Positions 1-64,000 of a stretch of DNA of 64,000 nt are shown here, piece after piece; positions within the stretch are counted from its first letter, which is position 1; each line of letters starts with the position of its first letter. The translations under genes and the position numbers were made by a program. The notes under the pieces were generated by a model. The model was not told the DNA's origin. It saw only the letters and a program-made list of their open reading frames with translations, and ran no database searches. The stretch lies in the NCBI RefSeq assembly GCF_014191375.1, contig NZ_JACHWN010000004.1, positions 1 to 64,000 of the forward strand, written 5' to 3'. This DNA is from Mesorhizobium sp. RMAD-H1 (GTDB taxonomy: Bacteria; Pseudomonadota; Alphaproteobacteria; Rhizobiales; Rhizobiaceae).

Positions 1-155
1 TTGGATTCGGCGATGTTCGCCCCGATCCCGGCAAGCTCCGTCGTCACCGCAGCCACAATCCCCGGCTGATCCTCGCAGGAAAGCGTCAGGATGTAGGCGC
101 TGGCATGCTTCAGGGCGGTTTCGGTTCCCATGGCGGGATTCACGGAAAGGTTCAT
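1..155 (-). CDS. purU: Formyltetrahydrofolate deformylase, N-terminal part
   Basis: Partial: only about 51 codons are inside the window, reading leftward off the edge. The N-terminus has the ACT-domain pattern ILTLSCEDQPGIVAA followed by GANIAES, as in PurU. PurU hydrolyses 10-formyl-THF to formate plus THF in the cytoplasm. It follows the panB-like gene directly and is probably the last gene of the leftward mocDEF-like operon, so it may recycle a folate-bound C1 unit there. The ATG at 155 has GGAG about 10 nt upstream. An in-frame ATG at 164 overlapping the panB-like stop (ATGA) is an alternative. The catalytic formyltransferase-like domain is not visible, so another ACT-domain protein cannot be fully excluded. 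Confidence 0.82.
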   Translation of the reverse strand, partial: MNLSVNPAMGTETALKHASAYILTLSCEDQPGIVAAVTTELAGIGANIAES

Positions 156-160
156 CGGTC

Positions 161-961
161 TCATGCTCCGGCAAGATCGTTGAGAAAGCGGTCGAGTTCG
201 TCACGGGGAATCCGGACGACATGGCCCGGCCCGGGATAGACGCCCTTTTCGACATCGGCAACGAATTCCGCAAAGGCGGCGACGCGCTCCCGCTGCAGGC
301 GGTCATATTCGGCGGCGAAATTGCGGTAGACCTTGGCGTGGCGCGGATAATGGCGGCGATGCGCGCCGAGCACATCCTCGGCGAAGAGATATTGCGCGTC
401 GCAGCCCGCGCCGGCGCCCATCGAGATCATGAAAAGCGAGGTGCGAGCGGAAATGGCGGTTGCCACCTCGGAGGGCACGACCTCGATCTCGGCGGCGAAG
501 GCGCCCGCCTCCTCGAGCGCCCGCACCTGTTTCCAGACGCGGAACGCGCTTTCAGCCGTCTTGCCCACCGCCTTGAAGCCGCCCGTCCATGTGGCCCTGG
601 ATGGGATCAGCCCGACATGGCCGCAGACGGGGACGCCCTCCGCCCGGAGCGTGCGGATGGTGTCGAGCCCTGCCGCGCAATAGACGGCATCGGCGCCGGC
701 GCGAATCATGCGGAAGGCTTCGCCGAGGCATTCGTCCTTCGCCACATAGACGCTCTTCTCGCCGCCCGGCACGGCAAAGCAGGTCGGCGCTGCCTCGCGG
801 AACCGTGGGTCGGTCATCAGCTCCGGCGGCACCGAAAGCATCTCGACACCGGCCTTCTGCGCGGCCTCCGCCTCTTCCAGCGTGGTCACGCGCAGCATGG
901 TGAGCTGCTTCCTGCCTTTCAGCGCCAGAATATCGGCGACCGTCGGTCTTTTCGGCGACAT
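161..961 (-). CDS. Divergent PanB-fold protein (ketopantoate hydroxymethyltransferase-like)
   Basis: 266 aa, the normal PanB length. PanB transfers a hydroxymethyl group from methylene-THF to ketoisovalerate. Family landmarks are retained: CGHVGLIP (about residues 113-120), the GGFKAVGK loop, the segment holding the catalytic-base glutamate (AEIEVVP, E160), GAGAGCDAQ and the VEKGVYPGPGH C-terminus. By recalled alignment with E. coli PanB, the Mg2+ ligands D45, D84 and E114 and neighbouring K112 fall in VEMLSVPPEL (39-48), CFAVPGG (61-67) and AVYCAAG (92-98), where none is conserved. Normal ketopantoate synthesis is therefore unlikely. The start at 961 has a GGGAGG Shine-Dalgarno. It sits between the mocF-like gene (32 bp gap) and purU, suggesting a folate/C1-related role. 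Function unproven. Confidence 0.8.
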   Translation of the reverse strand: MSPKRPTVADILALKGRKQLTMLRVTTLEEAEAAQKAGVEMLSVPPELMTDPRFREAAPTCFAVPGGEKSVYVAKDECLGEAFRMIRAGADAVYCAAGLDTIRTLRAEGVPVCGHVGLIPSRATWTGGFKAVGKTAESAFRVWKQVRALEEAGAFAAEIEVVPSEVATAISARTSLFMISMGAGAGCDAQYLFAEDVLGAHRRHYPRHAKVYRNFAAEYDRLQRERVAAFAEFVADVEKGVYPGPGHVVRIPRDELDRFLNDLAGA

Positions 962-993
962 GCCGTTCCTCCCTTTCAATGGATTATGCCGGA

Positions 994-2226
994 TTATGCC
1001 GCGAGCAGCGTCTTGAGCCTGGTCGCCGGCGAGGCCAGATGCCGCGCGTCCGGCTTCGCGCCTCTGGCGATCAGCATTTCGGCCAGCCGGATGTCTCTGG
1101 CGACCGCCGTTCCCTGCCCGATACCGCTCGCCGCCACCAGCCTGCCGTCATCGGCGAGATGGAACAGGATGAAGGCATCCTCGCCCAGGTCACGGCGCAC
1201 GACATGCCCGCCCTCGTCGCAGAGCCCGGCGATCTGCAGCCCGAGATCGTACTGGTCGGACCAGAACCACGGCACGGCACTGTGCGGCGCGGCATGGCCG
1301 AGCATGTTCCGCGCGGCAAGCGTCCCCTGTTCCTGCGCGTTGCGCCAGGCTTCGAGCCGCATCCGTCTGCCGCCGTAAAGCGCAAGGGGAAACGAGCAGC
1401 AATCGCCGGCGGCGAAGATATCGGGATCACTTGTTCGCAGATATTCGTCGACCGCGATGCCGTTCTCGATGGCAAGCCCCGCGGAGCGCGCCAGATCGGT
1501 GGCGGGAGCCGCACCGATGCCGATGATCGCGAGATCGGCCTCCACGCGCCGGCCGCTCGCCAGGCGAAGGGTGACGCAGGCGCCACCCTCGGTCATATCG
1601 GCAATGCCGTCGCCTGTGACGAGCTCCACGCCCTCCGCGCGATGGCGGGCATCGATCACGGCGGCGATCTCCTGCGGCACGCCGCGCATCAGGATACGTG
1701 GCTGCGCCTCGATCAGCGTTACTTCCGCGCCGACCCGGCGCGCGGCAGCCGCGAGCTCCAGACCGATGAAGCCGCCGCCGATGATGGCGATGGATCGGCC
1801 GGGGCCGAGATGGCGGCGGATCGCCAGTGCGTCGTCGAAGGTGCGCAGGTAAGCCATGCGCGGCCCATGGGCAAAGGGCAGGCGGCGCGGTGTCGCGCCG
1901 GTCGCAATGAGCAGGCGTTCATAGGCAAGGCCGGTGCCATTGCCGAGTAGCACCCTGCGCGCATGGCGGTCTATGCCTGTTGCCGCCGTCTCCGGCATGA
2001 AATCGATACCATGCGCCGCAAGCCGCGCATGATCGGCAATGGTTTTTGCCTGCGGATCGTCCGCGGCCATCGCCTCCTTGGAGAGCGGCGGCCGCTCATA
2101 GGGCAGGTGACGCTCCGCGCCGACCAGCGTCACCGACCCGTCATAGCCCTGTTCGCGCAATGCGACGGCGGCGCGCGCGCCGCATTCGCCCGCGCCGATG
2201 ATGACCATTCCCGCACCCATCGCCAT
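994..2226 (-). CDS. mocF: FAD/NAD(P)H-dependent ferredoxin reductase, MocF-like
   Basis: 410 aa NADH:ferredoxin reductase of the Rieske-oxygenase type. It should pass electrons from NAD(P)H via FAD to the adjacent Rieske ferredoxin. The N-terminal dinucleotide motif is MVIIGAGECGARAA; a second Rossmann motif IAIIGGGFIGLELA lies near residue 150, and the FAD-binding segment DIFAAGDCCSF follows in the second half. The ATG at 2226 overlaps the mocE stop (ATGA), giving translational coupling; a longer open frame upstream runs through mocE and is not credible. The desaturase-Rieske-reductase trio matches mocDEF of rhizobial rhizopine catabolism. The symbol is by family and context. Confidence 0.88.
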   Translation of the reverse strand: MAMGAGMVIIGAGECGARAAVALREQGYDGSVTLVGAERHLPYERPPLSKEAMAADDPQAKTIADHARLAAHGIDFMPETAATGIDRHARRVLLGNGTGLAYERLLIATGATPRRLPFAHGPRMAYLRTFDDALAIRRHLGPGRSIAIIGGGFIGLELAAAARRVGAEVTLIEAQPRILMRGVPQEIAAVIDARHRAEGVELVTGDGIADMTEGGACVTLRLASGRRVEADLAIIGIGAAPATDLARSAGLAIENGIAVDEYLRTSDPDIFAAGDCCSFPLALYGGRRMRLEAWRNAQEQGTLAARNMLGHAAPHSAVPWFWSDQYDLGLQIAGLCDEGGHVVRRDLGEDAFILFHLADDGRLVAASGIGQGTAVARDIRLAEMLIARGAKPDARHLASPATRLKTLLAA

Positions 2227-2540
2227 CACCCGATTCCGATGAAGACCTTTCCGGCTTCCACTTTCACCGGATAGGTTCTGAGGTTGATACAGACCGGCGC
2301 GCCCTTGGCCTCGCCCGTCTTGTAGTTGAAGCGGCCATTGTGTTTCGGGCATTCGATGATCTCGTCCATCACGAGGCCATCCGCCAGATGCACCTGCTCA
2401 TGGGTGCACAGGCCGTCGGTTGCGAAAAATTCATCGTCCGGGCTGCGATAGATGGCGAATGTCCGTCCGTCATGATCGAAGCGGATGACGTCTTCTTCGT
2501 CGATCTCGTCCGCCGCGCAGGCTTCGATCCAGTTGCTCAT
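2226..2540 (-). CDS. mocE: Rieske [2Fe-2S] ferredoxin, MocE-like
   Basis: 104 aa soluble Rieske ferredoxin. The cluster ligands are visible as C45-x-H47 and C64-x2-H67 (CTH and CPKH motifs). Single-domain proteins of this size shuttle electrons from a reductase to an oxygenase. It lies between the membrane oxygenase and the reductase genes, overlapping the latter by ATGA, so the three probably form one electron-transfer chain. In rhizobia the equivalent MocE takes part in removing the O-methyl group of 3-O-methyl-scyllo-inosamine. The substrate here is not proven. Confidence 0.92.
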   Translation of the reverse strand: MSNWIEACAADEIDEEDVIRFDHDGRTFAIYRSPDDEFFATDGLCTHEQVHLADGLVMDEIIECPKHNGRFNYKTGEAKGAPVCINLRTYPVKVEAGKVFIGIG

Positions 2541-2579
2541 TTCTTTCCTCCCATGCTTCTGGAAAGCGATGCCGATCGG

Positions 2580-3671
2580 CTATTCCGCAGCCTGAGCAAT
2601 GGCATCGCTGTGGAACTCCTCCCGGTAGGGCTTGGCCGTCGGCGGCAATTCGCGCTTGAGGAAATAATCCTCGTTGCGCAACTGCCGGATGAAGGCCGGG
2701 ATCATCTCGCGATAGCCATCGAGAATCGATGTGTTCGGCGCCGGCAGATCGTGCCTGATCGCTTCATGCAGCTTCGGCAGCGCATGATAGGGCACCATCG
2801 GGAACATGTGGTGCTCCACATGATAGTTCATGTTCCAGTAGATGAAGCGGCTGACCGGGTTCATATAGACCGTGCGGCTGTTGAGCCGGTGGTCGGTGAC
2901 ATTGTCGGCAAGCCCGCCATGCTGCAGAAGCCCCGTCAGCACGTGGTGCCAGGCGCCGTAGAGCCGGGGCAGGCCGATCAGCATCAGCGGCAGGATCGAT
3001 CCCAGATGGAGGGCGAGCGCGATTGTTGCCGCATAGATCGCCACCCAGATGCGGGCGATCCGCACCACCTTGTGCTGCTCCTGCTCGGGGATGAAGGTCT
3101 TCTCCTCCGCGCTGACATTGCCGCAGGCATTGCGCAGCATGTCGCCGATGGCATGCCAGGCGTCGAGGAGGCCGAAGAAATTGAGGATGAGGCGGAGAAG
3201 ATCCGGCGGCCGCATCACCGCGATTTCCGGATCGCGCCCGACGATGATGGTGTCGGTATGGTGCCGGGCATGGCTCCAGCGCCAGGTGACGGGATTGCGC
3301 ACCATCATGAAGGAGGCGATCTGGTAGACCGCGTCGTTCATCCAGCGCGTCTTGAACGCCGTGCCGTGCCCACATTCGTGCCAGCGCGAATCCGCCGCCG
3401 AGCCGTAGAGCACGCCATAGGCGAGGAAGAAGGGAACGCACCACCAGCTGCCCCAGAAAGCGATGCCGAGCCCGCCGAAGAGGATCATGCAGCCGAGCCA
3501 GATGGTCGTGTCGCGGATCGCCGGCCCGTCGCTGCGCTTCATCAGTTCCTTCATCTGCTTGCGCGGGACGTCGGTGTGATACCATTCGGCGGCGGCAAGC
3601 CCGTTTGCCACGGCGGCCTGCGCGTCACGTCCGATCAGGCTGTAGTCGCGTCTCGTCGGTATGGCATTCAT
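2580..3671 (-). CDS. mocD: Membrane di-iron oxygenase of the fatty-acid desaturase family, MocD-like
   Basis: 363 aa integral membrane di-iron oxygenase. Three histidine boxes are intact: HECGH (98-102), HARHH (134-138) and HVEHH (284-288). Hydrophobic segments lie around 57-95 and 205-240. The ATG at 3671 is preceded by GAGGAGG at 5 nt; an upstream in-frame ATG at 3710 lacks such a site. It is the first gene of the leftward operon and diverges from a LacI regulator. With its own Rieske ferredoxin and reductase downstream, and a cyclitol isomerase and sugar importer nearby, an O-demethylase/hydroxylase on a cyclitol methyl ether fits better than lipid desaturation. A fatty-acid substrate remains the alternative. 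Confidence 0.9.
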   Translation of the reverse strand: MNAIPTRRDYSLIGRDAQAAVANGLAAAEWYHTDVPRKQMKELMKRSDGPAIRDTTIWLGCMILFGGLGIAFWGSWWCVPFFLAYGVLYGSAADSRWHECGHGTAFKTRWMNDAVYQIASFMMVRNPVTWRWSHARHHTDTIIVGRDPEIAVMRPPDLLRLILNFFGLLDAWHAIGDMLRNACGNVSAEEKTFIPEQEQHKVVRIARIWVAIYAATIALALHLGSILPLMLIGLPRLYGAWHHVLTGLLQHGGLADNVTDHRLNSRTVYMNPVSRFIYWNMNYHVEHHMFPMVPYHALPKLHEAIRHDLPAPNTSILDGYREMIPAFIRQLRNEDYFLKRELPPTAKPYREEFHSDAIAQAAE

Positions 3672-3722
3672 GAGAGCCTCCTCTCTCTGCATTTCCAGCC
3701 GGCAGAACATTATCCCGGGTGG

Positions 3723-3758
3723 TTGACGGCCTCAACGAAGCGATGATATTTTCTATCA
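3723..3758 (+). promoter_or_regulatory. Candidate promoter and operator between mocD-like and lacI-type genes
   Basis: The 142-bp divergent gap is AT-rich in its middle. A possible sigma-70 promoter for the regulator reads TTGACG (3723-3728), 16 bp, GATATT (3745-3750). A perfect inverted repeat TGATA-N5-TATCA (3744-3758) covers that -10 box, as an autoregulatory LacI-family operator would. Sequence-based only. Confidence 0.4.
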
Positions 3759-3813
3759 CAAAGCATCATTTCAGCCTTGCAATTTTGATGTATTCTTCTC
3801 ATGGGAGAGCCCA

Positions 3814-4851
3814 ATGGCGAAGCGCCCGACCATTGCCGATCTGGCTGCCGAGGCCGGCGTCAGCGTCGCGACGGTCGACCGGGTGCTCAATGGCCGGCTG
3901 CCGGTGCGCGAGGAGACGGCGCGCCGCGTCTATGAGGCGGCCAACGCCATCGGCTATCACGCGGCGGGGCTGATCCGGCACAGGCTGCAGCAGGATCTGC
4001 CGCATCATCATCTGGGCTTTATCCTGCAGCGGCCCGACCAGCCCTTTTATCAGGCGTTCGCGCGCGAATTGAAAAGCGCGGTCGAGACCGCGCAAGGCTT
4101 TCGCGGCACCGCCCATATCGATCATTTCGTCACGCGTACCCCGGCGGAGATTGCGTCCAAGCTCAAGGAGGTGGCCGCCCGTTGCCGGGCCGTCGCCATG
4201 GTTGCCGTCGATCACCCCACCATCACCGCGGCGGTCGCTGACCTCAGGGAGAAAGGCATTCCGGTCTTCTCGCTGCTCTCCGATTTCGCTTCCGGTGCGC
4301 GCGAGAGCTATATCGGCCTCGACAACCGCAAGGTCGGGCGCACGGCGGCCTGGATGATCGCCAAGGCGGCGAAAAAACCGGGAAAGGTGGCGATTTTCGT
4401 CGGTAGCCACCGCTTTCATGGCCATGAGCTGCGCGAGATTGGCTTCCGTACCTATTTCCGCGAGCATGCGCCGGAGTTCGAGGTCATCGACACGCTCGTC
4501 AATCTGGATGACCATCACATTGCGCAGGAGGCGAGCTTCGATCTTCTGCAGCGCTATCCCGATCTTGCCGGGCTCTATCTCGCCGGTGGCGGCATGGAGG
4601 GTGCGATCGCCGCGCTGCGCGAGGAAGGGCTTGCGCGCGCCAGCAGCCTCGTCACCGTCTGCAACGAGATAACGCCGGACAGCCGCGCCGCCCTCGCCGA
4701 GGGCCTCATCACGCTGGTGATCGCCACGCCCCTCGAGCGGCTTTCACGTGAGCTTGTCGCCCAGATGGGCCATGCGATCGAAACCGGCGGAACCGGTACG
4801 CCGGGGCAGATCTTCCTTCCCTTCGACATGCATATTTCCGAGACGATCTGA
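3814..4851 (+). CDS. LacI-family transcriptional regulator
   Basis: 345 aa. The N-terminal helix-turn-helix (about residues 5-25, TIADLAAEAGVSVATVDRVL) and hinge are followed by a periplasmic-binding-protein-like effector domain. The AUG has GGGAGAG upstream. Divergent from the mocD-like gene and upstream of the cyclitol isomerase and ABC importer genes, so it most likely represses the cluster and is released by the imported sugar or cyclitol. Classic rhizopine clusters use a GntR/MocR-type regulator instead, so this is a different control arrangement. Inverted repeats at 3744-3758 and 4862-4900 are candidate binding sites. Confidence 0.93.
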   Translation: MAKRPTIADLAAEAGVSVATVDRVLNGRLPVREETARRVYEAANAIGYHAAGLIRHRLQQDLPHHHLGFILQRPDQPFYQAFARELKSAVETAQGFRGTAHIDHFVTRTPAEIASKLKEVAARCRAVAMVAVDHPTITAAVADLREKGIPVFSLLSDFASGARESYIGLDNRKVGRTAAWMIAKAAKKPGKVAIFVGSHRFHGHELREIGFRTYFREHAPEFEVIDTLVNLDDHHIAQEASFDLLQRYPDLAGLYLAGGGMEGAIAALREEGLARASSLVTVCNEITPDSRAALAEGLITLVIATPLERLSRELVAQMGHAIETGGTGTPGQIFLPFDMHISETI

Positions 4852-4861
4852 TCCTTCTTGT

Positions 4862-4907
4862 CTGATGGAAATCCATCAGTCCCGAACGGCATTCCATCAG
4901 CCCTGAT
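4862..4907. promoter_or_regulatory. Inverted-repeat cluster, candidate LacI-type operator
   Basis: Just after the lacI-type stop lies the palindrome CTGATGGAAATCCATCAG (4862-4879). A third copy of its half-site TCCATCAG occurs at 4893-4900 and is followed by CTGAT. There is no T-run, so an operator for the downstream isomerase gene is more likely than a terminator. The outer TGAT...ATCA arrangement resembles the repeat at 3744-3758. Confidence 0.45.
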
Positions 4908-4981
4908 AGGTTCTGGATTCGTGATCCCGCATCCAGATTGACTTTGCGCGAGGCCTGGCACTGGATTGAGGCATCTGCATT

Positions 4982-5003
4982 GGCGCCGCTCGTGGGCGGC
5001 GCC
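4982..5003 (+). other. Strong hairpin in the leader of the isomerase gene
   Basis: GGCGCCGC (4982-4989) pairs perfectly with GCGGCGCC (4996-5003) across a 6-nt loop, 11 nt before the Shine-Dalgarno of the next gene. It could influence transcript stability or translation; no T-run follows. Confidence 0.4.
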
Positions 5004-5027
5004 CGACTGGCTTTGGGAGGATGAGAG

Positions 5028-5882
5028 ATGACTGATCGCAGCGCTTCGCCGCGTTTCGCTTTGAACCACATGACTGTGCCCGGATTGGACATGGCCGGGC
5101 TTTTCGGCCTTGCCCGGCGGCTCGGCATGAACGAGGTGGAGATCCGCAATGATCTCTCGGAGAACGGCTCGCCGGCAAAGGGCGATATCCGTGCCGTGCC
5201 CGCCGGGGAAGCGCGCCGCCTGGCCGAAGAGAGCGGCATCGCCATCATCTCGATCAACGCCTTGCAGCGCTTCAACGCGTGGACGCCGGAACGCGCCGCC
5301 GAGGCCGTCGAGCTTGCCGACTATGCCAGGGCGAGCGGCGCCCGGGCGCTGGTGCTGGTTCCCGTCAATGACGGCACCGGCCAGGCGGATGGCGAGCGCC
5401 AGCGCAACCTGCGCGAGGCATTGACGGCCTTGAAGCCGATCCTGGCGGAACGCAGGCTCACAGGGCTGGTCGAGCCGCTCGGTTTCGAGATCTGCTCGCT
5501 GCGCTCCAAGCGTGAGGCGGCTGATGCCATTGCCGATATCGCGGGAGAGAATGTTTTCCGCCTGGTGCACGACACCTTCCACCATATGCTCGCGGGCGAG
5601 GACGCCTTCTTTCCCGGACTGACCGGTCTCGTCCATATCTCAGGCGTGGCCGATCCGGCGCTGGCCTATCCGGAGATGCGCGACGCCCATCGCGTTCTGG
5701 TCGATGAAAGGGATCGTCTCGGCAATGCCGGCCAGATCCGGACGCTGCTCGAGGGCGGCTATGACGGTCCCCTGTCTTTCGAGCCTTTCGCGCAGGAGGT
5801 GCATGATTTTCAGGAACCCGAGCGCGAAATCGCCGCCAGCATGGCCTTCATCCGCCATGCATTCGCAAAAGCGGCCGCTTGA
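5028..5882 (+). CDS. TIM-barrel sugar isomerase/epimerase, IolI/MocC-like
   Basis: 284 aa, AP-endonuclease-2/xylose-isomerase-like TIM barrel. The stretches FALNHMTVPG, EVEIRNDLSEN and ISINALQRFNAWTPERA resemble rhizobial IolI (2-keto-myo-inositol isomerase) and MocC. Candidate metal ligands are E157 in LVEPLGFE, D189 and H191-H192 in VHDTFHH, and E259 in SFEPFAQEV. IolI interconverts inososes of the myo- and chiro-series, which would suit demethylated pinitol-type compounds. GGGAGG lies 7 nt before the ATG. A strong terminator follows, so it may be the end of a lacI-isomerase unit. Exact substrate unknown. Confidence 0.85.
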   Translation: MTDRSASPRFALNHMTVPGLDMAGLFGLARRLGMNEVEIRNDLSENGSPAKGDIRAVPAGEARRLAEESGIAIISINALQRFNAWTPERAAEAVELADYARASGARALVLVPVNDGTGQADGERQRNLREALTALKPILAERRLTGLVEPLGFEICSLRSKREAADAIADIAGENVFRLVHDTFHHMLAGEDAFFPGLTGLVHISGVADPALAYPEMRDAHRVLVDERDRLGNAGQIRTLLEGGYDGPLSFEPFAQEVHDFQEPEREIAASMAFIRHAFAKAAA

Positions 5883-5903
5883 ACCGATCCCAGGCAAACC
5901 CAG

Positions 5904-5945
5904 ATGCCGCCGCACCGGAGATGGCTCTGGTGCGGCGGCATTTTT
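5904..5945 (+). terminator. Rho-independent terminator after the isomerase gene
   Basis: ATGCCGCCGCACC (5904-5916) pairs with GGTGCGGCGGCAT (5929-5941), continuing inward through G-U and GAG/CTC to an ATGG loop, about 17 bp in all. The stem runs straight into TTTTT. It separates the isomerase gene from the ABC importer operon. Confidence 0.9.
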
Positions 5946-6308
5946 ATCGGTTTGCGCCGCTTGCCGCCAATTGCGGAATTGACGGCGCGCAAATAAAATG
6001 GAATAAATATTTCACTAAATCGAAAAACGGTCCATTCATTCCGTTTTGCTGATGAGTGACCGCGGTCGCGAGGAAGCGGGAAGCGTTGGGAGTGCTTCCA
6101 CTCCAGCAAGTCCAGGAAAGCGCATGAGCCGCTTTTCGGGAAAGCAGGAGCTGTTTTCCTTCGGGCCTGCGGAAAAGCCAAAGACCGGAGCGTCTCCGGT
6201 TTCAGGGCCGAGCCGCTCTGACGGAGGAATGGCCAAGAATTCCCCTGGGAGGGGGAGTTTCCGGATAAGGGGGTGCAGCCGGGCACCGATAAGTGGAGGA
6301 GAAGCGAA
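5946..6308 (+). promoter_or_regulatory. Non-coding region before the ABC importer, candidate promoter and operator
   Basis: No gene is seen in these 363 bp. A possible promoter is TTGACG (5979-5984), 17 bp, AATAAA (6002-6007). Just downstream, AAAACGG (6024-6030) and CCGTTTT (6041-6047) form a perfect inverted repeat with a 10-bp spacer, a good operator candidate. The remainder includes a palindromic repeat remnant (6106-6145) and the GGAGGAG ribosome site before the binding-protein gene. Confidence 0.45.
6106..6145. repeat. Diverged copy of a palindromic intergenic repeat
   Basis: Begins GCAAGTCCAGGAAAG and continues to GCTTTTCGGG, closely resembling the element at 27346-27390. The two copies share the GCAAGTCCAGGAAA head and the TTTTC core, and both lie in non-coding gaps of transport operons. 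Confidence 0.5.
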
Positions 6309-7235
6309 ATGAAGAAATTTCTTTTGGCCGCGGCCGTTTCGGCGCTGATGACGGGCTCGGCGCTCGCCGAGAATATCGGCGTGTCGATGGCGCTGTTCGA
6401 CGACAACTTCCTGACCGTTCTGCGCAATGGCATGCAGGACTATGCCAAGACCAAGGACGGGGTCAATCTCCAGGTCGAGGACGCGCAGAATGACGTTTCC
6501 AAGCAGTTGAGCCAGATCCAGAACTTCATCGCCCAGGGCGTGGATGCGATCGTCGTCAATCCGGTCGATACCGATGCCACGCCGAAAATGACCAAGCTTG
6601 CGGTCGAGGCCGGTGTCCCGCTCGTCTATGTCAACCGCATGCCGGCGGATAAGGAACTGCCCGAGAAGGTCTCCTTCGTCGGCTCGAACGAGGTCGATTC
6701 CGGCACGCTGCAGATGAAGGAAGTCTGCCGTCTGATGGGTGGGAAAGGCGATATCGTCGTGCTCATGGGCGAGTTGTCCAACCAGGCGGCGCGCCAGCGC
6801 ACGCAGGATATCGAGGATGTGATCGCCACCGACGAGTGCAAGGACATCAAGATACTGGACAAGCAGACCGGTAATTGGCAGCGCACGCTCGGCACCGATC
6901 TGGTGACCAACTGGATCAGCGCCGGCCTGAAGCCCAATGCCATCGTCTCCAACAATGACGAAATGGCGATCGGCGCCATCCAGGCCCTGAAGGCATCGGG
7001 CATTTCGACCAAGGACGTGATCGTCGCCGGCATCGACGCGACGCAGGACGCGCTGGCGGCCATGAAGGCGGGCGACCTGCGCGTCACCGTTTTCCAGAAC
7101 GCCGCCGCTCAAGGGTCGGGCGCTATCGATACCGCGCTGAAGCTCGCCAAGGGTGAAAAGGTGGAATCCATGGTCTGGGTGCCGTTCGAACTGGTGACGC
7201 CTGAGAACATGGACCAGTACATGGCGAAGAACTGA
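6309..7235 (+). CDS. Periplasmic sugar-binding protein of an ABC importer (MocB/RbsB type)
   Basis: 308 aa. A signal peptide begins MKKFLLAAAVSALM and is cleaved after SALA. A type-I periplasmic-binding fold of the ribose/galactose/cyclitol class follows (NIGVSMALFDDNFLTVL, IVVNPVDTDATP, VSNNDEMAIGAIQALK, GIDATQDALAAMKAG). The start at 6309 follows GGAGGAG; an upstream in-frame ATG would add residues before the signal peptide. It captures the substrate for the ATPase and permease encoded next. Next to an IolI/MocC-like isomerase and mocDEF-like genes, it could bind a methylated cyclitol or inosamine. Ligand not proven. Confidence 0.92.
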   Translation: MKKFLLAAAVSALMTGSALAENIGVSMALFDDNFLTVLRNGMQDYAKTKDGVNLQVEDAQNDVSKQLSQIQNFIAQGVDAIVVNPVDTDATPKMTKLAVEAGVPLVYVNRMPADKELPEKVSFVGSNEVDSGTLQMKEVCRLMGGKGDIVVLMGELSNQAARQRTQDIEDVIATDECKDIKILDKQTGNWQRTLGTDLVTNWISAGLKPNAIVSNNDEMAIGAIQALKASGISTKDVIVAGIDATQDALAAMKAGDLRVTVFQNAAAQGSGAIDTALKLAKGEKVESMVWVPFELVTPENMDQYMAKN

Positions 7236-7317
7236 CCTTGCCGAATGGAGCCGGCATCCATGGGTGTCCCTCATCTGCCGGCTGGGGTCGAGCCGCGGGT
7301 CTCGGCCTCCGCACATG

Positions 7318-7403
7318 GGGAGAGGAAGATATGGAGACGCCCATCTCCTCTCCCTGTCCTTCAGCTTGAGTCTGCCGGATGGCCGGAGGAGGACGGGGAG
7401 AGG
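7318..7403. repeat. Palindromic element between binding-protein and ATPase genes
   Basis: GGGAGAGGA (7318-7326) and TCCTCTCCC (7346-7354) form one hairpin. CTCTCCCTGTCCT from 7349 and AGGACGGGGAGAG from about 7391 form a second, overlapping pairing with one mismatch. This mosaic type of intergenic repeat is typical of Phyllobacteriaceae-like genomes. Its place just after the binding-protein gene could stabilise that message relative to the ATPase and permease. Confidence 0.5.
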
Positions 7404-7450
7404 GTGAAGGCCGGAGACGAGCAATCGGTCCGAAAAAGGGAGGAAGCGGA

Positions 7451-8989
7451 ATGATAAGCCCTGTGACGATGCGCGCCGTGCGCGATTCAGGTGCGATTCC
7501 CAACTCGGAATTCCTTTTGGAAGTCGAGGGCGTGCGCAAGGCCTTCCCAGGCGTCGTCGCGCTGGACGATGTCTCCTTCCGGCTTCGGCGTGGCAGCGTG
7601 CATGCGCTGATGGGTGAGAACGGCGCCGGCAAATCGACGCTGATGAAGATCATCGCCGGCGTCTATACGCCCGACAGCGGCTCATTCAAGCTGCGCGGCA
7701 ACGAGATCGAGCTCAATTCGCCGCTCGACGCGCTCGAAAACGGCATCGCCATGATCCATCAGGAGCTGAACCTGATGCCTTTCATGACCGTGGCGGAGAA
7801 TATCTGGATCAGGCGCGAACCGAAGAATGCATTCGGCTTTGTTGATCACCGTGCGCTGCGCGAGAAGACGGAGGAGCTGTTCGAAAGGCTCAACATCCGC
7901 ATCGATCCCGAGATCAATGTCGGTGAACTGTCGGTCGCCAACCGTCAGATGGTCGAGATCGCCAAGGCCGTCTCCTATGAATCCGATGTCCTCATCATGG
8001 ACGAGCCGACCTCGGCGCTGACAGAGCGTGAGGTCGATCATCTCTTCCAGATCATCCGGGCCCTCAAGGCCGAGGGCAAAGGCATCGTCTACATCACGCA
8101 CAAGATGAACGAGCTGTTCGAGATCGCCGATGAGGTGTCGGTGTTCCGCGACGGCCATTATATCGGCACGCACACGGCCGAAGAGGTGACGCGCGACGAC
8201 ATCATCCGCATGATGGTCGGCCGTGAGATCACGCAGATGTTCCCCAAGGAGGAGGTGCCGATCGGCGATGTCGTCCTGTCCGTGCGCGATCTGACGCTGA
8301 AGGGTGTCTTCCACGATATTTCCTTCGACGTGCGCGCGGGCGAGATCCTAGGCATAGCGGGGCTTGTCGGGTCGGGCCGCTCCAATGTCGCCGAGGCGCT
8401 GTTCGGCGTCACGCCTGCCACGTCGGGCGAAATTTCGATCAACGGACGGGTCGTCGATATCCGGACACCGGCGGTCGCCATGCGTCATGGCATGGCTTTC
8501 CTTACCGAGGACCGCAAGGATACCGGCTGTTTCCTCGTCCTCGACACTCTCGAAAACATGCAGATGGCGGTGCTGCGCGACCGGTATGTCAAGCGCGGCT
8601 TCGTCTCGGAAGCCGAGATCGCGCGCGAGTGCGAGCGCATGCGCGAGGCGCTGCGCATCAAGACGCCCGATCTCAACGAGAGGATCGAAAACCTCTCCGG
8701 CGGCAACCAGCAGAAGGTATTGATCGGGCGTTGGCTGCTGACGCGCCCGCGCATCCTCATCCTCGACGAGCCGACGCGCGGCATCGATGTCGGCGCCAAG
8801 GCGGAGATCCACCGGCTGATCACCAGGCTCGCGGGCGAGGGCGTGGCAGTCATCATGATCTCTTCGGAAATGCCCGAGGTGCTTGGAATGAGTGACCGCA
8901 TCATGGTGATGCACGAAGGACGTGTGACCGGCTTCCTCGATCGCGCCGAGGCAAGCCAGGTCAGGATCATGGAACTGGCCGCGCAATAA
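7451..8989 (+). CDS. Sugar ABC transporter ATP-binding protein (RbsA/MglA type, two ATPase domains)
   Basis: 512 aa with two tandem ATPase domains, as usual for type-2 carbohydrate importers. Domain 1 has Walker [10 protein letters not shown] (55-63), signature [14 protein letters not shown] and Walker [12 protein letters not shown]. Domain 2 has the degenerate P-loop GLVGSGRSN, a normal signature [14 protein letters not shown] and Walker [15 protein letters not shown]; one degenerate site is common in this family. The ATG at 7451 has GGGAGG about 6 nt upstream; an open frame extending further upstream crosses a repeat and is not supported. It energises import through the downstream permease. 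Confidence 0.95.
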
Positions 8990-9020
8990 TCTCATCACGC
9001 GCTGGAACCGGGAGGGAGCA

Positions 9021-10049
9021 ATGGCGATGGAACAGGTAACGCAACCCGCGCAGCGGCTGGATCGGCCGAAGCACCGGCGCAAGATGCCGACGGAGGCCAA
9101 TATCTTTCTGGTGCTGATCGGCATCGCGCTGATCTTCGAGCTTCTGGGATGGCTCCTCGTCGGCCAGAGCTTTCTTTTCAACAGGCAGCGCCTGGTGGTG
9201 ATGATCCTTCAGGTCTCGGTCATCGGCATCATCTCCGTCGGCGTCACGCAGGTCATCATAACAGGCGGCATCGATCTTTCGTCGGGCTCCGTGGTCGGGC
9301 TGACCGCGATGATCGCGGCGAGCCTCGCCCAGACTTCCGATTATGCTCGTGCCGTCTATCCCATGCTCACCGACATGCCGGTTCTCGTGCCCGTGCTGGC
9401 GGGGCTTGCCGCCGGCGCCGTCGCCGGCCTCATCAATGGCAGCCTGATCGCCTATACCGGCATCCCGCCCTTCATCGCCACGCTCGGCATGATGGTCGCC
9501 GCCCGCGGCATGGCAAAATGGTATACGCGCGGCCAGCCGGTCTCGATGCTGAGCGACAACTATGCCGCGATCGGCTCCGGCATATGGCCGGTGGTGATCT
9601 TTCTCGTGGTGGCGCTCATCTTCCATATCGCGCTGCGCTATACGCGCTACGGCAAGTTCACCTATGCCATCGGCGCCAACATGCAGGCGGCGCGCGTCTC
9701 GGGCATCAACGTTGGACGTCATCTGATCAAGGTCTATGCCATTGCCGGCCTGCTTTCCGGTCTGGCCGGCGTGGTGCTCTCGGCCCGCGCCATCTCGGGC
9801 CAGGCAGGCATGGGCGTTGCCTATGAGCTCGACGCCATCGCGGCGGCCGTCATCGGCGGAACCTCGCTGTCGGGCGGCGTCGGCCGCATCACAGGAACGG
9901 TCATCGGCACGATCATTCTCGGCGTCATGACCTCCGGTTTCACTTTCCTGCGCATCGACGCCTATTATCAGGAGATCGTCAAAGGCATCATCATCGTCGC
10001 CGCCGTGGTCGCCGATCAGTATCGCCAGCGCAAACGGCGCAAGGCTTGA
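9021..10049 (+). CDS. Sugar ABC transporter permease (RbsC type)
   Basis: 342 aa integral membrane permease with about ten hydrophobic segments. The family signature GGIDLSSGSVVGLTAM lies near residues 82-97, and the conserved GxSLSGGVGR stretch is in the second half (GGTSLSGGVG). A short cytoplasmic N-terminus precedes the first helix. GGGAGG stands just before the ATG and the gene is 31 bp after the ATPase gene. It forms the channel of the importer made with the binding protein and dual ATPase, and is followed by a strong terminator that ends the operon. Confidence 0.95.
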   Translation: MAMEQVTQPAQRLDRPKHRRKMPTEANIFLVLIGIALIFELLGWLLVGQSFLFNRQRLVVMILQVSVIGIISVGVTQVIITGGIDLSSGSVVGLTAMIAASLAQTSDYARAVYPMLTDMPVLVPVLAGLAAGAVAGLINGSLIAYTGIPPFIATLGMMVAARGMAKWYTRGQPVSMLSDNYAAIGSGIWPVVIFLVVALIFHIALRYTRYGKFTYAIGANMQAARVSGINVGRHLIKVYAIAGLLSGLAGVVLSARAISGQAGMGVAYELDAIAAAVIGGTSLSGGVGRITGTVIGTIILGVMTSGFTFLRIDAYYQEIVKGIIIVAAVVADQYRQRKRRKA

Positions 10050-10100
10050 ATTCGGCAAAAACGGCCGATCCCGGCCTTGCAAAGCCGGAAGGACCGCGTG

Positions 10101-10136
10101 AAAAAACCCGAAAAACGGATCCGTTTTTCGGTTTTT
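10101..10136 (+). terminator. Rho-independent terminator after the permease gene
   Basis: A perfect 22-bp palindrome (10109-10130, core ACGGATCCGT) is flanked by an A-run on the left and TTTTT on the right. The symmetry lets it act on either strand, also shielding the leftward DUF982 gene. Confidence 0.85.
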
Positions 10137-10160
10137 CTGGAAAATTCCTGATTTTTCCCG

Positions 10161-10454
10161 TCACATTCCGTTCGCCGTCCTGCCATGGCCGGTCCGGTTG
10201 CGTCCGGATGCGGAGCGCAGGATCAGCCCCGCTTCCTTTGCCGCATGGACGAAGGCCCGGCGGGCCTTGGTCACCGGCTTCAGCCCGTCCAGCGCGTCAA
10301 GGCAGGTCCGGAGGGCTTGCCGGTAGGTGCGGCCACGATCGCGCGGCCAATAGGTCTTGAGGCATTCGACGGCCTCCCAGGCGCTGGCCACGACGCGGCT
10401 GCGCGCCTCGCCGATGCGAATGACCACGGGAACGGGGAAACGTTTGTCGTCCAT
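10161..10454 (-). CDS. DUF982 family protein
   Basis: 97 aa of unknown function. It matches the DUF982 pattern: RFPVPVVIRIGEARSRVV, then EAVECLKTYWP, a middle YRQALRTCLDALDG, and ARRAFVHAAKEAGL near the end. The ATG at 10454 has GGAG 6 nt upstream, preferred over an upstream ATG at 10466. It is a single gene reading away from the trehalose genes. An EcfG-type promoter lies about 74 bp upstream, so it is probably induced in the general stress response. DUF982 proteins are small and multiplied in Rhizobiales; no reaction is known to me. Confidence 0.8.
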   Translation of the reverse strand: MDDKRFPVPVVIRIGEARSRVVASAWEAVECLKTYWPRDRGRTYRQALRTCLDALDGLKPVTKARRAFVHAAKEAGLILRSASGRNRTGHGRTANGM

Positions 10455-10527
10455 CGCTTTCTCCATTTCGAAAACGTTGCGGAAGGCGGGTAAGCCCAAA
10501 GTTGACCCCAAGCCAAATCCAACCATG

Positions 10528-10552
10528 AACGCATGAGCTTATCTCTCGTTCC
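10528..10552 (-). promoter_or_regulatory. Candidate EcfG (general stress sigma factor) promoter
   Basis: On the minus strand GGAAC (10552-10548), a 16-nt spacer, then CGTT (10531-10528). This matches the alphaproteobacterial EcfG consensus GGAAC-N16/17-CGTT exactly. It points at the DUF982 gene, about 74 bp away. Confidence 0.7.
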
Positions 10553-10665
10553 CCTGAGATATGGAGAAAATCCCGGCTTTAAAGGCCGGGGCCGGAAAAT
10601 TTTGCCCGCGCCCGTAGGACCGGCGGCGGACCGCTGCCGCACGGAACGCATATCCTCAAAAGAAG

Positions 10666-10678
10666 TGCAATAATTGCA
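10666..10678. promoter_or_regulatory. Palindrome upstream of otsB
   Basis: TGCAATAATTGCA is a perfect 13-bp palindrome about 75 bp before the otsB start, in the otherwise featureless 299-bp gap between DUF982 and otsB. Possible regulator site; nothing more can be said from sequence. Confidence 0.25.
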
Positions 10679-10753
10679 ATAAGTTGCTGCAATGCGGTAT
10701 TTTCGCAGGTCTTGCGGTTGTCTCCTCCGAACGTCCGAACTACCTTTAGGCCC

Positions 10754-11569
10754 ATGTCTGTAAAAGAGCATGACCCGATGGCCCGTCCTCCCAAGACCGC
10801 ACCATCCGAAGTCCCTGCCTATCCCCGTGGTTTGCCCGACGGCAGCCGCAGTTCGCTCGCCGGCTGGGCGATTTTCCTCGATATCGACGGAACGCTGCTC
10901 GATATCGCCGAAACGCCGGAGGCGGTCCGCATTCCGGAAGGGCTGACCCCGGATCTTGTCCGTCTTTCACGCAAGCTCGATGGTGCGCTGGCGCTGGTGA
11001 CGGGCCGTTCCATAGCCTTCGTCGACGAGATCTTTCGCGGCGCGCGCTTTCCCGTGGCGGGCCTGCATGGCGCCGAGCGCCGCGATGCGATGGGCCGCAT
11101 CAGCCATGTCGAGCTGACGCCTGATTTCCTGCGGGCGAAGGACGAATTGAAGGAGCGGGCGCTCGCCTGGCCGGATATCCTCGTCGAGGACAAGCATGCC
11201 GCGATAGCGGTGCATTACCGCCAGGCGCCGCAGCATGAGCGCGACATGCAGGAGCTCATGCGCGAGATCGCCGCAATCGCCGGCCCGAAATGGACCCTGC
11301 AGCAGGGCAAGATGGTCACGGAGCTGCGCCCCGCCGCGCATGACAAGGGCCATGCGCTCGCAGCCTTCATGGCCGACCCGCCCTTCTCGGCGCGGCGGCC
11401 GCTCGCCTTTGGCGACGATGTGACGGACGAGGCGATGTTCAGGGCGGCCAATGCGGCCGACGGTCTGTCGGTGAGGATCGGCGGCCCGTCGGATGGAACA
11501 TCGGCAGCCGGCCTTTTCATGGAATCCCCCGCCACTTTGCGATCATGGCTATCGGAAATTGCACAATGA
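10754..11569 (+). CDS. otsB: Trehalose-6-phosphate phosphatase
   Basis: 271 aa HAD-superfamily phosphatase. It dephosphorylates trehalose-6-phosphate, made by OtsA, to trehalose. Motif I DIDGTLLD (nucleophile and general-acid aspartates), the VTGRS motif and the late metal-binding FGDDVTDEAMF are all visible. The start is uncertain: ATG 10754 or ATG 10778, neither with a strong ribosome site. The stop overlaps the following GH15 gene by ATGA, and otsA follows, so the three are one operon, probably for osmotic or desiccation tolerance. Confidence 0.93.
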   Translation: MSVKEHDPMARPPKTAPSEVPAYPRGLPDGSRSSLAGWAIFLDIDGTLLDIAETPEAVRIPEGLTPDLVRLSRKLDGALALVTGRSIAFVDEIFRGARFPVAGLHGAERRDAMGRISHVELTPDFLRAKDELKERALAWPDILVEDKHAAIAVHYRQAPQHERDMQELMREIAAIAGPKWTLQQGKMVTELRPAAHDKGHALAAFMADPPFSARRPLAFGDDVTDEAMFRAANAADGLSVRIGGPSDGTSAAGLFMESPATLRSWLSEIAQ

Positions 11570-13404
11570 ATAATCCAAATCCCTTTGCGAACAATTCTCC
11601 CCTCGATCTGAAACAGCTCCCCTCGCTCGACCTGGGCGTCATCGGCAATTCTGCCACCGCCGCCCTGATCGACCGTTATGGCAAGTTCGTCTGGATGTGC
11701 ATGCCGCGTCTGGACGGCGACCCGATCTTCTGCAGCCTTCTGGGCCAGGGCAATCCGGAGCAGGAGGGCGGCGACTGGGCGATCGAGATCGACAATCTCG
11801 TCTCGAGCCAGCAGCGCTATCTGCGCAATACCGCGGTTCTCGAAACGGTGCTGACCGATGAAAAGGGCAACAGCCTGCGCATCCGCGATTTCGCCCCCCG
11901 CTTCAAGCATCACGACCGCATCTTCAGGCCGATGGCCATCATCAGGCTGGTGGAGCCGATCGTCGGCACGCCGCGCATGACGATGCGCCTGCGCCCGCGC
12001 TTCAACTACGGCGCCGCCATCCCCGAGACGACCCGCGGCTCCAACCATCTGCGCTTTTTGACCGGCCCGCAGGTGATCCGCCTCACCACGGATGCGCCGA
12101 TCAGCTTCATCCAGGAGGAGACGCCCTTCATCGTCGATCGCCCCTATGCCTTTGTTCTCGGTCCCGACGAGACCCTGCAGGAATCCCCCATGCGCGTGGC
12201 GAAGGATTTCCTCGATGAGACCTGCAATTACTGGATCGAATGGGTGCGCTATCTCTCCCTGCCGGTGGACTGGCAGGATGTCGTCATCCGGGCGGCGATC
12301 ACGCTGAAATTATGCGCCAATGAGGAGACGGGCGGCATCGTCGCCGCACTCACCACCTCAATTCCCGAATATGGCGCGAGCGGGCGCACATGGGATTACC
12401 GCTTCTGCTGGCTGAGGGATTCCTATTTCACGGTCAAGGCGCTGAACCGGCTCGGAGCGACCAGGACCATGGAGGACTATCTGCGCTATGTCACCAACAT
12501 AGCCGCAGGCTCCCCCGACGGCTATCTTCAGCCGCTGTTCGGGCTCGGCCTGGAGCGCCGGTTCGACGAGGAATTGATGGCGAGCCTCCCCGGCTACCGC
12601 AATCTCGGGCCGGTGCGCAGCGGCAATGCCGCCTATATGCAGGTGCAGAACGACGGCTATGGCTCGGTCATTCTCGCCATCGCGCAATGCTTCTTCGACG
12701 AACGGCTGCCGACCATGGGTGACGAGGCACTGTTCCGCAGCCTCGAACCGCTGGGCGAGCAGGCCGCGGCGCGCTGGAACCAGCCCGATGCCGGCCTATG
12801 GGAGTTCCGCACCCGCAACGGCGTCCACACCCATTCCAGCGTCATGTGCTGGGCCGCCTGCGACCGGCTTTCGCGCATCGCCACCAAGCTCGGCATTGAG
12901 GATCGCGCCGCCCATTGGCGCCAGGTTGCCCAGGCGATCCGGGAGGAGACGCTCACCCGCGCGTGGAATGCCGAGAAGGGATATTTCGCGTCCGCCTTCG
13001 ACGGCGAGGATCTCGATGCCTGCCTGCTCCTAATGCCGGAGGTCGGCATCCTGTCGGCGTCCGATCCGCGTTTCCTCGCAACGCTCGACGCGGTTGAAAA
13101 ACATCTGCGTTTCGGCAATCATCTCTACAGATACCGCACGCCGGACGATTTCGGCGAGCCGGAGACGGCTTTTACGGCCTGCACGTTCTGGCTGATCGAA
13201 GCCCTGGCCCGTGTCGGGCGCACTGAAGATGCCCGCGCCGTTTTCGAGGAAGTGCTGGCGCACCGCAATCATCTGGGCCTGCTTTCGGAGGGATTGCATA
13301 TCGAAAGCGGAGAATTGTGGGGCAATTTTCCGCAGACCTACTCCATGGTCGGCCTCATAAATGCCGCCATGCACCTTTCGCGCTCGTGGGAGGAGGTATT
13401 GTAA
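11566..13404 (+). CDS. Glycoside hydrolase family 15 protein (glucoamylase/trehalase-like)
   Basis: 612 aa. An N-terminal beta domain (DLGVIGNSATAALIDRYG, WMCMPRLDGDPIF) is followed by an (alpha/alpha)6 barrel containing GRTWDYRFCWLRDS and the late SGELWGNFPQTYSMVGLI, both GH15 landmarks. The family cleaves alpha-glucosidic bonds by inversion, and some bacterial members are trehalases. The ATG at 11566 overlaps the otsB stop; an in-frame ATG at 11545 lies inside otsB. Placed between otsB and otsA, it may hydrolyse trehalose or a related maltooligosaccharide, so the operon could both make and turn over trehalose. Exact substrate not determinable. Confidence 0.92.
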   Translation: MNNPNPFANNSPLDLKQLPSLDLGVIGNSATAALIDRYGKFVWMCMPRLDGDPIFCSLLGQGNPEQEGGDWAIEIDNLVSSQQRYLRNTAVLETVLTDEKGNSLRIRDFAPRFKHHDRIFRPMAIIRLVEPIVGTPRMTMRLRPRFNYGAAIPETTRGSNHLRFLTGPQVIRLTTDAPISFIQEETPFIVDRPYAFVLGPDETLQESPMRVAKDFLDETCNYWIEWVRYLSLPVDWQDVVIRAAITLKLCANEETGGIVAALTTSIPEYGASGRTWDYRFCWLRDSYFTVKALNRLGATRTMEDYLRYVTNIAAGSPDGYLQPLFGLGLERRFDEELMASLPGYRNLGPVRSGNAAYMQVQNDGYGSVILAIAQCFFDERLPTMGDEALFRSLEPLGEQAAARWNQPDAGLWEFRTRNGVHTHSSVMCWAACDRLSRIATKLGIEDRAAHWRQVAQAIREETLTRAWNAEKGYFASAFDGEDLDACLLLMPEVGILSASDPRFLATLDAVEKHLRFGNHLYRYRTPDDFGEPETAFTACTFWLIEALARVGRTEDARAVFEEVLAHRNHLGLLSEGLHIESGELWGNFPQTYSMVGLINAAMHLSRSWEEVL

Positions 13405-13417
13405 GGGAGGAGATATC

Positions 13418-14827
13418 ATGGGCCGACTTGTCGTCATCTCCAACCGGGTCCCGCTCCCGGATAAAAGCGGCACCGCCCCGGCAGGGGGGCTTGCCGTCGC
13501 GCTTCAGGCAGCGCTTGAGGAGCGCGGCGGCGTATGGATGGGCTGGTCGGGAAAAACGACCACCTCCCGCGAACGGGCCGGATTCCACATTCACAAGCAT
13601 GGCAAGATCACTTACGCCCTGGTCGATTTGAGCCGCAAGGATCTCGACGAATATTATGCGGGTTTCGCCAACCGCGTTCTCTGGCCGCTCTGCCACTACC
13701 GCCTGGACCTGACCGAGTATGCGCGCAAGGACATGGCGGGATATTTCCGGGTCAACCGCCTCTTCGCCCATCATCTCGCGCCGCTGATCAAGTCTGATGA
13801 CATGATCTGGGTGCATGATTATCACTTGATCCCGCTTGCTTCGGAATTGCGTCAGATGGGGCTGAAGAACCGCATCGGCTTCTTCCTGCATATTCCCTGG
13901 CCGCCGGCGGACGTGCTGTTCACGCTTCCGGTCCACGAGACGATCATGCGCGGGCTCGCTTCCCATGACGTCATCGGCTTCCAGACCAGCCATGACGTGG
14001 AGAATTTCGCCGGATGTCTGAGGCGTGAGGGTATCGGACGCGAGATCGGCAAGGGCCTGTTCGAGGCCTATGGCCATGCGTTCCGGGCCGAGGTGTTCCC
14101 CATCAGCATCGATACGGCCGCTTTCGCCCATGTCGCGCAGAATGCGCAGCGCCATGCCATGGTGCAGCGCATGCAGAAGAGCCTCGGCGACCGTGATCTG
14201 ATCATCGGCGTCGACCGGCTGGATTATTCCAAGGGCATCACCAACCGCATCGAGGCCTTCGAGCATTTCATCACCAACAATCCCGGCAGCCAGGGCAAGG
14301 TGACCTTTCTGCAGATCACGCCGAAATCCCGCTCCGAAGTGCCCGAATATGAGGAAATGCAGCGTACGGTGGCCGAGCTCGCGGGGCGGGTGAACGGCGC
14401 CATCAGCGCGGTCGACTGGGTGCCGATCCGCTATGTCAACCGCTCCATCGGGCGCAATGTGCTTGCCGGCCTCTACCGCATGGCGCGGGTCGGGCTGGTG
14501 ACGCCGTTGCGCGACGGCATGAACCTTGTCGCCAAGGAATATGTCGCCGCGCAACGTTCCGAGGATCCGGGCGTTCTCATCCTGTCGCGCTTTGCCGGCG
14601 CCGCGCGCGAGCTCGATGGCGCGCTCCTGGTCAACCCCTATGATATCGAGGCGGTGTCGAACGCCATCGCCCGCGCGCTTTCCATGCCGCTCGAAGCCCG
14701 CCGCGAGCGCTGGAACCAGATGATGCCGCATCTCCTGGAGCATGACGTCTCCCGCTGGTGCGAGGATTTCCTCAAGGTGCTGGCCGCCGAACCCGGCGGC
14801 AGCACGGGCGCCGACCAGGCCGCCTGA
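13418..14827 (+). CDS. otsA: Trehalose-6-phosphate synthase (GT20)
   Basis: 469 aa, typical OtsA size. It transfers glucose from UDP-glucose to glucose-6-phosphate. Visible motifs are the N-terminal RLVVISNRVPLP with the GGL loop, WVHDYHL, FLHIPWPP, GVDRLDYSKGI and the C-terminal PLRDGMNLVAKEYVA. The ATG at 13418 follows GGGAGG, 13 bp after the GH15 gene; an in-frame upstream ATG falls inside GH15. Last gene of the trehalose operon, followed by a clear terminator. Confidence 0.97.
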   Translation: MGRLVVISNRVPLPDKSGTAPAGGLAVALQAALEERGGVWMGWSGKTTTSRERAGFHIHKHGKITYALVDLSRKDLDEYYAGFANRVLWPLCHYRLDLTEYARKDMAGYFRVNRLFAHHLAPLIKSDDMIWVHDYHLIPLASELRQMGLKNRIGFFLHIPWPPADVLFTLPVHETIMRGLASHDVIGFQTSHDVENFAGCLRREGIGREIGKGLFEAYGHAFRAEVFPISIDTAAFAHVAQNAQRHAMVQRMQKSLGDRDLIIGVDRLDYSKGITNRIEAFEHFITNNPGSQGKVTFLQITPKSRSEVPEYEEMQRTVAELAGRVNGAISAVDWVPIRYVNRSIGRNVLAGLYRMARVGLVTPLRDGMNLVAKEYVAAQRSEDPGVLILSRFAGAARELDGALLVNPYDIEAVSNAIARALSMPLEARRERWNQMMPHLLEHDVSRWCEDFLKVLAAEPGGSTGADQAA

Positions 14828-14851
14828 ACCACCTGTTCCGCATGGATTCGG

Positions 14852-14878
14852 AAAGGCCCGCTTGTTTGCGGGCCTTTT
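14852..14878 (+). terminator. Rho-independent terminator after otsA
   Basis: AAAGGCCCGC (14852-14861) and GCGGGCCTTT (14868-14877) with a 6-nt loop and a T-run. Separates the trehalose operon from tsaB. Confidence 0.9.
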
Positions 14879-14899
14879 CTCCTTTAGGCGGTTGGTTCC

Positions 14900-15586
14900 A
14901 TGAAGATTCTCGCTCTCGATACCGCCGCCAATCTCTGCGCCGCCGCCATCTATGATGCGGATGACACCCAAGTGCTCGCCGCCGTCAGCGAGAATATCGG
15001 CAAGGGCCATGCCGAGGTGCTGATGGGCTATATCGAGCGCACGGTTGAAGAAGCGGGAGTAGCCTTTAACGACATCGGCCGGATCGCGGTGAATGTCGGG
15101 CCGGGGTCTTTCACCGGCGTCCGCATCGGCGTCTCGGCGGCGCGCGGCTTCGCGCTGGCGCTTGATTGCCCCGCCATCGGCGTCACGGCCTTCGAGGCCC
15201 TGGCGATGGAAGCGCGCGATGCGCATCCGGACACGCCGGTGCTGGTGGCGATCGACGCGCATCGCGGCGAAATCTATGCGCAGCTTTTCGGGCCGGACGG
15301 CGATGCCATGGGCGGACCGCTGGCGGGAAATCCCGATGATGTGGTGACGCTCCTTTCGAAAGCTCCGCAAAGCGCCCTGCTCACCGGCTCGGCGTCACGG
15401 ATCGTCAATGAAAGGCTGGGGCAGCCGCTTGCCGTCATGGGCGAGGCCGCGACCGGCGCTATAGCCACGATCGCGCGCATCGCCGCAGTGCGCGAGCCGG
15501 GAGAGGCGCCGAGGCCGCTTTATCTCCGGGGGCCGGACGCCAAGCCGCAGACGGGCTTCGCCCTGCCTCGGAAGAGTGCGTCATGA
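14900..15586 (+). CDS. tsaB: tRNA threonylcarbamoyladenosine biosynthesis protein TsaB
   Basis: 228 aa ASKHA-fold protein. It scaffolds TsaD in making t6A at position 37 of ANN-decoding tRNAs. The start MKILALDTAANLCAAA and the VNVGPGSFTGVRIGVSAARGFALAL segment are diagnostic of TsaB/YeaZ. It lacks the metal-binding histidines of TsaD, as expected. The TGA overlaps the rimI start (ATGA), a common alphaproteobacterial pairing. Confidence 0.95.
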   Translation: MKILALDTAANLCAAAIYDADDTQVLAAVSENIGKGHAEVLMGYIERTVEEAGVAFNDIGRIAVNVGPGSFTGVRIGVSAARGFALALDCPAIGVTAFEALAMEARDAHPDTPVLVAIDAHRGEIYAQLFGPDGDAMGGPLAGNPDDVVTLLSKAPQSALLTGSASRIVNERLGQPLAVMGEAATGAIATIARIAAVREPGEAPRPLYLRGPDAKPQTGFALPRKSAS

Positions 15587-16083
15587 TCAGCCTGCCCTTT
15601 GGCCCGTTCGCGCGCAGGAATTTCGCCATCGAGCCGCTTGCCGCGGCCGACTGCCCGCATCTGCACCGCATTCATGTCGAGACTTTCCGGCATCCCTGGA
15701 GCGAGGAGGACTTCCATACGCTCATCGGGCAGGACACGGTTTTCGGCTTCATGGCGCGCGAGGAGGGCAGGCCGGGCAGTGCGGCAGGCTTCGTGCTGGC
15801 GCGCCTCGTCATCGATGAGGCGGAGATCCTGACCATCGCGGTCCCGCCCGCCCTGCAGCGCAGGGGCGTGGGGCGTGCGCTGATGGATGCGGTCCTGCGC
15901 CATCTTCATGGTGAGCGGGCGCGCAGCCTCTTCCTGGAGGTCGATCAGGCCAATGTGGCCGCGCAGGCGCTCTATAGCCGCCTCGGCTTTGTCAAGGTCG
16001 GCGACCGCCCGGCCTATTATGAGACCGAAGGCGGCCGGTCGGCGGCGCTGATCCTGCGCCGCGATCTGGGCAGTCCGGCATGA
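15583..16083 (+). CDS. rimI: Ribosomal protein S18 alanine N-acetyltransferase (GNAT)
   Basis: 166 aa GNAT acetyltransferase. The acetyl-CoA-binding motif is ALQRRGVGRALMDAVL; motif B includes LFLEVDQANVAAQALYSRLGF, then a YY pair near the C-terminus. RimI acetylates the N-terminus of S18. The N-terminus is about 15 residues longer than E. coli RimI. Overlaps tsaB by ATGA and is followed within 1 bp by the acyltransferase gene. Confidence 0.92.
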   Translation: MISLPFGPFARRNFAIEPLAAADCPHLHRIHVETFRHPWSEEDFHTLIGQDTVFGFMAREEGRPGSAAGFVLARLVIDEAEILTIAVPPALQRRGVGRALMDAVLRHLHGERARSLFLEVDQANVAAQALYSRLGFVKVGDRPAYYETEGGRSAALILRRDLGSPA

Positions 16084-16084
16084 T

Positions 16085-16897
16085 GTGGCGATGATGAGCG
16101 GTCTGCGCGTAAGCCTCGTACTGGTCGGCGTTGCGGCCCTCGTTCTGGTCGTGGTGCCGCTTCAATACGTTCTCGTGAAGACCGGATCGGCGTTGGGAAA
16201 CCGTCTGCCGCGGCTCTTTCACCGTCTTCTGGCGCGGCTTCTCGGCTTTCGCGTCCATGTCCACGGCAAAATGGTGAAGAGCCGCCCGCTGCTTCTCGTG
16301 TCGAACCATATCTCGTGGAGCGATATCATCCTCCTTTCCACAGCGGGCGACATCTCCTTCATCGCCAAGAGCGAGGTGCGCAGCTGGCCCTTCTTCGGCA
16401 GCCTGGCCGTTCTGCAGCGCTCCGTCTTCGTCGAGCGCGAACGGCGCGGCAAGACGGGCGAGCAGGCATCGGAGATCGCCAGCAGGCTCGCGGCTGGCGA
16501 CGTCATGGTGCTTTTCGCGGAAGGAACCACGTCCGACGGCAATCGTGTCCTGCCGTTCAAGACCTCCCTCTTCGGCGCGGCTTCCGCCGCGATCCGCGAA
16601 ACCGGCGCGGAGGCCGTGACGGTGCAGCCCGTGGCGATCGCCTATACCAGGCTTCACGGCATGCCGATGGGTCGCTATCATCGCGCTGTCGCCTCCTGGC
16701 CCGGCGATGTCGAATTGCTGCCGCATCTCAGGACTATTCTTCGGGAAGGTGCGCTCGATGTCGACATCCGCTTCGGCGAGCCGATGGCCGTTACAGCAGG
16801 CACGGACCGCAAGGAGCTCGCCCGCATCATGGAAAGCCGGGTGCGCGCCATGCTGCAGACGTCGCTGATGGGGCGGGAGATGCAGAGCGAGGTGTAG
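16085..16897 (+). CDS. olsA: PlsC-family acyltransferase, probable lyso-ornithine lipid acyltransferase
   Basis: 270 aa with an N-terminal membrane anchor (about 8-30). The acyltransferase motifs are NHISWSD (HX4D) and FAEGTTSDG. Such enzymes acylate lysophospholipids or, for OlsA, lyso-ornithine lipid. Gene order olsA-miaB-phoH-ybeY matches my recollection of Sinorhizobium meliloti numbering (OlsA and YbeY three loci apart), which favours OlsA. A general PlsC role is the alternative. The first codon is GTG at 16085; ATG at 16091 or 16094 could also serve. Confidence 0.85.
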   Translation: MAMMSGLRVSLVLVGVAALVLVVVPLQYVLVKTGSALGNRLPRLFHRLLARLLGFRVHVHGKMVKSRPLLLVSNHISWSDIILLSTAGDISFIAKSEVRSWPFFGSLAVLQRSVFVERERRGKTGEQASEIASRLAAGDVMVLFAEGTTSDGNRVLPFKTSLFGAASAAIRETGAEAVTVQPVAIAYTRLHGMPMGRYHRAVASWPGDVELLPHLRTILREGALDVDIRFGEPMAVTAGTDRKELARIMESRVRAMLQTSLMGREMQSEV

Positions 16898-16951
16898 TTC
16901 GTTATATGGAACCTATTCTCAATCGCGCCGAAAAGCGCTAGAAGCCCCGGA

Positions 16952-18403
16952 ATGAAGGATAGAACGACCATCCCGACCCGTGAAGCCGCCGGCGCAGCCT
17001 CCGTTTCCCCGGCCGGCTCCAACGCCCGCAAGGTCTTCGTCAAGACCTATGGCTGCCAGATGAACGTCTATGACAGCCAGCGCATGACCGACAGCCTGGC
17101 CGAGCAGGGCTATGTGGCGACCGAGACGCCTGAAGAGGCCGATCTGGTGTTGCTCAACACCTGCCATATCCGGGAAAAGGCGTCGGAGAAGCTCTATTCG
17201 GCGCTGGGCCGCCTGCGCAAGTTGAAGGACGAGCGGGCGGCTGACGGCCGTGAGATGCTGATCGGCGTCGCAGGCTGTGTGGCGCAGGCCGAGGGCGAGG
17301 AGATCATCCGCCGCGCGCCATCGGTCGATCTCGTCATCGGGCCGCAGACCTATCATCGCCTGCCTGAGGCATTGACCCGTGTCGGCCGCGGCGAGAAGGT
17401 GGTCGAGACCGAATACGCCATCGAGGACAAGTTCGAGCACCTGCCCGCGCCGAAGAAGGAGCGGGTGCGGAGCCGCGGGGTATCGGCCTTCCTGACCGTG
17501 CAGGAGGGCTGCGACAAGTTCTGCACCTTCTGTGTCGTGCCCTATACGCGGGGATCCGAGATTTCGCGACCGGTTTCGCAGATCGTCGCGGAGGCCGAGA
17601 AGCTCGCCGCCGGCGGCGTGCGTGAGCTGACCCTGCTTGGCCAGAACGTCAATGCCTGGCATGGCGAGGGTGAGGATGGTCGCGAGTGGGGTTTGGGGGA
17701 ATTGCTGTTCCGCCTGGCGGAAATTCCGGGGATCGCCCGGCTGCGCTACACCACCAGCCACCCGCGCGACATGGACGATGCGCTGATCGCCGCGCATCGC
17801 GATCTCGACATGCTGATGCCCTATCTGCACCTCCCGGTGCAGGCGGGGTCCGACCGCATTTTGAAGGCCATGAACCGCCGGCACACTGCCGCCGATTATC
17901 TCCGCCTCGTCGAGCGTATCCGCGCCGCGCGGCCCGACATCGCCCTTTCCGGCGATTTCATCGTCGGCTTCCCAGGCGAGACCGGGGAGGATTTCGAGGC
18001 GACCATGCGGCTCGTGCGCGAGGTCGATTACGCGCAGGCCTATTCGTTCAAATATTCGCCGCGTCCCGGCACGCCGGGTGCCGACCTGTCGAATCACGTC
18101 GATGAGGCGGTGAAGGACGAGCGGCTGCAGCGGCTCCAGGCGCTCCTGACCGGGCAGCAGCAGGCCTTCCAGGCTGGTATGATCGGGAGGACGATGGATG
18201 TGCTTCTCGAAAAGCCCGGCCGTCTGCCCGGCCAGATGGTCGGCCGCTCGCCATGGCTGCTACCCGTAATTGTTGGTGAAAACCCCGGAGAAATCGGCGA
18301 CATTATCGATGTACGAATCATCGCCACTGGAACCAACAGCCTTGTGGCCGAGGCGGTGGCCGCCGAAAGCGCCTCCATGGCGTTGAATAGTATCAATGCG
18401 TGA
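16952..18403 (+). CDS. miaB: tRNA-2-methylthio-N6-dimethylallyladenosine synthase
   Basis: 483 aa radical-SAM methylthiotransferase. It adds the 2-methylthio group to i6A37 of tRNA. The UPF0004 domain starts at [12 protein letters not shown] with its three cluster cysteines (C42 in [22 protein letters not shown]). The radical-SAM motif is CDKFCTFC, and a C-terminal TRAM domain follows. A charged, low-complexity N-terminus of about 25 residues precedes the first domain. Opens a miaB-phoH-ybeY-corC run. Confidence 0.97.
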
Positions 18404-18424
18404 CCCATTCATGAGGAGAGCCGG

Positions 18425-19453
18425 TTGAACGCCACCGAAAAGCTGAAATCAGCCCCCGCCGGGGCCTCGGACATGGCGCATATCGTACTGACATTCGACA
18501 ACAACCGGCTGGCCAGCGCGCTCTTCGGCCAGTTTGACGAAAATCTCGCCCGCATCGAGCAGAAGCTCGGCGTCGATGTGCGCTCCAAGGGCAACCAGCT
18601 TTCGATCCGGGGCGAGCCGGGCGCGACCGAGCAGGCGCGCCGCACGCTCGACCAGCTCTACAGCCTCGTCCAGAAGGGACACGAGTTGACGACGTCCGAC
18701 GTCGACGGGGCGATCCGCATGGCGATCGCCGCCGACGACCAGCTGACGCTGCCGACGATGGAAAACAAGAGCAAGATGGCGGCGGCGCAGATCTCGACGC
18801 GCAAGAAGACCATCTTCGCCCGCACGCCGACACAGGACGCCTATATGCGCGCGCTCGACCGCTCCGAGCTCGTCTTCGGTGTCGGTCCGGCGGGAACCGG
18901 CAAGACCTATCTCGCCGTCGCCCATGCCGCCATGCTCCTTGAGCGCGGTCTGGTGGAACGCATCATCCTGTCGCGTCCGGCGGTGGAAGCGGGTGAGCGG
19001 CTCGGCTTCCTCCCAGGCGACATGAAGGAGAAGGTCGATCCCTATCTGCGCCCTCTCTATGATGCGCTCTATGACATGATGCCGGCCGACAAGGTCGAGC
19101 GGGCGCTGACGGCGGGCGTCATCGAGATCGCCCCGCTCGCCTTCATGCGCGGACGCACGCTGGCCCACGCCGCCGTCATCCTCGACGAGGCGCAGAACAC
19201 GACATCCATGCAGATGAAGATGTTCCTGACCCGTCTCGGCGAGAACGCGCGCATGATCGTGACAGGCGATCCGAGCCAGATCGATCTGCCGCCCGGCCAG
19301 AAATCCGGCCTCGTCGATGCGCTGCGCATCCTCGACGGCGTGCCCGGCATCGTCACCGTGCGCTTCAGCGAGGCTGATGTCGTGCGCCATCCGCTGGTCG
19401 CGGCGATCGTCACCGCCTATGACCGCGACGCGAAAGGACATGCGAAGACGTGA
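18425..19453 (+). CDS. phoH: PhoH family ATPase
   Basis: 342 aa. An N-terminal KH-like segment (about 15-90) precedes the PhoH P-loop ATPase with Walker A GPAGTGKTYLA and Walker B AAVILDEAQN. The start is TTG at 18425, preceded by GAGGAG, because the encoded NATEKLKSAPAG and HIVLTFDNNRLAS match the N-terminus of rhizobial PhoH; the next ATG (18473) would trim it. PhoH beside YbeY is widely conserved and suggests a role in RNA or ribosome maturation. Confidence 0.93.
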   Translation: MNATEKLKSAPAGASDMAHIVLTFDNNRLASALFGQFDENLARIEQKLGVDVRSKGNQLSIRGEPGATEQARRTLDQLYSLVQKGHELTTSDVDGAIRMAIAADDQLTLPTMENKSKMAAAQISTRKKTIFARTPTQDAYMRALDRSELVFGVGPAGTGKTYLAVAHAAMLLERGLVERIILSRPAVEAGERLGFLPGDMKEKVDPYLRPLYDALYDMMPADKVERALTAGVIEIAPLAFMRGRTLAHAAVILDEAQNTTSMQMKMFLTRLGENARMIVTGDPSQIDLPPGQKSGLVDALRILDGVPGIVTVRFSEADVVRHPLVAAIVTAYDRDAKGHAKT

Positions 19454-19496
19454 CCAGGCGAAAGCCAGATGATCGTCATTCGCGGGACAGGTCCAT

Positions 19497-20006
19497 TTGA
19501 TCGATATTGATATACTGATCGAGACGGAAGGCTGGCCGGACGAGGCGGCGCTGCGCCGGCTCGCCGAGCGCGCTGTCTCGGCCGCCTGGCAGGAGCTGGG
19601 CTTCGGCTCGCTCGAGAACGCCGAGGTTGAGACCGAGCTCAGCATCGTCTTCACCGACGATGCCTCGATCCGTCAGCTCAATGCCGAGTGGCGCGGCAAG
19701 GACAAGCCGACCAATGTCTTGTCCTTTCCCGCTTTTCCCGTGAAGGCAGGCGAGTGTCCGGGGCCGATGCTGGGCGATATCGTCATTGCGCGCGAGACGG
19801 TGGAGCGCGAGGCGGCACTGGAAATGAAGCCTTTCGATCACCATCTCACACATCTGATGGTACACGGCTTTCTGCATCTCCTCGGCTATGATCACGAGGA
19901 TGATGAGGAGGCGGAGGAGATGGAGGGCTGGGAGCGCCGGATTCTCGTAGCGCTTGCCATCCCCAATCCTTATGCTGTATCCCAGAAGGACCATGAAACC
20001 GATTGA
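19497..20006 (+). CDS. ybeY: Endoribonuclease YbeY
   Basis: 169 aa metal-dependent RNase acting in 16S rRNA maturation and ribosome quality control. The zinc motif [11 protein letters not shown] is complete; upstream is the [18 protein letters not shown] segment. The start is TTG at 19497, with an AGG-type ribosome site. It lies between phoH and the CorC-type gene, an arrangement found across alphaproteobacteria, and touches the next gene's possible TTG start. Confidence 0.95.
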
Positions 20007-20008
20007 CT

Positions 20009-21121
20009 ATGCCTGACCTGACAGACCAACCTCCGCCTGCCGCCGAAGCCGCGCAGGCGAACGACGCCGAGGGGCAGAGTACGCAGCGGCCGCTACAGGC
20101 CGAAAAGCGCTCGCTCCTTTCAGGCATCTTCCCGTTCCTCCGTTCCCGGCAGGGCCATTCCCTTCGCAAGGATCTTGCCGAAGCTCTTTCGGACAAAACC
20201 AGCACCGATGCTGCGTTCTCGCCCGAGGAACGCGCGATGCTGCACAACATCCTGCGGTTGCAGGAGATCCGCGTCGATGACGTGATGATCCCGCGTTCGG
20301 ATATCGAGGCGGTCGAAATCTCCACGACGCTGGGCGAGGTGCTGGAACTTTTCGAACAGTCCGGCCATTCGCGCATGCCGGTCTATGCCGAGACGCTCGA
20401 TGACCCGCGGGGCATGATCCATATCCGCGACGTGCTCAGCCATATCACCCGCCTGGCCCGCCAGAAGAACGGCCGCCGTCCCGCCGCTCCGCGCAAGAAC
20501 GGCGCCGCCGCGCCCAAGGCCGCGGTCAAGACGGCGAAGCTCGATTTGAGCCGCGTCGATCTCGAAAAGACGATCGGCGAGTTGAACCTGATGCGCAAGG
20601 TGCTGTTCGTGCCGCCCTCCATGCAGGCGAGCAGCCTGATGGCGCGGATGCAGGCGAGCCGCATCCAGATGGCATTGGTCATCGACGAATATGGCGGCAC
20701 CGACGGGCTGGTTTCGCTCGAGGACATTGTCGAGATGGTGGTCGGCGACATCGAGGACGAGCATGACGACGAGGAGGTCATGATCGCCGAGGAGGCCGAC
20801 GGCGTCTTCATCGTCGATGCCCGTGCCGATCTCGAGGAGCTTGCCGAGAGGATCGGCCCGAAATTCGTCGTCGGCGAGCATGGCGAGGATGTCGACACGG
20901 TCGGCGGTCTGATTTTCTCCGTGCTCGGCCGCATTCCCATCCGTGGCGAAGTGGTCCAGGCGGTGCCGGATTTCGAGTTCCATGTGCTCGAGGCCGATCC
21001 CCGCCGCATCCGCAAGGTGCGCATCGTGCCGCTGCGCGCGGCCGAACGTCGCCGCCGCCCTCTCCGCGCCGTCAAGGCGGAGCCGGATGTCGAAAGTGCG
21101 GCGGTAGAGGGGGAAGGATAA
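20009..21121 (+). CDS. CBS-domain protein of the hemolysin C/CorC family
   Basis: 370 aa cytosolic CorC type without membrane segments. Two CBS domains (MIPRSDIEAVEISTTLGE and LFVPPSMQASSLMARMQ) are followed by a transporter-associated CorC_HlyC domain (DEYGGTDGLVSLEDIVEMVVGDIEDEHD). An alanine/lysine-rich linker (about 150-180) separates the CBS repeats. Related proteins adjoin lnt in many bacteria and have been linked to Mg/Co efflux or envelope functions. Either ATG 20009 or TTG 20003 could be the start. Confidence 0.9.
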   Translation: MPDLTDQPPPAAEAAQANDAEGQSTQRPLQAEKRSLLSGIFPFLRSRQGHSLRKDLAEALSDKTSTDAAFSPEERAMLHNILRLQEIRVDDVMIPRSDIEAVEISTTLGEVLELFEQSGHSRMPVYAETLDDPRGMIHIRDVLSHITRLARQKNGRRPAAPRKNGAAAPKAAVKTAKLDLSRVDLEKTIGELNLMRKVLFVPPSMQASSLMARMQASRIQMALVIDEYGGTDGLVSLEDIVEMVVGDIEDEHDDEEVMIAEEADGVFIVDARADLEELAERIGPKFVVGEHGEDVDTVGGLIFSVLGRIPIRGEVVQAVPDFEFHVLEADPRRIRKVRIVPLRAAERRRRPLRAVKAEPDVESAAVEGEG

Positions 21122-21207
21122 GGCGTTCGCTTCCGCCCGAGATTGGCAGGAGACGGCAGCGCTGTTAGGTTCCGGGTGATGAAACCCATTCTTGCTTTCT
21201 TCACCTC

Positions 21208-21356
21208 CCTCCGGCCTGCCGGCCATCTCCCCCTCATCGGGGGAGATCACGCTGTCATGCACGCCGGTTATCAAGCGCGGATGCTGAGGAACGGGCGTCA
21301 AGGCTCGCATCGACCAGTCTCCCCTCTTGAAGGGAAGATGGCCGGCAGGCCGGAGG
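21208..21356. repeat. Inverted-repeat intergenic element between corC-like and lnt genes
   Basis: Perfect 21-bp arms (21208-21228 and 21336-21356, core CCGGCCTGCCGGCCATC) point inward across 107 bp. Nested inside is ATCTCCCCC/GGGGGAGAT (21225-21233 and 21239-21247). The right arm ends just before the lnt start, so the RNA would fold over the lnt ribosome-binding region. No coding potential. It resembles the small mobile palindromes scattered in Mesorhizobium-type genomes. Confidence 0.75.
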
Positions 21357-21363
21357 GGTATGA

Positions 21364-23016
21364 ATGACGGGGGCGGATATTCCCATTCCGGCCGCAGACG
21401 AGCCTGGGCGGCTGTTCGGCCGGCTTTCCGGCTGGATCATCTTGTTGAGCGGATGGCGCCGCGCGCTTGCGGCCTTTCTCGCGGGTGCGCTGGCGACGCT
21501 TGCCCTGCCGCCTTATGATTTCTTCGCCGTCTGCCTGGTCTCCTTTCCGGTCCTGGTCTGGCTGATCGACGGCGCCGTTGATACCGCCGATGGAGGCTGG
21601 CTGCGGCGCGCGCTGCCGGCGGCCGCCGTGGGTTGGTGGTTCGGCTTCGGCTATTTCGTATCAGGCCTGTGGTGGGTCGGCGCGGCGCTTCTCGTCGACG
21701 CGCAGAATTTCGCGTGGGCGCTGCCGCTCGCTGTCCTGGGACTGCCGGCGTTCCTGGCCTTCTTCTATGCGCTGGCCACGCTTGTTGCCCGTCTTCTCTG
21801 GTCGGACGGATTGGGTCGCATTTTTGCGCTCGCCTTCGGCTTCGGTCTTGCCGAATGGCTGCGCTCCTTCCTGTTTACCGGTTTCCCCTGGAACGCCATC
21901 GGCTATGCCGCCATGCCCGTGCCGCTCCTGATGCAGTCCGATGCCGTCGTCGGCCTCTATGGCATGAATGCGCTCGCCGTCCTCGTCTTCGCCGCGCCTG
22001 CGCTTCTCGCCGACAGGCGGCACCGCAGGACCGGGCTTGCGATTGCGCTGGCGCTCGTCGCCGCTCATGTCGGGTTCGGCCTCTACCGGCTGCACAATGC
22101 ACCGACGACCACCGAGGAGGCGGCCGGCAACGGCGTGCGCGTGCGCATCGTCCAGCCGTCGATCGCCCAGACCGCAAAATGGGACAATGCCGCGCGCCGC
22201 GCCATCTTCGACAAACATATCGCATTGACCGAGACGCCGCCGAAGCCGGGCGAGCCGAAGCCCTCCGTCATCGTCTGGCCGGAGACCTCCATTCCCTACA
22301 TATTGACGCAGACGCCCGAGGCGCTGGCGCGCATCGGCGAGGCGTTGTCGGACGGGCAGGTGCTTCTGGCCGGCGCCGTGCGCGAGGAGCAGGGCACGGG
22401 CGACGCCGGGCCGCTCTATTACAATTCCATCTATGCCATCAACGACCGGGGCGAGATCACCGACGCGGTGGACAAGGTGCATCTGGTGCCGTTTGGCGAA
22501 TATCTGCCGCTGGAAAGATGGTTGCGCGCGCTGGGGCTCCAGGAAGTGGTGGAAATGCCCGGCGGCTTCACCATGGCGACGAACCGGCGGTCGCTGAGGG
22601 TGAACGAGACTTTGTCCTTCCTGCCGCTCATTTGCTATGAGGCGATCTTCCCGTCCGAACTCGCCTATACCGGGCCGAGAGCCGCCGCGATCCTCAATGT
22701 GACGAACGACGCCTGGTACGGCGATACGCCGGGCCCCTACCAGCATTTCCGGCAGGCGCAGCTGCGCGCGGTGGAGCAGGGACTGCCTGTGATCCGCGCC
22801 GCCAACAATGGCTTGTCTGCGATTGTCGATCCCTACGGTCGAATCACCGATGGCCTCGCGCTGGACGCGGTGGGGGTCGTCGATGCTTCCCTACCGTCAG
22901 GAGTTGACCCGTTTTGGGGCACACCTCCCGGTCCAATGCGGGCATGGGGGATTTTAACACTCCTGCTGGTCATTTCCTGCGGATTTACAGTGTCTTCCGG
23001 CAGGCGTTTCGATTGA
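21364..23016 (+). CDS. lnt: Apolipoprotein N-acyltransferase
   Basis: 550 aa inner-membrane enzyme. It N-acylates the lipid-modified cysteine of lipoproteins. The N-terminal half has several membrane helices. The C-terminal nitrilase-like domain shows the catalytic triad: E in WPETSIPY (about 307), K in DKVHLVPFGEYLP (about 370) and C in LICYEAIFPS (about 423). A last hydrophobic segment closes the protein. The rhizobial homologue ActA is needed for acid tolerance, and the phrR-like regulator follows. Confidence 0.97.
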   Translation: MTGADIPIPAADEPGRLFGRLSGWIILLSGWRRALAAFLAGALATLALPPYDFFAVCLVSFPVLVWLIDGAVDTADGGWLRRALPAAAVGWWFGFGYFVSGLWWVGAALLVDAQNFAWALPLAVLGLPAFLAFFYALATLVARLLWSDGLGRIFALAFGFGLAEWLRSFLFTGFPWNAIGYAAMPVPLLMQSDAVVGLYGMNALAVLVFAAPALLADRRHRRTGLAIALALVAAHVGFGLYRLHNAPTTTEEAAGNGVRVRIVQPSIAQTAKWDNAARRAIFDKHIALTETPPKPGEPKPSVIVWPETSIPYILTQTPEALARIGEALSDGQVLLAGAVREEQGTGDAGPLYYNSIYAINDRGEITDAVDKVHLVPFGEYLPLERWLRALGLQEVVEMPGGFTMATNRRSLRVNETLSFLPLICYEAIFPSELAYTGPRAAAILNVTNDAWYGDTPGPYQHFRQAQLRAVEQGLPVIRAANNGLSAIVDPYGRITDGLALDAVGVVDASLPSGVDPFWGTPPGPMRAWGILTLLLVISCGFTVSSGRRFD

Positions 23017-23049
23017 CATCCCATATTCGATACTATGTTATGCGCCCGC

Positions 23050-23075
23050 GACAAATGTTCTAAAAGTCATTTGTC
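23050..23075. promoter_or_regulatory. Inverted repeat upstream of the phrR-like gene
   Basis: GACAAATG (23050-23057) and CATTTGTC (23068-23075) are perfect 8-bp arms with a 10-bp spacer, in the AT-rich gap after lnt. A dimeric XRE-type repressor could bind here, so autoregulation of the next gene is plausible. Confidence 0.5.
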
Positions 23076-23160
23076 CGACTACCTCCCACAGTAGTATTTT
23101 AACCTGTTCGCCGCAGGACAGATGATGCCGAAAGCTCGCATCGGCGAGGAGCAACCATTG

Positions 23161-23574
23161 ATGATTGAGAACAAGAAGAAACCAAATCCCATCGATGTTC
23201 ATGTCGGAAGCCGCATCCGCTTGCGTCGCAACATGTTGGGCCTCAGTCAGGAAAAACTGGGCGAAAGTCTCGGGATCACCTTCCAGCAGATCCAGAAATA
23301 TGAAAAGGGGACAAACCGCGTCGGGGCCAGCCGGCTACAGGCTATTTCGGCGATCCTGAACGTCCCCGTATCCTTCTTCTTCGAAGACGCACCAGGCAGC
23401 ACGACGCCCGGCAGCGGCAGTTTCGGCGAAGACAGCGAGGCGACCTATGTCGTCGATTTCCTCAACTCGAATGAAGGCGTGCAACTGACGCGCTCCTTCA
23501 CCAAGATTTCTGACCCCAAGGTCCGGCGCAAGATCATCGATCTCGTCAAGTCGCTGGCCGACGACAACGAGTGA
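23161..23574 (+). CDS. phrR: XRE-family helix-turn-helix regulator, PhrR-like
   Basis: 137 aa. The helix-turn-helix (about 15-65) reads IRLRRNMLGLSQEKLGESLG then FQQIQKYEKGTNRVGASRL, and an acidic, serine-glycine-rich C-terminal part follows. The ATG at 23161 has GAGGAG upstream. In Sinorhizobium, phrR lies directly downstream of actA (lnt) and is induced by low pH and other stress; the same order here supports the name. Symbol is by family and synteny. Confidence 0.85.
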   Translation: MIENKKKPNPIDVHVGSRIRLRRNMLGLSQEKLGESLGITFQQIQKYEKGTNRVGASRLQAISAILNVPVSFFFEDAPGSTTPGSGSFGEDSEATYVVDFLNSNEGVQLTRSFTKISDPKVRRKIIDLVKSLADDNE

Positions 23575-23669
23575 GATAGCGGCCCCGGGGAAGACAAAAT
23601 TCCCCTCTTCGGCGGCTTTCCGAAACGAATCTCCATTGACGGTTCCTGCCTATATTGGCAAACAGTTGC

Positions 23670-23714
23670 TGGCCGCTCCGGCCATCGTTCTGTCTGCGAA
23701 ATATTGTTTCGCAG
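23670..23714 (+). ncRNA. Structured leader of metK with two hairpins
   Basis: TGGCCG/CGGCCA (23670-23675, 23679-23684) and CTGCGAAA/TTTCGCAG (23694-23701, 23707-23714, loop TATTG) are consecutive perfect stems. They end about 20 nt before the metK start, with the GAGGGG ribosome site beyond. A regulatory leader is possible; no known riboswitch class was recognised. Confidence 0.4.
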
Positions 23715-23735
23715 GACTTTCAAGAGGGGTTTCCC

Positions 23736-25007
23736 GTGCCACGCAGTTCCTATCTTTTCACCAGCGAATCTGTATCCGAAGGCCATCCGGACAAGGTTTG
23801 CGACCGCATCTCCGATGAAATCGTGGACATGATCTACAAGGAGGCGCGCAAGACGGGCGTCGATCCCTGGTCGGTCCGCATCGCCTGTGAAACGCTCGCC
23901 ACCACCAACCGTGTCGTCATCGCCGGTGAGGTGCGTGTTCCCGAGACGCTTTTGAAGAAGGACAAGAACGGCAACGTCCTCAAGGATTCCAGGGGAAACC
24001 CGGTCATCAATCCTTCCCGCTTCCGTGCCGTCGCCCGCCGTGCCATCCGCGACATCGGCTATGAGCAGGATGGCTTCCACTGGAAGACGGCCAAGATCGA
24101 CGTGCTCCTGCATTCGCAGTCGGCCGATATCGCGCAGGGAGTCGACAGTGCCGCCGACAGGCAGGGCGAGGAAGGGGCAGGCGATCAGGGCATCATGTTC
24201 GGCTATGCCTGCCGCGAGACGCCGGATCTCATGCCGGCGCCGATCTACTATTCCCACAAGATCCTGGAGCTGCTCGCCGCTGCCCGCCACAAGGGTGAGG
24301 GCGATGCCGGCAAGCTCGGTCCCGATGCCAAGAGCCAGGTGACCGTGCGCTATGTCGACGGCAAGGCGGCCGAGGTCACGCAGATCGTGCTTTCGACCCA
24401 GCATCTCGATTCCAGCTGGGATTCGAAGAAGGTGCGCGAGGTCGTGGAGCCTTATATCCGCGAGGCGCTGGGTGACCTGCCGATTGCCCATAACTGCAAC
24501 TGGTACATCAACCCGACCGGCAAGTTCGTCATCGGCGGGCCGGATGGCGATGCGGGCCTGACCGGGCGCAAGATCATCGTGGATACCTATGGCGGCGCGG
24601 CCCCGCATGGCGGCGGCGCGTTTTCCGGCAAGGACACCACCAAGGTGGACCGTTCGGCCGCCTATGCCGCGCGCTATCTCGCCAAGAACGTGGTTGCCGC
24701 CGGTCTTGCCGACCGCTGCACCATCCAGCTTTCCTACGCCATCGGCGTTGCCCAGCCGCTGTCGATCTATGTCGACCTGCACGGCACCGGCAAGGTATCG
24801 GAAGCCGTGGTGGAAGGCGCGATCCGCGAGGTGATGGATCTGTCGCCGACCGGCATCCGCAAGCATCTGGACCTGAACCGGCCGATCTACGCCAGGACCT
24901 CGTCCTACGGCCATTTCGGCCGCAAGCCGGGCCGCGACGGCTCCTTCTCCTGGGAGAGGACCGATCTCGTCAAGGCGCTCAGGGCGGCCGTCGCGATAGC
25001 GGCCTGA
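23736..25007 (+). CDS. metK: S-adenosylmethionine synthetase
   Basis: 423 aa. It makes S-adenosylmethionine from methionine and ATP. The N-terminus reads [20 protein letters not shown], and [22 protein letters not shown] is split around the glycine-rich loop. It is about 40 residues longer than E. coli MetK, as usual for alphaproteobacteria, with insertions near 70-85 and 180-200. The start is GTG at 23736, preceded by GAGGGG; an upstream in-frame start would include unrelated leader sequence. trmB follows after 4 bp. Confidence 0.97.
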
Positions 25008-25011
25008 AATC

Positions 25012-25713
25012 ATGACGGATGAACTCCGCCGCAAGCGCGCGACCGAAGGTTTCTTCGGTCGCCGCCACGGCAAGCCTTTGCGGCCGTTCCAGCGCGCCAC
25101 CCGTGAAGATCTTCTGCCGCGTCTGCGGCTCGATCTGACGTCGCCCGCACCGGCCGATGCGCGTGCGCTTTTCGGCGTGCCGGTCGAGGGCGTGCGGCTC
25201 GAGATCGGTTTCGGCGGCGGGGAGCATCTGCTCCATGAGGCGCGGCGCTTTCCGCAAATGGGCTTCATCGGTGTCGAGCCCTTCGTCAACGGCATGGCCA
25301 AGCTGCTCGCCGCGGTGAAGCAGGACCCGCTCGCCAACCTGCGTCTTTACGATGAGGACGCGACGCAGGTTCTCGACTGGCTGCCGCCCGCCTCGCTCGA
25401 CGGTATCGATCTCTTCTATCCCGACCCGTGGCCGAAGAAGCGCCACTGGAAACGGCGGTTCGTCAGCGACAAGAACCTCGATCGCTTCGTCCGCGTGATG
25501 AAGCCGGGCGGCCGTTTCCGCTTCGCGTCCGATATCGAATCCTACGTCAACTGGACGCTCCTTCACTGTCGCAGGCACGAGGCCTTCGAATGGCAGGCAT
25601 CCTCGGCGGCCGACTGGCACACGCCTTACGAGGCCTGGCCCGGCACGCGCTATGAGGCGAAGGCGATCCGCGAAGGCCGCCGCGCGGCCTATCTCACCTT
25701 CATCCGCCTTTGA
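25012..25713 (+). CDS. trmB: tRNA (guanine-N7-)-methyltransferase
   Basis: 233 aa class I SAM-dependent methyltransferase. It methylates G46 of tRNA. The SAM-binding motif is [11 protein letters not shown], and the catalytic or tRNA-binding segment is [21 protein letters not shown] basic N-terminus ([18 protein letters not shown]) precedes the fold. Linked to metK with a 4-bp gap, a frequent alphaproteobacterial pair; the methyltransferase uses the SAM its neighbour makes. Confidence 0.96.
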
Positions 25714-25841
25714 GCGGTCACGGGATCAGACCGTCTTCCGTTCCTGCGTCGATATTGACAATCCAGCCCATGCAGGGCTTGCTTGCCCTGAGAGGCGGGA
25801 TCGTTCGCAGGTCAAGGCGTTGGTTCCGGCTACGGTATGAT

Positions 25842-25865
25842 TCCTCCGGTCGAGGGATCGGAGGA
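25842..25865 (+). other. Hairpin in the leader of tctC
   Basis: TCCTCCG (25842-25848) pairs with CGGAGGA (25859-25865) about 20 nt before the GGGAGG ribosome site. Because the left arm is an anti-Shine-Dalgarno-like CCTCC, it could also pair with the GGAGG of tctC. Confidence 0.3.
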
Positions 25866-25898
25866 GAGGGCGGAAGAATCCGCAAGGGAGGAATTGGA

Positions 25899-26849
25899 AT
25901 GCGTAAAATTTTGCTGACCTTCGCCGCAATGGCAGGCCTGGTCTTTTCCACGTCGGCTTTTGCCGCCGATTACAAGATCATGGCGCCGGCCGCGCCCGGT
26001 GGCGGTTGGGACCAGACGGCGCGCACCATGCAGACGGTCCTCCAGGAGGAGGGCATCTCCGGCAATGTCCAGGTGGTGAATGTCCCGGGCGCCGGCGGCA
26101 CAATCGGCCTGGCGCAGTTCGTCAACCAGGCGAAGGGCGACCCCTCGCAACTGATCGTCGGCGGCTATGTCATGGTCGGCGCGATCCTGACCAACAATTC
26201 CCCGGTAACCCTTGCCGATGTCACGCCCATCGCGCGTCTCACCGGTGAATATGAGGCCGTTGTGGTGCCCGCCAGCTCGCCGATCCAGTCGATGAAGGAT
26301 CTTGTCGACAAGCTGAAAGCCGATCCGGGCTCCGTTTCCTGGGGCGGCGGTTCCGCCGGCGGCACGGATCACATTGCTGCCGGCCTCATCGCCAAGGCCG
26401 TGGGCGTCGATCCGACCAAGGTCAACTATATCGCCTTCTCGGGCGGCGGAGAGGCGCTTGCCGCCATTCTCGGCGGGCAGGTCACGGTCGGCATCTCCGG
26501 CTATGGCGAATTCGAATCCCAGATCAAGGCCGGCGCCCTGCGCATCATCGGCATTTCCAGCGAGAAGCCGATCGATGGCGTCGATGCGCCCACCTTCAAG
26601 GACGCCGGCGTCGACGTCACGATCCAGAACTGGCGCATGGTCGCGGCTGCTCCCGGCATCACCGACGAGCAGAAGGCGGCGATCACCGCCGACATCGAGA
26701 AGATGGTTCAGTCGAAAAGCTGGAAGGATGCCCTTGCCGCCAAGGGCTGGCAGGATACTTTCCTCGCGGGCGACGCCTTCGACAAGCAGCTTGCGGCCGA
26801 CACCGAAGCCACGACGGCGATCCTGAAGGATATCGGGCTCGTCAAATGA
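25899..26849 (+). CDS. tctC: Tripartite tricarboxylate transporter substrate-binding protein
   Basis: 316 aa Bug/TctC-family periplasmic receptor. The signal peptide begins [17 protein letters not shown] and ends at AFAA, followed by the typical [19 protein letters not shown]. Later family features are [11 protein letters not shown] and [12 protein letters not shown]. The ATG at 25899 has GGGAGG 8 nt upstream; an open frame further upstream lacks signal-peptide sense. It delivers a carboxylate to TctAB. The ligand cannot be told from sequence. Overlaps tctB by ATGA. Confidence 0.94.
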
Positions 26850-27340
26850 CGAAGCAGAGCCAAAATGAACGCCGCGAAAGCCCGGCAAAGCCGGACAAGG
26901 CGGCGTTCGTCATCGCCGCCGGGCTTGCGGTTCTGGCCATCGTGATCTTCTGGAACACGGCGACGATGGGCGGCGCGGCGAATTATGCCCGCATCGGGCC
27001 GGCCGCCTTCCCCTACGCCATATCCGCGGGGCTCTTCATCCTTGCGATATGGACGGCGGTCGAGGCCTGGCGCGGTGATTTTCCCGAGCGCGGGCCGCAG
27101 GAAACGGTGCCGATCCTCTGGATCGTCGGCGGCCTTGCCGCACAGATGCTCCTGTTGAATATCGTCGGCTTCTCGATTGCCACTGGCCTGCTCTTCGCCG
27201 CGACCGCACGCGGTTTCGGCCGCGGTCCGCTGTGGCAGACGATCCCCATCGGCATCGTGCTGGCCTTCGTCATCTGGTTCGTCTTTGCCAAGGGGTTGCA
27301 ACTCTCGTTGCCCGCTGGCCCGCTCGAGCAGTTGTTCTAG
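26846..27340 (+). CDS. tctB: Tripartite tricarboxylate transporter small membrane subunit TctB
   Basis: 164 aa with four hydrophobic segments (near 15-35, 50-65, 85-105 and 125-150). This is the DUF1468/TctB size and topology. A charged N-terminus ([16 protein letters not shown]) faces the cytoplasm. It overlaps tctC by ATGA and precedes tctA, from which it is separated by a palindromic repeat. Partner of TctA in the membrane. Confidence 0.9.
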
Positions 27341-27345
27341 GAAAG

Positions 27346-27390
27346 GCAAGTCCAGGAAAAGTGGGAATCGGTTTTCCGTCCGGGCTTGCG
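27346..27390. repeat. Palindromic intergenic repeat between tctB and tctA
   Basis: GCAAGTCC at the left mirrors GGGCTTGC at the right, and GGAAAA mirrors TTTTCC around a GTGGGAATCGG centre. This about 45-bp element is a common type in Mesorhizobium-like genomes. A diverged copy lies at 6106-6145. It may fold in the tct mRNA. Confidence 0.6.
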
Positions 27391-27416
27391 TAGATTAAAG
27401 ATAAAGCAGCATCCGC

Positions 27417-28934
27417 ATGGAAACATTCGCCCTCCTGGCACAGGGTTTTCTCGTCGCCCTCGAGCCGATGAACCTCCTCTACGCGCTGCTCGGCGTGACG
27501 CTCGGCACCGCCGTCGGCGTGCTGCCCGGCATCGGCCCGGCGCTGACGGTGGCGCTGCTCCTGCCCGTCACCTACAAGCTCGATCCCGGCGGCTCGCTCA
27601 TCATGTTCGCCGGCATCTATTATGGCGGCATGTATGGCGGCTCGACGACATCAATCCTTCTGAACACGCCGGGCGAGAGCGCCTCCATCGTCACCGCCCT
27701 CGAAGGCAACAAGATGGCGCGGGCGGGGCGCGGCGGCCCGGCGCTGGCGACATCGGCCATCGGTTCCTTCGTCGCCGGGCTGCTCGCCACCATGGGGCTG
27801 GCGCTCTTGGCACCCTGGGTGGTCCGGTTCGCGCTGTCCTTCGGCCCGGCGGAATATTTCGCGCTGATGGTGCTGGCCTTCATGACGGTCTCCGCCGCCT
27901 TCGGCGATTCCACGCTGCGCGGGCTCACCGCGCTCTTTCTCGGCCTGGCATTCGGTCTGGTGGGCATCGACCTTCAGACCGGGCAGGCGCGGCTTGCCTT
28001 CGGCATTCCGGATCTCCTCGACGGCATCGAGGTGACGACGCTCGCCGTCGCGCTCTTCGCCATCGGCGAGACGCTGAGCGTCGCGGCGACGCAGGGTTTG
28101 AGCAAGGAGGAGATCGAGCCGGTCAAGGGATCGATATGGATGAACCGGGAGGACTGGGCGCGCTCATGGAAGCCATGGCTGCGCGGCACGGCGATCGGCT
28201 TTCCGATCGGCGCCATGCCGGCGGGCGGGGCGGAGATCGGTACCTTCCTGTCTTATTCCGTCGAAAGGCAGCTTGCCAAAAAGCCGGAGGAATTCGGCCA
28301 TGGCGCCATCGAGGGCGTGGCGGGGCCTGAAGCCGCCAATAATGCTTCCGCCGCCGGAACGCTGGTGCCGCTGCTGACGCTTGGCCTGCCCACCACCGCG
28401 ACGGCGGCGATCATGCTGGCCGGCTTCCAGCAGTTTGGCCTCCAGCCGGGGCCGCTGCTGTTCGCCACCAACGCGCCGCTGGTCTGGGGGCTGATTGCCA
28501 GCCTGCTCGTCGCCAATCTGATGTTGCTGGTATTGAACCTGCCGCTGATCGGCCTGTGGGTGCGGCTCTTGTCGATCCCGCGCCACTGGCTCTATGCGGG
28601 CATCGTCACCTTCGCGACGCTCGGAACCATCGGCGCCAATCCGTCGACATTCGAGCTAGGGATGCTGCTGGTCTTCGGCCTGCTCGGCTATTTCCTGCGC
28701 CGCTTCGGTTATCCGATCGCGCCGGTGGTCGTCGGGTTGATCCTGGGCCCCATGGCGGAGCAGCAATTGCGCCGCGCCCTGTCGATCAGCCAAGGCGATC
28801 CCACCGTCCTGGTGCACTCGCCGATTGCCGTCGTTCTGCTGCTGCTCGCCGCCGCGGCCGTCATCGTGCCGCTCGTCCTGCGCTCGCGCGGCAAGGGCAA
28901 ATTGCTTGCACAGCTGGCAGGCGACGAGGATTGA
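27417..28934 (+). CDS. tctA: Tripartite tricarboxylate transporter large membrane subunit TctA
   Basis: 505 aa with about eleven to twelve membrane helices. The TctA landmarks [17 protein letters not shown] and [20 protein letters not shown] are near the N-terminus; a related internal repeat occurs as [29 protein letters not shown] in two parts. It forms the sodium- or proton-coupled channel of the TctCBA importer. No tctDE two-component pair is next to it, so regulation of the transporter is not evident here. Confidence 0.95.
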
Positions 28935-28955
28935 TCGCGTGAGCCGCCGGAGCGT

Positions 28956-29120
28956 TTAGCTCTGGCGGATCTTGCGGAACTGCGCGGGGTCGATGCCAAG
29001 CACTTCCAGATCGCGGACGTTCGGCTGACGACCCTCGCGGGTGGCCGAGGCAACGGCTATCGAGCTGCCGAAAATGGTGAAGAACCGCCCGATTCGGGCC
29101 GGCATTTGCTTGTAGGTCAT
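28956..29120 (-). CDS. Small conserved-looking protein of unknown function
   Basis: 54 aa. It starts MTYKQMPARIGRFFTIF, with a short hydrophobic stretch FGSSIAVASA and a C-terminus RDLEVLGIDPAQFRKIRQS that recalls the RDLGI ending of DUF1127-like small proteins. The start at 29120 has GAGG or GAG upstream. It stands alone between tctA and the rimP promoter, reading opposite to both. A role cannot be given; it could be a small RNA-binding or stress protein. Confidence 0.6.
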   Translation of the reverse strand: MTYKQMPARIGRFFTIFGSSIAVASATREGRQPNVRDLEVLGIDPAQFRKIRQS

Positions 29121-29323
29121 GATCTCGGATCCTCTGCGCCCATCTTGCATGTTGCGTTGCAGCATAAATAGGCGTTTTGCCCTCGAAATAGCAGGGGCGC
29201 TTATGGCAGGGCTGCTATGCGCGGGACGCAATGACCGTTAACGGTTTTTCAACGCATCATTGATCGGATTTTAATGAAACCGGACCGGAGCCCCGCAAAG
29301 AGGGCATTCTTCCTGCTGCGCCC

Positions 29324-29352
29324 TTGAAAAACATCGCCCCATCGGGTATATA
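29324..29352 (+). promoter_or_regulatory. Sigma-70-type promoter of the rimP-nusA-infB operon
   Basis: TTGAAA (29324-29329), 17 bp, TATATA (29347-29352): close to consensus. It is about 100 bp upstream of rimP; transcription would start near 29359, just before the leader structure. The rest of the 331-bp gap from the small gene to rimP holds no gene. Confidence 0.75.
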
Positions 29353-29366
29353 AAGATCAAATTCTT

Positions 29367-29424
29367 GGTCGTTAGAACAAGAGTGGGTCCGGCCGGTCCC
29401 GCTCTTTTTTGTTACCTGACGACC
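29367..29424 (+). ncRNA. Attenuator-like leader of the rimP-nusA operon
   Basis: AAGAGTGGG (29379-29387) pairs with CCCGCTCTT (29398-29406) and is followed by TTTTTT, an intrinsic-terminator shape inside the leader. GGTCGTTAG (29367-29375) can pair with CTGACGACC (29416-29424), enclosing it. Termination or attenuation early in the nusA operon would let NusA or another factor control it. Confidence 0.55.
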
Positions 29425-29451
29425 GCTTATGCCAAAAAGGGATGGGTCCGG

Positions 29452-30138
29452 GTGACGGAAAAAGCTGCAAAGCTTCATGAAAACACGCTCCAGGAAAGTG
29501 GGGCACCTGCCGATGACGAGCGGATCATCCGTGAGACCGGCATCGATGCGCGCGTAGCAAGCATTATCGAGCCGGTGCTGGAGGCGCTGGGCTTTCGCCT
29601 GGTGCGGGTCCGGCTTTCCGGCCTCAATGGCCTGACGCTGCAGATCATGGCCGAGCGTTTGGACGGCACGATGACGGTGGAGGATTGCGAGCTCGTCAGC
29701 CGCACGATCTCTCCCGTCCTCGATGTCGAGGATCCGATCGATCGCAAATATCATCTCGAGGTCTCCTCGCCCGGCATCGACCGGCCGCTGGTCCGCAAGT
29801 CGGATTTCGCCGACTGGCAGGGCCATATCGCCAAGGTCGAGACGTCGCTCGTCCATAGTGGCCGCAAGAAGTTCCGTGGCCGCATTGCGGCGGTCGACGG
29901 CGAGAGCGTGACCATCGAGAGCGATCAGGCGAGCTATGGCGATGATCCCGTCGTGCGCATTCCCTTCGATCTTCTTGCCGATGCGCGGCTGATCCTGACG
30001 GACGATCTGATCCGTGATGCGCTGCGCAAGGACAAGGCGCTGCGTGAAGGGCGCATTCCCGGCGACGGCGCGGAAGCGCTGGAAGAACAGGCGGAAGACG
30101 ACAGCGACGCGGACGGAAACGACGCAGGCAGGAATTGA
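29452..30138 (+). CDS. rimP: Ribosome maturation factor RimP
   Basis: 228 aa. RimP helps assemble the 30S subunit. Family segments are [11 protein letters not shown], the central [21 protein letters not shown] and [14 protein letters not shown], then a C-terminal SH3-like domain. The start is taken as GTG 29452 (AGGGATGG upstream, VTEKAAKL), because an earlier in-frame ATG at 29365 lies within the leader hairpin. The acidic tail beyond residue 200 is usual in rhizobia. First gene of the nusA-infB operon. Confidence 0.93.
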
Positions 30139-30201
30139 TCTAACGATCTTCAGGCGTCCGGCGATGAGGAAAATCGCAGGCGCGACACCAAGGAGAGAAT
30201 C

Positions 30202-31812
30202 ATGGCAGTCAGTGCAAACAGGCTAGAGCTTCTGCAGATCGCCGATGCGGTCGCGCGCGAGAAGTCGATCGACCGCGAAATCGTCATCGCGGCGATGGCC
30301 GACGCCATCCAGAAGGCGGCGCGCTCACGCTACGGTCAGGAGACCAACATCCGCGCCGACATCAACGCCAAGACCGGCGAGATCAAGCTGCAGCGCCTTC
30401 TCGAAGTCGTGGACAATGTCGAGGATTACGCCACGCAGGTATCGCTGGAAGTGGCCCGCGAGCGCAATCCCGATGCGCAGATCGGCGATTTCATCGCCGA
30501 CCAGCTGCCGCCGATGGATTTCGGTCGCATCGCCGCCCAGTCGGCCAAGCAGGTCATCGTGCAGAAGGTGCGCGAGGCCGAGCGCGACCGGCAGTATGAG
30601 GAATACAAGGATCGCGTCGGCGAGATCATCAACGGCACGGTCAAGCGCGTCGAATATGGCAATGTCATCGTCGATCTCGGCCGTGGCGAGGCCATCGTGC
30701 GCCGTGACGAGCTGATCCCGCGCGAGACCTTCCGCTATGGCGACCGCATCCGCGCCTATGTCTATGACGTGCGCCGCGAGCAGCGCGGGCCGCAGATTTT
30801 CCTGTCGCGCACCCATCCGCAGTTCATGGCGAAGCTCTTCACCATGGAAGTGCCGGAAATCTATGACGGCATCATCGAGATCAAGTCGGTGGCCCGTGAC
30901 CCGGGCTCGCGCGCCAAGATCGCGGTCGTCTCGCGCGATGCCTCCATCGATCCCGTCGGCGCCTGCGTCGGCATGCGCGGTTCGCGTGTGCAGGCGGTCG
31001 TCGCCGAACTGCAGGGCGAGAAGATCGATATCATTCCGTGGTCGCCTGATGCGGCTTCCTTCATCGTCAACGCTCTCCAGCCCGCCGAAGTGGCCAAGGT
31101 CGTGCTCGACGAGGATGCGGAACGTATTGAAGTTGTGGTGCCGGATGACCAACTATCGCTTGCGATCGGCCGTCGCGGACAGAACGTCCGCCTCGCCTCG
31201 CAGCTCACCGGCTGGGACATCGACATTCTGACGGAGCAGGAAGAATCCGAACGCCGCCAAAAGGAATTCGTCGAGCGCTCGAACCTCTTCATGGATGCGC
31301 TCAACGTCGATGAGATGGTCGGTCAGGTGCTGGCATCGGAAGGCTTTGCCTCGGTCGAGGAAATCGCCTTTGTCGATTCCGATGAGATTGCATCCATCGA
31401 CGGTTTCGACGAAGATACGGCAAGCGAAATCCAGGAGCGCGCCAGGGAATATCTCGACCGTATCGAGGGCGAGCGCGATCAGCGCCGCAAGGAGCTCGGC
31501 GTTTCGGACGAACTGCGCGAACTGCCGGGGATAACCACCGCCATGCTGGTGGCGCTCGGCGAGGATGGCGTCAAGACCGTCGAGGATTTCGCGGGCTATG
31601 CCGTCGACGAACTGGTCGGCTGGCGCGAGCGCAAGGAAGGTGAGACGATCAACCATTCCGGCGTGCTGACGCCCTTCGAGGTCTCGCGGGCCGACGCCGA
31701 GCAGATGGTTCTGGCCGCGCGCCTGAAATGCGGCTGGATCTCGGAAGAGGATCTGGAGAAGGGCGAAGAGGAAGCCGCCGAGGAAATGGCGGGCGAGGCG
31801 GCGGCGGAATAA
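30202..31812 (+). CDS. nusA: Transcription termination/antitermination protein NusA
   Basis: 536 aa RNA polymerase-binding factor. An N-terminal domain (1-130) is followed by S1 (about 135-200), KH domains ([24 protein letters not shown] and [21 protein letters not shown] in sequence) and two helical C-terminal repeats with an acidic tail. NusA modulates pausing, termination and rRNA antitermination and may control its own operon at the leader. The ATG at 30202 follows AAGGAGAGAATC. Confidence 0.97.
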
Positions 31813-31822
31813 CGCCGTTGTG

Positions 31823-31845
31823 GCGCCCCGGGTGGGCCGGGGCGC
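31823..31845 (+). other. GC-rich hairpin between nusA and ylxR
   Basis: GCGCCCCGG (31823-31831) pairs with CCGGGGCGC (31837-31845), loop of five. It lacks a T-run, so it is more likely an RNA-stability or processing structure than a terminator. Confidence 0.4.
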
Positions 31846-31902
31846 GAACCGGGTGGAGTTGTCGGGCGCGCGGGTTTGCGCCAGAAGCGGGAGTAGTGCC
31901 GC

Positions 31903-32556
31903 GTGGGGCCGGAGATGAACGACAGGACCTGTATCGTTACGCGCGAGAGCGGTCCCGCCGATGACATGATCCGGTTCGTGGCCGGGCCGGATGGGTCCGT
32001 CGTCCCGGATTTGAAGCGCAACCTCCCCGGTCGCGGCTGCTGGGTCAGGGCCGAACGGCGCCATGTGGATGAGGCGGTGCGCCGCAAGCTGTTCCCCCGC
32101 GCTCTGAAGGAGAGCGTGACGGCGCCGGACGACCTGGGCGCGCTGGTGGACCGGCTCCTGGTGAAGTCAGCGCTGGGCAGCCTGTCGCTGGCACGCAAGG
32201 CGGGCGTCGTGGCGACGGGGTCGGCCAAGGTCGACGCAGCCATACGCAGCGGCAGGGCGGTCATGGTCCTGCATGCGCTGGAGGCGGCCGCGGACGGCGT
32301 CAGAAAGATCGATCAGGCCCGTCGTGCGTTTGTTTATGCGGGCGGGCCCGATATTCCCGCCCTGTCTCTTTTCACGGGAGACGAAATGGATTTGGCATTC
32401 GGGGGCGGAAATGTGATACATGCTGCCGTGCTCGAAGGAATGGCGGCGAACGGGTTCGTCAAGCGGGCGCGCCTGCTGCATCATTTTCGCGGCGGAAGCG
32501 CAACGAATTCGGACAGATATGCGGTGGATGCCGCGAAGGAAACGGAAACGGAATGA
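31903..32556 (+). CDS. YlxR/DUF448 - L7Ae-like fusion, RNA-binding protein
   Basis: 217 aa. The N-terminal YlxR domain carries [10 protein letters not shown] and the PGRGCWV segment. A second domain (about 85-190) looks like L7Ae/L30e ([24 protein letters not shown] in two parts, [15 protein letters not shown]). The fusion is usual in Rhizobiales, whereas other bacteria have separate genes. It lies between nusA and infB, overlapping infB by ATGA. The first codon is GTG 31903; ATG 31915 is equally possible. Likely acts in transcription or ribosome biogenesis. Confidence 0.9.
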
Positions 32557-35168
32557 GCGATAGCAAATCGACCGACGACAAGACGCTGAGCGTCAATACG
32601 AAAAAGACGTTGACCCTGAAGCGGCCCGGCGTCGAGCAGAGCACCGTGCGGCAGAATTTCAGCCACGGGCGCACGAAGTCCGTTGTCGTTGAAACGAAGA
32701 AGCGCAAGTTTTCTCGGCCCGACGAGAAGCCGGAGGCGCCCGCTGCCGCCGCGCCCGCGGCCCAGCCGGTGACGAAGCCGCATGTGGCGCCGCCGCCCAC
32801 GCCGCGCACCGAGACGCCGCCTCCGCCGCGCCCCACGCCGGCGGACCGGTCCGGCATGGTGCTGAACACCCTGTCGCGCTCGGAGATCGAGGCGCGCCGC
32901 CGTGCGCTTGAGGGCGCCAAGGTGCGCGATGCCGAGGAGCGCGCCCGCGCCGCCGAGGAGGCCAAGCGCCGCGCCGAAGAAGAGGCGCGCCGGGCCAAGG
33001 AGCGCGAGGATTCCGCCCGCCGTCAGGCCGAGGAGGAAGCACGCCTCAAGGCCGAGGCCGAAGCGCGCAAGCGCGCCGAGGAAGAGGCCCGCAAGCGTAC
33101 GCCGGAACAGGCCCCCGCGCAGGAGCCCACCACGCTCAAGCCGGCCGCTGCCCCCGTGCGCAAGGGGCCGCTGGTCGCCGATGAAGAGGAAGAGCGCCGT
33201 GGTCCCGCCGGTGTTCGCCGTGGCGCTCCGGCCAAGCCCGAAGTGCGCACGCCCAAGGTCACCAAGACCGATGACGACCGCCGTCGTGGCAAGCTGACGC
33301 TGACCAGCGCGCTCGACGACGACACCGCTCGCGGCCGTTCGATGGCGGCCATGCGCCGCCGTCAGGAAAAGGCCAAGCGCGCCCTGTACCAGGAAAATCG
33401 TGAGAAGATTTCCCGCGAGGTGACCGTCCCCGAGACGATCACCATCCAGGAACTGGCGCAGCGCATGACCGAGCGTTCGGTCGACGTCATCAAGTACCTG
33501 ATGAAGCAGGGCCAGATGATGAAGCCCGGCGACGTCATCGATGCGGATATGGCGCAGCTCATCGCCGAGGAATTCGGCCATACGGTTCGCCGCGTTGCCG
33601 AGTCGGACGTCGAGGAAGGCATCTTCAACGTCGAGGACAAGGCGGAAGCGCTGAAATCCCGTCCGCCTGTTGTCACCATCATGGGTCACGTCGACCACGG
33701 CAAGACTTCGCTGCTCGACGCCATCCGCCATGCCAATGTGGTCTCCGGCGAAGCCGGCGGCATCACGCAGCATATCGGCGCCTATCAGGTGGAGCAGAAC
33801 GGCCAGAAGATCACCTTCATCGATACGCCGGGCCACGCCGCCTTCACCGCCATGCGCGCCCGTGGCGCGCAGGCGACCGATATCGCCGTGCTGGTCGTGG
33901 CCGCCGATGACAGCGTCATGCCGCAGACGATCGAATCGATCAATCACGCCAAGGCGGCCGGTGTTCCGATCATCGTTGCCATCAACAAGATCGACAAGCC
34001 GCAGGCCGATCCGCAGAAGGTCCGCACCGGGCTCCTGCAGCACGAGGTCTTCGTGGAATCGATGGGCGGCGAGACGCTCGACGTCGAGGTTTCAGCCAAG
34101 ACCGGCGCCGGTCTCGACAAGCTGCTGGAAGCGATCCTGCTGCAGGCCGAGATCCTCGACTTGAAGGCCGATCCCGAGCGCACCGCCGAGGGCGTCGTCA
34201 TCGAGGCGAAGCTCGACCGTGGCCGTGGTTCCGTCGCCACCGTGCTGGTGCAGAAGGGTACGCTCCATCCGGGCGACATCATCGTTGCAGGCAGCGAGTG
34301 GGGCCGCGTGCGCGCGCTCATCAATGACCGTGGCGAGAACGTCAAGGAAGCGGGCCCGGCAATGCCGGTCGAGATTCTGGGCCTCCAGGGTCCCCCGCAG
34401 GCCGGCGACCGCCTCGCCGTGGTGGAAAACGAAGCCCGTGCCCGCGAGATCTCGGAATACCGCCAGCGCCTGGCCCGCGAGAAGGCCGTGGCAAGGCAGG
34501 CCGGGTCGCGCGGCTCGCTCGAGCAGATGATGAATCAGCTCCAGGTGAGCGGCGTGAAGGAATTCCCGCTGGTCATCAAGGGCGACGTGCAGGGCTCGAT
34601 CGAAGCCATCGCCGGCGCGCTGGACAAGCTCGGCACCGACGAGGTGCGGGCGCGCATCGTGCATTCGGGCGCAGGTGGCATCACGGAGAGCGACGTGTCG
34701 CTGGCCGAGGCCTCCAATGCGGCGATCATCGGCTTCAACGTGCGCGCCAACAAGCAGGCGCGCGACGCGGCCGAGCAGCAGGGCATCGAGATCCGCTATT
34801 ACAACATCATCTACGATCTGGTGGATGACGTGAAGGCGGCCATGTCGGGCCTCCTCTCGCCGGAGCGCCGCGAGACCTTCCTCGGCAATGCGGAGATCCT
34901 CGAGGTCTTCAACATCACCAAGGTCGGCAAGGTCGCGGGCTGCCGTGTCACCGATGGCAAGGTCGAGCGTGGTGCGGGCGTCCGCCTCATCCGCGACAAC
35001 GTGGTCATCCACGAGGGCAAGCTCAAGACGCTCAAGCGCTTCAAGGACGAAGTCTCGGAAGTCCCCGCTGGCCAGGAATGCGGCATGGCTTTCGAGAATT
35101 ACGACGATATCCGCGCTGGCGATATCATCGAGGCCTTCCGCGTCGAGCACGTCACCCGTACGCTCTGA
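32553..35168 (+). CDS. infB: Translation initiation factor IF-2
   Basis: 871 aa GTPase that places fMet-tRNA on the 30S subunit. The N-terminal part is low-complexity and strongly charged (Arg/Glu/Ala coiled region about 110-200), then an IF2-N domain ([20 protein letters not shown]). The G domain has GHVDHGKT (about 377-384), DTPGHAAF and NKID. Two beta-barrel domains follow, with the C-terminus [16 protein letters not shown]. Overlaps ylxR by ATGA. Confidence 0.98.
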
Positions 35169-35247
35169 CATCGACCGCCACCAGCTGCTGCTGAATCCCG
35201 AACCGCCGCGGTTCGGCCTGGCAGCAGGCTGGCAACGATAGGAAAGA

Positions 35248-35278
35248 CGTATCCGCCGGTCTGATCCCGGCGGATACG
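35248..35278 (+). other. Stem-loop between infB and rbfA
   Basis: CGTATCCGCCGG (35248-35259) and CCGGCGGATACG (35267-35278) are perfect 12-bp arms, loop TCTGATC, about 20 nt before rbfA. A second hairpin, CCGAACC/GGTTCGG, lies shortly upstream. No true T-run, so partial termination or processing. Confidence 0.5.
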
Positions 35279-35297
35279 ATTTCTGGGAATTTTGCCT

Positions 35298-35759
35298 ATG
35301 CCTCGTTCTTCTTCCCCCGGCCTTTCGCAGCGCCAGCTTCGCGTCGGCGAGCAGGTTCGCCATGCTCTGAGCAATGTTCTCCAGCGCGGCGATGTGAGCG
35401 ATCCCGTTCTGGAATCGAGCGTCCTTTCGGTTTCCGAGGTGCGCATGTCGCCGGATCTGAAAATCGCCACCTGCTTTGTCACGCCGATTGGTGCGACCGA
35501 CAGCAACGCCGTCATCAAGGCATTGAGTGCGCATGCGAAATTCATTCGCGGTCGTGTCGCGCCGGAATTGCGGCAGATGAAATACATGCCGGAGTTCCGT
35601 TTCCGGCTCGATACCAGTTTCGATAATTTCTCCAAGATCGATGCGCTGCTGCGCTCGCCGGAAGTCGCCCGCGACCTGCCCAATCCCAGGGATGAGGACG
35701 ATGACGGCGATGCCGATGGCGATGGCGGCACGGATGGTGGAGACGGCGGGAGCGATTGA
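35298..35759 (+). CDS. rbfA: Ribosome-binding factor A
   Basis: 153 aa KH-type factor for 30S maturation. It starts [24 protein letters not shown]; the family segment [18 protein letters not shown] and the [19 protein letters not shown] motif are clear. The C-terminal 25 residues are Asp/Gly-rich ([15 protein letters not shown]), an unusual but probably harmless tail. The ATG at 35298 has GGGAA upstream. Two bases separate it from truB. Confidence 0.95.
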
Positions 35760-35761
35760 GA

Positions 35762-36739
35762 ATGGCAAGACGCGGCAAGAAGAAGGGCCGGCCGGTTTCC
35801 GGCTGGGTGGTGTTCGACAAGCCGAAAGGCATGGGCTCCACCGAGGCGGTCTCCAAGATCAGATGGCTGTTCAACGCCGAGAAGGCGGGCCACGCCGGCA
35901 CGCTCGATCCGCTTGCCTCCGGCATGCTGCCGATCGCGCTCGGCGAGGCGACGAAGACGGTGCCCTATGTCATGGACGGCGCCAAGATCTATCGCTTCAC
36001 GGTCGCCTGGGGCGAGGAGCGCTCCACCGATGATCTGGAGGGCGGGGTGACGGACACGTCCCCGAAGCGCCCCACCAAGGAAGACATCCTGGCGCTGCTG
36101 CCCCGCTATACCGGTATCATCCAGCAGGTTCCGCCGCAGTTCTCCGCCATCAAGATCGCCGGCGAGCGCGCCTATGATCTGGCGCGTGAGGGCGAAAGCG
36201 TCGAGATCCCGGCCCGCGAGGTCGAGATCGGTCGGCTCGATCTGGTGGATATGCCCGACGATAGCCATACCGTCTTCGAGATAGAATGCGGCAAGGGCAC
36301 TTATGTGCGCTCGCTCGCCCGCGATATGGGGCGGGATCTCGGCTGCTATGGCCACATCGCCGATCTGCGCCGTGTGGAGGTCGCGCCCTTCACGCCGGAG
36401 GATCTGGTGACCCTGGAAGAGCTGGAGGCGGCCTGGCCGCCGCTCCCGCCGAAGGACGCCGCAGAGGATGGCGGTGAGATCCCTGCGCCTGTTCGCGATT
36501 TCAGCGCGCTCGACGCGCTGGTGATCGATACCGGCGCCGCACTCGACTGCATGCCCCAGGTCGCCCTTTCCGATGATCAGGCTCATCGCATTCGCATGGG
36601 CAATCCGGTGATCCTGCGCGGCCGCGACGCGCCGGTCGAGGCGGACGAGGCCTGTGTGACTGTCCGTGGCCGGCTGCTTGCCATCGGCTATGTCGAACAG
36701 GGCCAGTTCAAGCCGAAACGCGTTTTTACAGCCGGTTGA
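35762..36739 (+). CDS. truB: tRNA pseudouridine(55) synthase
   Basis: 325 aa pseudouridine synthase. It converts U55 in the T-loop of tRNAs. The catalytic motif is [19 protein letters not shown] (the D of GTLDP); other family marks are [16 protein letters not shown] and [17 protein letters not shown] basic start ([14 protein letters not shown]) precedes the fold. GGGAG in the rbfA tail serves as ribosome site for ATG 35762. The last codons lead into the rpsO leader. Confidence 0.96.
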
Positions 36740-36902
36740 ATGCCCTTATCCGGCTCAAAAATAGAAATAACTGGTGTTATCGCGCCTTTTGCACTATATG
36801 CGCCGCATCGATGGGGTTTTACCCCTCGTATTGAACCGGCCCCCGCTGGACGACATCCTGGCCGTGGGCGACTTTTTCTCCTCTCATAAGAAAGGATTTG
36901 CG
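36740..36902 (+). promoter_or_regulatory. Leader of rpsO, possibly bound by S15
   Basis: Contains a short stem AGCCGG/CCGGCT (36730-36735, 36750-36755) followed by AAAAA, a GGGG-TTTTA-CCCC hairpin (36813-36825), and AAGGA just before rpsO. S15 represses its own translation in several phyla by binding leader structures, so autoregulation is plausible. The specific fold is not recognised. Confidence 0.35.
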
Positions 36903-37172
36903 ATGTCGATTACTGCTGAACGCAAACAGGCTCTCATCAAGGAATACGGCACGAAGGCGGGCGATACCGGCTCTCCGGAAGTCCAGGTCGCCGTTCTTTC
37001 CGAGCGTATTGCCAATCTGACCGAGCACTTCAAGGACCACAAGAAGGACAACCATTCCCGTCGTGGCCTCCTGAAGCTCGTCTCGCAGCGCCGCCGTCTC
37101 CTCGACTATCTCAAGGGCGTGGACGAAGGCCGCTACCAGACGCTGATCGGCAAGCTGGGCCTGCGTCGCTAA
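36903..37172 (+). CDS. rpsO: 30S ribosomal protein S15
   Basis: 89 aa, exactly the family length. [16 protein letters not shown], then the rRNA-contacting [17 protein letters not shown] and the [20 protein letters not shown] helix are diagnostic. The start at 36903 follows AAGGA; an open frame extending 43 codons further upstream is leader. S15 nucleates the 30S central domain. The rpsO-pnp order is the classic bacterial one, with a terminator between. Confidence 0.98.
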
Positions 37173-37180
37173 GCATTTTT

Positions 37181-37209
37181 TTCGGCGGGCGTTCATGACG
37201 CCCGCCGAA
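37181..37209 (+). terminator. Stem-loop terminator after rpsO
   Basis: TTCGGCGGGCGT (37181-37192) pairs with ACGCCCGCCGAA (37198-37209), loop TCATG. The T-run lies before rather than after the stem, so on this strand it may be a processing/attenuation element before pnp, and a terminator on the other strand. Confidence 0.6.
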
Positions 37210-37486
37210 TTCCATTCGGATGCCTGGGCATCCGGGATTTGGAAGACGAAGAATTGGAGCGGGTCACATTCCGTTGAAGCCGGAACCGCTCTTAAAAAGG
37301 CCTCCGTTCCATGGGATGAAGGCCAGCCATGGACCTGTCATGGGGCAGGATTGCAGGCAGCTTGGCCAGGATGGGCCGACATCCATTTTCCAAGCTTTCT
37401 GCTGTCTTGCCCATGGCCTGTCCGCCAACGAAGCAGGGAAGGCATCGCGCCGGATGCGCGGCTTTCCCCAATGCCAGGGACTAGAT
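37210..37486 (+). other. pnp leader region
   Basis: About 277 bp between the rpsO stem-loop and pnp. No convincing gene is seen; an open frame in phase with pnp runs through it but lacks family similarity. In enterobacteria the pnp leader is cut by RNase III and autoregulated; a similar role is possible but no matching fold was established. Confidence 0.3.
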
Positions 37487-39640
37487 ATGTTCAATACCCA
37501 CAAAGTCGAAATCGAATGGGGCGGCCGTCCGCTCATTCTCGAAACCGGCAAGATCGCCCGTCAGGCTGACGGTGCCGTGCTTGCCACCTATGGCGAGACC
37601 GTCGTTCTCGCCACCGTCGTCTCCGCCAAGGAGCCGAAGCCGGGACAGGATTTCTTCCCGCTCACCGTGAATTACCAGGAAAAGACCTATGCGGCCGGCC
37701 GCATCCCCGGTGGCTATTTCAAGCGCGAGGGCCGTCCGAGCGAGAACGAGACGCTCGTCTCCCGCCTGATCGACCGTCCGATCCGCCCGCTCTTCGCCGA
37801 TGGCTACAAGAACGACACGCAGGTCATCATCACGGTCATGCAGCATGACCTTGAAAACAATCCGGACGTGCTCTCCATGATCGCCGCCTCCGCGGCGCTG
37901 ACGCTTTCCGGCGTTCCCTTCATGGGTCCGATCGGCGGTGCCCGCGTCGGCTATATCAACGGTCAGTACGTGCTCAACCCGCACATTGACGAAATGCCCG
38001 AGTCCAAGCTCGATCTGATCGTCGCCGGCACTTCGGAAGCCGTGCTGATGGTGGAATCGGAAGCCCAGGAGCTTCCCGAGGATGTGATGCTGGGCGCCGT
38101 CATGTTCGGCCAGCAGGCATTCCAGCCGGTGATCGACGCGATCATCCAGCTCGCCGAGGTGGCCGCCAAGGAGCCGCGCGATTTCCAGCCGGAAGATCTC
38201 TCCGCCATCGAAGCCGAAATGCTCGCATTCATCGAGAGCGATCTGCGCGAGGCCTACAAGGTCATCGACAAGCAGGCCCGCTACGCCGCCGTCGATGCCG
38301 CCAAGGCGAAGGTCAAGGCGCATTTCCTGCCCGAAGGTGCGGAAGAAACCAAATACAATGCCGAGCAGATCGCGACCGTGTTCAAGTCGCTGCAGGCTAA
38401 GATCGTGCGCTGGAACATCCTCGATACCGGCACCCGCATCGATGGCCGTGATCTCAAGACCGTTCGCCCGATCGAGGCGCAGGTCGGCATCCTGCCGCGC
38501 ACCCACGGCTCGGCGCTCTTCACCCGCGGCGAGACGCAGGCGATCGTCGTTGCCACGCTCGGCACCGGCGAGGACGAGCAGTTCGTCGACGCGCTGACCG
38601 GCATGTACAAGGAAACCTTCCTTCTGCATTACAACTTCCCGCCCTTCTCCGTCGGTGAGACGGGCCGCATGGGCTCGCCCGGCCGTCGCGAGATCGGTCA
38701 TGGCAAGCTCGCCTGGCGCGCCATCCATCCGATGCTGCCTGCCAAGGAGCAGTTCCCCTATACGATCCGCGCTGTCTCGGAGATCACCGAGTCGAACGGC
38801 TCGTCCTCCATGGCGACCGTCTGCGGCACCTCGCTGGCGCTGATGGATGCGGGCGTTCCGCTCCAGAGCCCGGTGGCGGGCATCGCCATGGGCCTCATCA
38901 AGGAAGACGACCGCTTCGCCGTCCTGTCCGACATCCTCGGTGACGAGGATCATCTGGGCGACATGGATTTCAAGGTCGCCGGAACGGAAAACGGCATTAC
39001 CTCGCTGCAGATGGACATCAAGATCGCCGGCATCACCGAAGAGATCATGAAGGTCGCTCTGGATCAGGCGAAGGGCGGCCGCAGCCACATCCTCGGCGAG
39101 ATGTCGAAGGCGCTTTCCGGCGCCCGTGCCGAGCTGGGCGAGTTCGCCCCGCGCATCGAGGTGATGAACATCCCGACCGACAAGATCCGCGACGTGATCG
39201 GTTCCGGCGGCAAGGTGATCCGCGAGATCGTCGAGAAGACCGGCGCCAAGATCAACATCGAGGATGACGGCACGGTCAAGATCGCCTCGTCCAACGCCAA
39301 GGAGATCGAGGCGGCGCGCAAGTGGATCCATTCCATCGTCGCCGAGCCGGAAGTCGGCGAGATCTACGAGGGCACCGTCGTCAAAACGGCAGATTTCGGC
39401 GCTTTCGTCAATTTCTTCGGCCCACGTGACGGCCTCGTCCACATCTCCCAGCTCGCGCAGGAGCGCGTGCAGAAGACCACCGACGTGGTCAAGGAAGGCC
39501 AGAAGGTCTGGGTCAAGCTGATGGGCTTCGACGAGCGCGGCAAGGTCCGCCTGTCGATGAAGGTCGTTGACCAGGAGACCGGCAAGGAAATCGTCGAGGA
39601 TAAGAAGAAATCCGAAGAGGCGGAAGCCGACGCGGATTAA
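37487..39640 (+). CDS. pnp: Polyribonucleotide nucleotidyltransferase (PNPase)
   Basis: 717 aa phosphorolytic 3'-5' exoribonuclease of the degradosome. Two RNase PH domains (first from [15 protein letters not shown], second near [12 protein letters not shown]), the catalytic-core segment [15 protein letters not shown], a KH domain ([17 protein letters not shown]) and an S1 domain ([18 protein letters not shown]) are in order. ATG 37487 with AGGGA upstream. Followed by a strong terminator. Confidence 0.98.
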
Positions 39641-39660
39641 TCTCTACCCGCAGACCAGGA

Positions 39661-39688
39661 AAAGCGCGCCTTCGGGCGCGCTTTTTAT
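39661..39688 (+). terminator. Rho-independent terminator after pnp
   Basis: AAAGCGCGCC (39661-39670), TTCG tetraloop, GGCGCGCTTT (39675-39684), then T-run. Confidence 0.92.
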
Positions 39689-39733
39689 TTGTCCATGATT
39701 CCGCTTTTGCTGCGCATGCTGTAAGGGACCGTC

Positions 39734-40756
39734 ATGGCTTCCCTCGCGCAACAGACACTTTTCCTGCCTTTCGAGAATGGCATCCTGCCCCCGCCGGGCG
39801 GCGGCGCACGCTTCCTCGCCTTCGGCATCGAGGCCGATGCGGCGCTCGAGGATGCCTGGAAGGAGGTGCTTGCCATCGTCCAGCCCTTCCGTCCGGCTTA
39901 TCTGAAGCTGGAGCGGGCCGGATTCCATGTCGTGCCCCGGCTCGAAGGCGACGCTCTTTTCGATGGCGGGCTGATGCTGCTGGCCAAGCATCGTGGCCGC
40001 AACGAGCAATGGTTTGCCGATCTCCTCTCACGCGTCGCATCCGGCGGCTCGATCGTCATCTGCGGTGAGAAGAAGCTCGGCATCGACAGTTTCCGCAAAT
40101 GGGCGGGAAAGATCGCGGAAGCGGAGGACAGGCTTTCCAAGAACCACGCCGTCGCCTTCTGGATGAAGCGCCCCGCCGGCCTGCCGGGCGAGACCATTGA
40201 GGCGCTCTACCCGGCGGCAAAGCGCGTCGACGGCCGGTTCCACACCGCTGCCGGCATGTTCTCGCATGGCGAGATCGACAAGGGGTCGGCACTGCTCGCC
40301 CGCCATCTGGAGGGCCGTCTGAGCGGCGCCGTGGCGGATTTCGGCGCGGGCTGGGGCTATCTCTCGGCCGAATGCCTGAAATATCCGCGAAAGATCACGA
40401 AGCTCGATCTTTATGAGGCGGATTTCGAGGCGCTGGAGGCCGCGCGCGGTAATCTTTCAGGGCTCGCCGGCAATATCCCGGTGTCCTTTCACTGGCAGGA
40501 TCTGGTGTCGGAACCGCTGACGGCAATCTACGATACCGTCGTCATGAACCCGCCTTTCCATGAAAGCCGCGCGGCGGATATCTCGCTCGGCCGGGCGTTC
40601 ATCGCGGCCGCCGCCCGCCGGCTCAAGTCAGGCGGCAGGTTGCTTCTCGTCGCCAACCGGCAATTGCCCTATGAGGTGACGCTGAAATCGCTCTTCCGCT
40701 CGGTCGAGACATTGGAGGAGGGGCAGGGCTTCAAGGTGGTCGAGGCGAGAAGGTAG
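39734..40756 (+). CDS. rsmC: Class I methyltransferase, RsmC-like
   Basis: 340 aa with two domains like RsmC, which makes m2G1207 in 16S rRNA. A degenerate N-terminal half (SIVICGEKKLGIDSF) precedes a catalytic half with the SAM motif VADFGAGWGYLS and the N-methylation motif NPPFHESRAADISLGRAF. The family's tetrapeptide NPPF is intact. It follows the pnp terminator and converges on the tadD-like gene 4 bp away. An RlmG-type target is the alternative. Confidence 0.88.
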   Translation: MASLAQQTLFLPFENGILPPPGGGARFLAFGIEADAALEDAWKEVLAIVQPFRPAYLKLERAGFHVVPRLEGDALFDGGLMLLAKHRGRNEQWFADLLSRVASGGSIVICGEKKLGIDSFRKWAGKIAEAEDRLSKNHAVAFWMKRPAGLPGETIEALYPAAKRVDGRFHTAAGMFSHGEIDKGSALLARHLEGRLSGAVADFGAGWGYLSAECLKYPRKITKLDLYEADFEALEAARGNLSGLAGNIPVSFHWQDLVSEPLTAIYDTVVMNPPFHESRAADISLGRAFIAAAARRLKSGGRLLLVANRQLPYEVTLKSLFRSVETLEEGQGFKVVEARR

Positions 40757-40760
40757 CGAT

Positions 40761-41567
40761 CTAGCTCTTCGGCTTGTCCTTGAGCATGTTCCAGGAGTTC
40801 TGCTGGGCGAGCATTGCGCGCAGATACTGGCTATTGGCTTCCGCCTGCTGCGGCGAGAGCTCGCGGCGGGCGATCGCCTCCGCCTCCTGGAAGCGGCCCT
40901 GCAGGCCGACCACCAGCGCCAAATTCTGCCGCACGCGGCTGTCGGCCCCCGGAGCCGCGGCAGCGGCACGCATATGGGTTTCGGCCGTCTTCAGATCGCC
41001 GGCGAGCATATAGGACATGCCGAGATTCGACAGAACCGACGACTCGCCCGGCTGTATATCGAGGGCGCGGCGATAGAGCACGCGTGCCGCTTCCGTATCG
41101 CCCATCTGGTCGAGGATGGCGCCCTCGGCGGAGAGGAGCCGCCAGTCGGGATAGGCCGGCGTCTGCGCCCGGCGCACGGCATCGAGCGCCGCCTCGAATT
41201 GGCCGGCGCTGGCGAGCGATTTGCCATAGGCGGCGAGCACCTGGCGGTCCTGCGGGTGAGCGATGGCGAGCGCCCGCATCACCGCGAGCGCCTGGTCGTT
41301 GCGTCCGGTCATTCCCAGCACGTTGGCATAGGCAAGCGCCAGCGGCTTGTCCCTGGGATTCTTCTGGTATTGCAGGCCATAGCTTCGCACGGCCTGGGCA
41401 AGCTCCAGGCTGTTCATCTGTTCGAAAGGCCGGGAAGGGGAGCGGGCGATCGACCCGGTGGTCGTGCGGTCCGTCGTGGTGCAGCCGGCAATGCCGCCCG
41501 CCAGCAAGATCGCCGCCATTGATGACAGGAAGCGGCCTCTGCCGCCAATGCCCCGCATGAGTGCCAT
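40761..41567 (-). CDS. tadD: TPR lipoprotein, TadD-like
   Basis: 268 aa. A lipoprotein signal ends in LAGGIAGC, followed by a basic/threonine-rich linker and tandem tetratricopeptide repeats (about 60-240, e.g. PGESSVLSNLGMSYMLAGDLKTAETH in part). TadD-type lipoproteins assist Tad pilus assembly. The main tad locus lies about 9 kb away and lacks a tadD, so this is its probable missing partner. The start at 41567 has GGAG upstream, and a CtrA-like box lies about 85 bp further. Confidence 0.85.
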   Translation of the reverse strand: MALMRGIGGRGRFLSSMAAILLAGGIAGCTTTDRTTTGSIARSPSRPFEQMNSLELAQAVRSYGLQYQKNPRDKPLALAYANVLGMTGRNDQALAVMRALAIAHPQDRQVLAAYGKSLASAGQFEAALDAVRRAQTPAYPDWRLLSAEGAILDQMGDTEAARVLYRRALDIQPGESSVLSNLGMSYMLAGDLKTAETHMRAAAAAPGADSRVRQNLALVVGLQGRFQEAEAIARRELSPQQAEANSQYLRAMLAQQNSWNMLKDKPKS

Positions 41568-41642
41568 GTCCCGCTCCAGAAAACCGGCTTCGCTACCCGA
41601 TCGAAGCCGCTGCCCCACATGATTTCGCCTGAAAGAAATATT

Positions 41643-41666
41643 CCGTTAACCCTAACGGATGGTTAA
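41643..41666 (-). promoter_or_regulatory. CtrA-like box upstream of tadD-like gene
   Basis: On the minus strand TTAA (41666-41663), 7 nt, TTAG (41655-41652): one mismatch from TTAA-N7-TTAA. It overlaps the inverted repeat CCGTTA/TAACGG (41643-41658). CtrA controls pilus genes in other alphaproteobacteria. Confidence 0.45.
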
Positions 41667-41718
41667 GAATTGCCGTGCTTGAACCATCCATTGGCAAATT
41701 CCGGAGTAGGTTCATCGC

Positions 41719-43104
41719 ATGCCCGTCGACATTATCGCCCGCAAGACATCTGAGAGCCGGCCGGTCTGGCTTGTGACAAGTGAGGGTTTTGACAAGCTGC
41801 CGCTGCCGGACGGCGCTGCCGCCTGGGCGCGGGCAAACGGCTTTACGGGCCAGGCAGGGCGTGTCCTCCTGATGTCGAATAGGGAAGGCGGCATAGCGGG
41901 CGCGCTGCTCGGCGTGGAAAAGGCGGATAAAGACGGGCAGTCTCGGCTTCTCCCCGGCAAGCTGGCGCGTGATCTGCCGGAAGGCACCTGGCATATCGAG
42001 GGCAACGTTGCGGACGCGGGCCTTCTGGCGCTGGCCTTCCTCATGGGCGGCTACAGCTTCGACCGCTATCGCAGCAAGGCGGAGAGCGCCAGGAAGGTTC
42101 TCGTCCTGCCCGAAGGAGCCGAGGAAGCCGAGATAAGGCGCATCTTTGCCGGCGTGGCGCTCGCCCGCGATCTCATCAACACCCCCGCCAACGACATGGG
42201 GCCTGACGCGCTGGAGGAAGCCGCGCGCAAGCTGGCGACGGCGCATGGCGCTGAAATCGCGGTGACGGCGGGGCAGGAGCTTCTGGACCGTAACTTCCCG
42301 ATGATCCACGCGGTCGGCCGCGCAGGTGCCCAGGCCCCGCGCCTCATCGACATCACCTGGGGGAGCGAGGATCATCCGAAGGTTACGCTCGTCGGCAAGG
42401 GCGTGTGCTTCGATACCGGGGGTCTCGACATCAAGCCGGCGAGCGGCATGCTGTTGATGAAGAAGGATATGGGCGGCGCGGCCAATGTGCTGGGCCTCGC
42501 CCATATGATCATGGATGCGCGCCTGCCCGTCCGGTTGCGGGTGTTGATTCCCGCCGTCGAGAATGCCATCGCGGGCAATGCCTTCCGCCCCGGCGATATC
42601 CTGACGAGCCGCTTGGGCGTCACCGTGGAAATCGGCAATACCGATGCCGAGGGCCGGCTGGTGCTGGCCGATGCGCTGGCGCTCGCCGACGAGGAGGCGC
42701 CGGAGCTCCTGATCGACATGGCGACCCTGACCGGTGCCGCGCGCGTGGCGCTGGGACCGGACCTGCCGCCCTTCTATACCGATGATGACGGCTTTGCCGG
42801 AGAGGTGGCGGAGGCCGCCCGCACGGCCGCCGACCCGGTCTGGCGCATGCCGCTCTGGGAGCCTTACGAGAAAAAGCTCTCCTCGCGTGTCGCTGACATC
42901 AACAATGTCACAAGCGACGGCTTCGCCGGCTCGGTGACGGCGGCGCTCTTCTTGAAGCGCTTCGTCGAGAAGGCGCGCATCTGGAGTCATTTCGATATTT
43001 TCGGCTGGACACCGGTTGAAAAACCCGCCGCACCAGTCGGCGGCGAGGCGCAGGCGATACGCGCCCTTTACCATCTCATGAAACAGCGCTTCCCCACGTG
43101 CTGA
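41719..43104 (+). CDS. Leucyl aminopeptidase family protein (M17)
   Basis: 461 aa two-zinc aminopeptidase. Catalytic-domain landmarks are GKGVCFDTGGLDIKP, MKKDMGGAANVLG and NTDAEGRLVLADAL; the active-site lysine, aspartates and glutamate sit there. The PepB-like, rather short N-terminal domain is weakly conserved. It cleaves N-terminal residues from peptides in the cytoplasm. Divergent from the tadD-like gene and upstream of a MarR-NlpC/P60 pair. Confidence 0.93.
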   Translation: MPVDIIARKTSESRPVWLVTSEGFDKLPLPDGAAAWARANGFTGQAGRVLLMSNREGGIAGALLGVEKADKDGQSRLLPGKLARDLPEGTWHIEGNVADAGLLALAFLMGGYSFDRYRSKAESARKVLVLPEGAEEAEIRRIFAGVALARDLINTPANDMGPDALEEAARKLATAHGAEIAVTAGQELLDRNFPMIHAVGRAGAQAPRLIDITWGSEDHPKVTLVGKGVCFDTGGLDIKPASGMLLMKKDMGGAANVLGLAHMIMDARLPVRLRVLIPAVENAIAGNAFRPGDILTSRLGVTVEIGNTDAEGRLVLADALALADEEAPELLIDMATLTGAARVALGPDLPPFYTDDDGFAGEVAEAARTAADPVWRMPLWEPYEKKLSSRVADINNVTSDGFAGSVTAALFLKRFVEKARIWSHFDIFGWTPVEKPAAPVGGEAQAIRALYHLMKQRFPTC

Positions 43105-43167
43105 ATCGCTTGCGCAAGCAGGGCAAAGCCGGTTGAATGATACGGAACCGAAACGATATGGGTCCGT

Positions 43168-43518
43168 ATGCCCGTCGAACTCAAGCCACTGCAGGCGCTG
43201 ACGCTTTTGAAGAACGTGGCTCTCGCCGAGGTCCGCGACGAGATGCCCGACCTGACATGGCGGCAGATGGCGATCCTGCTGACGATCTATCTGGAGCCGC
43301 CGCCGCACACGGTGCGCGGCCTGGCGGCCAGACTCGGCGTCACCAAGCCGGTCATCACCCGCGCGCTTGACACGATGGGGGCCATGCAGCTCGTTTCGCG
43401 CCATCGTGACGAAAAAGACCGGCGGAATGTGCTAATAAAGAGAACCGTAAACGGCGCGCTCTATGTCGAGCGGCTGGGCGATCTGGTGATCGCCAAATCC
43501 AGGGAATTGCCATTATGA
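43168..43518 (+). CDS. MarR-family winged-helix regulator
   Basis: 116 aa, slightly short for MarR. The DNA-binding region reads LAARLGVTKPVITRALDTM, then the wing LVSRHRDEKDRRNVLIKRT. The dimerisation helices at the ends are short. The ribosome site is weak. It overlaps the NlpC/P60 gene by ATGA, so it may regulate that operon, perhaps in response to envelope conditions. Effector not known. Confidence 0.88.
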   Translation: MPVELKPLQALTLLKNVALAEVRDEMPDLTWRQMAILLTIYLEPPPHTVRGLAARLGVTKPVITRALDTMGAMQLVSRHRDEKDRRNVLIKRTVNGALYVERLGDLVIAKSRELPL

Positions 43519-44393
43519 CCATGCCGCAGCAGTTTGCTCTAGATCGCCGTCTCCATGCCTTCCGCCCCGATCTTGCCGATGCGAGGCTGCGCGGCAAGGT
43601 GGAGGCCGAGCGCTTCGCCGAGGGAAAGCCGATGCGGGTCGCGCTTCCGGTGGTGGACCTGCGCGAGGCGCCGCGCGTCGACAGCGGGCCGCAGACGCAG
43701 CTTCTCCTGGGCGACGAGGTGCGGGTTTTCGAGGAGGCCGACGGCTGGTGCTGGGTGCAGGCGGTGCGTGACGGCTATGTCGGCTATGCCAGCGATTTCT
43801 CGATTGAGAATCCACGCGGCGCGCCGACCCATATGGTCTGCGTCCCGCGCACCTTCGTCTATCCCGGGCCGGATCTGCGCTTTCCCCATACGCGCGCACT
43901 CTCGCTGGGCTCCCGCATCGCCATCACCGGCGAGGCGGAGACGCGTGGAACACGCTACTCTATCCTCGAGAGCGGCGAGGCGATCATCGCCCGCCATGTG
44001 CGGCCGGTCGGCGAGCACGCCGATGATTACGTCGCTGTCGCCGAGACGCTGCTTCACACGCCCTATCTCTGGGGCGGTGCATCAGGCTTTGGCATAGACT
44101 GTTCGGGCCTTGTGCAATTGTCGATGCTGATGACGGGACGCAACGTGCTGCGCGACACCGACATGCAGGCGGCGACGATCGGCACGATCGTCGAGCCCGA
44201 CGCCGATTACGGCAATCTCAGGCGTGGCGATCTTGTCTTCTGGAAGGGCCATGTCGCGATCATGGCCGATGACGGGACGCTGATCCATGCTAATGGCCAT
44301 ACGATGAGTGTCACCTTCGAGCCGCTGCGCGGCGCGATCGAGCGCATCGCCTATCTCTATGATTATCCGACTGTGATCAGGAGGCCGGATTAG
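43515..44393 (+). CDS. NlpC/P60 family cell-wall hydrolase with SH3-like domains
   Basis: 292 aa. An N-terminal region and SH3-like module (about 40-165, VVDLREAPRVDSGPQTQLL onward) precede a C-terminal NlpC/P60 domain. The catalytic cysteine is in GFGIDCSGLVQ and the histidine in KGHVAIM, with HANGH near the end. Such proteins cleave peptidoglycan peptides, usually gamma-D-Glu-diaminopimelate bonds. No signal peptide is visible, so it may act on recycled muropeptides in the cytoplasm. Overlaps the MarR gene. Confidence 0.9.
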   Translation: MTMPQQFALDRRLHAFRPDLADARLRGKVEAERFAEGKPMRVALPVVDLREAPRVDSGPQTQLLLGDEVRVFEEADGWCWVQAVRDGYVGYASDFSIENPRGAPTHMVCVPRTFVYPGPDLRFPHTRALSLGSRIAITGEAETRGTRYSILESGEAIIARHVRPVGEHADDYVAVAETLLHTPYLWGGASGFGIDCSGLVQLSMLMTGRNVLRDTDMQAATIGTIVEPDADYGNLRRGDLVFWKGHVAIMADDGTLIHANGHTMSVTFEPLRGAIERIAYLYDYPTVIRRPD

Positions 44394-44416
44394 GGCAGTG
44401 GGGCAATAGGGCAAGT

Positions 44417-44442
44417 ATGGCAACATGTTCGGCTGTTGCCAT
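44417..44442. terminator. Stem-loop between converging genes
   Basis: ATGGCAACA (44417-44425) and TGTTGCCAT (44434-44442), loop of 8 nt, between the ends of the NlpC/P60 gene and the leftward reductase gene. Probably a bidirectional stop or mRNA 3'-end stabiliser; no T-run. Confidence 0.5.
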
Positions 44443-44463
44443 CATCCGCTTGCGCAATATCGT

Positions 44464-44517
44464 CCCTATTCCCCTATTCCCCTATTCCCCTATTCCCCTA
44501 TTCCCCTATTCCCCTAG
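44464..44517. repeat. Tandem repeat of the 8-mer CCCCTATT
   Basis: Five full CCCCTATT units (44471-44510) are preceded by a 7-base copy (44464-44470) and followed by CCCCTAG (44511-44517). The last unit contains the stop codon of the leftward reductase gene. Such a short perfect array can expand or shrink by slippage. Confidence 0.95.
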
Positions 44518-45515
44518 ACCCGGTCCGGCAGCACCCGGTCCGGCGGCCGGTGGCCGTCGACGAAGGCGCGGATGTTGATGATCACCCGGTCGCCCATGTC
44601 GGTGCGCCCTTCGATGGTGGCGGAGCCCATATGCGGCAGGATCACCACCTTGCCCTCGGCCGCGAGCTTGACGAGCCGCGGATTGACCGCCGGCTCGTGC
44701 TCGAACACGTCCAGACCCGCGCCCGCGAGCCTGCCCTGCTCGATCTGCTCGATCAGTGCGCTTTCATCGATGATCTGGCCGCGCGCGGTGTTGACGAGAT
44801 AGGCTGTCGGCTGCATCAGCGCGATGCGGCGCGCCGAAAGCAGATGGAAGGTGGCCGGAGTCGAGGGGCAGTTGACCGAGATGATGTCCATGCGCGCCAG
44901 CATCTGGTCGAGGCTTTCCCAGTAGGTGGCCTCCAGCTCCTCCTCGATCTTCGGGCTGACGCGATGCCGGTTGTGGTAATGGATCGACAGGCCGAAGGCC
45001 TTGGCGCGGCGGGCGACGGCCGTGCCGATGCGGCCCATGCCGACGATGCCGAGCCGCTTTCCCCAGATGCGGCGGCCGAGCATCCAGGTGGGAGACCAGC
45101 CCGGCCATTTGCCGGATTCGCCGAGCACATTCGCCCCTTCCACCAGGCGCCGCGGCGTCGCCAGGATCAGCGCCATCGTCATGTCGGCGGTATCCTCGGT
45201 CAGCACATTCGGCGTGTTGGTCACGGTGATGCCGCGCTTGGCGGCGGCGGCCACATCAATATTGTCGACGCCATTGCCGAAATTGGCGATGAGTTTCATG
45301 TTCGGTCCGGCCTGCTCGATCACCGCCGCGTCGATCACATCATTGATGGTGGGGACGAGCACGTCGGCTTCCTTCATCGCCGCCACGATCTCGGGCTGGG
45401 TCATGCGGCGATCATCAATATTGAGCCGGGCGTCGAACAGCTCGCGCATGCGTGTTTCAACCGGATCGGGAAGCTTCCGCGTAATGACGACCAAAGGCTT
45501 CTTCCTGCTCGACAT
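44514..45515 (-). CDS. D-2-hydroxyacid dehydrogenase, glyoxylate/hydroxypyruvate reductase type
   Basis: 333 aa NAD(P)H-dependent dehydrogenase. Nucleotide-binding motif GIVGMGRIGTAVARRAKAFG, active-site Arg in FGNGVDN-linked and VNTARGQIIDE segments, Glu in GLDVFEHEP and His in LPHMGSATIEGR. GyaR-type enzymes reduce glyoxylate to glycolate and hydroxypyruvate to D-glycerate. Start at 45515 (AAGGG upstream); an open frame extends further upstream without similarity. Monocistronic, ending inside the 8-bp tandem repeat. Confidence 0.92.
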   Translation of the reverse strand: MSSRKKPLVVITRKLPDPVETRMRELFDARLNIDDRRMTQPEIVAAMKEADVLVPTINDVIDAAVIEQAGPNMKLIANFGNGVDNIDVAAAAKRGITVTNTPNVLTEDTADMTMALILATPRRLVEGANVLGESGKWPGWSPTWMLGRRIWGKRLGIVGMGRIGTAVARRAKAFGLSIHYHNRHRVSPKIEEELEATYWESLDQMLARMDIISVNCPSTPATFHLLSARRIALMQPTAYLVNTARGQIIDESALIEQIEQGRLAGAGLDVFEHEPAVNPRLVKLAAEGKVVILPHMGSATIEGRTDMGDRVIINIRAFVDGHRPPDRVLPDRV

Positions 45516-45707
45516 TTCCACCCTTTCCTGAAGGCCGCCCACCCCTTTTTGCATCCCGCGTTGAGACCTCTTTAACCAAGAGGGTGCAGACTGCAAACTT
45601 GTCCAGACCTGTTGTCTGTCTACCAAGGCAGCGCGCCAAAGACAAAGAAAAACACGGGACTGGCACTTTGTCCCAGAGATGTGACGGCAGAATCGGCGAG
45701 GGCGATA

Positions 45708-46277
45708 TTGTACAAGGGTTTTCGACTTCGTTTCCCCATTCTCCTGGTGGGGTGTGTTTCACTTTTCCTCATGGGCGCACCGCTAGGCATTCCACATCAT
45801 CATCACGCCGCCGCCGCTCCGGCAGGCACCGTCGTCGGACCAAGCGGGCTGCCCCTGCCACGTTTCGTCAGCCTGAAGCCGAGCCGCGTCAACCTGCGCG
45901 TCGGGCCGGGGCGGCAATATGCCGTCTCCTGGCTCTTTCAGAAATCCGGGCTGCCGGTCGAGATCATCCAGGAATATGACAATTGGCGCCGGATTCGCGA
46001 TGCGGACGGCACCGAAGGCTGGGTCTACCAGTCCCTGCTTTCGGGCAGGCGCACCGCGATCACCGCGCCGTGGAAGAAAGACGATCCCAAGGCGATGCTG
46101 GAGCTTTATGGCAGCCCGAGCGAGACATCGGGCATCGTCGCCCATGTCGAGCCGGGGGTCATCGGCGCTCTGGATGAATGCAACGGCGAATGGTGCCGTC
46201 TCGAGATCAAGGGGATACGCGGCTGGATGAAGCAGTCGGAGCTCTGGGGAGCCTATCCCGGCGAGAAGTTCGATTGA
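45708..46277 (+). CDS. Exported SH3-domain protein
   Basis: 189 aa. A hydrophobic signal segment (FPILLVGCVSLFLMGAPL) is followed by a four-histidine run and two SH3-like modules (LKPSRVNLRVGPG near 65 and the later GIVAHVEPGVIG with WCRLEIKGIRGWM). Such DUF1058-type proteins are periplasmic and thought to bind cell wall. TTG at 45708 has GAGGG 5 nt upstream and gives a good signal peptide; a TTG at 45612 would add 32 residues. Confidence 0.8.
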   Translation: MYKGFRLRFPILLVGCVSLFLMGAPLGIPHHHHAAAAPAGTVVGPSGLPLPRFVSLKPSRVNLRVGPGRQYAVSWLFQKSGLPVEIIQEYDNWRRIRDADGTEGWVYQSLLSGRRTAITAPWKKDDPKAMLELYGSPSETSGIVAHVEPGVIGALDECNGEWCRLEIKGIRGWMKQSELWGAYPGEKFD

Positions 46278-46311
46278 ACGATTATTCCGCTTGACGGAAG
46301 CCCATAAACAA

Positions 46312-46332
46312 AAGCGGCCCTGAAGGCCGCTT
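46312..46332. terminator. Bidirectional terminator between SH3 gene and irr
   Basis: AAGCGGCC (46312-46319) and GGCCGCTT (46325-46332), with A-rich flank on the left and T-rich on the right, between converging genes. Confidence 0.8.
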
Positions 46333-46358
46333 GTTCATTTCATCGGAATGGACCGCTC

Positions 46359-46793
46359 TTACTGGCCCTTGCGCCGCAGGCGCACGATGATGTCGACATT
46401 GACGATCTCCATCCCTTCCGGCGGTTCCGGCAGATTGCCGACGACCGGCTGCCCCTTCGGACCGTTGGGAATGTCGATGACGGCATTATCGCCCTCGACG
46501 AAGAAATGCTGGTGATCGGACGTGTTGGTGTCGAAATAGGTTTTCGCGCCCTCGATGGCGAGAATGCGCAGCATTCCCGCCTCGGTGAACTGGTGCAGCG
46601 TGTTGTAGACGGTGGCAAGCGAAACGGGCACGTCCGCGCTCACCGCCTCCTCGTGCAGTTCCTCGGCGGAGAGGTGACGATCTCCCTGAGCGAAGATCAG
46701 GCTTGCAAGCGCGATACGCTGCCGTGTCGGGCGCAGCCCGGCAAGGCGCAGACGGTCCTCTATACTGGCCACATGCGAAGGATGTATGTGCAC
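46359..46793 (-). CDS. irr: Iron response regulator Irr (Fur family)
   Basis: 144 aa. The winged helix reads RLAGLRPTRQRIALASLIF then LATVYNTLHQF. The heme/metal segment includes FDTNTSDHQHFF, with the HxH pair of Irr. In rhizobia and Brucella, Irr represses iron-using and heme-synthesis genes when iron is scarce and is degraded after binding heme. It has no N-terminal heme regulatory cysteine motif, as in many non-Bradyrhizobium members. The start is GTG 46793. Divergent from fabA, the conserved Rhizobiales arrangement. Confidence 0.95.
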   Translation of the reverse strand: MHIHPSHVASIEDRLRLAGLRPTRQRIALASLIFAQGDRHLSAEELHEEAVSADVPVSLATVYNTLHQFTEAGMLRILAIEGAKTYFDTNTSDHQHFFVEGDNAVIDIPNGPKGQPVVGNLPEPPEGMEIVNVDIIVRLRRKGQ

Positions 46794-47029
46794 GGTCTTT
46801 CCGTCAGCTTCGTGTCAAATTTGCCCAAAAGCGCCACGGGCAGTTGCCCATGATGCATCTCCATTGATATATGCCGTCGCAAGACAACGATCAATAGGCG
46901 TTTCCCTATGCCACAAATGCCGGGAAAAAGCCATTGGCACGGTTTTACTGTTGGAAACACTCCGTGTTAGGGATGTGTGAGACATCCAGGGCGCCGGTCA
47001 GCGGCCTGGACATATCGATGGGAGACATG

Positions 47030-47545
47030 ATGGCAGAGCAGAAATCGAGCTACGGGTTTGAGGAACTCCTTTCCTGCGCGCGCGGCGAAATGTTCGGCCC
47101 CGGCAATGCGCAGCTGCCGGCGCCGCCGATGCTGATGTTCGATCGCATCACCGACATTTCGGAGACCGGCGGGGAATACGGCAAGGGCTATGCACGGGCG
47201 GAGTTCGACATAAAACCCGACCTGTGGTTCTTCCCCTGCCATTTCATCGGCGATCCCGTCATGCCCGGCTGCCTCGGCCTGGACGCCATGTGGCAGCTGA
47301 CGGGCTTTTTCCTCGGCTGGCTCGGCGAGTTCGGCAAGGGCCGCGCCATTTCCACCGGCGAGGTGAAATTCTCCGGCATGGTCACGCCGCAGACCAGGCT
47401 TGTCGAATACGGCATCGATTTCAAGCGCGTGATGCGCGGCCGGCTGGTGCTCGGCATCGCCGATGGCTGGCTGAAGGCGGATGGCGAGATCATCTACCGG
47501 GCAAGCGACCTGCGCGTCGGCCTTTTCAAGGAAGCGGCCGCTTAG
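47030..47545 (+). CDS. fabA: 3-hydroxydecanoyl-ACP dehydratase/isomerase
   Basis: 171 aa, the normal FabA size. It dehydrates 3-hydroxydecanoyl-ACP and isomerises trans-2 to cis-3-decenoyl-ACP, the branch point for unsaturated fatty acids. The hot-dog active site is [24 protein letters not shown] (His in CHF, Asp in GLDAM, given as parts). ATG 47030, or 47027, follows GGGAG. Starts the fabA-fabB-fabI operon, divergent from irr. Confidence 0.97.
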
Positions 47546-47584
47546 GGCAGGTCCCGGACAAGAATCGGCCAGACCGATAACCCA

Positions 47585-47630
47585 TGAGCATGGCACGTCC
47601 CGCACGGGAATTTTTTCGAAGCCATGCTCA
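47585..47630 (+). other. Nested inverted repeat between fabA and fabB
   Basis: TGAGCATGGC (47585-47594) and GCCATGCTCA (47621-47630) are perfect 10-bp arms. Inside is TCCCG/CGGGA followed by ATTTTTT, a small terminator shape. The outer and inner pairings could be alternative or coaxial folds setting fabA to fabB ratio. Confidence 0.55.
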
Positions 47631-47706
47631 AAACGCATGAGAGAGGCACCTATTTTCCGTATTCAGGGCCGGAGCCCGGGAAAAGACAGGCGCAAAGGAG
47701 AGTGTG

Positions 47707-48933
47707 ATGCGGCGTGTGGTCGTCACCGGAATGGGGATCGTATCCTCGATTGGAAACAATACGCAGGAGGTGCTCGCCTCGCTGCGCGAGGCCAAATCCG
47801 GCATTTCCCGGGCGGAAGACTATGCCGAGCTCGGCTTCCGCTGTCAGGTGGCAGGCGCGCCCGAGATCGATACCGAGGCGCTGGTCGACCGCCGGGCCAT
47901 GCGCTTCCACGGGCGCGGCACGGCCTGGAACCATATCGCCATGGATCAGGCCATCCTCGATGCGGGGCTTGAGGAAAGCGAGATTTCCAACGATCGCACA
48001 GGCATCATCATGGGGTCGGGCGGCCCGTCGACGCGCACCATCGTCGAGGCAGCCGACATCACCCGTCAAAAGGGCGGCCCGAAGCGGATCGGCCCCTTCG
48101 CGGTTCCGAAGGCGATGAGCTCCACCGCATCGGCGACGCTCGCCACCTTCTTCAAGATCAAGGGCATCAACTATTCCATCTCCTCGGCCTGCGCGACCTC
48201 CAACCATTGCATCGGCAATGCCTATGAGATGATCCAGTACGGCAAACAGGACCGCATGTTCGCCGGCGGCTGCGAGGATCTCGACTGGACCCTGTCGGCG
48301 CTGTTCGACGCCATGGGCGCGATGTCGACGAAATATAACGACCGTCCCTCCACGGCATCGCGCGCCTATGACAAGAACCGCGATGGTTTCGTCATTGCCG
48401 GCGGCGCCGGTGTACTGGTTCTGGAGGAGCTCGAGGTCGCCAAGGCGCGCGGTGCGAAGATCTATGGCGAGATCGTCGGCTATGGCGCGACCTCTGATGG
48501 CTACGACATGGTGGCGCCCTCCGGCGAGGGCGCGGAGCGCTGCATGAAGATGGCGCTCTCCACCGTCAAGGACAAGATCGACTACATCAACCCGCACGCC
48601 ACCTCGACGCCTGCCGGCGACGCGCCGGAGATCGAGGCGATCCGCCGTGTCTTTGGCGCAGGCGATGATTGCCCGCCGATCTCGGCGACGAAGTCGCTGA
48701 CCGGCCATTCGCTCGGCGCTACGGGCGTGCAGGAGGCGATCTATTCGCTCCTTATGATGAAGAACGACTTCATCTGCGAGAGCGCGCATATCGAAGAACT
48801 GGATCCTGCCTTTGCCGACATGCCGATTGTCCGCAAGCGCATCGACAATGCTCGCCTGAACACAGTCCTGTCCAATTCATTCGGATTTGGCGGAACGAAT
48901 GCGACGCTGGTCTTCCAGCGATATCAGGGCTGA
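47707..48933 (+). CDS. fabB: 3-oxoacyl-ACP synthase I
   Basis: 408 aa condensing enzyme that elongates unsaturated acyl-ACPs. The catalytic cysteine is in [14 protein letters not shown], the histidines in [12 protein letters not shown] and [16 protein letters not shown] 47707 follows AAAGGAG at 6 nt; a GTG directly before it is less likely. It works with FabA to make cis-vaccenate precursors. fabI follows after 15 bp. Confidence 0.97.
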
Positions 48934-48948
48934 CGGAGAGGGAATATC

Positions 48949-49764
48949 ATGGAAGGTTTGATGAAGGGGAAACGCGGCCTCATCATGGGCGTCGCGAACA
49001 ATCACTCGATTGCCTGGGGTATTGCCAGGCAGCTCGCGGCACAGGGGGCCGAGCTCGCCTTCACCTACCAGGGCGATGCGCTGGGCAAGCGCGTGAAGCC
49101 GCTGGCCGCGCAGGTCGGCTCCGATTTCGTTCTCCCCTGCGATGTGGAAGACATCGCGACCGTGGATGCGGTCTTCGCCGAGATCGAAAAGAGATGGGGC
49201 AAGATCGACTTTCTCGTCCACGCCATCGGCTTTTCCGACAAGAGTGAATTGAAGGGCCGCTATGCCGATGTGACCACGCGCGAGAATTTCAGCCGCACCA
49301 TGGTCATCTCGGCCTTCTCCTTCACGGAAGTGGCGCAGCGCGCCGAAAAGCTGATGAAGGATGGCGGCTCGATCCTGACGCTCACCTATGGCGGCTCGAC
49401 GCGCACCATCCCGAACTACAATGTCATGGGCGTGGCCAAGGCGGCGCTCGAGGCGATGGTGCGTTATCTCGCCGCCGATTACGGGCCGGAAGGAATCCGC
49501 GTCAACGCCATCTCCGCTGGCCCCGTGCGCACGCTGGCCGGCGCCGGCATCGGCGATGCCCGCGCCATCTTCAGCTATCAGCGCCGCAATGCGCCGCTGC
49601 GCCGTACCGTCGATATCGACGAGATCGGCAGGTCGGCCCTCTATCTCCTTTCCGATTTGTCGAGCGGGGTGACCGGCGAGATCCATTTCGTCGATTCCGG
49701 CTACAACATCGTTTCCATGCCGACGCTGGACGAGCTGAAAAAGACCGACGAGAACGGCGAGTGA
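48949..49764 (+). CDS. fabI: Enoyl-ACP reductase (NADH)
   Basis: 271 aa short-chain dehydrogenase-type enoyl-ACP reductase. It performs the last step of each elongation round. The nucleotide motif is IMGVANNHSIAWGIA, and the active-site Tyr/Lys pair is in YNVMGVAKA (Y-x6-K). The substrate loop SAGPVRTLAGAGI is where triclosan-type inhibitors bind in this family. Last gene of the fabA-fabB-fabI operon, converging on tadC. Confidence 0.96.
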   Translation: MEGLMKGKRGLIMGVANNHSIAWGIARQLAAQGAELAFTYQGDALGKRVKPLAAQVGSDFVLPCDVEDIATVDAVFAEIEKRWGKIDFLVHAIGFSDKSELKGRYADVTTRENFSRTMVISAFSFTEVAQRAEKLMKDGGSILTLTYGGSTRTIPNYNVMGVAKAALEAMVRYLAADYGPEGIRVNAISAGPVRTLAGAGIGDARAIFSYQRRNAPLRRTVDIDEIGRSALYLLSDLSSGVTGEIHFVDSGYNIVSMPTLDELKKTDENGE

Positions 49765-49803
49765 TTTCGGAGCGGAGGGGGATCTCCTCCTCGGCGGCGC
49801 CGG

Positions 49804-50802
49804 TCACTGGCCGAAGATGCCGCCCTGCGCGCTGATCTGTATGAAGGCCGGGCCGAGAATCACCATGAAGAGCACCGGCAGGAAAAAGATCACCATCGGC
49901 ACGGTCAGCTTTGGCGGCAGCGCGGCCGCCTTCTTCTCCGCCTCCGTCAGCCGCATGTCCCGGCTTTCCTGAGAAAGCGTCCGGAGCGCCTGCGCGACCG
50001 GCGTGCCGTAGCGCTCGGCCTGGATGAGCGCCTGCGTCACCGATTTGACCGGTTCCATGCCCGTGCGGTTGGCGAGGTTTTCGTAGGCCTGCCGGCGCTC
50101 CGGCAGGAATGACAGTTCCGCATTGGTCAGCACGAATTCTTCCGCCAGTTCCACGGACTGCACGCCGATCTCCTCCGCCACCTTGCGGAAGGCGGCTTCC
50201 GTCGACATGCCCGATTCCACACAGATCAGCATCAGGTCGAGCGCGTCGGGCCAGGCGAGCTGGATCGACTGCCGGCGCTTGGCGGCGCGGTTGGAGACGT
50301 AGAGATTGGGCGCGTAGAAGCCGGCATAGCCTCCGAAGATGCAGACCATGATGCGCACGAACAGCGGCTGTTCGGCGAGCACGCCGAGCCCGAAGATGTA
50401 AAAGCCTGTGAGCGTCAGGCCGACGAACGGCAGGACGAAGCGCATGAACAGGAAGACGTTGAGCGGGTTCTGCCCGCGGAAGCCGGCATTGCGCAGGGCC
50501 GCGACGGTTTTTTCGTCGGCGAGCGCGCGTTTCAGATCGAGCTTTTCGACGAAATCGCGGATGCCCTGCTTCTGCGTGTGGCGCAGGCCGCGCCGTTTGT
50601 CGCCCTCGGCGGCGAGCCTCGCCCGCTCGCGGGTACGGATCGCGTCACGCTCCAGCGCCACCGCTTTCATGCGCGATTTCAGGTCATTGGCACCAAGGAG
50701 CGGCATCAGCAGGGTGAGAAGCGTCGCGAAAACGGCGACCCCGACCAGCGTCGCAATCAGGAACTGCGGATCGGTCAGCTTTTGCGCTATGAGGGAAGCC
50801 AT
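49804..50802 (-). CDS. tadC: Tad pilus inner-membrane platform protein TadC
   Basis: 332 aa type II secretion F-domain protein. Membrane helices lie near the start, about 100-140 and at the C-terminus; the F domain begins near WPDALDLMLICVESGMSTEAAF and includes ALRTLSQESRDMRLTEAE. With TadB it forms the inner-membrane platform for Flp pilus polymerisation. ATG 50802 is preceded by GGTGG; a GTG at 50814 directly abutting the tadB stop is the alternative. Last gene of the leftward tad operon. Confidence 0.94.
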   Translation of the reverse strand: MASLIAQKLTDPQFLIATLVGVAVFATLLTLLMPLLGANDLKSRMKAVALERDAIRTRERARLAAEGDKRRGLRHTQKQGIRDFVEKLDLKRALADEKTVAALRNAGFRGQNPLNVFLFMRFVLPFVGLTLTGFYIFGLGVLAEQPLFVRIMVCIFGGYAGFYAPNLYVSNRAAKRRQSIQLAWPDALDLMLICVESGMSTEAAFRKVAEEIGVQSVELAEEFVLTNAELSFLPERRQAYENLANRTGMEPVKSVTQALIQAERYGTPVAQALRTLSQESRDMRLTEAEKKAAALPPKLTVPMVIFFLPVLFMVILGPAFIQISAQGGIFGQ

Positions 50803-50814
50803 GCCACCGTCCAC

Positions 50815-51828
50815 CTACATGTTGAAATTGATCATCTTCTTCATGATCAGCATGCCGATCGTCATCAGCACGGCGGAAATGCCGAGAAGCAGATGGCCCG
50901 TCTGGCTGGTGAAGAGAAGCAGGATATATTGCGGGCTCGAGAGATAGATGAGCAGCGTGACGATGAAGGGCAGGGCGCCGATGATGGCGGCGGATGCCTT
51001 GGCTTCCATCGACAGGGCGTTCACCTTCGCCTTCATCTTCTTGCGGTCGCGCAGCACGCGCGAGAGATTGCCCAGCGCTTCGGAGAGATTGCCGCCGGCC
51101 TGCGCCTGGATCTGGATGACGATGGCGAAGAAATTGGCTTCGGGGCAGGGCATGGAGTCTGGCATTTTTGCCACCGCCTCGGGGATGGAGAGGCCCATCT
51201 GTTGCGCCTCGACGATGCGACGGAATTCGCTGCGCACGGGCTCGCGCGCTTCGCTGGCGATCAGCCGCAGCCCGTCATTGAGCGGCAGGCCGGAGCGTAC
51301 CGAGCGGATGATCACGTCGAGCGCGTTGGGAAACTCGTTGAGGAAGGCCTTGATGCGGCGGTTGCGCATATAGCCGATGAACCATCGCGGCAATCCGGCG
51401 CTGCCTGCGAGGAAGACACCCGGCGCAAGGAGCAGCGGCACGCCGAGAAGGATGGCGATCAGCGTGATCATAACAGCCGCCGCCACCGAGTAGATGTAGA
51501 ACTGCCGCACCGTGATGTTCAGCCCCGCCTGGGCCAGGAACATGCGCAGGGGCGGTGATTTCTGGTTCTTTTCCCGCAGCTTTTGCCTGGTTTCGAGATC
51601 TTTCAGATTGTCCTGCAAGGATTTGCGCCGCCGCTGGATTTCCGCGGCCCGGTCGCGATCGGCCTTTTTGCTGGAGATGCTGGTCGCCGATTGCTTGACG
51701 GTGTTGAGCCGCCGCTCCTTGGTTTTCCCCTCGGCGATCCTGTCGAAGAGCAGCACGTAGACGAGCGCCGCCGCGGCGACCGCGGCAAGCAGCACGAAGG
51801 CGAGGGTGGAACCAATCGATCCGAACAT
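50815..51828 (-). CDS. tadB: Tad pilus inner-membrane platform protein TadB
   Basis: 337 aa. Two N-terminal membrane segments flank a basic, helical cytoplasmic region (about 30-90). The T2SSF domain starts at FLNEFPNALDVIIRSVRSGLPLNDGLR (in part), and two C-terminal helices close the protein. Partner of TadC; both are fed by the TadA ATPase encoded just upstream. ATG 51828 with GAGAGG 8 nt upstream. Confidence 0.94.
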   Translation of the reverse strand: MFGSIGSTLAFVLLAAVAAAALVYVLLFDRIAEGKTKERRLNTVKQSATSISSKKADRDRAAEIQRRRKSLQDNLKDLETRQKLREKNQKSPPLRMFLAQAGLNITVRQFYIYSVAAAVMITLIAILLGVPLLLAPGVFLAGSAGLPRWFIGYMRNRRIKAFLNEFPNALDVIIRSVRSGLPLNDGLRLIASEAREPVRSEFRRIVEAQQMGLSIPEAVAKMPDSMPCPEANFFAIVIQIQAQAGGNLSEALGNLSRVLRDRKKMKAKVNALSMEAKASAAIIGALPFIVTLLIYLSSPQYILLLFTSQTGHLLLGISAVLMTIGMLIMKKMINFNM

Positions 51829-51847
51829 CGTCAGCGCCTCTCGACCA

Positions 51848-53347
51848 TCATGGCTGGGCCTGCTTCTCCATCGCATCGAGGGCGGCGGCAAGCCGCTGTT
51901 CCTCATTGTAGTAGCGGGCGCGATCCCAGAAGGCGGGACGGCCGATGCCGGTGGAGACGTGCTCGCCGATGATGCGGCCCTGAGCGTCCTCGCCCCTGAT
52001 GTCGTAGGTCATGAGATCCTGCGTGATGATGACATTGCCCTCCATGCCCACCACCTCGGTGATATGCGTGATCCGCCGCGAGCCGTCGCGCAGGCGCGCC
52101 GCCTGGATGATGATGTCGACCGAGCCGACGATGATCTCGCGCACGGTCTTCGGCGGCAGGGTGAAGCCGCCCATGGCGATCATCGCCTCTATGCGGTTGA
52201 GGCATTCGCGGGGACTGTTGGAATGGATCGTGCCCATCGAGCCGTCATGGCCGGTGTTCATCGCCTGCAGGAGGTCGAAAACCTCCGGCCCGCGCACCTC
52301 GCCGACGATGATGCGCTCGGGCCGCATGCGCAGACAGTTCTTGACGAGATCGCGCATGGTCACCTCGCCCTCGCCCTCCAGATTGGGCGGGCGGGTTTCG
52401 AGGCGCACTACATGCGGCTGCTGCAATTGCAGTTCCGCCGAATCCTCGCAGGTGATGATGCGCTCGCCCGCGTCGATATAGCGGGTCAAACAGTTGAGCA
52501 GGGTCGTCTTGCCGGAGCCGGTGCCGCCGGAGATGATGACGTTGCAGCGCACGCGGCCGATGATCTGCAGGATCTCCGCGCCATGCGGCGAAATCGCGCC
52601 GAAACGCACGAGCTGGTCGAGCGTCAGCTTGTCCTTCTTGAACTTGCGGATGGTCAGGACCGCGCCGTCGATGGCGAGCGGCGGGGCAATGACGTTGACG
52701 CGCGAGCCGTCGGGCAGGCGCGCGTCGCAAATCGGGCTCGATTCGTCGACGCGCCGGCCCACCTGGCTGACGATGCGCTGGCAAATGTTCAAGAGCTGTT
52801 GGTTGTCGCGGAAGCGGATACCGGTTTCCTGCACCTTGCCGTCGACTTCGATATAGGTCTTGCGCGGGCCGTTGACCATGATGTCGGCGATGTCGTCGCG
52901 CGCCAGCAGCGGCTCCAGCGGGCCATAGCCCAGCACGTCATTGCAGATGTCGTCGAGCAGTTCCTCCTGCTCGGAGATCGACATGGCGAAATTCTTGATC
53001 GCGATGATGTCGTTGACGATATCGCGGATTTCCTCGCGCGCCGCGTCGGCTTCCATCTTGGAAAGCTGCGAGAGATCGATCGTGTCGATCAGCGCGGAGA
53101 ATACCTGCGACTTGGTCGTGTAGTAGCTGTCGCTCTTCTCCCGCGCCGGAGCGGCGCTAGGCTGCGCATGAGGGGCGGACCGCATATGGGGCGCCGGGCT
53201 GCCGGGCTCGATCACCGCGGCGGCATGGACCGCCGTCGGCGCCAGGCTCGGCGCCGGTAATATGGCGGGCGTCGGCACGGTCGTGCCGAGCGGGCGGAAA
53301 TTCGCCTCCACGCGCTTGCCGCCGTCACTGCCTCTCTTGCCGAACAT
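51848..53347 (-). CDS. tadA: Tad pilus assembly ATPase (CpaF/TadA)
   Basis: 499 aa cytoplasmic secretion ATPase that powers Flp pilus extension and retraction. A low-complexity Pro/Ala N-terminus (20-70) precedes the CpaF domain. Walker A is GGTGSGKTT (about 277-285), followed by the Asp box CEDSAELQL, Walker [14 protein letters not shown] and the His box [14 protein letters not shown]. All key residues are present. Lies between cpaE and tadB. Confidence 0.97.
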
Positions 53348-53369
53348 GCCTATCCCGCCGCTCCGTTGC

Positions 53370-54650
53370 TCATTTCCCGCGCAGCCTGTCGAAGAGGTTC
53401 GTCAGTCCGCTCTTCTTCTTGTTCTTCACCTCGATGCGGCCCGTCAGTATATGGGCGATCTCGGTGATGCTCTGTACGATGGCGTGCGATGGATCTGTTT
53501 CGCCCAGCATGCGGCCATTATTGGCGGCATTGCCGAAAAGCTGCGGCTCGAAGGCGATCAGCGCGATCGGCTCCACGCCCAGCGGTTCCACGAAATCGCC
53601 GGGCGAGATCTCGGGACGCTTCGGTACGCCCACCTGGTTGAGGATGAGGCGCGGCGGCGCATCGTTGGGCCGCAAGGCTTTAAGCGTGTCGATCAGGTTC
53701 TTGGCGTTGCGCAGGTTTGCGAGCTCGGGCGCGGCCACGATCACCACCTCGTCGGCACGCGCCAGCGTCGTGCGGGTCCAGCCGTTCCAGCCATGCGGCA
53801 CGTCGAGGACGAGATGCGGAGCGGAGCGCTGGGCGACATCGATCAGATTGGCGAAAGCGTCTTCGCTGAAGTCGAATGTGCGATCGAGCATGGAGGGCGC
53901 CGCAAGCAGCGACAGATGGTCGGCGCATTGCGCCAGCAGGCGATCGAGATAGACCTCGTCGATCCGCTCCGGCGCGAACACCGCATCGGCTATACCCTGC
54001 GCGGGGTCCTGGTCGAAATTGATGTTGGCGGTGCCGTAGGGAAGGTCCATATCGGCGATTACCACATCGTTCTCGAACTGGCGCGAGATCGTCCAGGCGA
54101 CATTGTGGGCGATGGTCGATGCGCCGACGCCGCCCTTGGCGCCGATGAAGGCGAGCGAGCGGCCCAGCGGCTCGGCTTCGGGTGCGACGAAGATCGACGA
54201 GATGATGGCGATGATGTCGGCGAGCGATACGGGCGCCACGATATATTCCGAGATGCCGCGGCGGATCAGCTCGCGATAGAGCCAGACATCGTTGGAATGG
54301 CCGATCACCAACACCTTCGAACCGGGATCGCACACCTCCGAAAGCCGCGTCAGCTGGTCGAGCAGCGCGCGCGGCGCGGCCGAGGATTCGATGATCATCA
54401 GATTGGGCGTCGGCGCCGTGTGGTAGAACTCGACCGCCGCCTCGATGCCGCCCATATGCACCTTCAGATGGGTCTTGGCCATGCGGCGGTCTTCCCCCGC
54501 CCGCTCGATCGGCTTGGCGACGCCGTCCGTCTCGCAGAAGGCCTGGATCGAAACGCGTGGGATCGGCCGCAGCGACTGCAGGACCGCCATGCTTTCCTGC
54601 CGCAGGAGCGGATCGGTGCTTTCGTCGTGTTGGTATGCCAGGCTGTTCAT
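53370..54650 (-). CDS. cpaE: Pilus assembly protein CpaE (TadZ), ParA/MinD-like
   Basis: 426 aa. An N-terminal receiver-like atypical domain (about 60-165) is followed by a ParA/MinD ATPase domain with the variant P-loop GAKGGVGAST. CpaE/TadZ localises the Tad machine at the pole. The start at 54650 follows GGAGCGAG; an upstream open frame adds Arg-rich nonsense that overlaps cpaD. Located between cpaD and tadA as in Caulobacter. Confidence 0.93.
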   Translation of the reverse strand: MNSLAYQHDESTDPLLRQESMAVLQSLRPIPRVSIQAFCETDGVAKPIERAGEDRRMAKTHLKVHMGGIEAAVEFYHTAPTPNLMIIESSAAPRALLDQLTRLSEVCDPGSKVLVIGHSNDVWLYRELIRRGISEYIVAPVSLADIIAIISSIFVAPEAEPLGRSLAFIGAKGGVGASTIAHNVAWTISRQFENDVVIADMDLPYGTANINFDQDPAQGIADAVFAPERIDEVYLDRLLAQCADHLSLLAAPSMLDRTFDFSEDAFANLIDVAQRSAPHLVLDVPHGWNGWTRTTLARADEVVIVAAPELANLRNAKNLIDTLKALRPNDAPPRLILNQVGVPKRPEISPGDFVEPLGVEPIALIAFEPQLFGNAANNGRMLGETDPSHAIVQSITEIAHILTGRIEVKNKKKSGLTNLFDRLRGK

Positions 54651-54667
54651 CACTCGCTCCGCTCCGA

Positions 54668-55366
54668 TCAATATTCGGCTTGCTCGCTGCGCGGCTCCTG
54701 CCAGATTTCGCTCACGCTCTGCGAATGGTCCTGATAATCGCTGATGACGTTGCCGCGCCGCGTCGCGTCGATCTCGCCGGGCGCGCGGGGCCCGAGCAGA
54801 TCGGCCGGATTGGCGATCTGCGCGGCCAGATTGTTCTGATTGGCGCAGCCGAAATTCGTGTAGTGCCTGTTCTCGGCGGTGTTGAGCATATCGTCCGGCC
54901 ACCGGCCGCAGGGGGTGGTCGCAGCCGTCATCGCGTAATAGCTGATGCGGACCGGCGCGGCGTCGGGCGACTGCACCGCATAGCTTTCAGTCGCGATATT
55001 GCTGGGCCGTACGCCCCCCTTGCGCAGCACATCCGCGATCTCGGTGCTGAGCCTGTAGGCGGCAGCCTCGTTGGGCGATCCCGACGGCAGCATGATGTAG
55101 ACCATGCCGGAGCCATTGGCGCGGTAGTTGACGAGCGCGTTCTGCACGATGCTGCGCTGGGTGGGCGAAAGGCGCCGGTCGCCGTGGGCGACGGGAATAT
55201 CCACCACCCGCTCGCGCTCGGCGATGGTGATGGGGTGATTGGTGCGGTAATCGTCGGGAAGCGCGCTCACCGTCATGTTCTGACGGTTGGCGCAGCCGGA
55301 GATGGCAAGGGCCGCCAGCAGGGCCAGAGCGGGCCTGCTGCGGAAGGATCGTCTAAGCCTGAGCAT
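54668..55366 (-). CDS. cpaD: Pilus biogenesis lipoprotein CpaD
   Basis: 232 aa. The signal peptide ends at the lipobox LAISGC, so it is an outer-membrane-associated lipoprotein. The middle has ERVVDIPVAHGDRRLSPTQ and an OmpA-like RANGSGMVYIMLPSGSPNEA region; the C-terminal NFGCANQNNLAAQIANPADLLGPR is typical of CpaD. It probably stabilises the CpaC secretin. ATG 55366 follows AGGGGAATGGGG. Confidence 0.93.
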   Translation of the reverse strand: MLRLRRSFRSRPALALLAALAISGCANRQNMTVSALPDDYRTNHPITIAERERVVDIPVAHGDRRLSPTQRSIVQNALVNYRANGSGMVYIMLPSGSPNEAAAYRLSTEIADVLRKGGVRPSNIATESYAVQSPDAAPVRISYYAMTAATTPCGRWPDDMLNTAENRHYTNFGCANQNNLAAQIANPADLLGPRAPGEIDATRRGNVISDYQDHSQSVSEIWQEPRSEQAEY

Positions 55367-55379
55367 CACCCCATTCCCC

Positions 55380-56963
55380 TTATTTGTAGATATAGCCGAC
55401 GACGCCGTGGTAGCGCCCTGACGGCAGTTGCGCCTGGGCCGTGCCATAGACGCGGTTGACCCGGCCGAGGATGTAGCCCGCCGCATCGCTGGCCGGGGCC
55501 AGATTGTCGTCCGGCCGCGCGAGCTCGTTGCGCGCCACCGGGCGCACCAGATAGGGCGTGATCAGGATCACGAGCTCGGTCTCGTTGCGCACGAAATCGC
55601 GGCTGCGGAAAAGCGCGCCAAGGACCGGGATCTTCGACAGCCCGGGATAGCCGGAGATCGCCTGCCGGGTTTCGTCGCGGATAAGGCCGGCGATCATCAT
55701 CGAGCCGCCGGAGGGCAGCTCGACGGTGGTATCTGCCAGGCGCTTGCGCAGCGACAGGACGTTGCCGGCGGGATTCGACACGCCGCCGCTCATGACGATC
55801 GAGGATTCCAGCACCGGCTCGGAAACGGCGGTGCGCACCTTCAGGCTGATGCGGCCCGGCGAGAGTACCACGGGCATGAATTCGAGGCCGATGCCGTATT
55901 CGATCTTCTCATGTTCGATGACGGGCGTTTCCTTGCCGGTGACCTCGTTGACCTGGACGTCCTGGCCGCTGATGATGTTGTATTCGCCGCCGACCTTGAA
56001 CGTTGCCTTCTCGCCGGAGATGGCGGTCAGCGTCGGTTCGGCGAGCGTCTTCATCACGCCCGCCAGTTCCATGGCATTGAGATAGGCCGACAGCGTCCCG
56101 CTGCCGAACTCGCCGGAAATGGCGGCACCGGAATTGGTGATCGCCTTGCCGACGAAGCCGGCGACGTTCTCCGAGATGCCGGCATAGCTGATGCCGTTGC
56201 CGCTGCCCGAGCCGATCATGTTGACGCCGAGCTGTTTCATGACGGAGCGGTTGACCTCCGCCACCGTCACCTTCAGCGTCACCTGGTCCTCGCCGGTGAT
56301 CTTGATGAGGTTGACGATCTTGCTGGAGCGCCGCTGCTGGTCCGGATTGTTGATGTCGACGCCGCCGCCATCGGTGGGCGCCGAGGCGGTGGTCGTGTAT
56401 TGCCCCGTGGTGGCTTCACCGCCCGAGACGAAGAGCCCGGCCAGCTTCGCCGCCTTGGCCGAATCCTGCGGCGTCTGCACGGTTCCCGTCAGCACGACGT
56501 TGTCGTTGATGAGCTCGACGGTGATGTCTGAGCCGGGGATATATTTCTTCAGATAATGGTTGAGGCCCGTCACATCGCGCTCGATCTCCAGGTCGAGGCT
56601 GGCGATCTGCTCGCCGTTCTGCCCGAAGACGAAGATGTTGGTCTGCCCAACCTGCTTGCCGAAGAGATAGATGCGCCGTGACGTGCGCGTCACCGCATCC
56701 GCCACCTCCGGATTGGCGACGAGGATGTCATAGGCATCGCGCGGCAGGTCGACGACGATCGATTTGTTCAAGCCCAGCTTGACCCGCTTGGCGCCGCCGT
56801 TCTGGCCCGTCAGCCGCACGACGCTGCCTTCGGCGTGGGCCTGCGGAAGGAGCGGCCCGGTCAGGACCGTCGCGAGCAGGCCCACTCCGATGGCGAGAAG
56901 CCGGACGGGACGTCCCGCGGAAATCCTCTGATCTCCGCCCCGGATGTGTGAAATGCCCCCCAT
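55380..56963 (-). CDS. cpaC: Tad pilus outer-membrane secretin CpaC (RcpA)
   Basis: 527 aa. After a signal peptide ending PQAHAEG, an N-terminal N0/BON region (NKSIVVDLPRDAYDILVANPEVADAV in parts) and a BON-like repeat lead to the secretin domain. The latter contains VAEVNRSVMKQLGVN and VPVLG-type IPVLGALFRSRDF with the final ETELVILITPYLVRP. It forms the outer-membrane pore. A separate protein at 59279 resembles its N-terminal part. Confidence 0.95.
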   Translation of the reverse strand: MGGISHIRGGDQRISAGRPVRLLAIGVGLLATVLTGPLLPQAHAEGSVVRLTGQNGGAKRVKLGLNKSIVVDLPRDAYDILVANPEVADAVTRTSRRIYLFGKQVGQTNIFVFGQNGEQIASLDLEIERDVTGLNHYLKKYIPGSDITVELINDNVVLTGTVQTPQDSAKAAKLAGLFVSGGEATTGQYTTTASAPTDGGGVDINNPDQQRRSSKIVNLIKITGEDQVTLKVTVAEVNRSVMKQLGVNMIGSGSGNGISYAGISENVAGFVGKAITNSGAAISGEFGSGTLSAYLNAMELAGVMKTLAEPTLTAISGEKATFKVGGEYNIISGQDVQVNEVTGKETPVIEHEKIEYGIGLEFMPVVLSPGRISLKVRTAVSEPVLESSIVMSGGVSNPAGNVLSLRKRLADTTVELPSGGSMMIAGLIRDETRQAISGYPGLSKIPVLGALFRSRDFVRNETELVILITPYLVRPVARNELARPDDNLAPASDAAGYILGRVNRVYGTAQAQLPSGRYHGVVGYIYK

Positions 56964-56968
56964 GATAT

Positions 56969-57781
56969 TTATCGTGCTCCCACTTCCGTCACGGTTCCCG
57001 ATTTTATGAGCTTCACCGTCCCGCGCCGCCCGGGCGCCGAAACCAGATAGTCGGCTTCCTTGTCCGCGGGCTCCTGTGCGTCATGCGTCGAGCGGAGCGA
57101 AAGGCTCAAGCGGTCCGCCATCTGTTGCGCCACGGTGATGATCTCCGCCTGCTGCGGGGTCACTTCCAGCGTCGCGGTCTGGCCGACGATGACCTTGTTG
57201 CCCTTTTCGTCTTCCTGGATGGCCTGGTCGATGGCCAGCACGCGGATGTTTTCCAGGATCGTTTCGGTGAGGAAGGCCGGCCCCGAAGAATTGTTGTTGT
57301 CCTGGCGCCGCCGCGTCATGATCACGTCGACGAAATCATTGGGGAGGATGAAGCCGCCCGCCGAGGTATCGGCGGAGATCTGTGTCGCCACGGCGCGCAT
57401 GCCGGGCGGCAGCATCGCCGACATGAAGCTCTGTCCCGGGCCGATCAGCTTGGCCTTGCGGATGGGCTCGCCCGCCATGAACTGCAGCCGGACGGTCGAT
57501 CCCCGGAGCTCGTCCATCGCCTGCGGCTCGGCGTTGCGCGTGATGTAGCCGTCACTGATCGCCGCAGCCGGCCAGGGCTGCCAGCGCATCTGGTCCTGTA
57601 TCTCCGCGCCGACGCCCAGGTTTTCGCTGGCGACGAGGACATCCTGCAATTCGATCTGTGGTGCTGGTGCGGCGGTCTCGACGACGGGCGGCGGTGCCGC
57701 CGACATGGTCATCGCGATATAGCCTGCGCCTGCGGCAGCAATGACCGCTACGGCCAGAACGACCAGGCGTGCTGATTTCAT
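56969..57781 (-). CDS. cpaB: Flp pilus assembly protein CpaB (RcpC)
   Basis: 270 aa periplasmic protein with one N-terminal membrane anchor (VVLAVAVIAAAGAGYIAM). A SAF/beta-clip domain (LVASENLGVGAEIQDQMRW) and the conserved PPGMRAVATQISADTSAGGFILPNDFVDVI segment follow. ATG 57781 has GGGTGGG upstream. Usually works with the CpaC secretin, possibly at the cell wall. A CtrA-like box lies about 70 bp upstream. Confidence 0.92.
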   Translation of the reverse strand: MKSARLVVLAVAVIAAAGAGYIAMTMSAAPPPVVETAAPAPQIELQDVLVASENLGVGAEIQDQMRWQPWPAAAISDGYITRNAEPQAMDELRGSTVRLQFMAGEPIRKAKLIGPGQSFMSAMLPPGMRAVATQISADTSAGGFILPNDFVDVIMTRRRQDNNNSSGPAFLTETILENIRVLAIDQAIQEDEKGNKVIVGQTATLEVTPQQAEIITVAQQMADRLSLSLRSTHDAQEPADKEADYLVSAPGRRGTVKLIKSGTVTEVGAR

Positions 57782-57850
57782 TTTTCCCACCCTGCACAAC
57801 TGCGCCCCAATACGCAAAGCCGAACATGCAGCGGAATCGTGTAATTATGG

Positions 57851-57865
57851 TTAACGCAATCTTAT
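57851..57865 (-). promoter_or_regulatory. CtrA-like box upstream of cpaB
   Basis: TTAA (57851-57854), 7 bp, TTAT (57862-57865): one mismatch from TTAA-N7-TTAA, in the 124-bp gap between cpaA and cpaB. Confidence 0.4.
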
Positions 57866-57905
57866 TGCCGGGCGGAAAAGATTAAGTCCCGGTAATCAAC
57901 GGGCG

Positions 57906-58427
57906 TCACAGGGATGAAAGCCGGGCGAGAACCCAGGCGCCAAGCGCCGATTGCGGGAAGGTCAGAAGGCCGGTCGCGCCCAGCGCGATGCCATAGGGAA
58001 TGCCGATATCGTGCTGCGCCAGACGGCGCATGAATTCGAAACGCCCCGCAACGACCGCCACCGGTGATCTGCGATAGGCCAGGATCGCCAGCGTCAGCAT
58101 GCCGCCCAGCACGGAGGCGGTGGCGAGATAGGTTACCAGATGGATGTCCCAGCCGAACCAGACGGCGGTCGCCGCCATCAGCTTGGCGTCACCCCCTCCC
58201 ATGGCGCGGACGGCGAAGAGGCCGAAGGTGACCGTGAGGACTGCAAGTCCGGCAACGAAGTGCATGGCGTAGACATCCCATGCCATGCCGGTCAACGGCG
58301 CGAGAAGGGCGAAAGCGCCGACCAGGATCAGCGAAACCCGGTTCTGGATGGTCATCGACAGGAGATCGGAGACCGCAGCGAAAGCCATCGCGAAAGGAAA
58401 CACAATGAGAATGGCGGCTTCGATCAT
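57906..58427 (-). CDS. cpaA: Prepilin peptidase CpaA (TadV)
   Basis: 173 aa, the short archaeal-like type IV prepilin peptidase with about six membrane helices. Active-site aspartates are in VSDLLSM and the GxGD-type MGGGDAKL. It cleaves Flp and TadE-like prepilins before assembly. Lies between the two pilin genes and cpaB. The first residues are MIEAAILIVFPFAM. Confidence 0.92.
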   Translation of the reverse strand: MIEAAILIVFPFAMAFAAVSDLLSMTIQNRVSLILVGAFALLAPLTGMAWDVYAMHFVAGLAVLTVTFGLFAVRAMGGGDAKLMAATAVWFGWDIHLVTYLATASVLGGMLTLAILAYRRSPVAVVAGRFEFMRRLAQHDIGIPYGIALGATGLLTFPQSALGAWVLARLSSL

Positions 58428-58467
58428 TATTCCCCCCGGAAAAGCTGAATACGCCTGCGGCGCGGGC

Positions 58468-58635
58468 TTATTTCATCGTGTCGGAAACAAGCGTCGCGAT
58501 GGAATCGAAACTGAGGTTCGCTGAGAGCTGCAGGATTGCGGCAAGATTGGCGACCGAGATAAGCGCGCCGATCAGACCGTATTCAACCGCGGCTGAAGCC
58601 GTTTGGTCCTGAAGAAAGCGTTTGAAAACTGTCAT
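58468..58635 (-). CDS. Second, divergent Flp-like pilin
   Basis: 55 aa, directly downstream of flp1. The Flp core VEYGLIGALISVAN and a hydrophobic helix are recognisable. The processing region is QTASAAVEYG, so counting back from the conserved Glu(+5)-Tyr(+6) gives Ala, not Gly, at -1. The tail is shorter than in flp1 (SFDSIATLVSDTMK). Either a minor pilin or a protein that is cleaved poorly. AGGA lies upstream of the start. An expressed product is not proven. Confidence 0.8.
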   Translation of the reverse strand: MTVFKRFLQDQTASAAVEYGLIGALISVANLAAILQLSANLSFDSIATLVSDTMK

Positions 58636-58660
58636 CGGAGCGGTTCCTGCAATAGAAATG

Positions 58661-58692
58661 ATAATTGCCGCCTATAAAAAGGCGGCAATTAT
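58661..58692 (-). other. Perfect stem-loop between the two flp-like genes
   Basis: ATAATTGCCGCC (58661-58672) and GGCGGCAATTAT (58681-58692) are 12-bp perfect arms with an 8-nt AT-rich loop. Just after the flp1 stop it may act as a partial terminator or 3'-end stabiliser, giving much more pilin than downstream products. Confidence 0.65.
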
Positions 58693-58710
58693 ATCCAGCT
58701 AAAGGAAATA

Positions 58711-58908
58711 TTAGTTTGGTGTGGTGCCTTCGTTGGTCGTAGCATCGCCAACGGCTGTTGCGATCTCGCCGAACTTGGTATTGATGTTGTTGCCGAGAAC
58801 GGAGGCACCGCCGATGACTGCGACGGAGACGAGGGCGGCGATCAGGCCGTATTCGATGGCGGTCGCGCCGGATTCGTCCTTGGCGAAGCGAATGAAAAGG
58901 TTCTTCAT
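58711..58908 (-). CDS. flp: Flp/Fap-type major pilin
   Basis: 65 aa. The short basic leader MKNLFIRFAKDESG is followed by ATAIEYGLIAALVSVAVIGG; the prepilin peptidase site G|ATAIEY with Glu +5 and Tyr +6 is canonical. A threonine-rich C-terminus ends the protein. AGGAG precedes the start. It is the major subunit of the Tad pilus, the first gene of the leftward operon, and a stem-loop follows it. Confidence 0.95.
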   Translation of the reverse strand: MKNLFIRFAKDESGATAIEYGLIAALVSVAVIGGASVLGNNINTKFGEIATAVGDATTNEGTTPN

Positions 58909-59278
58909 GGTTTTGGCTCCTGAAATCTTTGTTGGTACAGCACTCCGTCAACTGTTCTTGTCTCGTTGATCGGATGGCCGGAACCTAGAAGCCCGGGATT
59001 GCAATCGGCTTAAAAAACAGCCTTAGGAAAAGGTAAATCCGCTGCTTGCTTCGGCGTGGTTAATCCAAGGCAAATAATTTGCGGCTATTTTGAAGTAATG
59101 ATCGGCGGCTGTTTTTCGCCTCTAATTTAGGGCTTTTGAATGTTCGCGGATTCCCTATCAAGGCGTATTTCAGGCAGACGGGCCGGCGAGCGCTGGTCCA
59201 CGGGCCGGCGGGCTTAATCGTTCCTTCACCAATCTCCTTCATCTTCACGCAGGAACCATCCGGGGCGGGAGAAACGGC
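58909..59278. other. Non-coding region upstream of flp and the secretin-like gene
   Basis: 370 bp, more AT-rich than its surroundings, between divergent units. It must hold the promoters of flp (leftward) and the 59279 gene (rightward). The only clear motifs are the palindrome GCAAAT-A-ATTTGC (59070-59082) and an 11-bp direct repeat ACGGGCCGGCG near 59177 and 59199. No gene is supported, and no perfect CtrA or sigma-54 site was found. Confidence 0.5.
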
Positions 59279-59695
59279 GTGTCATATAAAGGCCGATATG
59301 TTTTTCGGGGCGCGATAGGCGGAGCCTCGCTCTTTTTCTTTGCGCTATTTGCCGGAGCAGGCGGCGCCTCCGCCGATGAAGGCATCAAGCTGGTGACCAA
59401 CCAGGCCCGCGTGCTGCGTCTCGTCCGCCCGGCCGAGACGGTCGTCATCGGCAATCCGGAGATCGCCGACGCGGTCGTGCAGGACGCGCGGACCGTGGTT
59501 TTGACGGGCAAGGGTTTCGGCGTCACCAATATAGTCATCATGGATGCGGACGGCACGGCAATCGTCGACGACCAGGTCGTGGTCGGCCGCGATGATACGA
59601 AGACGACGCGGGTCTATCGCCGCGCCGATGTGCAGATGCTGTCCTGCACACCGTTCTGCGAAAAAGCCTATCAGGGCGACGCCACCCTCAACTAG
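59279..59695 (+). CDS. Stand-alone protein like the N-terminal domain of pilus secretins
   Basis: 138 aa. A signal peptide ends near GGASADEG, then a pilus-assembly N-terminal domain: KLVTNQARVLRLVRPAETVV, GNPEIADAVVQDARTVVLTGKGFGVTNIVIMDADG (in parts). This is the region found at the start of CpaC, without the secretin pore. Two cysteines (SCTPFCEK) close the protein. The start is GTG 59279 with GGGAG upstream. It may bind the secretin or cap a periplasmic complex. Such proteins occur beside rhizobial tad loci. Confidence 0.85.
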   Translation: MSYKGRYVFRGAIGGASLFFFALFAGAGGASADEGIKLVTNQARVLRLVRPAETVVIGNPEIADAVVQDARTVVLTGKGFGVTNIVIMDADGTAIVDDQVVVGRDDTKTTRVYRRADVQMLSCTPFCEKAYQGDATLN

Positions 59696-59839
59696 GGCAA
59701 TCCCGGTTCGTTCCGCACCTCCATCATGGTTGACGCGGCGTAAAGATTTTTCCTCGAATTTGCTGTCGCGCTCATACGGGAAAGCAAGATGTCGCGTTTA
59801 TGATCCCGCTACAAATAAAGAATAGTGGGGCAGTGGGAC

Positions 59840-60433
59840 ATGCGGGGCGCAGCAATTGCGGCGAGGGACAGGCAATCAACGTGGCTGAAGAATTCGGCGC
59901 GCATGACTGCGTTGATACCCGGTTTCAGGCGTGATCGCAGCGGCACGACGGCGGTGGAATTCGCCGTGCTTATCTTTCCCTTTATGCTTCTTATTTTCTC
60001 CGTCATCGAGATCTGCATCAGCTTCATGGGGCAGCAGCTTCTTTCGGACGCGACCGACAGGATCGCCCGGCAGTTGCGCACCGGTGAGCTGAAGGCGGCT
60101 GATGTGGCCGGCAGCAAGCTGCATGATCTGATCTGCGAGCGCCTGGAAATCTTCGTGCCGGCCGGTTGTCCCGAGCTTACGGCCAACCTGGAAACCTACA
60201 CGAGCTATGCCAATGTGCCGAAGGCCGGCATCGTTGATGCCACGGGCCGCCTGCGCCTCGGCAACACCGTCAATCCCGGCGGCCCGGCTTCGATCAATCA
60301 GCTGAACGTGCTTTATCGCTGGCCGCTCCTGACCGATATCATGCGCCGGCAAATGTTAAGCGCCGGCAGTGACGGCAAGCTGCCGCTGTTTGCCACAAAC
60401 ACCTGGCAGAACGAGCCTTTTCCGGACGAGTGA
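59840..60433 (+). CDS. TadE/TadG-like pseudopilin 1
   Basis: 197 aa. After a basic leader (RRDRSG), TTAVEFAVLIFPFMLLIFSVIEICISF is a TadE-type prepilin core with E(+5), given here in parts. It lies in the rightward tad subcluster. The product is probably cleaved by CpaA and acts as a minor pilin. Start uncertain: ATG 59840 (GTGGG upstream), GTG 59825 or ATG 59903. Confidence 0.85.
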   Translation: MRGAAIAARDRQSTWLKNSARMTALIPGFRRDRSGTTAVEFAVLIFPFMLLIFSVIEICISFMGQQLLSDATDRIARQLRTGELKAADVAGSKLHDLICERLEIFVPAGCPELTANLETYTSYANVPKAGIVDATGRLRLGNTVNPGGPASINQLNVLYRWPLLTDIMRRQMLSAGSDGKLPLFATNTWQNEPFPDE

Positions 60434-60461
60434 CAGAGGCGGGCAAGTTAGGGAACTGGGG

Positions 60462-61061
60462 ATGGACATGCCAAATTATTACAAGCGTCTGAGCGGGCTG
60501 GTTGACATCGTTAGCCGGTTCAGGAGCGACAGATCTGCCGCCGCGGCGGTGGAGTTCGTTCTGGTCGTGCCGTTGATCGTGTTGGTCTATCTCGGCGCGG
60601 TCGATCTGAGTGGGGGCATCGAAACCGACAAGAATGTCAGCCGGGCGGCCGGCATCATCGCCGATATCGTGGCCCAGCAATCGACCGTATCGAAAACCCA
60701 GCTCGACGATATTTTCGAGATCGGCGAAGCGACGATCTTCCCCTATGACCGCGCCAAACCCGGTATCAAGGTCACGGCCATTCAGGTTGCCGCGAGCCCG
60801 CAGACCAATCCGCCGGCTACAGTCGCCTGGTCATATTCGAATGGGAAGCTTTCCCCGGACACCAAGGGCCGCACCATCGATATCCCGGTCGGGTTCCGCA
60901 CCAACGGAACCTATCTCATCAAGGTCGAGGTGGCGCTCACCTATGTGCCGGTGACCGCCTGGGGCATGCGCAATCTCGTCTCGGCGGATGGCGGTCTGCC
61001 ACTTTCCGAAACCTATTATCTCAGCCCGCGTCTGGCGGATACCGCCTGCTCGAACTGCTGA
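60462..61061 (+). CDS. TadE/TadF-like pseudopilin 2
   Basis: 199 aa, paralogous in organisation to the preceding gene. The leader RSDRSAAAAVEFVLVVPLIVLVYLGAVDL (in parts) shows a TadE-like core in which the -1 residue is Ala/Ser rather than Gly. A beta-rich C-terminal part ends in ACSNC with two cysteines. ATG 60462 follows AGGGAACTGG. Forms with its neighbour the pair of minor pilins needed by the Tad machine. Confidence 0.85.
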   Translation: MDMPNYYKRLSGLVDIVSRFRSDRSAAAAVEFVLVVPLIVLVYLGAVDLSGGIETDKNVSRAAGIIADIVAQQSTVSKTQLDDIFEIGEATIFPYDRAKPGIKVTAIQVAASPQTNPPATVAWSYSNGKLSPDTKGRTIDIPVGFRTNGTYLIKVEVALTYVPVTAWGMRNLVSADGGLPLSETYYLSPRLADTACSNC

Positions 61062-61074
61062 GCGCCCGGCGTTT

Positions 61075-61995
61075 TCAGAGTTCCTTCGTCTGCCCGGTCA
61101 TGGCCGAGAGCATCTTCAGCGGCAGGCGGTAATCATGCGTGCCGACGGCGACGAAACCGCCGCCATGCATCCGGTCGATGAGATCGTAGGCCTCGGGATC
61201 GCTAGAGGAGAGGGAAACCAGAAACCGGCGCAGGATGAGCTTGGCGTCGGGCGCGAGATTGGCCCGCACGGCATGCGGCCCGTAGCGCAGGAGCGAGGAT
61301 TCCCACGCGATGCGATAGCTGTCCTGGTCAATCCCTAGTGCGGAGAGCCGCGCCAGCGTCCCGCCCTGCGGCTGCTTTTCGTCGCCATTCGCCGGCACCC
61401 AGCCGAAGAAGCCGTCGATCTTGCCGGCGGCGAACAGCTTCTCGGCGTTTTCCAGCGAGCCGGCATTGATGAAATTGTCATGGGGAGCGGCGGTGTCCTT
61501 GTCGGACAGCATATAGGCCGAGACTGGGACGAGTGCCGGCGCCTTGTTGGGGTCGGAGGGCAGGGCGATCCGTGCGCTCTTCAGGTTCTGCGCATCGACG
61601 TCCGACCGCACGAGCAGGATCGAGCGGATGCCGAGGGAGCCGTCTGCCCCGACCGGGGCGACAAGGGGCTCGACGCATTCGCAGGCCATATAGGCGGCCG
61701 CATAGGCCGCGGACGTCTCCATCGCATAGTCGACGCGCTCGGTCGCCTGCGCGTCGATCAGGGCGGGGATATCGGGCAGGACCACCAGGTCGACCGGCAC
61801 GCCCAGCGCCGCCGCATAGGCCGCTTTCAGCTTGCTGATTTCAGCGGGATTGAGCTCGGCGACACGCGGTGCCGCCACGCCGATGCGGAACCGCCCCATT
61901 TCCTTGCGCCAGTCGGCATGGGCGGTGCCGCTGAACCCCATGATGGCGATCGCGCCGAGGAGCATCATTCTGGAAAGAGCACGGGCTGAAAGCAT
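61075..61995 (-). CDS. PhnD-like periplasmic binding protein
   Basis: 306 aa. A signal peptide (MMLLGAIAIMGFSGTAHA) precedes a PhnD/SsuA-type fold: RIGVAAPRVAELNPAE, VVLPDIPALIDAQATERVDYAMETS in parts, then SLGIRSILLVRSDVDAQNL. These proteins bind phosphate, phosphite or phosphonates, but no ABC permease or ATPase genes adjoin it. It follows the tad cluster in the opposite direction. ATG 61995 is preferred; an upstream in-frame ATG is less likely. Role uncertain. Confidence 0.85.
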   Translation of the reverse strand: MLSARALSRMMLLGAIAIMGFSGTAHADWRKEMGRFRIGVAAPRVAELNPAEISKLKAAYAAALGVPVDLVVLPDIPALIDAQATERVDYAMETSAAYAAAYMACECVEPLVAPVGADGSLGIRSILLVRSDVDAQNLKSARIALPSDPNKAPALVPVSAYMLSDKDTAAPHDNFINAGSLENAEKLFAAGKIDGFFGWVPANGDEKQPQGGTLARLSALGIDQDSYRIAWESSLLRYGPHAVRANLAPDAKLILRRFLVSLSSSDPEAYDLIDRMHGGGFVAVGTHDYRLPLKMLSAMTGQTKEL

Positions 61996-62091
61996 TGGCC
62001 GAAAAACCTCGATGGTTGCCCACTTGGTTGGCTGCCCGCTTTTGTGGCAATGCTTTGGTTCACCCTGATAATGATTTTGCCGCGCCAAATC

Positions 62092-62106
62092 TTAAGAAAG
62101 CGTTAA
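62092..62106. promoter_or_regulatory. Perfect CtrA-type binding site
   Basis: TTAA (62092-62095), 7 bp, TTAAC (62103-62107) matches the CtrA consensus exactly. Another TTAACC half-site is near 62123. It lies between the leftward phnD-like gene (about 97 bp away) and deoB (111 bp). Confidence 0.6.
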
Positions 62107-62217
62107 CATCTGCCGGATGGCATTAACCATGCGGGCTCTCAGGATCGGAACTGGTTCCCCGTTTGTCATCGGGCCGGTTTTCTCCTATCTGTATGCTAGG
62201 CATCGAAAGAAAATTGC

Positions 62218-63453
62218 ATGGCTCGGGTCTTCCTCTTCGTACTTGATTCCTTCGGCATCGGCGGTGCGCCGGACGCCGGACAATTCGGCGACGCGGGCGC
62301 GGATACGCTGGGCCATATCGCGGCGGCCTGCGCAGCCGGCGCGGGCGATCGGGAGGGCCTGCGCAAGGGACCGCTCGCCCTGCCGAACATGACGGCGCTC
62401 GGCCTCGCAAAGGCCGCGCAACTGGCGACAGGCAGGGTACCGGCAGGGCTTGATGGCCATGTGGCGCCGCAGGGCCTGTGGGGTGCGGCCGAGGAGGTCT
62501 CGCGCGGCAAGGATACGCCTTCGGGGCATTGGGAGATCGCCGGTGTTCCCGTGCCGTTCGACTGGGGCTATTTCCCGCATGAGATCCCGGCCTTCCCGGG
62601 CGATCTCCTGGACGAGATCGCGCGCCGGTCGGATATTCCGGGCACCCTCGGCAATTGCCATGCCTCCGGCACCGAGATCATCGAGCGCTTCGGCGAGGAG
62701 CATATCAGAACGGCCAAGCCGATCTTCTATACATCGACGGATTCCGTCCTGCAGATCGCCGCGCATGAGACGCATTTCGGCCTGGAGCGTCTCTATGCCC
62801 TGTGTGCGGTCGCGCGCGAACTGGTCGACCCCCTGAATATCGGCCGCGTCATCGCGCGGCCCTTCATCGGCGAAACGGCTTCCACCTTCCAGCGTACCGG
62901 CAATCGCCGCGACTATTCGGTTCCGCCGCCGGAGCCGACCGTCCTCGACCGGCTCACGGAGGCCGGGCGCAAGGTCATCGGCGTCGGCAAGATCGGCGAT
63001 ATCTTCGCCCACCGCGGCGTGCCGGATGTGCGCAAGGCCAATGGCAACATGGCGCTCTTCGATGCGACGCTCGAGGCGATGAAGGATGCGCGCGAGGGGG
63101 ATCTGGTCTTCACCAATTTCGTCGATTTCGACATGCTCTACGGCCATCGCCGTGACGTGCCGGGCTACGCCGCAGCACTCGAGGCCTTCGACCGCAGGCT
63201 GCCCGAGGCACTCGCCCTGATGAAACCGGGCGACCTCCTGATCCTGACGGCGGACCACGGCTGCGATCCGACCTGGCAGGGCACCGACCATACCCGCGAG
63301 CGCGTTCCCGTACTCGCCTATGGCGCGGGCGCGGGCGCGATCGGTATCCGGCCGACCTTCGCCGATATCGGCGAAAGCGTCGCCGCCCATCTCGGCTTGC
63401 CCGGGGGTAAGCATGGCGCGAGCTTCCTGAAAGACGTGGGTCGGAATGCCTGA
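62218..63453 (+). CDS. deoB: Phosphopentomutase
   Basis: 411 aa alkaline-phosphatase-like metalloenzyme. It interconverts ribose-1-P/ribose-5-P (and deoxy forms) in nucleoside catabolism. Metal-binding and active-site motifs are [16 protein letters not shown], the central [11 protein letters not shown] (catalytic Thr) and [23 protein letters not shown] in two parts. ATG 62218 comes after a 222-bp gap with the CtrA-type box. It overlaps mutM by 8 bp. Confidence 0.96.
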
Positions 63454-64000
63454 ACTGCCCGAGGTGGAGACCGTCCGGCGCGGCCTGCAGCCGGTCATGG
63501 AGGGCGCGCTGCTCGTCTCAGTGGAGCAGAACCGCGCCGATCTGCGCTTTCCCTTCCCTGAGCGTTTCGCCGAAAAGCTCGAAGGCCGGCGCATCGAGGC
63601 GCTGGGCCGGCGCGCGAAATATCTGACGATCCATCTCGAAGGCGGGCTCTGCGTCATCAGCCATCTCGGCATGTCGGGCTCCTACCGCATCGAACTGGAC
63701 GAGGGGACAGGGACCCCCGGTGCATTTCACCACGATCGCTCCAGGAACGTGCTGCATGATCATCTCGTCATGACCGTGGAGCGCAGGGGCGGCGGCCGGG
63801 CGCGCATCGTCTACAACGATCCCCGGCGCTTCGGCTTCATGGCGCTGGCGGAGCCCGGCATGCTCGACAGCCATCCGATGCTGAAGGGGCTGGGCGTCGA
63901 GCCCACGGGCAACGCGCTGAGCGGCGAATTACTGGCAAGCCTCTTTGCCGGCAGGCAGGCGCCGCTCAAGGCGGCTCTCCTCGATCAGCGGCTGATCGCC
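63446..64000 (+). CDS. mutM: Formamidopyrimidine-DNA glycosylase, N-terminal 185 codons
   Basis: Partial: continues beyond the window. It begins [20 protein letters not shown], with the catalytic Pro after the start Met and Glu3. The later lysine segment is [18 protein letters not shown] follows, and DPRRFGFM marks the DNA-binding loop. The C-terminal zinc finger is not visible. It removes 8-oxoguanine and related lesions. It overlaps deoB by 8 bp, an operon-like link. Confidence 0.95.

Follow-up and report, generated by a model that had tools for sequence, protein, structure and literature searches.

A PanB-like gene recurs beside mocDEF in a candidate cyclitol O-demethylation cluster of Mesorhizobium sp. 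RMAD-H1

Why should a gene that resembles panB, a gene of pantothenate synthesis, lie in one run with oxygenase genes of the MocDEF type? The window analysed here, a stretch of 64,000 nucleotides from the soil bacterium Mesorhizobium sp. RMAD-H1, opens with two divergent gene sets. Leftward are purU, a panB-like gene, mocF, mocE and mocD, and rightward are genes for a LacI regulator, an IolI-like protein and a sugar ABC importer. Frames together with domain and profile scans show that all genes named in an earlier sequence-only reading are present, with matching coordinates. The gene set very probably serves to take up a methylated sugar-alcohol of plants (pinitol, for example), to demethylate it and to dispose of the C1 unit. 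What stands out most at the locus is the panB-like gene, which keeps recurring beside probable methyl-removing enzymes. The features are as follows.

1..164, minus strand: purU stub (10-formyl-THF deformylase), 54 codons from the start
161..961, minus strand: panB-like (PF02548); a GGGAGG ribosome site precedes the ATG at 961
994..2226, minus strand: mocF-like ferredoxin reductase, PF07992 (Pyr_redox_2) and PF14759 (Reductase_C); frame scanned 994-2352
2226..2540, minus strand: mocE, Rieske-type 2Fe-2S ferredoxin (TIGR02377) with a C-x-H...C-x2-H motif
2580..3710, minus strand: mocD-like membrane di-iron oxygenase, putative O-demethylase (PF00487, fatty-acid-desaturase family)
3744..3758, no strand: candidate LacI/FixV operator, palindrome TGATAGAAAATATCA
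3814..4851, plus strand: LacI-family regulator, FixV-type
5028..5882, plus strand: IolI/Msi119-type TIM-barrel isomerase or epimerase (PF01261)
6273..7235, plus strand: sugar/cyclitol-binding protein (SBP), MocB-like, likely start 6309
7379..8989, plus strand: sugar ABC importer ATPase with two ABC domains
9021..10049, plus strand: sugar ABC importer permease

The mocF start overlaps the mocE stop (TGATG), and the purU start and panB-like stop share a 4-base ATGA overlap. An alternative TTG start extends the panB-like frame to 979. The contig (C4) starts at window base 1, so the remainder of purU lies beyond the contig end. Contig C9, which has a second purU start, begins with the same 95 bases as C4, and the assembly therefore breaks in a repeat.

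The gene arrangement is not due to chance: the panB-like gene adjoins mocD or mocE in most relatives examined, and the architecture of the locus is conserved in rhizobia. The sequence-only reading had proposed to look for recurrence of panB-like and purU genes beside mocDEF, and for panB-like this is found. In a sample of 249 genomes, a panB-like gene is near 28 of 47 close MocD matches, and 36 of 42 PanB-like matches lie beside mocDE. The other 19 MocD matches have no panB-like gene within 10 kb (some are at contig ends), and thus the gene is not required for every MocD. At two such loci a search for an alternative C1 gene gave no pattern: the neighbour encodes a carbonic anhydrase in one (L122), and the next genes encode an acyl-CoA dehydrogenase and a CoA-transferase in the other (L126).

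In 89 of 113 loci, panB-like is directly preceded by mocF, mocE or mocD; preceding and following genes were counted in these 113 of 133 loci, the other 20 having no panB-like frame called (L066, L082, L091, L096, L098, L138, L142, L144, L148, L154, L161, L163, L176, L181, L185, L188, L192, L197, L215 and L216). An oxygenase is found within 8 kb at 38 of 42 PanB-like loci versus one of 20 control panB loci (Fisher p 4e-11), the controls being hand-picked from low-scoring matches and not each proven PanB. Three controls are short (L222, L223 and L237), and another three, whose genomes are those of L032-L034, carry an odd Cys/Gln PanB. The distance from panB-like to mocD is sometimes 12 bases or less. 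No oxygenase or MocE was seen at L098, L100, L107 and L108 of the 42-locus set, at L218 (of seven), or at L141, L147, L172 and L197 (of 80), some of these being cut by contig ends. The 42-locus set excludes PanB-like matches below 150 bits, among which are G036:C156 and a truncated copy, G147:C1, that plainly belongs to the family. At least 530 named loci matched, of which the 80 nearest were used; these are biased to close kin.

The PanB-like protein has the KPHMT fold. With the predicted model (pLDDT 84) as the query, 28 KPHMT chains are top-ranked in a structure search (best E 7e-19, TM ~0.75). Neither NCBIfam panB cut-off is reached by its profile scores: 110 bits against 207.55 for TIGR00222, and 127 against 272 for NF001452. 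In E. coli PanB numbering, we take the Mg ligands to be Asp45, Asp84 and Glu114, and the keto-acid residues Ser46 and Lys112. Asp84 is replaced by Gly or Ala, Lys112 by Tyr, Ile or Phe, and Glu114 by a non-acidic residue in 41 of 41 aligned PanB-like sequences. Asp45 and Ser46 are gapped in all 41 in one alignment, with a lid deletion of ~20 residues; a second alignment places other residues at these positions in nearly all rows, with one Asp and one Ser among the printed rows. The equivalents of His136 and Glu181 are retained in 41 of 41. Five reference PanB proteins all keep Asp45, Ser46 and Lys112, and three of the five have Cys for Asp84 and Gln for Glu114; loss of the latter two is therefore not unique to the PanB-like proteins. 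Of the sequence sets used, A1 holds 37 of the 42 PanB-like sequences and four plasmid copies (L073, L082, L091, L096 and L098 left out), and A2 has 31 loci drawn from the 80 named ones (L189, with an inside stop, and L202 dropped). The protein had at first been read as folate-type. By its residues it is not a working PanB, and what stands of that description is its descent and its purU and folD neighbours.

MocE scores 187.9 bits against the TIGR02377 cut-off of 136.15, the mocD-like product has three His boxes (HECGH, HARHH and HVEHH), and the gene order is mocD-mocE-mocF. The reaction that defines MocDEF systems is O-demethylation of 3-O-methyl-scyllo-inosamine, and the mocD-like product is a putative O-demethylase. 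MocD-like identity is 81-85% among the 60 of 266 plasmid matches listed.

A LacI regulator in place of GntR/MocR had seemed an oddity of the locus, but this arrangement, LacI beside mocDEF with a TIM-barrel gene, was published in 2013 for FixV homologues (PMC3538637), and the swap is set aside as a novelty. On R. etli p42e, the regulator next to mocDEF shares 60% identity with the window LacI, and the gene that follows LacI in R. etli encodes a product with 60% identity to the window TIM barrel (best solved relatives 2q02 and 4hgx, 136 bits). The palindrome at 3744..3758 matches the candidate operator pattern exactly. The best match to the pattern is at least 13/15 in 69 of 81 lacI|mocD intergenic regions, the same regions from which the pattern was drawn. 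A search of the host genome gives one exact copy, that of the window, and three with one mismatch.

Cyclitol O-demethylation as the cluster function is well supported, and pinitol is the favoured candidate substrate. The cyclitol proposal of the sequence-only reading gains from several relatives: R. rosettiformans has an iolG, above its cut-off, beside panB-like; a Marivivens plasmid has mocDE-panB-like and an importer in one run with iolG-iolC-iolD; and in Phaeobacter an inositol-oxygenase-family gene adjoins a distant (35%) PanB-like member. The host genome carries iolD/iolE. The window SBP, with 4yo7 as best solved relative, shares 63% identity with the SBP in mocB position at the R. leguminosarum A1 rhizopine-type locus, and its score of 39.9 falls short of the 420 set by the NCBIfam rhizopine-SBP profile. 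S. meliloti 1021 (LacI SM_b20817, mocDEF SM_b20818-20820, then panB-like) and R. etli CFN42 have no importer of the window type next to the cluster, and the full set is present in Phyllobacterium or Shinella strains. Pinitol is reported as a main polyol in clover exudate (PMC8386446). Among the papers listed in the literature searches, none was seen to name bacterial genes for pinitol catabolism.

A rhizopine or another methylated sugar, and not an O-methyl-inositol such as pinitol, is a somewhat unlikely substrate. The mocDEF genes were named from rhizopine loci, PanB-like proteins occur also in clusters with other sugar importers, and the MocR-type locus of R. leguminosarum A1 has mocDEF, panB-like and purU. 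However, there is no MocR and no MocA-type (Gfo/Idh) gene among the nine window cluster proteins scanned for domains, and relatives of the cluster have iolG and other iol genes. In R. mesoamericanum mocDEF is reported to be up 1.5-2.1 fold with Mimosa exudate, in which pinitol is the most concentrated component, although the authors proposed a rhizopine (PMC5789663). The present evidence does not distinguish pinitol from ononitol, sequoyitol, bornesitol or a rhizopine.

The reading we prefer, and hold to be somewhat better than an even chance, is a LacI/FixV-controlled cluster for O-methyl-cyclitol utilization in which MocD demethylates and the PanB-like protein handles the C1 unit, with transfer to tetrahydrofolate (THF) favoured. 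The ABC importer and MocB-like SBP would take up an O-methyl-inositol, most likely of the pinitol type. NAD(P)H would supply electrons, which MocF would hand on to the ferredoxin MocE, and hydroxylation of the O-methyl group by MocD would yield a hydroxymethyl ether (hemiacetal). The PanB-like protein, with KPHMT fold and His136/Glu181 kept but the metal and keto-acid site lost, most likely handles the departing methyl-derived C1 unit, and perhaps hands it to folate. This favoured step would give methylene-THF, which FolD would oxidize to formyl-THF, from which PurU would release free THF and formate. The inositol left by demethylation would be isomerized by the IolI/Msi119-type protein and enter the iol pathway, two genes of which the host carries. 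The present analysis establishes gene content, conservation, the change of oxygenase partners, residue loss and a candidate operator, and other work that the R. etli relative is not a pantothenate enzyme; we infer substrate, demethylation chemistry and folate hand-off.

Recurrence of purU, unlike that of panB-like, holds for a minority of loci. It is near 29 of 80 named PanB-like loci when any match is counted, 22 of 80 at 40% coverage, and two of 42 in the order sample, the window stub not counted. Thus purU as a constant partner is rejected by the neighbour counts: panB-like is constant, and purU occasional. In genomes with no purU near PanB-like, purU and folD may lie elsewhere. Where purU is the next gene after panB-like (17 of 113 loci), a 4-base overlap is found in five of the 17, as in the window. 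These purU genes fall in two PurU lineages, ~50% identical, and those of R. leguminosarum and A. tumefaciens encode products that pass TIGR00655. Compared with PurU proteins encoded after panB-like in relatives (L136 and L140), the window stub shows identities of 58% over 53 residues and 67% over 48. The folD gene is near seven of 80 named loci, and A. tumefaciens has the arrangement panB-like, purU, folD.

These counts bear on whether folate is involved at all. Folate might play no part in what the PanB-like protein does to the C1 unit or hemiacetal: the protein might, for example, speed hydroxymethyl-ether breakdown, the released formaldehyde being cleared by glutathione or THF routes, with purU just a convenient neighbour. 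The lost keto-acid and metal site and the many copies (the majority) with no purU nearby fit this, and the kept Glu and His, E166 and H121, could serve a reaction other than folate transfer. We nevertheless regard it as unlikely, given that purU from two lineages follows panB-like, with the overlaps noted, and that folD is found near some of the loci. An enzyme for the formaldehyde-THF step would fill a gap, because spontaneous condensation is reported as too slow to feed E. coli growth (PMC7073904).

The oxygenase partners of the family have changed. In a tree, the PanB-like proteins form one clade separate from reference PanB (support 100/100, with long-branch warnings). With partner labels denoting genes within 8 kb and not the same operon, at least five changes between FA_desaturase and FA_hydroxylase partners are needed, and six between the hydroxylase label and all other labels. 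The two oxygenase types have no BLAST similarity to each other. One locus, L110, has a Rieske oxygenase, and as the Rieske query was taken from L110 it matches by construction. The repeated changes of partner suggest that the PanB-like role follows a shared product and not one substrate. A broader reading, which we offer tentatively and with some doubt, is that the family is a general folate-linked C1 acceptor for oxygenase demethylases, i.e. a KPHMT minus the keto-acid half-reaction with the hydroxymethyl half kept. The module would have been repeatedly acquired by MocD-type desaturases, sterol-desaturase-type hydroxylases and one Rieske oxygenase, and would catch the hydroxymethyl group before free formaldehyde forms.

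It is decidedly unlikely that the PanB-like protein is a non-catalytic partner that stabilizes or places the membrane oxygenase. The loss of known catalytic residues and the closeness to oxygenase genes would suit such a role, but two dissimilar oxygenase families are not expected of a specific docking partner, and the His136 and Glu181 equivalents are kept in all 41 aligned sequences. That the protein makes ketopantoate as a genuine KPHMT and has no more than the operon in common with its neighbours is dismissed as extremely improbable: the fold is the same and plasmid records of relatives annotate it as KPHMT, but its scores and lost residues argue otherwise, the host has a separate panB above cut-off (316.6 bits), and R. 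etli RHE_PE00443, by product and position the gene after mocDEF, to which the window gene product is 67% identical if that assignment holds, is reported not to complement a panB mutant (PMC3082293).

If the preferred reading is true, a family annotated as a vitamin-B5 enzyme is reassigned to C1 handling in demethylation. The cluster is a concrete candidate for pinitol catabolism in model strains, and regulators related to FixV, whose inducer in M. loti is no more than a guess at some inositol derivative (PMC3538637), would sit on an O-methyl-cyclitol pathway, with a candidate conserved operator proposed.

The known rhizopine moc locus consists of mocABC, mocDEF and mocR (S. meliloti L5-30 and R. 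leguminosarum). The window shares with it the mocDEF order, a MocE above cut-off and the MocB-like SBP, and with the A1 locus also panB-like and purU, but has LacI and not MocR as regulator. From the FixV/mocDEF/Msi119-homologue clusters (PMC3538637) the LacI, mocDEF and TIM-barrel part is already known: they have the divergent LacI, mocDEF and a TIM-barrel gene after the regulator, as judged by comparison of the window with the R. etli genes. The terms ‘panB’ and ‘demethyl’ are absent from the main text of that paper, and no operator was seen in it. With PanB, the PanB-like protein shares the fold, the C-terminal half, His136 and Glu181; it differs in the lid deletion and in the missing Asp45/Ser46 and replaced Asp84, Lys112 and Glu114, and its R. 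etli relative is reported to be inactive in pantothenate synthesis (PMC3082293). Sarcosine and dimethylglycine oxidases with folD-purU are folate-linked demethylation modules. The route proposed for the window would likewise run via THF, FolD and PurU, but where those modules have a GcvT-like THF domain, a protein of KPHMT fold would take its place here.

The genes named in the sequence-only reading, which proposed a cyclitol O-demethylation cluster coupled to folate C1 enzymes, are borne out in positions 1–10049. They form a leftward operon and a divergent rightward set:

2580–3710, leftward: mocD (di-iron membrane oxygenase, FA_desaturase type)
2226–2540, leftward: mocE (2Fe-2S ferredoxin)
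994–2226, leftward: mocF (ferredoxin reductase)
161–961, leftward: panB-like gene
164–1, leftward: purU, first 54 codons only
3814–4851, rightward: LacI regulator
5028–5882, rightward: IolI-like TIM barrel
6273–7235, rightward: binding protein of the ABC importer
7379–8989, rightward: ABC ATPase
9021–10049, rightward: permease

Stop/start overlaps at mocE/mocF (TGATG) and at panB-like/purU (ATGA) indicate a single transcript. The window starts at the contig end, and its first 95 bases are identical to the start of contig C9 (locus L004, 1–95), where a second purU start is present; the two purU starts share these 95 bases exactly. Because the contig ends inside this repeat, the genes beyond purU are unreadable in the host. 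No PurU above the family cut-off is present in the host assembly (top match 121.7 bits vs 285.95); probably purU was recently copied or converted in the host, and the assembly breaks inside it. Adjoining genes at 10712–14827 (trehalose phosphatase, a GH15-family protein and a GT20 trehalose-phosphate-synthase-family protein) look unrelated to the cluster.

The predicted structure of the panB-like protein (mean pLDDT 84) has the KPHMT fold, and its top 28 matches in the PDB are all KPHMT chains. The functional roles of PanB Asp45, Ser46, Asp84, Lys112, Glu114, His136 and Glu181 (E. coli numbering) we take to be those of the KPHMT literature. In 41 aligned panB-like sequences Asp84 is replaced by Gly or Ala, Lys112 by Tyr, Ile or Phe and Glu114 by a non-acid; His136 and Glu181 are retained in all 41. 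Asp45 and Ser46 are gapped in 41/41 in a first alignment; in a second, almost every row has some other residue in these two columns (the printed rows include one Asp and one Ser), and the printed rows have a deletion of ~20 residues beside them. Reference PanB from the host and other genomes have Asp45, Ser46, Lys112, His136 and Glu181 in 5/5, and three of these five (L032–L034, ordinary-type PanB) carry Cys at Asp84 and Gln at Glu114, so that losses at these two positions alone are uninformative.

Rhizobium etli CFN42 has, directly after mocDEF on p42e, a gene annotated KPHMT (RHE_RS26335) whose product shares 67% identity with the window protein; from product, plasmid and position it is taken to be RHE_PE00443. 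According to PMC3082293, this ‘second panB’ has 5 of 12 active-site residues and an undetectable metal site, and it did not complement a panB mutant, the latter given as data not shown. With the residues lost and a separate panB above the cut-off in the host, this non-complementation removes a pantothenate (KPHMT) role for the panB-like protein, a part of the picture that was already known. The terms ‘mocD’ and ‘rhizopine’ are absent from the text of PMC3082293. Every annotated plasmid record among 60 listed of 276 is named 3-methyl-2-oxobutanoate or ketopantoate hydroxymethyltransferase, a label contradicted for one member by the R. etli experiment.

A search of 249 genomes of the host's order with the panB-like protein gave two groups of matches, 42 at ≥150 bits (25 genomes) and the remainder at ≤132 bits, presumably mostly ordinary PanB. 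Within 10 kb of the 42 lie a MocD match in 29 (28 from the close group, one distant), a MocE match in 30 and either in 36; six have neither. The nearest 80 of at least 530 named loci, some cut by contig ends, contain mocD in 75, mocE in 76, mocF in 64, the same LacI in 58, the IolI-like gene in 48 and folD in 7. The recurrence beside mocDEF expected for both folate-type genes held for panB-like, found near 28 of 47 close MocD matches in the 249 genomes (MocE near 38); purU occurs only in a minority (29 of those nearest 80). Where an open frame was called for panB-like (113 of 133 loci), it directly follows mocF in 58, mocE in 21 and mocD in 10, and is followed by purU in 17, iolG in 6 and an opposite-strand gene in 40.

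Across a sample spanning the phylum, matches at 1e-60 occur in 18 of 398 genomes, every one of them in the host's class; one named locus (L141) comes from a MAG designated beta proteobacterium, which is possibly misbinned. Of seven loci from genomes outside the first sample, six have an oxygenase match, which in one of these six (L215) is a weak Rieske match only (118 bits). The host has a second cluster (G000:C7, ~295000–299000; L005 4780–8985) of LacI, FA_hydroxylase-type oxygenase, MocE (above its cut-off), MocF-like reductase and aldo/keto reductase; the 15 kb fetched around it contain no panB-like match. A second conserved panB-like set, in part of L073–L085 and in named Mesorhizobium loci such as L193, L202 and L207, comprises a Gfo/Idh gene, TIM barrel, importer, DUF4432 protein, mocD, mocE, panB-like and sometimes purU; its substrate is probably another O-methyl sugar.

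The association extends to oxygenases of more than one kind. An FA_desaturase, FA_hydroxylase or Rieske alpha subunit lies within 8 kb of 38/42 panB-like genes vs 1/20 control panB genes, that one a Rieske alpha subunit (Fisher p 4e-11), and MocE within 8 kb of 29/42 vs 0/20 (p 6e-8). The desaturase type is found at 29 of the 42 loci, the hydroxylase type at 9 (one locus has both) and the Rieske type at one, which was found by Pfam first and then served as a query. A 54-protein tree places the panB-like sequences in a single clade, separate from reference PanB (100/100). The hydroxylase label against all others takes six gains or losses, all forced by well-supported branches; desaturase and hydroxylase rows alone need five changes. 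The two types are separate Pfam families without BLAST similarity in the one pair compared, and a remote shared origin as His-box membrane proteins is possible.

At L110 (7989–9979) the gene for a Rieske oxygenase alpha subunit and a distant panB-like gene overlap by 4 bases; in the same genome (L106) another panB-like gene comes after MocD-like, mocE and creatinase-type genes, which hints at N-demethylation. A Bradyrhizobium plasmid (L244, 6956–14061) has ribokinase, panB-like, sterol-desaturase-type, Rieske ferredoxin, TIM-barrel and reductase genes and then GH88, possibly a pathway for a methylated uronic-acid sugar.

PMC3538637 describes LacI regulators ~60% identical to M. loti FixV adjoining mocDEF, with a TIM-barrel gene next in some species, and proposes that the inducer is an inositol derivative. 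The window LacI shares 60% identity with that of R. etli. A candidate operator, TGATAGAAWWTATCA, is exact at 3744–3758 (0.08 expected per window at ≤2 mismatches). It matches at ≥13/15 in 69 of 81 lacI–mocD intergenic regions vs ~0.1% of base-shuffled copies; since the pattern derives from these same regions, many from close kin, this is conservation and not an independent test. The host genome has one exact copy only, and from this the regulon would look local.

The putative folate link of the panB-like protein rests on descent and on its purU and folD neighbours (panBL-purU-folD in A. tumefaciens), and purU beside panB-like is a minority feature. The 17 directly following purU genes form two lineages, set apart by pairwise identity, not by a tree (~74–98% to one member within, ~49–55% between): ten from Rhizobium/Agrobacterium/Sinorhizobium-Ensifer, and seven from Phyllobacterium, Mesorhizobium and a Devosia MAG, to which the window stub is closest. 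A 4-base overlap with the panB-like stop, like that of the window, occurs in five of the 17. The simplest reading of these sequences would be separate recruitment. PMC7073904 shows the spontaneous formaldehyde–THF reaction to be slow in vivo and suggests that PanB could catalyse it promiscuously; E. coli panB deletion (with ltaE) gave no change there.

The substrate is likely an O-methyl-inositol, with pinitol the best single guess; the binding-protein match, solved relatives, inositol genes in relatives and host, and Mimosa exudate data together point to the former. Among solved structures, 4yo7 (219 bits; next 158), presumably a myo-inositol complex, is nearest to the binding protein, and 2q02, which we take to be encoded in the Salmonella inositol island, is nearest to the IolI-like protein. 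The same cluster in R. rosettiformans has iolG (above cut-off) as the next gene after panB-like, and its other arm carries purU-folD. A Marivivens plasmid is annotated LacI, mocD, mocE, opposite-strand hydrolase, panB-like, TIM barrel, importer, iolG, iolC and iolD, with no mocF annotated in that run; on a Phaeobacter plasmid a distant (35%) panB-like gene lies together with one gene of the inositol-oxygenase family and one of sterol-desaturase type. In the host, iolD and iolE lie elsewhere in the genome. The window binding protein is below the NCBIfam rhizopine-SBP cut-off and 63% identical to the protein in the mocB position of the rhizopine-type locus of R. leguminosarum A1, a position read from the mocBA unit named in PMC10107442. 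PMC5789663 reports that Mimosa exudate induces R. mesoamericanum mocDEF 1.5–2.1 fold and that pinitol, at 145 uM, exceeds all other components of the exudate in concentration; the authors' own proposal is rhizopine.

An O-methyl-cyclitol pathway is well supported for the cluster, which is mostly a member of an already published arrangement. The mocDEF model reportedly originates with Bahar 1998. The R. leguminosarum A1 locus likewise carries mocDEF-panB-like-purU. The uncommon part, of which no description was found in the open-access literature searched, is a re-purposed PanB family linked to oxygenases from different families that probably demethylate.
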